Positions 1-21,067 of a stretch of 21,067 nt of DNA are shown here, in pieces (positions within the stretch are counted from its first letter, which is position 1; each line of letters opens with the position of its first letter). The DNA is from a virus. The translations under genes were made by a program, and so were the position numbers. The notes under the pieces are model-generated. The model saw only the letters and a list, made by a program, of their open reading frames with translations, was not told the DNA's origin and made no database searches. Where the stretch lies: the IMG/VR virus record IMGVR_UViG_3300020450_000118, positions 1 through 21,067 of that record. One strand, given 5' to 3'.

Positions 1-72
1 GTGGGTGTTTATATTCAATTTAGAAGAGAAGGGATAATAATAACAACTGAAGCGTTTAAAGTGTCCCCCTAG
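1..72 (+). CDS. Possible C-terminal end of an upstream gene (partial)
   Basis: The frame beginning at base 1 stays open for 23 codons and ends in TAG at 70-72, 20 bases before the next start codon. It reads as a plausible protein tail with the residues GVYIQFRREG. Frame 2 is also open at the window edge but stops at 34-36, and frame 3 stops at 21-23. Frame 1 is preferred only because it reaches closest to the next gene. The last codons overlap a short sequence that is repeated near 2242. No function can be assigned, and the fragment is too short to be certain it is coding. Confidence 0.35.
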   Translation: MGVYIQFRREGIIITTEAFKVSP

Positions 73-92
73 TGTAGATAACAAGCATTTTT

Positions 93-440
93 ATGAGAAA
101 ACTTGAAAGGCAAATGAACTTCGCAATCTCTAACAAAGGAAATTGGTCAGGTTCTAACACTCAAGTTAACTACAACTCAAACACTAATTGCAGCACTATC
201 TCTCTACATGGTCATCAAATTGCGACCTTTGATCATAATCTAAAAGCAGTTAAATTGTCATCTTGTGGTTATACAACAAACACCACAAAATCCAGACTAA
301 ATGCTATTTTAGATGAGGTTAAATACGGTTGTAAAGTATTTCAGAAAAACTTTGATTGGTTCGTAAGTTATAACGACGAGATCGCAAGTTTCTGGGATGG
401 GATGATACTTATAGATGCTGATTCCCTGCAAATTGCATAA
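93..440 (+). CDS. Conserved hypothetical phage protein, 115 aa
   Basis: A 115-aa soluble protein with no signal peptide or membrane segment. The N-terminal half is rich in Asn, Ser and Thr. It is followed by LHGHQIATFD (about residues 38-47) and TTKSRLNAIL (about 64-73), then the tail segment VFQKNFDWFV. This pattern (a short helix, a section around LHG.IA, then NTTKSRLNAIL and QKNFDWFV) is one I recognise from small uncharacterised proteins in cyanophages and other tailed phages, so the coding call is firm while the role is unknown. Start: the ATG at 93 lacks a visible Shine-Dalgarno. The ATG at 114 has GAAAGG a few bases upstream and is an alternative, but the MRKLERQMN opening looks family-typical. 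A strong hairpin terminator lies eight bases after the stop codon. Confidence 0.8.
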   Translation: MRKLERQMNFAISNKGNWSGSNTQVNYNSNTNCSTISLHGHQIATFDHNLKAVKLSSCGYTTNTTKSRLNAILDEVKYGCKVFQKNFDWFVSYNDEIASFWDGMILIDADSLQIA

Positions 441-447
441 CTTTCGT

Positions 448-478
448 GGGACACTATCTATTAATTAGTGTCCCTTTT
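448..478 (+). terminator. Rho-independent terminator after the 115-aa gene
   Basis: A perfect 9-bp stem, GGGACACTA (448-456) with TAGTGTCCC (466-474), closes a 9-base loop and is followed directly by TTTT. It begins seven bases past the stop codon of the 93-440 gene and is the natural end of that transcript. The T tract is short, so termination may be partial. Confidence 0.8.
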
Positions 479-516
479 ATCTGCACCAAACTATTACTTT
501 ATTCGGAGATTACATC

Positions 517-756
517 ATGGAACTAACATCAAAAGACGGTAATATGGTTGTTGATTTCTATCCTATTAAGGACTTCAGTAATAACATCATCAACAATCGT
601 ATGTTAAAAGTATTATCTTTCAGAGGTGATATGCAAAAGAAAATGATAATAAGCAAAGATGAGTTTTATTCACAAGTAAGGGAGTATATTATGCAGTATA
701 AGTATAAAGTTACTAATGAGTATTACCCTGCACAATTTATTACTCAGGAGGTGTAA
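517..756 (+). CDS. Hypothetical protein, 79 aa
   Basis: I do not recognise this 79-aa protein. It opens with MELTSKDGNM and continues into alternating hydrophobic stretches (VVDFYPI, MLKVLSF). The C-terminal half is rich in Lys and Tyr (SQVREYIMQY, KVTNEYYPAQ), which suggests a small mixed alpha/beta soluble protein. GGAG at 505-508 lies 8 bases before the ATG and supports the start. The stop codon at 754-756 is two bases from the next start, and the next gene's ribosome binding site lies inside this gene's last codons, so the two are probably translated together. A terminator just upstream (448-478) means its promoter is either read-through or lies in the short gap; no consensus promoter is visible there. 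Confidence 0.65.
   Translation: MELTSKDGNMVVDFYPIKDFSNNIINNRMLKVLSFRGDMQKKMIISKDEFYSQVREYIMQYKYKVTNEYYPAQFITQEV
746..753 (+). promoter_or_regulatory. Full Shine-Dalgarno AGGAGGTG
   Basis: AGGAGGTG lies 5 bases before the ATG at 759, overlapping the last codons of the preceding gene. It is the strongest ribosome binding site in the window and fixes the start of the 153-aa gene. Most structural genes here have no recognisable Shine-Dalgarno. Confidence 0.85.
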
Positions 757-758
757 TC

Positions 759-1220
759 ATGTATAGTTCAGAAACATTCGGTAGAATCTTTTGGGTTGAT
801 GATGATTATGAATTCAAATCATGCCCACTAAATGTAGATGGGACAGGTGATTTTGATGTAGAAGATTATGTTTCAGAGTGGTGTGATTGGGAGGGAGTTG
901 ATTATAACAAACTCTTTAATATTCACAAGTTTTGTATATTAAATAAGATTAATTATGCAGGTAGTATAACACATAGAGAAGCACCAGTTGTTGATACTTT
1001 TACAGAGAAGAATGTAATAGATAGTCAAGATTTAGAAGGTGATATTAGTACATATACAGATGATGATTATGCAGAGAAAGTTGATACATTAGTAGACAAA
1101 ATGGAAATGACAAAGTATAATTTTGATGAGAATCTTTACAAGGAAATTGTTATTGACAGTAAGTTCAGTTATGGTAAGTTTAATGAGACAAATTACCCTA
1201 TTCACTTATCACAATCATGA
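759..1220 (+). CDS. Acidic hypothetical protein, 153 aa
   Basis: A 153-aa, strongly acidic, soluble protein. The N-terminal section has an aromatic and acidic pattern (FGRIFWVDDDYEF, about residues 7-19), followed by SCPLNVDGTGDFD and SEWCDWEGVDYNKLF. The C-terminal half is low in complexity and rich in Asp, Glu and Lys. I do not recognise a domain. The FWVDDDYEF...SCPL section resembles small uncharacterised cyanophage proteins I have seen, but that is a weak memory. The start is fixed by the strong AGGAGGTG site. The gene overlaps the following small membrane-protein ORF by four bases (ATGA at 1217-1220), implying translational coupling. Confidence 0.7.
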   Translation: MYSSETFGRIFWVDDDYEFKSCPLNVDGTGDFDVEDYVSEWCDWEGVDYNKLFNIHKFCILNKINYAGSITHREAPVVDTFTEKNVIDSQDLEGDISTYTDDDYAEKVDTLVDKMEMTKYNFDENLYKEIVIDSKFSYGKFNETNYPIHLSQS

Positions 1221-1378
1221 GCAAAACTAGATGGACATTACTAACACTTAGCGGTATAATATTCGTAGTAAGTGTTAATGTATGGGCAGCAAAGAGAGAT
1301 CATAAGTTATTAGAAGCATATACACAATCAGAGCAGACAACATATAAACAATTACCTGTAATCCCATTCACTAATTGA
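1217..1378 (+). CDS. Small single-pass membrane protein, 53 aa
   Basis: A 53-aa ORF sharing ATGA with the preceding gene. It begins MSKTRW, followed by a hydrophobic stretch of about 18 residues (TLLTLSGIIFVVSVNVWA, residues 7-24), then a charged, polar tail starting AKRDHKLLEA. The Lys and Arg before the hydrophobic stretch predict an N-terminus in the cytoplasm, with the segment acting as a membrane anchor or uncleaved signal. AWA-like residues near position 24 would also allow signal cleavage. No function can be named. The overlap and an unbroken frame support it as a real gene. Confidence 0.6.
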   Translation: MSKTRWTLLTLSGIIFVVSVNVWAAKRDHKLLEAYTQSEQTTYKQLPVIPFTN

Positions 1379-1380
1379 TT

Positions 1381-1512
1381 ATGAACACAACTGAATTAGA
1401 CAAGTTAAGTGATGCTTACGAAGGCAATCTTCTCAACTATTTTTATGGATTTACACCAGAAGAATCACGTAAGTTTAACAAATTAAAAAGACAAATTAAG
1501 AGGAGTAAGTAA
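1381..1512 (+). CDS. Hypothetical small basic protein, 43 aa
   Basis: A 43-aa ORF starting two bases after the previous stop. The first half is acidic (MNTTELDKLSDAYEGN). The second half is strongly basic and probably helical (EESRKFNKLKRQIKRSK), so the protein may bind nucleic acid or a partner. No Shine-Dalgarno is visible, and translation is probably coupled to the upstream gene. The ribosome binding site of the next gene (AGGAG, 1501-1505) lies in its last codons. Function unknown. Confidence 0.55.
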   Translation: MNTTELDKLSDAYEGNLLNYFYGFTPEESRKFNKLKRQIKRSK

Positions 1513-1514
1513 CT

Positions 1515-1646
1515 ATGAACACAGATGAATTACAGTCCTATCATGCACAACAAATAAAGGAATATAGGGAGGAAATATATAAACAATCAGAGGATAAAGA
1601 GAAGGAATATTGTTATAAACCTTACCGTACAATACACAACTATTAG
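1515..1646 (+). CDS. Hypothetical small charged protein, 43 aa
   Basis: A 43-aa ORF that starts with MNTDEL, close to the MNTTEL of its left neighbour, which hints that the two may be related by an old duplication. The middle (QQIKEYREEIYKQSEDKEKE) is highly charged and predicted helical; the tail is rich in Tyr. AGGAG at 1501-1505 is spaced 9 bases from the ATG. Its stop is followed at once by the AAACAATTA...ACACGATT sequence and a GC-rich hairpin. Function unknown. Confidence 0.55.
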   Translation: MNTDELQSYHAQQIKEYREEIYKQSEDKEKEYCYKPYRTIHNY

Positions 1647-1674
1647 TAAACAATTAAAACACGATTTGCCTCTT

Positions 1675-1711
1675 AGTTTTCCACAACTAGGGGGCATTTC
1701 TGTGGAAAACT
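1675..1711. repeat. 11-bp inverted repeat carrying two TTTTCCACA boxes
   Basis: AGTTTTCCACA (1675-1685) and TGTGGAAAACT (1701-1711) are perfect reverse complements separated by 15 bases. Each arm contains TTTTCCACA. In RNA this would be an 11-bp hairpin; in DNA it is a pair of opposed DnaA-like sites. The same 11-mer recurs at 2014-2024. Confidence 0.85.
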
Positions 1712-1757
1712 ATACATAATTCAGTTAAATTGCGTTTAATTAGTATTATAAATGGTC

Positions 1758-1766
1758 TAATAAATA
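1758..1766 (+). promoter_or_regulatory. Late-promoter-like TAATAAATA in the gene-poor region
   Basis: TAATAAATA here matches exactly the motif upstream of gp25, the giant structural gene and gp8. It resembles the T4 late promoter TATAAATA. No substantial gene follows, only a 23-codon frame at 1777-1848, so if active it would transcribe the repeat array. Confidence 0.4.
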
Positions 1767-1819
1767 GGGGTGCTTAATGTATACCTTTTCAACAAGTATG
1801 GGGAAAAGTATAAACAATA

Positions 1820-1870
1820 GTGTGGAATACGTGTGGAATTGTTGTTAGATAGTGTGGAATATATGTGAAT
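1820..1870 (+). repeat. Phased direct repeats GTGTGGAAT
   Basis: GTGTGGAAT occurs at 1820-1828, 1831-1839 and 1852-1860, all in one orientation. A degenerate TATGTGAAT follows at 1862-1870, and TGGGGAAAA precedes at 1799-1807. Successive core positions are 22, 11, 21 and about 11 bases apart, close to whole turns of the DNA helix, so bound proteins would line up on one face. Confidence 0.8.
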
Positions 1871-1895
1871 TAAGTGTTGATTTTATAGTGATCTT

Positions 1896-1923
1896 ACCGA
1901 GCAGAGTATAACACGAACTCGGT
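1896..1923. repeat. Inverted repeat ACCGAG/CTCGGT
   Basis: ACCGAG (1896-1901) pairs perfectly with CTCGGT (1918-1923) across a 16-base loop and is followed by TTAATT. It could be a weak terminator or an operator. The long loop and short stem make either role uncertain. Confidence 0.35.
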
Positions 1924-2008
1924 TTAATTGTCAAACCCTCGTTTATATTTTGTAGGGATATTACAATTTTATAAATGTCAAGATTTATACATAATAATAC
2001 TGTAATTC

Positions 2009-2037
2009 TTGACAGTTTTCCACAGTCATATTATAAT
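2009..2037 (+). promoter_or_regulatory. Consensus sigma-70-type promoter P1 with a DnaA-like box in its spacer
   Basis: TTGACA (2009-2014) and TATAAT (2032-2037) are both perfect and separated by exactly 17 bases. The spacer holds TTTTCCACA (2016-2024). Transcription would start near 2044 and read into the 59-aa gene at 2068. A protein bound to the box would block polymerase, so repression by DnaA or a similar protein is plausible. Confidence 0.85.
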
Positions 2038-2067
2038 ACTAAGTATCACCCCCAACCCTCTAATCTC

Positions 2068-2247
2068 ATGTCAGTTTCTTACACATACGGACAGAAGACT
2101 AAGTATAGAATAACATTAGAATTAGATGTACTTGATGACTTTAATCCAAGAGATATTGATTGGAGAAAAGTATTAGAAATGCAAGAGATTGAGGACTGTA
2201 AGTGTTACATAGAAGACGTAGATTCTCCGTTGGATTATTATAACTGA
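2068..2247 (+). CDS. Conserved hypothetical cyanophage-type protein, 59 aa
   Basis: The frame is open from an ATG at 1975, but a perfect promoter sits inside that longer version (2009-2037), so the ATG at 2068 is preferred, giving 59 aa. The protein begins MSVSYTYGQK, followed by an alternating beta-type segment (YRITLELDVLDDFNP), then IDWRKVLEMQ and CYIEDVD. The pattern L.V.DDFNP..IDW..l...e....YIED is one I recognise from small uncharacterised proteins of cyanophages and cyanobacteria, and these also begin near the YTYG section. Function unknown. No Shine-Dalgarno is visible in the short leader. An imperfect hairpin follows the stop codon. If the 1975 start is right, the product is 90 aa. 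Confidence 0.7.
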   Translation: MSVSYTYGQKTKYRITLELDVLDDFNPRDIDWRKVLEMQEIEDCKCYIEDVDSPLDYYN

Positions 2248-2256
2248 AGCTATTAA

Positions 2257-2290
2257 AGTGTCCCTCTTATGTAAGGGTCAGACACTCTTA
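2257..2290 (+). terminator. Imperfect hairpin after the 59-aa gene
   Basis: AGTGTC (2257-2262) pairs with GACACT (2281-2286), with a broken inner stem formed by CTCTT/AAGGG, and is followed by CTTAATTT. It starts nine bases after the stop codon. The interrupted stem and poor T tract make this a weak terminator candidate. Confidence 0.4.
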
Positions 2291-2318
2291 ATTTACTCAC
2301 AGTTATTAACAACTTATT

Positions 2319-2444
2319 ATGGCAGATTACGTGAACAGAGTATCACCCAACTTTGCAGAATTCTTGCTAGAAAATGCAAACAATGGTGATGAAATCTTAT
2401 CAGTTCTGGATGATATTGTAGAGGTGACAGATTCGGCACTATAA
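2319..2444 (+). CDS. Small conserved hypothetical protein, 41 aa
   Basis: A 41-aa acidic ORF starting MADYVNRVSP, followed by NFAEFLLENA and NGDEILSVLDDIVEV. This order (nFaeFLl.nA..GDEiLavLD.i.ev) is familiar from very small uncharacterised proteins in phages and cyanobacteria, which supports it as a real gene despite its length. It is predicted mostly helical and soluble. No Shine-Dalgarno is visible. It may be transcribed from P1 through the weak hairpin. Its stop is followed by the second copy of the ACAATTA...AAACACGATT sequence and by promoter P2. Confidence 0.6.
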   Translation: MADYVNRVSPNFAEFLLENANNGDEILSVLDDIVEVTDSAL

Positions 2445-2469
2445 GTAACAATTAGTAAACACGATTAGG

Positions 2470-2493
2470 GGGCAGGTTGTTGACAGTCTGCCC
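2470..2493. repeat. GGGCAG/CTGCCC hairpin overlapping P2
   Basis: GGGCAG (2470-2475) pairs with CTGCCC (2488-2493) across a 12-base loop that contains the whole -35 element of P2. For transcripts arriving from the left it could act as a weak terminator, although no T tract follows. Confidence 0.4.
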
Positions 2494-2508
2494 ATCATAT
2501 TGTATAAT
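2480..2508 (+). promoter_or_regulatory. Consensus sigma-70-type promoter P2
   Basis: TTGACA (2480-2485) and TATAAT (2503-2508) are both perfect with a 17-base spacer. The predicted start near 2515 would produce a long leader into the 79-aa gene at 2721 and the oxygenase-like gene after it. Confidence 0.85.
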
Positions 2509-2720
2509 AATAATATACACTTAGTGTGCTTATGAGTTCTTGACAGTTAGGACAGTTATTTGCCCCCTTATGTTATATTTTGCGGTGCGGGCGTTGCGTT
2601 TATAAAAAACCGAAAGTCCCTAACCTACAACGAACCGAATTCGAGATCTATATATAAATTCCTCTAAAAAATTTTTTGACCTTCTAAGGTTTACTATATA
2701 AAAAAAATCCCCCAGAAAAA

Positions 2721-2960
2721 ATGTCCTCCGAAAGAGAAAACATTATAACTTATCACATATATGCAAAAGACAGATGCTTGTATCATAATTTAAAACAAGA
2801 CGAATTTGAGGAGACATGGGAACTACTCAACGTCATGGTTGGGTTGTTAAAGACAGATATCGACGCAGATGATTTGAGTTATGAAGTTGCTGCGCCCACG
2901 GTAGGTGTTGGTGGACCTGTGAGAATATTCGCAGAACCACAAGGAGGAGATTCTTATTAA
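2721..2960 (+). CDS. Conserved hypothetical cyanophage-type protein, 79 aa
   Basis: A 79-aa acidic soluble protein. The central section (YHIYAKDRCLYHNL, about residues 11-24, then EEFEETWELLNVMVGLLKTD) matches my memory of a small family widespread in T4-like cyanophages, with the signature aKD.CLYh.L...eFe..W..Ln.mVGl.kTd. The tail is rich in Gly and Pro (APTVGVGGPVR). Function is unknown. The stop codon overlaps the next start by one base (TAATG), and the strong AAGGAGGAG for the next gene lies in its last codons, so the two are coupled. Its own start has only a weak A-rich leader. It is likely transcribed from P2. Confidence 0.75.
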   Translation: MSSERENIITYHIYAKDRCLYHNLKQDEFEETWELLNVMVGLLKTDIDADDLSYEVAAPTVGVGGPVRIFAEPQGGDSY

Positions 2961-3619
2961 TGAATAGAAATTATAACTTCTATAATCCACATAAACTTTT
3001 TTATACTCCAGTTTGGAAATTTAATGAGAGAGTACCAGAGGGTGCATATGATTGGGCAATAGAGTATTGGAAAAATAATCCAAATCCTATACAACAAGAA
3101 GTTTCTATAAATTATAGAAGTTATAAAGAGAAGGGAAGGTTTAGATCAAACTGCTATGGATACCAATCCTATTCTCAACCAGGATTGAATAATATGCCAG
3201 AAAAATATGCATTATTTCTTCAAGATGTAATGAGTGGTTTTCCTTCTTTTAGGTGGGGAAATTGGTGGATGAATATTGCACATAATGAAAAAAGTAATAA
3301 TGAAACTCATACTCATCCAGGTGCTGATTTATCTATGATATGGTATCTAACAGACAATCATGATTTATTAAGATTTTTTGATCCGATGCACCATAGCAGA
3401 ACAACATTATATCAATCTTCTAAAGAGGTATGGAATTTTTCTGGACCTGTAATAAACATGAATTGTAAGGCAGGAGATATATTAGTATTTCCTTCAGATC
3501 TTATGCATAGTGTAAAATCCTTTGAAGAATATGTTGGTGATCCTAGAATATGTTTATCATTTAATATGATATTTAATAGTCCAAACAGTTCATCGGCACA
3601 ACACTTAGTAAAAGATTGA
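2960..3619 (+). CDS. Putative 2OG-Fe(II) oxygenase, 219 aa
   Basis: Probable iron- and 2-oxoglutarate-dependent dioxygenase of the phage type (TIGR02466-like). Visible support: HTHPGADLSMIWYL (residues 117-130) gives a His-X-His followed by the start of the double-stranded beta-helix core. GDILVFPSDLMHSV (172-185) supplies the distal iron ligand candidate H183. PRICLSFN (195-202) supplies R196, the likely 2-oxoglutarate anchor. Which of H117, H119 or D123 completes the iron site cannot be settled by eye. The length is usual for the family. The start is supported by AAGGAGGAG at 2941-2949. Such genes are common in cyanomyoviruses, but their substrates are not known. The stop codon lies inside the -35 element of promoter P3. 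Confidence 0.75.
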   Translation: MNRNYNFYNPHKLFYTPVWKFNERVPEGAYDWAIEYWKNNPNPIQQEVSINYRSYKEKGRFRSNCYGYQSYSQPGLNNMPEKYALFLQDVMSGFPSFRWGNWWMNIAHNEKSNNETHTHPGADLSMIWYLTDNHDLLRFFDPMHHSRTTLYQSSKEVWNFSGPVINMNCKAGDILVFPSDLMHSVKSFEEYVGDPRICLSFNMIFNSPNSSSAQHLVKD

Positions 3620-3644
3620 CATATACATAGAATTACTCTATAAT
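3616..3644 (+). promoter_or_regulatory. Consensus sigma-70-type promoter P3
   Basis: TTGACA (3616-3621) and TATAAT (3639-3644), both perfect, are separated by 17 bases. The TGA stop of the oxygenase-like gene (3617-3619) is part of the -35 element. Transcription would start near 3651, leaving only about 16 bases before the ATG at 3667. Confidence 0.85.
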
Positions 3645-3666
3645 TGAAATGAAGTAATTACAAGTT

Positions 3667-4434
3667 ATGGCAAAAGGATTTACTGTTAAGGCCAAAGCAC
3701 CGACAAAAGAAGCTCCTAGTTGGGATATTCCTGCGATTAAGCAGAGAATGAAAGGTAAGACAATTGTATTCTGTCTACCTGGCAGAGGTTGTTCTTATAC
3801 GTTTTTAAAGAATTTTGTACAACTGTGCTTTGATATGGTACAGTCTGGAATGAGTATTCAGATATCACAAGATTATTCATCTATGGTGAACTTTGCAAGA
3901 TGTAAGTGTCTTGGAGCAAATGTTCTTCGTGGACCTAAGCAGATACCTTGGGATGGTAAACTAGAATATGACTATCAACTCTGGATTGATAATGATATTG
4001 TCTTTGATGTAAATAAGTTCTGGCAACTCTGCGATCTAGCAGTCCCTGCGAGTGGTGCTGAAAGAGAAATCGCAGCTGGCTGGTATTCCACAGAAGACGG
4101 ACATACTACCTCAGTTGCACACTGGTTAGAAGAGGATGACTTCCGTAAGAATGGGGGAGTTATGAATCATGAGACTGTTGAGTCTATGGGCAAACGCAAC
4201 AAACCTTTCACAGTTGATTATACTGGTTTCGGTTGGGTATTAATTAAGAAGGGTGTCTTCGAGAATATGGAATATCCTTGGTTTGCTCCTAAGATGCAAG
4301 TCTTTGAGTCAGGTGGAGTTCAAGATATGTGTGGTGAGGACGTGTCTTTCTGCCTAGATGCTAAAGAAGCAGGTATTGAGACATGGTGCGACCCTCGCAT
4401 ACGTGTAGGTCATGAGAAAATGAGAGTGATTTAA
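3667..4434 (+). CDS. Glycosyltransferase-like protein (GT-A type), 255 aa
   Basis: A 255-aa soluble protein that resembles a GT-A fold glycosyltransferase. KTIVFCLPGRGCSYTFLKNF (residues 31-50) looks like the first strand and helix of the nucleotide-sugar binding half. YQLWIDNDIVFD (103-114) carries a D108-N-D110 motif in the position of the metal-binding DXD. YTGFGWVLIKK (185-195) and CGEDVSFCLDAKEAG (222-236) resemble the acceptor-side and catalytic-acid segments. DPRIRVGHEK (242-251) ends with a His that often helps bind the metal. Donor and acceptor are unknown; a virion protein or host glycan is possible. It has its own promoter P3 but no visible Shine-Dalgarno. The stop overlaps the next start (TAATG). 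Confidence 0.7.
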   Translation: MAKGFTVKAKAPTKEAPSWDIPAIKQRMKGKTIVFCLPGRGCSYTFLKNFVQLCFDMVQSGMSIQISQDYSSMVNFARCKCLGANVLRGPKQIPWDGKLEYDYQLWIDNDIVFDVNKFWQLCDLAVPASGAEREIAAGWYSTEDGHTTSVAHWLEEDDFRKNGGVMNHETVESMGKRNKPFTVDYTGFGWVLIKKGVFENMEYPWFAPKMQVFESGGVQDMCGEDVSFCLDAKEAGIETWCDPRIRVGHEKMRVI

Positions 4435-4580
4435 TGGCAAAAGCAACGCAAGGGGCATGGGGGACCGTCCAACTCGTCTCGATGCCCAAAAAAACTCGTC
4501 AAGGACGCTCGGCTAACACACTCCTATCCGCAACTTCTCGCAATAAAGCAAAAAAGAAGTACCGAGGACAAGGAAAATAG
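4434..4580 (+). CDS. Tiny strongly basic conserved protein, 48 aa
   Basis: A 48-aa protein with eight Lys, four Arg and no Asp or Glu. Its order is MAKATQGAWGTVQLVS, then MPKKTRQGRSANTLLSATSR, then a Lys-rich end (NKAKKKYRGQGK). I recognise very similar short ORFs at this place in other T4-like cyanophages, where they are unannotated. The charge suggests binding to DNA, RNA or an acidic protein; the tail has the look of a ribosomal protein, but that is only an impression. The start overlaps the preceding stop, so translation is coupled. Its codons are more GC-rich (CTC, TCG, CGC, GGG) than those of its neighbours. A strong terminator follows directly. Confidence 0.75.
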   Translation: MAKATQGAWGTVQLVSMPKKTRQGRSANTLLSATSRNKAKKKYRGQGK

Positions 4581-4583
4581 ATT

Positions 4584-4609
4584 AAGAGGGGGAGCAATCC
4601 CCTTTTTTT
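4584..4609 (+). terminator. Strong rho-independent terminator
   Basis: AGGGGG (4587-4592) pairs with TCCCCT (4598-4603), with one G-T pair next to the 5-base loop, and can extend through flanking A-T pairs. A run of seven T follows (4603-4609). It ends the P3 transcript after the basic protein and separates early-type genes from the late baseplate block. Confidence 0.9.
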
Positions 4610-4639
4610 ATTGTTAAATAGTAAAAACATACTAAAATT

Positions 4640-4786
4640 ATGGAAGATTCCAAAAAGAAGATGTTAAGAGAGGTTTCCCATGACCGTCTTACTCCTAAAA
4701 AACGTGATGATTTAGTACAAAGTGAAATATTTGGTGATTTTGAAGAGGATGAACTTGATTATGACGACCAAATGATGATTATTTGA
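4640..4786 (+). CDS. Small acidic hypothetical protein, 48 aa
   Basis: A 48-aa ORF with a basic start (MEDSKKKMLREVSHDRLTPKK) and a very acidic end (FGDFEEDELDYDD). It is predicted helical at the N-terminus, with no membrane segment. I do not recognise it with certainty. It lies alone between a strong terminator and the late promoter of gp25. GTTAAATA at 4613-4620 is a weak resemblance to the late promoter and could drive it. No clear Shine-Dalgarno. Confidence 0.55.
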   Translation: MEDSKKKMLREVSHDRLTPKKRDDLVQSEIFGDFEEDELDYDDQMMII

Positions 4787-4805
4787 AACAATCATTTATA
4801 ATCCT

Positions 4806-4814
4806 TAATAAATA
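4806..4814 (+). promoter_or_regulatory. Late-promoter-like TAATAAATA upstream of gp25
   Basis: TAATAAATA ends 21 bases before the GTG start of gp25. The wider 12-mer TTAATAAATAAA is shared exactly with the site before gp8. It resembles the T4 late promoter TATAAATA, used by the gp55 sigma factor with gp33 and the sliding clamp. Confidence 0.65.
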
Positions 4815-4835
4815 AAAGATAATCGCCGTATTAGT

Positions 4836-5237
4836 GTGCCAATAGAACGGGTAAGTCAAGGTTTTAAAGATATAAGTATGACCTTTCAGTCTAATCCACT
4901 GAATGATGACCTTATTGCGATTAAAAATGAAAACGCAATTGCCCGTTCTTTGCGTAATATTGTTTTTACAACACCTGGAGAGAAGTTCTTTAACCAGTCT
5001 TTTGGTTCAAGGATCACTGAATCTCTTTTTGAGAACATAGATGAGATTACTGCTACCATTATTGTTGATGAAATTCGTCAATCAATTGATAATTACGAAC
5101 CAAGGGTAGAAGTAGATGATGTAAGAGCATTTCCTAATTATGAAAACAACAGTTTTGATGTAACTATTACATATGATGTGATTGGATCAGAGATTCCAAC
5201 ACAAGAATTACAGTTTGTTTTGCAATCTAGTAGATAA
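4836..5237 (+). CDS. gp25: Baseplate wedge protein gp25
   Basis: Member of the GPW/gp25 family, a conserved core piece of contractile-tail baseplates; once called lysozyme-like, but thought to be structural. It is 133 aa, almost the same as T4 gp25. Visible support: ARSLRNIVFTTPGEKFFNQ (about residues 36-54) followed by FGSRITESLFE matches the family pattern of R.l.n.l.T..GE...n..fGs.i...LFE. The family-typical Glu-Pro-Arg occurs at 88-90 (NYEPRVEV). It starts with GTG and has no visible Shine-Dalgarno. The stop codon is two bases from the start of gp6, with which gp25 forms the inner wedge together with gp53 in T4. A late-type promoter lies just upstream. Confidence 0.93.
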   Translation: MPIERVSQGFKDISMTFQSNPLNDDLIAIKNENAIARSLRNIVFTTPGEKFFNQSFGSRITESLFENIDEITATIIVDEIRQSIDNYEPRVEVDDVRAFPNYENNSFDVTITYDVIGSEIPTQELQFVLQSSR

Positions 5238-5239
5238 AG

Positions 5240-7294
5240 ATGCCATTAGCCAATTTTTCTAACTTGGATTTTGACCAAGTTAAGTCAACTTTACAAGAAT
5301 ATCTTAAATCCAACTCGAATTTCACGGATTATGACTTCGAGGGATCTAACCTGTCAACAATTTTAGATGTTTTAGCATATAATACCTACATTACTTCATA
5401 CAATGCCAACATGGTAACGAATGAAGTGTTCATCGATACTGCAACTTTAAGAAAAAACATAGTTTCACTAGCAAGAAACATAGGTTATACACCACGCCCA
5501 AGGCAAGCAGCACGGGCAACAGTATCTTTCTTTATTGATACTAGTGGAATTACCCCTATACCTGCTTCTCTGACTCTTAAGAAGGGTCCAGTTGCAGCAT
5601 CGGCAAATGCATTTGGTGGGCAATCTTTTATTTTTTCAATTTTAAGTGATATTACTGTTCCTGTTTTAAACGGAATTGCAACTTTTGATGATATTGAGGT
5701 TTATGAGGGAACTTTATTAACTCAAACTTATACTTATTCAGCAAGAGTACCAAATCAGAAATTTATTTTACCAAATATTGGTGTTGATACTGATTTAATC
5801 GCAGTTTCAGTAAAACCAACCGAAGCTTCAGCAACAGAAACGAAATATAGTTCACAAGATAGTCTTTTTGACGTAAAATCTGAGTCAAAAGTTTATTTTT
5901 TACAAGAAATTGAAGATGAAAGGTATGAAATATTTTTTGGAGATGGAATTTTTGGAAAAGCACTTGAAGATGGTAATTTTATAACAATTAATTACATAAC
6001 TTCTAGTGGTGATGCTGCAAATGGAGTAAGTTCTTTCAATTTTTCAGGAAGAATTCAATATACACGTAATGCAAACACTTATAATGTTACAACTGGCATT
6101 TCTTTGCTTACAACTGGCATAGTTGCTTCGGGTGGAGAGACAATTGAGTCTGTAGAGTCAGTTAGAAAATTTGCTCCACGAATTTATGCTTCTCAAAACA
6201 GAGCAATTACTGCAAATGACTATGAATCACTAATTCCAGCAAAAATTTATCCCGAAACAGAGTCAATTTCTGTTTTTGGAGGTGAAGATCTAATTCCACC
6301 ACAATTTGGAAAAGTGTTTATTAGCATAAAACCCAAAACTGGTGATTTTCTTCCTAATTTGGTCAAAGAACAGTTAAAATTGAAATTAAAGAAGTATGCA
6401 GTAGCAGGAATTGTCCCTGAAATACTTGATTTAAAGTATCTTTACCTTGAAGCAGATTCAAAAGTATATTTTAACTCAAATCTTGCAGAATCTGCAGAAT
6501 CTGTTTCTAGTATTATTCAAAATAATGCTAACAAGTATGCAGAATCCACTGAGATGAATAAGTATGGTGCTAGATTTAAATATAGTAAGTTCTTATCTCT
6601 TATTGATAACAGTAATGAATCTGTAACTTCTAATATTACAACAATCATTATGAGAAGGGATTTGAGAGTTGTATTAAATTCTTTTGCAGAATATTCTATT
6701 GGTTTTGGTAATGAATTTTATATTAAAAGAATGGGTGGTTATAATATTAAATCATCTGCATTTAGAATAGCTGGAATATTGAGTGATGTTTATATTGCGG
6801 ATATTCCCAATACAAATAAGTTAAATGGATCTTTATTCTTATTTTCTGTTCCTTCAATAGATTCAACATCTCCTACTATTTTGAAAAGAAATGTTGGAAC
6901 AATTGATTATAAGAAAGGGGTTGTTACTCTTAATCCAATTAATATACAATCTGGAATGATAAAAGATGGTCAAACTGTTATTGAAATATCAGCATGTCCT
7001 CTTTCTAATGATGTTATTGGATTACAGGATCTTTATTTGCAACTAGATATTAATAACAGTAACTTTGAAATGGTTGTTGATGAAATTGCTTCTGGATTAG
7101 ATCCTTCTGGTTCTAATTACATTACTTCTTCAAGTTATGCGAATGGCAGTTTAGTTCGTCCTGGTGGACGTAATGGTGCTATAACAGCAGGATCTGTTAT
7201 AACTCCTACCACAACCACAGCACGTCCTACTAGTGGTTCTACTAGTGGTTCTACTGGTGGTTCTACTGGTGGTTCTACTGGTGGTGGTTACTAA
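5240..7294 (+). CDS. gp6: Baseplate wedge protein gp6 (baseplate J-like)
   Basis: 684 aa, close to the 660 of T4 gp6, which forms the continuous ring linking baseplate wedges. The N-terminus (SNLDFDQVKSTLQEYLKSN, then DFEGSNLSTILDVLAYNTY and NMVTNEVFIDTATLR) is the typical gp6 opening. The middle carries the baseplate J-like section (YEIFFGDGIFGKAL at about residues 228-241; RKFAPRIYASQNRAITANDYE at about 312-332). The last 29 residues are a low-complexity Thr, Ser and Gly tail encoded by a 12-base tandem repeat, not expected in T4 gp6 and perhaps flexible or variable. It follows gp25 with a two-base gap. Its TAA stop is the beginning of the late-promoter motif of the next gene. Confidence 0.93.
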   Translation: MPLANFSNLDFDQVKSTLQEYLKSNSNFTDYDFEGSNLSTILDVLAYNTYITSYNANMVTNEVFIDTATLRKNIVSLARNIGYTPRPRQAARATVSFFIDTSGITPIPASLTLKKGPVAASANAFGGQSFIFSILSDITVPVLNGIATFDDIEVYEGTLLTQTYTYSARVPNQKFILPNIGVDTDLIAVSVKPTEASATETKYSSQDSLFDVKSESKVYFLQEIEDERYEIFFGDGIFGKALEDGNFITINYITSSGDAANGVSSFNFSGRIQYTRNANTYNVTTGISLLTTGIVASGGETIESVESVRKFAPRIYASQNRAITANDYESLIPAKIYPETESISVFGGEDLIPPQFGKVFISIKPKTGDFLPNLVKEQLKLKLKKYAVAGIVPEILDLKYLYLEADSKVYFNSNLAESAESVSSIIQNNANKYAESTEMNKYGARFKYSKFLSLIDNSNESVTSNITTIIMRRDLRVVLNSFAEYSIGFGNEFYIKRMGGYNIKSSAFRIAGILSDVYIADIPNTNKLNGSLFLFSVPSIDSTSPTILKRNVGTIDYKKGVVTLNPINIQSGMIKDGQTVIEISACPLSNDVIGLQDLYLQLDINNSNFEMVVDEIASGLDPSGSNYITSSSYANGSLVRPGGRNGAITAGSVITPTTTTARPTSGSTSGSTGGSTGGSTGGGY
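7229..7288 (+). repeat. 12-bp tandem repeat encoding the gp6 tail
   Basis: Four full units and one partial of ACT(A/G)GTGGTTCT lie end to end, with the first two units reading AGT and the others GGT in the middle. Twelve bases is four codons, so gains or losses by slippage keep the frame and change only the length of the TSGS/TGGS tail. Confidence 0.85.
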
Positions 7295-7300
7295 TAAATA
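7292..7300 (+). promoter_or_regulatory. Late-promoter-like TAATAAATA overlapping the gp6 stop
   Basis: The first three bases are the gp6 stop codon. The motif is identical to those before gp25 and gp8, and ends 48 bases before the start of the giant gene. Confidence 0.6.
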
Positions 7301-7348
7301 TTAAGCATGATAAGTTCTTCAACCTACTAAGATAGAATAACATATAAA

Positions 7349-10300
7349 ATGTCTACAAAAAGAATTCAGTTTAATAACGTCGTTCAAAATCAGCTTCCTG
7401 GATATGTCAGATCAGACTATCCATTAGTTGCTGAATTTTTAAAGTCATATTATCAAGGACAGGAATATCAAGGTGGACCAATCGACTTGGTTCAGAATAT
7501 TGATCAATATACAAAAGTTAGTGAACAGGTTGGTCTTACTGACCATGTTGGATTAGGTGCTTCTATAGGTGTTGTTAATGACACCATTCAAGTTGATATG
7601 AAAAAGAATCCAACAGGAACTTTGGGATTTCCAAATTCTTATGGGTTGTTGAAAATTAATAATGAAATTATTACATATACTGGAATAACTACTTTTGCTT
7701 TTACTGGGTGTGTTAGAGGTTTTGTAGGAGTTAGTTCATATAAAAGTGATATTAATCCAGAACAATTAGTATTTGAATCTACATCTGCACAAGAGCATGA
7801 TAAGGGAGATTCTATACAAAATCTCAGTTCTCTTTTTCTTAAAGAATTTTTAGTCAAAACTAAACACCAACTTACTCCTGGATTTGAATCAAGAAAATTA
7901 TCATCAGATCTAGATCAAAATATTTTTATAAAACAATCAAAAGACTTTTATTTAAGTAAAGGTACTGATAGAGGTTTTGAGATTTTATTTAAAGCTTTAT
8001 ATAATGAAAATGTAAAAATTATAAGACCATCTGAATTTCTTTTTACACCATCTAATGCAGATTATAAGATTACTAAAGATTTTGTTGTAGAGCCAATATC
8101 TGGTGATCCAATGAATCTTGAGTTATCTACATTATATCAAGATGCGTATAAAGGAGAGAATATTGAGAAAGCATATGCTCCCATAACTCATGTTGAACCA
8201 ATTAATGTTAGTGCTGGAACTACATTTTATAAATTAAGTATTGATGCTGGATATAATAGAGATTCTAGAGTAGATGGTGCTACATATGGAACTTTTGTTA
8301 CTCCTCCTAGAACAAGAGTTATTGGAGAGGTGGGTGCTGGTATTACTTTTGTTGATGTAGACTCAACAGTTGGGTTTGGATCTATTGGAGAATTATATTT
8401 CAAATATATTGATAATACTGTAGGTGTTAGTTCTTATACGTCAAAAAGTTTAACTCAATTTTTTGGACTTACTGGAATTGGAAAGACTATTTTAAGTGGT
8501 GAAACTATTGGTATTAATACCTTTGCATATGGAAAATCTGTTGTAAATTTTGATGAAATAATTGAAGTAAGAATTACATCAGTTATAGACACTCTTGATT
8601 ATAACGATGCTAATTGTCTTTATGGAAAAGGTGATACTGTAAAAATAAAAACTTTAGGGATTGGGGATACTGGATTTAAAGTAAAAGAATGGTTTTATAA
8701 TGTTGCTGCTGTATATCAGGTTGAAAAAATTGATATTAAAGATATATCAGATTTTACTTATGAAATAACTTTAACAACTGATCATGATTTTAAAGTTGGA
8801 GATAAATCCGTTGCTGTTCTTGTTGGTAGTGATGGTAGAAACTTACCAGTATCAGATATAACACAATTAACATCTTCAAGATCTTTTATTATAAAAGGTC
8901 AAGGTGAAATTAATAGGGTTTTGGATTATACAATAGAAAGGCAAATTTTAAAATCAAATGCTATAAATTTTCCAGAGGCATCTTCATATTCTACAAATAT
9001 ACAAAATGTATATAAAGAAAAGAATACTGAAAAATTATTAATAGCATCTCCATCTATTCCAACTTATGGATCTCAGTCACTTGGTGTTAGTGATGGTAAA
9101 ATTGTCTTTAGTGGAAGTTTTAGTGGTGATGAATATGAAGTCATAACAAATGCAACAACTACTCCTTCTGGAGTTCCTATTTTTGATCATGGTTTCTATA
9201 CTGGTGATGCGATTTACTATACACCACAGATAATTAATGATGCTTATGTGGATCCCACTAGTGAAACATCTATAGATAATTTTGTTGTTAAATCATCTTT
9301 GATGGATGAGGGTCTTTATTTTGTAAAGAGGATAAATGAAACAACACTTAAATTTGCAAAAAGTGGTTCAGATCTTTATAATGAAAAATTTATCAATATT
9401 GATAATGATGGATCAAGAACTGGTATTGTAACTGATAATAAAATATCACCATTTAAATTTAATAATAAAACTTTAACCTCTCAAAAAATATTAAGAGAAG
9501 TATGCCCACCAGATAATACAGGCACATTATATGAAACTACACCTGGTCATACTGGTATATTGGTAAATGGTGTAGAAATATTAAATTACAAATCTTTTGA
9601 TCAGGTTCATTATGGAGAACTTAAGAGTATAGATGTTCTTGCAAATGGAAGAAATTATGATGTAATTAACCCACCATTCTTACATATTAAAGATTCTGTT
9701 GGAACTGGAGCAACTGGATACGTTGCTGTAGAAGGAGAATTAAAAGATATTAGAATTATTGATCCAGGATTTGATTATCAAGAAACACCTACAGTAAAAA
9801 TTACTGGTGGTAATGGATCAGGAGCTCGTGTTTCTGTAAATATGCAATCTATAGAGCATTCTGTTTCTTTTGAATCAGATTCTCCTAGAATAGGTCTTGA
9901 AACAGATTCTTCATTACCTTCTACAATTGGATTTACCACATATCATAAATTAAAAAATGCAGAAGAAGTTATATACGTTACAAATAATCAAGAGGTTGTT
10001 GGTGGGTTAACTACCAGTTCAACTTACTTTGCTGCTCTTGTTGGTACTGGGGGAACAACCATTAGACTTCATAAAGATGAAGCAGGTGTTCTTGCAGGTA
10101 TTAATACTATTGCATTAACATCTAAAGGAATAGGTAAACACTTTATAAAATCCGTTACTAAAAAATCAATAGTTGAATCTATCAATATAATTTCTGGTGG
10201 GAGTGGATATCAAAATAAAAAAAGAACTGCTACATCTTCAGGTATAGACACATCTTTAAATTGTATTAATATTACAAACCATGATTATCAATCTGGAGAA

Positions 10301-13300
10301 ATTGTCAAATATACTTGTGATGGGACACCAATAGCAGGTCTTACGACTGATACTGATTTTTATATTACTAAGAAAAATGATGATAGTTTCTATCTATCAA
10401 GTGTTGGAGTAGGAACAACTGCTAGCGATTTCTATCATAAAACTAAACAGTATAGATCTCTTACTTCTATTGGAGTTGGAACTCATACCTTTAACTATCA
10501 AGATATTAGTGTAAGTATTACTGGAGATGTTGGTATTAATTCAGTAGGGTCTGAAACTTTTGAACTTAAAGTTCAACCTATAGTTAGAGGTGAAATAACA
10601 TCTATTCATCTATCAAATAATGGTGTTGGATATGGTTCATCTGAAATTATTAATTTCGTTAGAGAACCAGAGGTAACTTTATTATCTGGATCTGATGCAC
10701 AAATAACTCCTATTGTTAGTGGTGGAAAAATTATTGAAGTTGTTGTAGAAAATAAAGGTACTGGTTATAACTCCCCACCAAACTTACAAATAAATGGTGA
10801 TGGTGTAGGATGTGTTATAACACCTATTTTAAAGATACATGATCTTAATGGAAATGAATCCTCTGTTGGTATAGGAACAACAATTAATTATGTTTTAGAA
10901 TCTGTTAATATAATTCATGAAGGAGCTGGATATAGTCAGGATACTACATCAATATCAGTTATAAATTCTGGATCGGATTGCAAAACTCGTTCTAATACTC
11001 AAAAATGGAATGTTAATTTATTTGAAAAATATTATCAAACTCAACAAATTTCTGATGATGATGGAATTATAAAAGATGGTAATATTCAACTACAATATAA
11101 TCACTTATATGCTCCTAGAAAATTAAGACAAACTGTTTATTCTACTAATCAAGAGGGTCAATCTTTATATGGTGAACCTGATTTAAGAAAAGTTAATGGG
11201 CAAGAAGTTCCATCAGATAATCATTCTCCAATTATTGGTTGGGCATACGATGGTAATCCAATATATGGACCTTATGGTTATGTAAAGAAAGCAGGTGGTA
11301 CAGTAACTCAGATGAAATCTGGGTATGTTGAAGAAGCTTTAATTAAGGAAAATAGACCACCTTTAAATGTTTTTCCTGCAGGATTCTTTACTGATGACTT
11401 TACATATAAAGCAGTAAGTGATGAAACTGTTTTAGATGAAAATAATGGAAGATTTTGCGTTACTCCACAGTATCCAAATGGAACTTATGCATACTTTGCG
11501 ACAATTGATGATTCTGGTTCCGAACAAGGTGGACAATTTAATACATTTAAATTACCAGTTTTTCCTTACCTAATAGGTAAAAATTATTATTCAACTCCAA
11601 ATGACTTTAATTTATTAACATCCTCAAATCAAGATGATTATAATTTAGAAAATACTAAATGGTGTAGAAATACTAGTCCTTATAATTTAATCTATAATAA
11701 TAAGGCGTATTACCCATATATGCCTCTTCCAAATAATTTATCCCAAACTATTGATGTTGTAGGAACTCAACCTGGTGTTTTAGAAAGTATTGGAATTGAA
11801 ACGGGTGGTAGGAATTATCAGATTGGTGATAAAGTAATATTTGATAATATTAATACTAAAGGTAGAGATGCTGCTTCAAAAGTTTCAAGACTTCTTGGTA
11901 AATCTGTAAGTAGTGTAAGTGCTGCTACTAGTAGCATAACCAACATAGAAATATATCCATCAGATCAGAAAGGAATTTATAGTATTGTTTCTACAGAACC
12001 TCATGAATGGGTTAATAGAGATATTATTACAGTTACTGGATTATCTACAACTTCTTCCGAAATTGGTGGTGTTTATAACGCTGGAATTACCTCCACTAAA
12101 CTTAGTGTAACTGGATTAGGAACTACTGCTGTTGCTATTGGTACTGATGGTGCTACAGGTATAGTAACTCATATTGATGTTCGTGGAGATTTATCAAAAC
12201 TTCAATCTAATGATCTTCTTGGAATAGGAACAGAAACTTTAAAATTATTAAATGTAGAACCTATTCTTTCTAGAATTAGAGTTCTTAGAGCTGCTAATGG
12301 TGTTACGGGAGTTTCTCATACAGTAACTTCTGAAATTCTTGAAAAACCTAGAAGACTTACTATTAATTCTGGATTTAGTTCAGATTATGAATATAGAGTA
12401 AATCAGCAAGTTTATTTTAATCCTGTTGATTCTGTTGGTTTAGGTACAAGATCTGGAGTTGGTATTGGTACTACAATTGTATTCAGTAATCCTGGAATTG
12501 GATTAACTCAAAAGTTTATTCAAACAAAAGCAATTTATCTTCCTCATCATGGATTGAAGACTGGTGATAAATTGACATATTCTCCCAATCAAGGAGAAGG
12601 TCTTAATATTAGGTGGGATGGATCAGACGCTGTTTATACAGGTATTAATACATTAACAAATGGTCAAACACTTTATGCTGCTGCCATCACTGAAGACTTA
12701 ATAGGCATATCTACTGTTAAGGTTGGTTTAGGTAGTACAGGTACTTTTGTAGGTATTGCAAGCACACAGAGGGGTAGTACAACAGTATTCTTCTCTGGTT
12801 TAGGTACTGGTGTCTATCATAGCTTTAAGACTAATTATGATGTTATTACTGGAGAAATACGTAAAGTCACTGCTACAGTTTCAACTGGTGAAACTCATGG
12901 TTTATTAAACTATGAAAATGTTTATATGAATGTTGTTTCTGGTCTTACAACAACAGTTAGTGTTAAGTATAATGATTATAATAGAAGAATGATAATTGAT
13001 CCAAAATCATTTATTGCTTCTGGAATCAATACTACTACTAATACGATTACAATAAACGATCATGGTTATAATACTGGGGATAAAATAATTCACACATCTT
13101 CCATCCCATCAGGAGGTTTGGTTGATAATGAAATTTATTACATTATAAAAGTTGATAGTGATAGTTTTAAATTATGCAAAACTGATTTTGGATCCAAACA
13201 ACCAAAACCATCTGTAGTTGGAATTACTAGTACTTCTATAGGAACAATAAATGCTATCAATCCACCTATAAAAGTCTATAAGAATTCTACTGTTGAATTT

Positions 13301-16300
13301 GATCTTACAGACTCCTCTTTGGGATATAATGTACAAACTACAAATTATCCAGCGTTTGCATTTAATTTCTATACTGATGAGAATTTAACAAAACAATGGG
13401 ATACTTCTCCACAATCCAATACTTTTAATGTTACAAGAAATGGAACTATAGGTGTATCTACTGATGCTAAAGTGACTTTATCTGTTACTAAAGATATTCC
13501 AGAAGTTTTATATTATACTTTAGATCCTGTTTTTGAAAGCACACTACCACTTATTAAAAAGGAAATATCGGTAGATATTGGAGTTTTATCTGGAAATGAA
13601 ATACAACTTAGTGATAGTCTTTATAATGGTAAACAAGTTGTAACAATAGGTGCAACTAATCAATTCTCATATACATTAAAAGATGCTCCTGAAAGAACCT
13701 CATATGGTACTACATCGTTCGTATCTTATGAAACTGATAGTCCAACCGCATATGGTGCAATTGCAGATTTTGAGATAAACAATCCTGGCACAAACTATTA
13801 TAATCTTCCTGGTATTTCTACAATTAATAGTGAGATTGGTTATGGGTGTATTATTGAAGCTAAGAGTACTTCAGTTGGAAAAATTAAAAAATTAAAAGTT
13901 AAAGATATTGGGTATGATTTCCCATCAGATACAACTATAAAACCTGATGCTGCTTTACCTCAGATTATTAAAATAGAATCTTTAATGTCTATTGAATCTA
14001 TTGGAATAACTTCTTTTGGAAGAGGATATATTTCTGCACCAGATTTAATTCTTATTGATGGAAAAACTGATAAACCAGTTTTAGATGCTGATTTAAAATA
14101 TACTTTAGGAAATCCACAAATAGAAATTTTAAAGAATACTAAAGGTATTAGTAATACACCACCTACAATTATTACAGATAAGAATAGTAATGGTATTGGA
14201 ATAGCTACTGTTGGGTTTAATACAGAAAATTATGATGTAACAGTACAATTATCTGTTGGATTTAGTACTGCTGATACATTCCCAATTGCTGTTGGTGATA
14301 AAGTCTTTATAGAAGGTGTTGGTGTAGGAGTTGGTACGACTTCAAGAGGATATAATTCTTCAGCATATGATTATAAACTTTTTGAAATAACAGCAGTTGA
14401 TCAAAATTATGGGGGAATTGGTACAGTTACATATAATCTTTCCAATTACTTTACTGGATTAGCACCTGGTATGTCAGCAGGAACATTTGATTTTGTTAAT
14501 TCTTCTGGAAGAATTGTTCCCCAGAAATTCATGCCCACTTTTAATATTAAATTGAAACCTAATGATTTTTCTGAAAATGAGATAGTTACTGGATCTATTA
14601 GTAGTACTAGAGGAAATGTTGAAAATTGGAATCCAGATACTGGTATTCTAAGGGTTACTAATACAGATGGATTTGTAAGTAATGATATTATAAAAGGATT
14701 AACTTCAGGTACTCAAGGACTTGCTTCATCTATAAAAACTTTTGATGCTTACATTAAATTAAATGCAACTTCAAGAGTAGAGAGGGGATGGGAAACTGAT
14801 TCTGGATTCTTTAATACACATATTCAAAGAATACAGGATAGTGATTATTATCAAAATCTTTCTTATTCAGTAAGTTCTAGAATTGATATGGAAACATGGG
14901 ATGATCCAGTTTCTACTTTAAATCATACATTAGGATTTAAAAAATTCTCTAATTATCAATTAGAATCAACTTCTTCTGCTAGAGTAGGATTGTCTACAGA
15001 ATTATCTGATGTTTCTGTAGTAAATGATCTTTATGGTATTGGTAATTTAAATTGTGTATATGATTTTGATTTAGTAACTGAAAACTCTTTTGATATTAAT
15101 GTTGATGATTCTGTTTCTGACCAAATAACTTTCTCAAGTAGAATTCTTGAGGATTATTCTGAATCTATTGGAAATAGAGTAGTATCCATAGATGATTTTA
15201 GTAGTACTTTTAATAGTAATCCTAGAGCTACAAGATTCTCTACTATTAGTAGATTTAGTTTGTCAGAAAGAAGAGCATTAAAGTATATTACTTACGTAAG
15301 GGATAAAAGATTTGGTGCTCAAAGACAATTGATGATCGTTGATATTATTCATGATACTACTCAGGGATATATCAATCAATATGGAAGAGTTGAATCTGTT
15401 TATGATCAGGGAGATTTTGATTTTGCTATTTCTGGTAGTGAAGGTCAATTAAATTTCTATCCTGTAAAATATTCTGTTAATGATTATTTTGTTGCTAGTC
15501 TTTCTTACAATTTAGATGATAATTTATTAAGTACTGGTAGTACTGTTATTGGTCCTTCTTTAGTTGATTCGGAGAGTGCTGCAATTGGCACTGGGGTTGC
15601 ATCTACTACTATTGTTGGTATTGCAAGCACTTATAGATCTGCAAAAGTTATTATTAATATTAATCCAGATATTAGTGGTAAGGAGCATGAATTTAATCAA
15701 TTGAATATTATTCATAATGATGATGAAGTTGATATAATGGAGTATGGAAGATTGACAACTGTTAATACTCCAGAATCAATTGGTGGATTGGGTACTTATC
15801 GTGGTTATATTGATGGGTCTATTTTAAAAGTTGATTTTATTCCTAATTCTAGTGTGGGTATAGGAACAACTGGTGTTATTAATACCATTGTTGTTGGTAT
15901 GGCAGATTCTACTTCTACAGGTATTGGAACAGTTGATCTTAAACATGCAAGGTTAGAATCTAGAACAACTGCTATTGATTCTTCTTCATCACCAGGAATT
16001 ACTACTATTGGTGAATATCCTTCAGATTATGAATCTGCTTATGGAACTATTCAGGTTACTGATGCAACAAACCAAGTTTATTCTATGTTTGAATTTGCTG
16101 TAGTTACTGATTATGTTGATGGATCTACGACAGAAACATATGATGTAGAATTTGCTAATGTATCTTCTGGAGTTTCTCCATCTGGATTAGGAACTTTTGG
16201 AACAAAAGTATCTTCTGCAGGAACTGTTTCCTTACTCTTTACTCCTATCGCAAGTATTAATGCACAAGTAAATGTGTATATGAATGCTATACGAATACAG

Positions 16301-19300
16301 GATGATACAAAGGATAATATTGATTTTAATAATGGAACTATTGAAAGTTCATTTGGTGATTACACAGGAACAGAAAGCAGTGTTTTAAGAGAATTTGGAT
16401 TAACACATAAAACTGATCCAATTTTCAGAAAACCATTTGATGGTAGTAACACTGGAACAGTTGATACTACTAATAATACTATTAATCTTCCAAATCATTT
16501 CTTTGTTACTGGTGAGGAGCTTGTTTATACAAATCCAGGTACTGGATATACTATGGCACTTGGAATTGCTAGTACGAGTGGATTTGCTGGAATTGGTACA
16601 ACTACTTTATTACCAAGCACAGTATATGCAGTTAAAGTTGATGATGAAACCATTAAACTTGCAGAGAGTGTCTCTAAGGCACTTCAGACCGTTCCAGAGG
16701 TTGTTGATATTACAAGTGTAGGTATTGGAACTTCTCACTGTTTCAATGCTGTTAATCAGAATAAGAAAGCATTAATTACCTTAGATAATATTATTCAGTC
16801 TCCTATTGTATCTACTGCAATAACGACTCATTTGGCAGATCAAGTATTTACTACTGATGATCTTATAGAGTTTTCTGGAATAACATCATTCTTTGGTGGA
16901 GACTTAATTAAGATTGGAAATGAAATACTTAGAATTGATAGTATTGGTCAGGGAGGTAATGATAATCTCATTAGGGTTAGAAGACCTTGGGCAGGAACTG
17001 CTTTAGCGGGATATGGTACAGGAACTTTAATTACTAAAGTAGATGGTAATTATAATATTGTTGATAATACATTAAACTTTGTAGAAGCACCTTATGGTAA
17101 TGTTCCTTTAAGCACTTCTACCAATCCACCAGATTCTAGAGATTGGGTAGGAATTGCAACAGGATCTAGTTTTGAAGGAAGAACATTTATGCGTTCTGGT
17201 GTTCCTGATACAGCAAATGAACCATATTATAGGAATTATATTTTTGATAGCATTTCTTCTCAATTTACAGGACAAGCATCAGACTTTATATTAAAATCAA
17301 ATGGGTCTGATGTTTCGGGAATTGTTACTGATAATGCTATTATTCTTATTAATGATGTTTTCCAAACTCCAAATATAGATGGGCAAGGTATTACTAACGA
17401 ATATAGTATTATTGAAGATGCGACTGTTGGTGTAACAACAATTGCATTTACTGGTACTGCAAGTTCTACTACTGATGTAAATGTAGGAAATCTTCCTAAA
17501 GGTGGAATACTTGTTTCTGTAGGTTCTAGTGAAGGATTTGGATATCAACCTTTAGTGGCTGCAGGTGGAACAGTTACTGTTGCTGCTGGTGGTACTATTA
17601 AGTCTATTAGTATTGGTAATACTGGTTCAGGTTATAGAGCAGGTATTCAAACGGTTAATGTTGGTATACAAACTATTAGTCGTCCTGGTACTAATGTTAT
17701 AGGTATTGGCACAGCACAAATAACAACTGGTAGTATTACAGGGGTTGCTGTTACTAATGCTAATCATATATTCTACTCACCTAGAAAAGTAGCAAATGTT
17801 GGATATAGTTCTGTAACTGGTATTTCTACAATTACTACTCAAACTAATCATGGATTATCATCGGGTGATGAAGTAGTATTATCGGGTATTGCCTTTACTT
17901 GTGATTACTCTCCAGCTCTTGGAATTGCTACTGTTGGTTATGGAACAGCAACTGGTATCATGACAGTTACTACAGTTGGTGCTCATGGATTCTCAACAAC
18001 TGGTCAGAAGAGTGTTGTAATCTTTAGTGGATTAGGATTTACATGTGCTTTAGATGCTGGAGCAAATATCCACTACTATCCAAGAGGTGAAGATAGAGCA
18101 TATAATACTTCAATATCTATTGTTGGTACATCTAATACTACAATAACAATTGATGTTGGATACTCTGGTGCTAGTGATCAATCTACTCATCAATTTGTAA
18201 GTGCTACAGATAATGCTGTCATTAGTGGAGGAGATTATGATCATAGATTTGTAAGTGCAAATTCTGGTGCAATAACTGAAGCAAATACAGGATTAGGATA
18301 TACACCATCAAATGCGATCTATGATGGTCCTAGTGGAATCATGACGGTTACTGTTGCTAATCATGGTCTTACTACATCTAACGTTGTTTCTATTGCTCAG
18401 AGCAGTATAGTCTTTAGATGTTCAATGGATGATTTTTCATCATTACATCCATACCCTCGTGCTACTGATCCAATTGTAGGATTTGGAACGACAACTATCA
18501 CTGCTACTACAACAAATACATTCTCACTTAATGTTGGTGTATCAACAATAGTTAATTACAATATTTCTACTGCTGTATACAGTGCATCATCAGGTATTTT
18601 GACGATGACACTTGGTAGTGGTGGTGCATTACATGGTCTAACAACTGGAACAAGTATAAAACTTTCTACAGAGTCTCTATCATTCAGATGTTCTAAAGAT
18701 AGTTATGCTTCTGTTCATAAGTATCCAAGAAAACCAGATCCTTATTATACAGGAACTAATGTTACATCTGTTAATAGCACTACTCAATTTGAAGTTAATG
18801 TTGGTATATCAACAGTTCTAAGTCACTATGTTGGATTTGGTTCTGTTCAATCTGCCATCATAGCTCCTAGATTGAATAATAATTCAGCAAGTAAATTTGA
18901 TGTTGCAGCAAATGGAAGTGAAGTTCTACGTGTTATTGATAGTAAGACATTTGAAACTCAAACTGGAATATCAACTAGAAATCACATCTATGCTAGAGGT
19001 GGATATGTAAATGGATATAATAAAGTAGTCTTTGATGATCCATTATCTTATAGTAATATTCCTTTAGAATATAGTGATACATCTGCTGGAATTGGAACAA
19101 ATGCTACAATTGATATAGTTGTTGGACAAGGTTCTAGTGTTATTAGTTTCACTATTCAAAATACTGGTAGTGGATATGGTAACCTTGAGAAACTAACTGT
19201 TCCTATTGGTGGTACTACAGGTATTCCAACTGATCCAAGCAAAACTTTCACAGAGTTTGTAGTTGATATTGAAAAAGTCTTTAGTGATGAGTTTACTGGA

Positions 19301-20938
19301 TGGTCTGTTGGTCAATTAGAAGTTCTTGACAATATTGAAAGATATATTGATGGAAGTAAAACTGAGTTTGAATTGACACTTAATAATGCCTCTATTTCAA
19401 TTGTTGCCAAGAAAGGATCGAAGATTGATGTTCAAGATGTCCTTTTAGTATTTGTTAATAACATCCCTCAAGTTCCTGGTAAAGGATACAAATTCCCTGG
19501 TGGTAGTGTAATCACATTTACTGAAGCACCTAAGAAAGGTGATACAATTGAAATTCTTTTTTATAAGGGAACTGGTGGTCAAGACGTTGTTGATAGAAAG
19601 GTTATAGAGACTGTAAAACCAGGTGATGACTTAACTATTGGACGCTTAATATCTCAAGATAATTGGTTGCAAGAAGTTGCTAGAGTTCCTATTAGTGTAG
19701 ATTCTACAGATCGTGTTTCTACTCCACCATATTATGGTCCAGGTAATAGTAGTGATTCAACTTTAGAAAGACCAATTAATTGGTGCAGACAAACTGAAGA
19801 TAGGATTATTAATGAAAAAGGTGTAGGTAAAGATAGGGAACTTTATGAACCTGTTATCAATCCTTATTCACCTATTATCAAATCTGTTGGAATAGGATCA
19901 ACAGTCATTTATGTAGAAAATGCAAGACCATACTTTGATCCGCAAGATGAAGTTAATCAACTTCCTGCTTTACTAGTGGATAGTGATTTTGCTTTCCAGA
20001 AAAAAGTTAAGTTTGATTCTCAAGAAGATAAAATTGGTGCTGCTGGTACTGCAATAGTATCTGGTCTAGGAACAATTTCTTCTGTTGCTATTTCTACTGG
20101 TGGTGTTGGTTATAGCACTGCTACAGTTAGTTTTGCTACAACATCAATAGGTGGAAATGAAGTTGGTGTTGGTTCAACATCCACAACTGCTTTTGGATCA
20201 CCAATAATTGGTGCTGATGGTACTATAACAGGTATTGCAATTACAAGTGTTGGTGTAGGATATACATCATCCAATCCACCAGCGATTCTTATAAGTCCTC
20301 CAACAATAACTGAAGAAGAAAATAAAGTTGATTACTATCAAGGTGATTCTGGTATTATTGTTGGATTTGGTACTACTACAATTGGAGCTGGTTCAACTAA
20401 CTACCAGTTAATATTTGATTTACATATTCCTCTGACATCAGATCTAAGAGATTCTAGTATTGCTGGAACTGGAGTTACTATTAGTGGAATATCTACTGGT
20501 GATTTCTTTATAGTTAATAATTCCACAGTTGGTGTTGCAACTACATCAATTAATTCTGTAGATACTGGTGGTGCTGTTATTGGAGTTGGAACTCAATTCC
20601 TAAATAACGTTTATGAAGTTAATAATTATGAAATAGTTCAAGCTCCAACTGGAGTTGAAACTACGGGGGTTGGAATAGGCACAACTCATCTTAATAGGGT
20701 GTTTGTTAAAGTAACCAACTTCAATACTTGGAGTGGTCAATGGCCATCTTTCAATGGTGCTGGTATTCAAACTGGTAATTACTTTGGATCATATAGTTGG
20801 GGTAAAATTAATTTAACCTCCAGATCTGAAAGTAATACTTATAACGCATATACTTTAGGTGGAACAGGTGGAATTTCTACTTCTATGGTAGTAAGAAGAT
20901 CCCAATCACTTAAATATAAGGATTATAGAACTCCTTGA
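7349..20938 (+). CDS. Giant modular baseplate/tail structural protein at the gp7 position, with YHYH-like domain, 4529 aa
   Basis: One uninterrupted frame of 4529 codons between gp6 and gp8, the place of gp7 in T4 (1032 aa). The N-terminus (QLPGYVRSDYPLVAEFLKSYY, residues 15-35; FYLSKGTDRGFEILFKALYNE, about 200-220) is a conserved opening of large phage structural proteins. A YHYH-like domain (about 1290-1410) has GWAYDGNPIYGPYGY and LDENNGR. Repeated modules include HG..TGD units (near 614, 977, 1734, 1905, 3050), many G.GY...P beta units, and numerous VGIGTT motifs. GWETDSGFF (2480-2488) opens a non-repeated section. Three YPR units lie near 3577, 3702 and 3792, and LVFVNN...Q.PG..Y at 4033-4048 resembles a marine phage fibre domain. 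Probable role: wedge component and extended tail surface. No Shine-Dalgarno; late promoter upstream. Homology to T4 gp7 itself is not shown; the assignment is by position. Confidence 0.85.
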   Translation: MSTKRIQFNNVVQNQLPGYVRSDYPLVAEFLKSYYQGQEYQGGPIDLVQNIDQYTKVSEQVGLTDHVGLGASIGVVNDTIQVDMKKNPTGTLGFPNSYGLLKINNEIITYTGITTFAFTGCVRGFVGVSSYKSDINPEQLVFESTSAQEHDKGDSIQNLSSLFLKEFLVKTKHQLTPGFESRKLSSDLDQNIFIKQSKDFYLSKGTDRGFEILFKALYNENVKIIRPSEFLFTPSNADYKITKDFVVEPISGDPMNLELSTLYQDAYKGENIEKAYAPITHVEPINVSAGTTFYKLSIDAGYNRDSRVDGATYGTFVTPPRTRVIGEVGAGITFVDVDSTVGFGSIGELYFKYIDNTVGVSSYTSKSLTQFFGLTGIGKTILSGETIGINTFAYGKSVVNFDEIIEVRITSVIDTLDYNDANCLYGKGDTVKIKTLGIGDTGFKVKEWFYNVAAVYQVEKIDIKDISDFTYEITLTTDHDFKVGDKSVAVLVGSDGRNLPVSDITQLTSSRSFIIKGQGEINRVLDYTIERQILKSNAINFPEASSYSTNIQNVYKEKNTEKLLIASPSIPTYGSQSLGVSDGKIVFSGSFSGDEYEVITNATTTPSGVPIFDHGFYTGDAIYYTPQIINDAYVDPTSETSIDNFVVKSSLMDEGLYFVKRINETTLKFAKSGSDLYNEKFINIDNDGSRTGIVTDNKISPFKFNNKTLTSQKILREVCPPDNTGTLYETTPGHTGILVNGVEILNYKSFDQVHYGELKSIDVLANGRNYDVINPPFLHIKDSVGTGATGYVAVEGELKDIRIIDPGFDYQETPTVKITGGNGSGARVSVNMQSIEHSVSFESDSPRIGLETDSSLPSTIGFTTYHKLKNAEEVIYVTNNQEVVGGLTTSSTYFAALVGTGGTTIRLHKDEAGVLAGINTIALTSKGIGKHFIKSVTKKSIVESINIISGGSGYQNKKRTATSSGIDTSLNCINITNHDYQSGEIVKYTCDGTPIAGLTTDTDFYITKKNDDSFYLSSVGVGTTASDFYHKTKQYRSLTSIGVGTHTFNYQDISVSITGDVGINSVGSETFELKVQPIVRGEITSIHLSNNGVGYGSSEIINFVREPEVTLLSGSDAQITPIVSGGKIIEVVVENKGTGYNSPPNLQINGDGVGCVITPILKIHDLNGNESSVGIGTTINYVLESVNIIHEGAGYSQDTTSISVINSGSDCKTRSNTQKWNVNLFEKYYQTQQISDDDGIIKDGNIQLQYNHLYAPRKLRQTVYSTNQEGQSLYGEPDLRKVNGQEVPSDNHSPIIGWAYDGNPIYGPYGYVKKAGGTVTQMKSGYVEEALIKENRPPLNVFPAGFFTDDFTYKAVSDETVLDENNGRFCVTPQYPNGTYAYFATIDDSGSEQGGQFNTFKLPVFPYLIGKNYYSTPNDFNLLTSSNQDDYNLENTKWCRNTSPYNLIYNNKAYYPYMPLPNNLSQTIDVVGTQPGVLESIGIETGGRNYQIGDKVIFDNINTKGRDAASKVSRLLGKSVSSVSAATSSITNIEIYPSDQKGIYSIVSTEPHEWVNRDIITVTGLSTTSSEIGGVYNAGITSTKLSVTGLGTTAVAIGTDGATGIVTHIDVRGDLSKLQSNDLLGIGTETLKLLNVEPILSRIRVLRAANGVTGVSHTVTSEILEKPRRLTINSGFSSDYEYRVNQQVYFNPVDSVGLGTRSGVGIGTTIVFSNPGIGLTQKFIQTKAIYLPHHGLKTGDKLTYSPNQGEGLNIRWDGSDAVYTGINTLTNGQTLYAAAITEDLIGISTVKVGLGSTGTFVGIASTQRGSTTVFFSGLGTGVYHSFKTNYDVITGEIRKVTATVSTGETHGLLNYENVYMNVVSGLTTTVSVKYNDYNRRMIIDPKSFIASGINTTTNTITINDHGYNTGDKIIHTSSIPSGGLVDNEIYYIIKVDSDSFKLCKTDFGSKQPKPSVVGITSTSIGTINAINPPIKVYKNSTVEFDLTDSSLGYNVQTTNYPAFAFNFYTDENLTKQWDTSPQSNTFNVTRNGTIGVSTDAKVTLSVTKDIPEVLYYTLDPVFESTLPLIKKEISVDIGVLSGNEIQLSDSLYNGKQVVTIGATNQFSYTLKDAPERTSYGTTSFVSYETDSPTAYGAIADFEINNPGTNYYNLPGISTINSEIGYGCIIEAKSTSVGKIKKLKVKDIGYDFPSDTTIKPDAALPQIIKIESLMSIESIGITSFGRGYISAPDLILIDGKTDKPVLDADLKYTLGNPQIEILKNTKGISNTPPTIITDKNSNGIGIATVGFNTENYDVTVQLSVGFSTADTFPIAVGDKVFIEGVGVGVGTTSRGYNSSAYDYKLFEITAVDQNYGGIGTVTYNLSNYFTGLAPGMSAGTFDFVNSSGRIVPQKFMPTFNIKLKPNDFSENEIVTGSISSTRGNVENWNPDTGILRVTNTDGFVSNDIIKGLTSGTQGLASSIKTFDAYIKLNATSRVERGWETDSGFFNTHIQRIQDSDYYQNLSYSVSSRIDMETWDDPVSTLNHTLGFKKFSNYQLESTSSARVGLSTELSDVSVVNDLYGIGNLNCVYDFDLVTENSFDINVDDSVSDQITFSSRILEDYSESIGNRVVSIDDFSSTFNSNPRATRFSTISRFSLSERRALKYITYVRDKRFGAQRQLMIVDIIHDTTQGYINQYGRVESVYDQGDFDFAISGSEGQLNFYPVKYSVNDYFVASLSYNLDDNLLSTGSTVIGPSLVDSESAAIGTGVASTTIVGIASTYRSAKVIININPDISGKEHEFNQLNIIHNDDEVDIMEYGRLTTVNTPESIGGLGTYRGYIDGSILKVDFIPNSSVGIGTTGVINTIVVGMADSTSTGIGTVDLKHARLESRTTAIDSSSSPGITTIGEYPSDYESAYGTIQVTDATNQVYSMFEFAVVTDYVDGSTTETYDVEFANVSSGVSPSGLGTFGTKVSSAGTVSLLFTPIASINAQVNVYMNAIRIQDDTKDNIDFNNGTIESSFGDYTGTESSVLREFGLTHKTDPIFRKPFDGSNTGTVDTTNNTINLPNHFFVTGEELVYTNPGTGYTMALGIASTSGFAGIGTTTLLPSTVYAVKVDDETIKLAESVSKALQTVPEVVDITSVGIGTSHCFNAVNQNKKALITLDNIIQSPIVSTAITTHLADQVFTTDDLIEFSGITSFFGGDLIKIGNEILRIDSIGQGGNDNLIRVRRPWAGTALAGYGTGTLITKVDGNYNIVDNTLNFVEAPYGNVPLSTSTNPPDSRDWVGIATGSSFEGRTFMRSGVPDTANEPYYRNYIFDSISSQFTGQASDFILKSNGSDVSGIVTDNAIILINDVFQTPNIDGQGITNEYSIIEDATVGVTTIAFTGTASSTTDVNVGNLPKGGILVSVGSSEGFGYQPLVAAGGTVTVAAGGTIKSISIGNTGSGYRAGIQTVNVGIQTISRPGTNVIGIGTAQITTGSITGVAVTNANHIFYSPRKVANVGYSSVTGISTITTQTNHGLSSGDEVVLSGIAFTCDYSPALGIATVGYGTATGIMTVTTVGAHGFSTTGQKSVVIFSGLGFTCALDAGANIHYYPRGEDRAYNTSISIVGTSNTTITIDVGYSGASDQSTHQFVSATDNAVISGGDYDHRFVSANSGAITEANTGLGYTPSNAIYDGPSGIMTVTVANHGLTTSNVVSIAQSSIVFRCSMDDFSSLHPYPRATDPIVGFGTTTITATTTNTFSLNVGVSTIVNYNISTAVYSASSGILTMTLGSGGALHGLTTGTSIKLSTESLSFRCSKDSYASVHKYPRKPDPYYTGTNVTSVNSTTQFEVNVGISTVLSHYVGFGSVQSAIIAPRLNNNSASKFDVAANGSEVLRVIDSKTFETQTGISTRNHIYARGGYVNGYNKVVFDDPLSYSNIPLEYSDTSAGIGTNATIDIVVGQGSSVISFTIQNTGSGYGNLEKLTVPIGGTTGIPTDPSKTFTEFVVDIEKVFSDEFTGWSVGQLEVLDNIERYIDGSKTEFELTLNNASISIVAKKGSKIDVQDVLLVFVNNIPQVPGKGYKFPGGSVITFTEAPKKGDTIEILFYKGTGGQDVVDRKVIETVKPGDDLTIGRLISQDNWLQEVARVPISVDSTDRVSTPPYYGPGNSSDSTLERPINWCRQTEDRIINEKGVGKDRELYEPVINPYSPIIKSVGIGSTVIYVENARPYFDPQDEVNQLPALLVDSDFAFQKKVKFDSQEDKIGAAGTAIVSGLGTISSVAISTGGVGYSTATVSFATTSIGGNEVGVGSTSTTAFGSPIIGADGTITGIAITSVGVGYTSSNPPAILISPPTITEEENKVDYYQGDSGIIVGFGTTTIGAGSTNYQLIFDLHIPLTSDLRDSSIAGTGVTISGISTGDFFIVNNSTVGVATTSINSVDTGGAVIGVGTQFLNNVYEVNNYEIVQAPTGVETTGVGIGTTHLNRVFVKVTNFNTWSGQWPSFNGAGIQTGNYFGSYSWGKINLTSRSESNTYNAYTLGGTGGISTSMVVRRSQSLKYKDYRTP
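17803..18880 (+). repeat. Tandem YPR modules within the giant gene
   Basis: About 3.5 related protein units lie side by side. Each has an HGL.T or HGFST start, an F.C cysteine segment, a Tyr-Pro-Arg (residues 3577-3579, 3702-3704 and 3792-3794) and a section ending in NVG.S or similar. The second and third units differ in spacing (125 and then 90 residues), so they have diverged or gained insertions. The first unit seems to lack its YPR half. Confidence 0.7.
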
Positions 20939-20947
20939 TCAAATCAT

Positions 20948-20956
20948 TAATAAATA
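20948..20956 (+). promoter_or_regulatory. Late-promoter-like TAATAAATA upstream of gp8
   Basis: Ends 19 bases before the gp8 ATG. The surrounding TTAATAAATAAA is identical to the gp25 site, and the spacing to the start codon is almost the same. Confidence 0.65.
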
Positions 20957-20975
20957 AAGAAAAATCTCTGTCCAA

Positions 20976-21067
20976 ATGGCTGCCATAATAACTGATCAGA
21001 TAAGAATATTAAATGCAAAGAATTTTATTGCTGGAGTAACTTCTAGTACGAATGCATATTATTCTTT
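20976..21067 (+). CDS. gp8: Baseplate wedge protein gp8, N-terminal part (cut by window end)
   Basis: Thirty complete codons run off the right edge. The opening, MAAIITDQIRILNAKNFIAG, and the following SSTNAYYS are what I recall for gp8 in T4-like cyanophages, and the position after the gp7-site gene fits. In T4, gp8 is a dimeric wedge protein that binds gp7 and gp10. A late-type promoter lies just before it; no Shine-Dalgarno is seen. Confidence 0.85.
   Translation, partial: MAAIITDQIRILNAKNFIAGVTSSTNAYYS

Follow-up and report, generated by a model that had tools for sequence, protein, structure and literature searches.

A giant gp7 orthologue of a T4-like marine cyanophage: a short wedge core, a scaffold rich in beta units and one hotspot that gains and loses blocks

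The window analyzed here, a virus record of 21,067 bases, carries on its plus strand baseplate genes in the order gp25-gp6-gp7-gp8, the same order as in Bellamy, S-SM2, P-SSM2, and P-HM2. The wedge genes gp25 (4836..5237; Pfam PF04965, E=5.4e-16; phrog_261, 9.6e-52) and gp6 (5240..7294; Pfam PF21379, E=2.7e-16; phrog_219, 5.2e-191) precede a single open frame (7349..20938) that encodes 4529 aa (~487 kDa), 4.4 times the length of T4 gp7 (1032 aa). The original prediction had put this frame in the place of gp7, and the start of gp8 does follow it at 20976: the first 30 codons (20976..21067; the window end cuts the rest) read MAAIITDQIRILNAKNF..., similar to the Bellamy gp8 start. All features of the giant frame described below lie on the plus strand as well. 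Upstream of gp25, a 2OG-Fe(II) oxygenase gene (PF13759, E=1.2e-14) occupies 2960-3619, and oxygenase genes are annotated upstream of gp25 in P-SSM2 as well. The end of gp6 (7227-7285) contains a twelve-base tandem repeat of 4.9 copies encoding a Ser-Thr-Gly-Gly tail that extends past the phrog_219 match (aa 3-613 of 684).

Over aa 2-4523, the giant protein matches positions 6-4177 of the 4179-position profile of phrog_2885 ("baseplate wedge subunit"; E=0, 3801.7 bits). The phrog_2885 member of Bellamy, protein 111, is collinear with it for almost its full length (56% across aa 1-3470, 59% across aa 3893-4526), and gp7 of Bellamy, S-SM2, and P-SSM2 has the same neighbor genes. A tblastn search with aa 1-1000 matched 466 of 50,697 phage records, mostly of Synechococcus and Prochlorococcus phages, and among the 60 matches listed many are labeled baseplate wedge initiator or subunit. 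Searched by sequence against the PDB, the whole protein gave no match at E<=1. We built a profile from its first 750 aa and 52 viral-contig homologues and compared it with 23 chosen proteins; it matched aa 725-758 of T4 gp7 (E=1.6e-9), aligned to window aa 191-224, with nothing else significant in T4 gp7. Outside T4, it matched proteins of Xanthomonas phage X1 (498 aa) and Melnitz (896 aa). A second profile (A4, hereafter the N-terminal profile) from aa 1-430 and 35 homologues (36 rows) was run on seven whole genomes and matched all of them (T4, X1, Melnitz, HTVC008M, S-PM2, S-H34, and Syn33). Its single match in the T4 genome is short (35 residues) and lies inside gene 7 (E=2.5e-9), with T4 gp7 scoring 27.0 bits and shuffled T4 gp7 at most 8.0 (1311 of 2000 shuffles reported). 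In the other six genomes, the gene after gp6 was matched (X1, E=3.8e-19; Melnitz, 1.3e-23; HTVC008M, 6.7e-17), with one extra match to a 61-residue stretch of Syn33_094. Because gene 7 is the only match of the N-terminal profile in the T4 genome, the window gene is, on the evidence of its sequence, a genuine gp7 orthologue of a T4-like marine cyanophage.

By these profile matches, what is shared with T4 is just the ~300 N-terminal residues of the 4529 aa, a small and ancient core to which about 4,000 residues of beta modules are added. The wedge core at aa 166-300 (7844..8248) is matched in T4 gp7, X1, Melnitz, and HTVC008M, while the conserved N-terminal helix at aa 12-36 (7382..7456) is matched in X1 (498 aa), Melnitz (896 aa), and HTVC008M (I899_gp055, 1016 aa), which thus have both helix and core in common with the window protein. 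T4 gp7 (5IV5, 5HX2) likewise follows gp6 and precedes gp8; in it, the extra sequence stands before the core, whereas here it stands after. The proposal that the N-terminal part holds the wedge function agrees with a conserved core, common to T4 gp7, at that end of the protein, and wedge function probably resides there. The protein is of a known kind, a cyanophage gp7 whose size is ordinary for the phage group, and giant gp7 is already annotated, with gp7 named in GenBank for several cyanophages.

Our results contradict a published account. According to the accessible part of PMC7029224, cyano- and pelagimyophages lack T4 Gp7, for which VrlC appears to substitute, and that of PMC3037559 states that gp7 is so divergent among non-cyanophages that several clusters resulted; gp7 is among the few baseplate proteins of T4 for which these accounts treat the counterpart in marine T4-like phages as absent or as too divergent to cluster. 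The absence from cyanomyophages given in PMC7029224 is contradicted by the core present in the gene after gp6 of the cyanophages tested, and the pelagiphage HTVC008M has the core there too. VrlC as a substitute was considered and dropped, since the gp7 core sits in the gene after gp6 and VrlC of HTVC008M, S-PM2, S-H34, and Syn33 gave no match to the N-terminal profile (HTVC008M VrlC reached 8.8 bits, the level of shuffles). In the HTVC008M protein itself (I899_gp055, L098:33435-36485), which is annotated "head closure Hc2" and lies between gp6 and gp8, the profile detects both helix and core of gp7 (E=6.7e-17 and 1.4e-6), and this protein is likely a misnamed gp7.

An AlphaFold2 model of aa 1-1040 (pLDDT 71.1, pTM 0.40) has helices at aa 8-38, with low pLDDT there. 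Compared with the PDB, it matched KP1 9f4a_A0 (Z 7.3, 2.5 A, 80 aa; 235-411 to 761-840) and T4 5iv5_BJ (Z 7.2, 3.5 A, 83 aa; 240-418 to 765-849), both in a register that departs by no more than ~9 residues from that of the sequence alignment. Both entries hold gp7, and from this and from their lengths we infer that chains BJ (1004 residues) and A0 (1031) are gp7. Unrelated rows (top Z 9.9) stand above these two, which come at ranks 31 and 32, so that structure alone would not identify gp7; the two rows at most corroborate the gp7 identity.

Across 13 phages, the gene in the gp7 slot spans 498 to 6378 aa: X1 498, Melnitz 896, HTVC008M 1016, T4 1032, S-H34 1942, S-PM2 3048, Bellamy 4067, S-SM2 4156, P-HM2 4454, this window 4529, P-SSM2 5195, Syn33 6376, and S-RIM2 6378 aa. 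One wedge protein thus tolerates a 12-fold range of length around the gp7 core. Judging from the positions of the core, additional sequence appears to have entered at more than one place: ahead of the core in T4, behind it in the clade of the window, and also within it in Syn33, in which the helix and the core are ~500 aa apart (profile matches 5-108 and 612-1069). The ~500 aa between helix and core (aa 108-612) in gp7 of Syn33 and S-RIM2 form a second growth place.

Behind the core lies a scaffold of ~3,770 residues that is rich in two kinds of beta unit, A and B, and near constant among near relatives. The original prediction had described a giant frame made of recurring units, and both the frame and the repeats are real. 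In 1000 shuffles of the protein, the motif HG..[TS]GD (four copies) had a mean of 0.01 and a maximum of 1, VGIGTT (four copies) a mean of 0.01 and a maximum of 2, [VI]G[IVL]G[TS][TS] (ten copies) a mean of 0.09 and a maximum of 2, and G.GY followed by P after 2-5 residues (four copies) a mean of 0.29 and a maximum of 3; the looser GY pattern G[GVSTFRN].[GND]Y was at chance level (4 copies; shuffle mean 2.54, maximum 8). Unchunked self-BLAST returned the full-length self-match only, and we therefore cut the protein into chunks, which gave 37 off-diagonal matches at E<=0.01; five copies with local shuffling gave 1, 2, 1, 2, and 0. Profiles of three units count six A (HG..TG(D/E)...YYV...KLA), seven B (GGSGY..P), and four C (HG..TG...YPR) units; they matched nothing once the 42 proteins searched were shuffled or reversed. 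These same proteins had served to train the profiles, so the counts depend on them.

The A units lie at aa 594-679 (A1, 9128..9385, profile E=2e-14), 841-917 (A2, 9869..10099, 1e-14), 957-1026 (A3, 10217..10426, 1e-20), 1709-1797 (A4, 12473..12739, 7e-15), 1885-1952 (A5, 13001..13204, 2e-22), and 3029-3114 (A6, 16433..16690, 2e-20). The B units, of the G.GY..P type, lie at aa 682-877 (B1, 9392..9979, 4e-26), 1027-1237 (B2, 10427..11059, 4e-29), 1405-1578 (B3, 11561..12082, 4e-9), 2061-2214 (B4, 13529..13990, 1e-22), 2207-2320 (B5, weak, 13967..14308, 0.001), 3347-3512 (B6, overlapping the edge of the hotspot described below, 17387..17884, 2e-20), and 4171-4362 (B7, 19859..20434, 2e-25). The C units are grouped at aa 3479-3523 (C1, partial, 17783..17917, 3e-8), 3524-3610 (C2, 17918..18178, 4e-28), 3651-3736 (C3, 18299..18556, 3e-30), and 3737-3825 (C4, 18557..18823, 1e-30). 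A YHYH domain (PF14240, E=7.4e-22) occupies aa 1287-1387 (11207..11509). The expectation that both ends of the protein are unique holds for ~aa 1-590 but not for the C-terminal part, which contains B7. Unlike the window protein, T4 gp7 has no match to the A, B, or C profiles, and gp7 of X1 and Melnitz has no A or C units and three and two matches, respectively, to the B profile.

The repeats had been attributed to amplification; as a claim of recent duplication, this is not supported. Six A units are present in 27 of 30 viral-contig proteins, seven in two, and three in one, which begins at an internal Met. Among 47 good C copies, 38 are in proteins with more than one copy, and for 36 of these 38 the closest copy belongs to a different protein, often in the equivalent place along the row. 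Because the closest copies sit in other proteins, the C units are, to judge by these comparisons, mostly positional orthologues, old and distinct blocks that are gained and lost rather than freshly multiplied. That recent tandem amplification of one module lengthened the gene is therefore very improbable, and we dropped it: the several copies of each unit fit it, but the fixed copy number of A speaks against it, the nearest-copy pattern contradicts it for C, and a search for tandem repeats in the DNA found no array within the gp7 gene, with both of its rows falling in gp6.

What varies among near relatives is a stretch at aa 3471-3892 (17759..19024; 422 aa here, 12 aa in Bellamy, 106 aa in S-SM2). 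Viral contigs were scanned for the best 80 of at least 595 relatives, which represent the near clade rather than a random sample; of these 80 loci, 12 had no ORF bearing the YGPYGY anchor, 37 had ORFs that ran off the contig, and 31 were complete. One short ORF (L050, 1564 aa) was excluded from the module counts and one with an internal Met start (L072, 3130 aa) from the hotspot statistics, for which 29 viral-contig ORFs together with the window, Bellamy, and S-SM2 were used (n=32). Between window aa 3470 and 3893, 14 of the 32 have 12 aa, 6 have 45-177 aa without C matches, and 12 have 189-520 aa with C matches. Full length varies with a standard deviation of 190 aa, compared with 4070 +/- 68 aa for length minus the hotspot gap; length correlates with the gap at r=0.94 and the gap with the C count at r=0.95. 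Homologues thus vary in length through gain and loss of modules, as the original prediction implied, with the hotspot running from 12 to 520 aa. Relative to 31 relatives, 70 of 75 gap runs of at least 40 aa (alignment segments, not counted events) begin at 3431-3900, that is, 58 at 3440-3900 and 12 at 3431 or 3435, with five elsewhere. In the alignment of 32, conservation on either side of the hotspot equals that of the remaining protein, and the GC content of the hotspot (0.351) is not unusual compared with same-size windows of the gene (0.321 +/- 0.021). The empty site of Bellamy falls in a B-type G.GYT...PP stretch, and the block therefore interrupts a B-type unit. A relative that is 89% identical to the window protein (L100) has the same block start, with 97% identity across aa 3401-3600 up to where its contig ends, and the hotspot therefore does not change at every step. 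Altogether, the alignments show that near relatives keep the scaffold and appear to differ mainly at one hotspot, which gains and loses blocks, often C modules.

C modules are not confined to gp7. They were matched at 691 places in 264 phage records and occur in giant proteins outside the gp7 slot, with four copies in Syn1_101 and two in ACG-2014j_028; none was matched in eight other giant or neighboring proteins (two cut by the locus end). ACG-2014j_028 is labeled short tail fiber, yet its Pfam scan has no collar domain, and the next gene has that domain. In ACG-2014j, a 4057-aa structural protein (L096:1829-14002) has a Phycobilisome match at aa 904-952 (E=0.00045, 20.7 bits, cut-off 22.2) that may be chance. 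Six PHROG families match the C region; two of them, phrog_5342 (1.9e-27) and phrog_17885 (1.5e-14), are labeled tail fiber, and the remaining four carry no fiber label. In a model of aa 3380-4529 (pLDDT 72.4, pTM 0.36), the best rows for the C-module region reached Z 7.8 (FCWL1 connector and phi92 endosialidase) and none of 983 chains reached 8; we take the fold to be a common small beta-barrel and draw no function for the C modules from it. Most matches in a viral structure library were to other giant proteins of cyanophages, with Bellamy gp7 at rank 1.

Directly behind the hotspot, aa 3977-4091 (19277..19621) form a well-conserved domain (62% mean column identity in 36 sequences), of which 106 phage records have a single copy each. 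It matches residues 10-88 of phrog_18673 (tail fiber, E=5.5e-8), and its profile matches the K1 capsule depolymerase 9k4a (whole-sequence E=2.5e-8, single stretches 0.045 and 0.024). In the model, this part resembles the N-terminal domain of T7 gp17 (Z 7.4), LME-1 (7.3), and CBA120 TSP4 (7.1), and tail parts of T5 and HRP29 (6.5). Because all Z values are below 8, the fiber-anchor reading is a lead, not proof; the three lines are weak to moderate, and the domain weakly resembles fiber anchors. Likenesses to phrog_5342, phrog_17885, phrog_18673, T7 gp17, and CBA120 TSP4 are local and mostly weak, and the domain lies near the C-terminus of a wedge protein here, whereas in fibers it is at the N-terminus. 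The best Pfam row for it was DUF2460 (E=0.033, below its cut-off), and no fiber domain reached its cut-off in the Pfam scan of the window protein.

We consider it probable, with some reserve, that the protein combines a gp7 wedge core with a beta scaffold and an exchangeable C block that modifies display or attachment and hence host contact. In this model, the ~300-residue N-terminal core would assemble with gp6 in the manner known from T4, the beta scaffold would build a large outer layer or an arm of the wedge, and the part around aa 3977-4091 would serve as an attachment point of the kind used by tail fibers and tailspikes. The exchangeable C block would modify what is displayed or attached there, and through it host contact. 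The original prediction went further in suggesting that the modules form a protruding fiber that touches the host. Such a fiber would be in line with the C region common to tail fiber families and with the fiber-anchor-like domain near the C-terminus; neither model gives the overall shape of the protein or fixes the placement of domains, and a projecting fiber is thus possible only. Given the gp7 place, the orthology, and the module gain and loss, neither a constant length of homologues nor a location outside the baseplate was found, and that interpretation as a whole is partly supported, with baseplate membership among the supported parts. We speculate, with more doubt than we attach to the combined core, scaffold, and block, that in cyanomyophages gp7 has absorbed the fiber-bearing periphery of the baseplate into a single chain, with a fixed beta arm that ends in a fiber-anchor platform and one swap site for tail-fiber-type blocks whose exchange alters host contact; adaptation would then take place inside a core baseplate protein, not in separate fiber genes.

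The same elements could be arranged without contact of the C block with the host. In a reading that we hold to be rather unlikely, the A and B units pack as a compact skirt of the wedge or a second baseplate layer without a protrusion, and the hotspot would be a permissive loop on the surface that takes up spacer domains and has no role in host contact. A packed scaffold predicts the near constant A count in the 30 viral-contig relatives and the conserved flanks, the frequency of the empty 12-aa state (14 of 32) implies that the block is dispensable, and the accessible part of PMC7029224 favors a baseplate of two layers for these phages; the recurrence of C modules in other giant structural proteins and in tail-fiber families, and the anchor-like domain directly behind the hotspot, argue against it. 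It is also possible, though we doubt it to a similar degree, that gp7 stands in for gp10-gp12; its C-terminal part would be the covalently fused form of an attachment platform built in T4 from separate proteins, with separate fibers bound to it and a C block that does not touch the host. The anchor-like domain at aa 3977-4091 fits this arrangement, as do the lack of annotated gp9-gp12 between the gp8/VrlC-like and neck genes in Bellamy, in contrast to Syn33, in which gp7 is followed by a gene annotated as gp9 and by another wedge protein, and the description of T4 in PMC3004832, in the part available, according to which gp10 carries the short-fiber attachment and gp7 is a monomer present in six copies. 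The absence in Bellamy, however, rests on annotation in one stretch of one genome, and T4 gp10 was unmatched by the profile of the first 750 aa and gave no row for the C-terminal model.

Support for giant gp7-like proteins in particles comes from other phages. A 6619-aa, 724-kDa "baseplate wedge initiator" (S-SZBM1_208), which adjoins a wedge subunit in locus number, is reported with 71 peptides in S-SZBM1 virions (PMC9146016), and the product of a 5.8-kb wedge gene (S-CREM2 ORF122) with 91 peptides in virions (PMC10665884); S-H34, a relative of S-CREM2, was matched by the N-terminal profile. Proteins that by description may be likened to giant gp7 are thus reported in purified virions of other phages; the accessible text of both papers does not discuss modules or the size of the wedge protein. 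If the six copies given for T4 in PMC3004832 hold, gp7 would add ~2.9 MDa to the baseplate. The literature covered in part on cyanomyovirus baseplate structure, "baseplate wedge initiator", and modular cyanophage tail repeats contained no description of the gp7 modules or hotspot that we recognized, and evolution studies of S-PM2d and S-TIM4 (PMC9910659, PMC6224464) report many mutations in baseplate and fiber genes, with gp7 unnamed in the parts available. What is notable is a core located across a 12-fold range of length, a single exchange site with an empty state, and the conflict with the published absence. The hotspot is one named site with a natural empty state at which the gain or loss of modules can be related to host range, and a role in host contact is testable with phages that differ only there. 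Finally, a further recurring unit, of the type FPDS.GLLKIDDEIITYTG...FTGC.RG, lies at window ~aa 66-132 and recurs in Syn33_094 (L088:20497-25662, aa 1271-1323) and, near the C-terminus, in S-PM2 gp7 (L091, aa 2904-2950).
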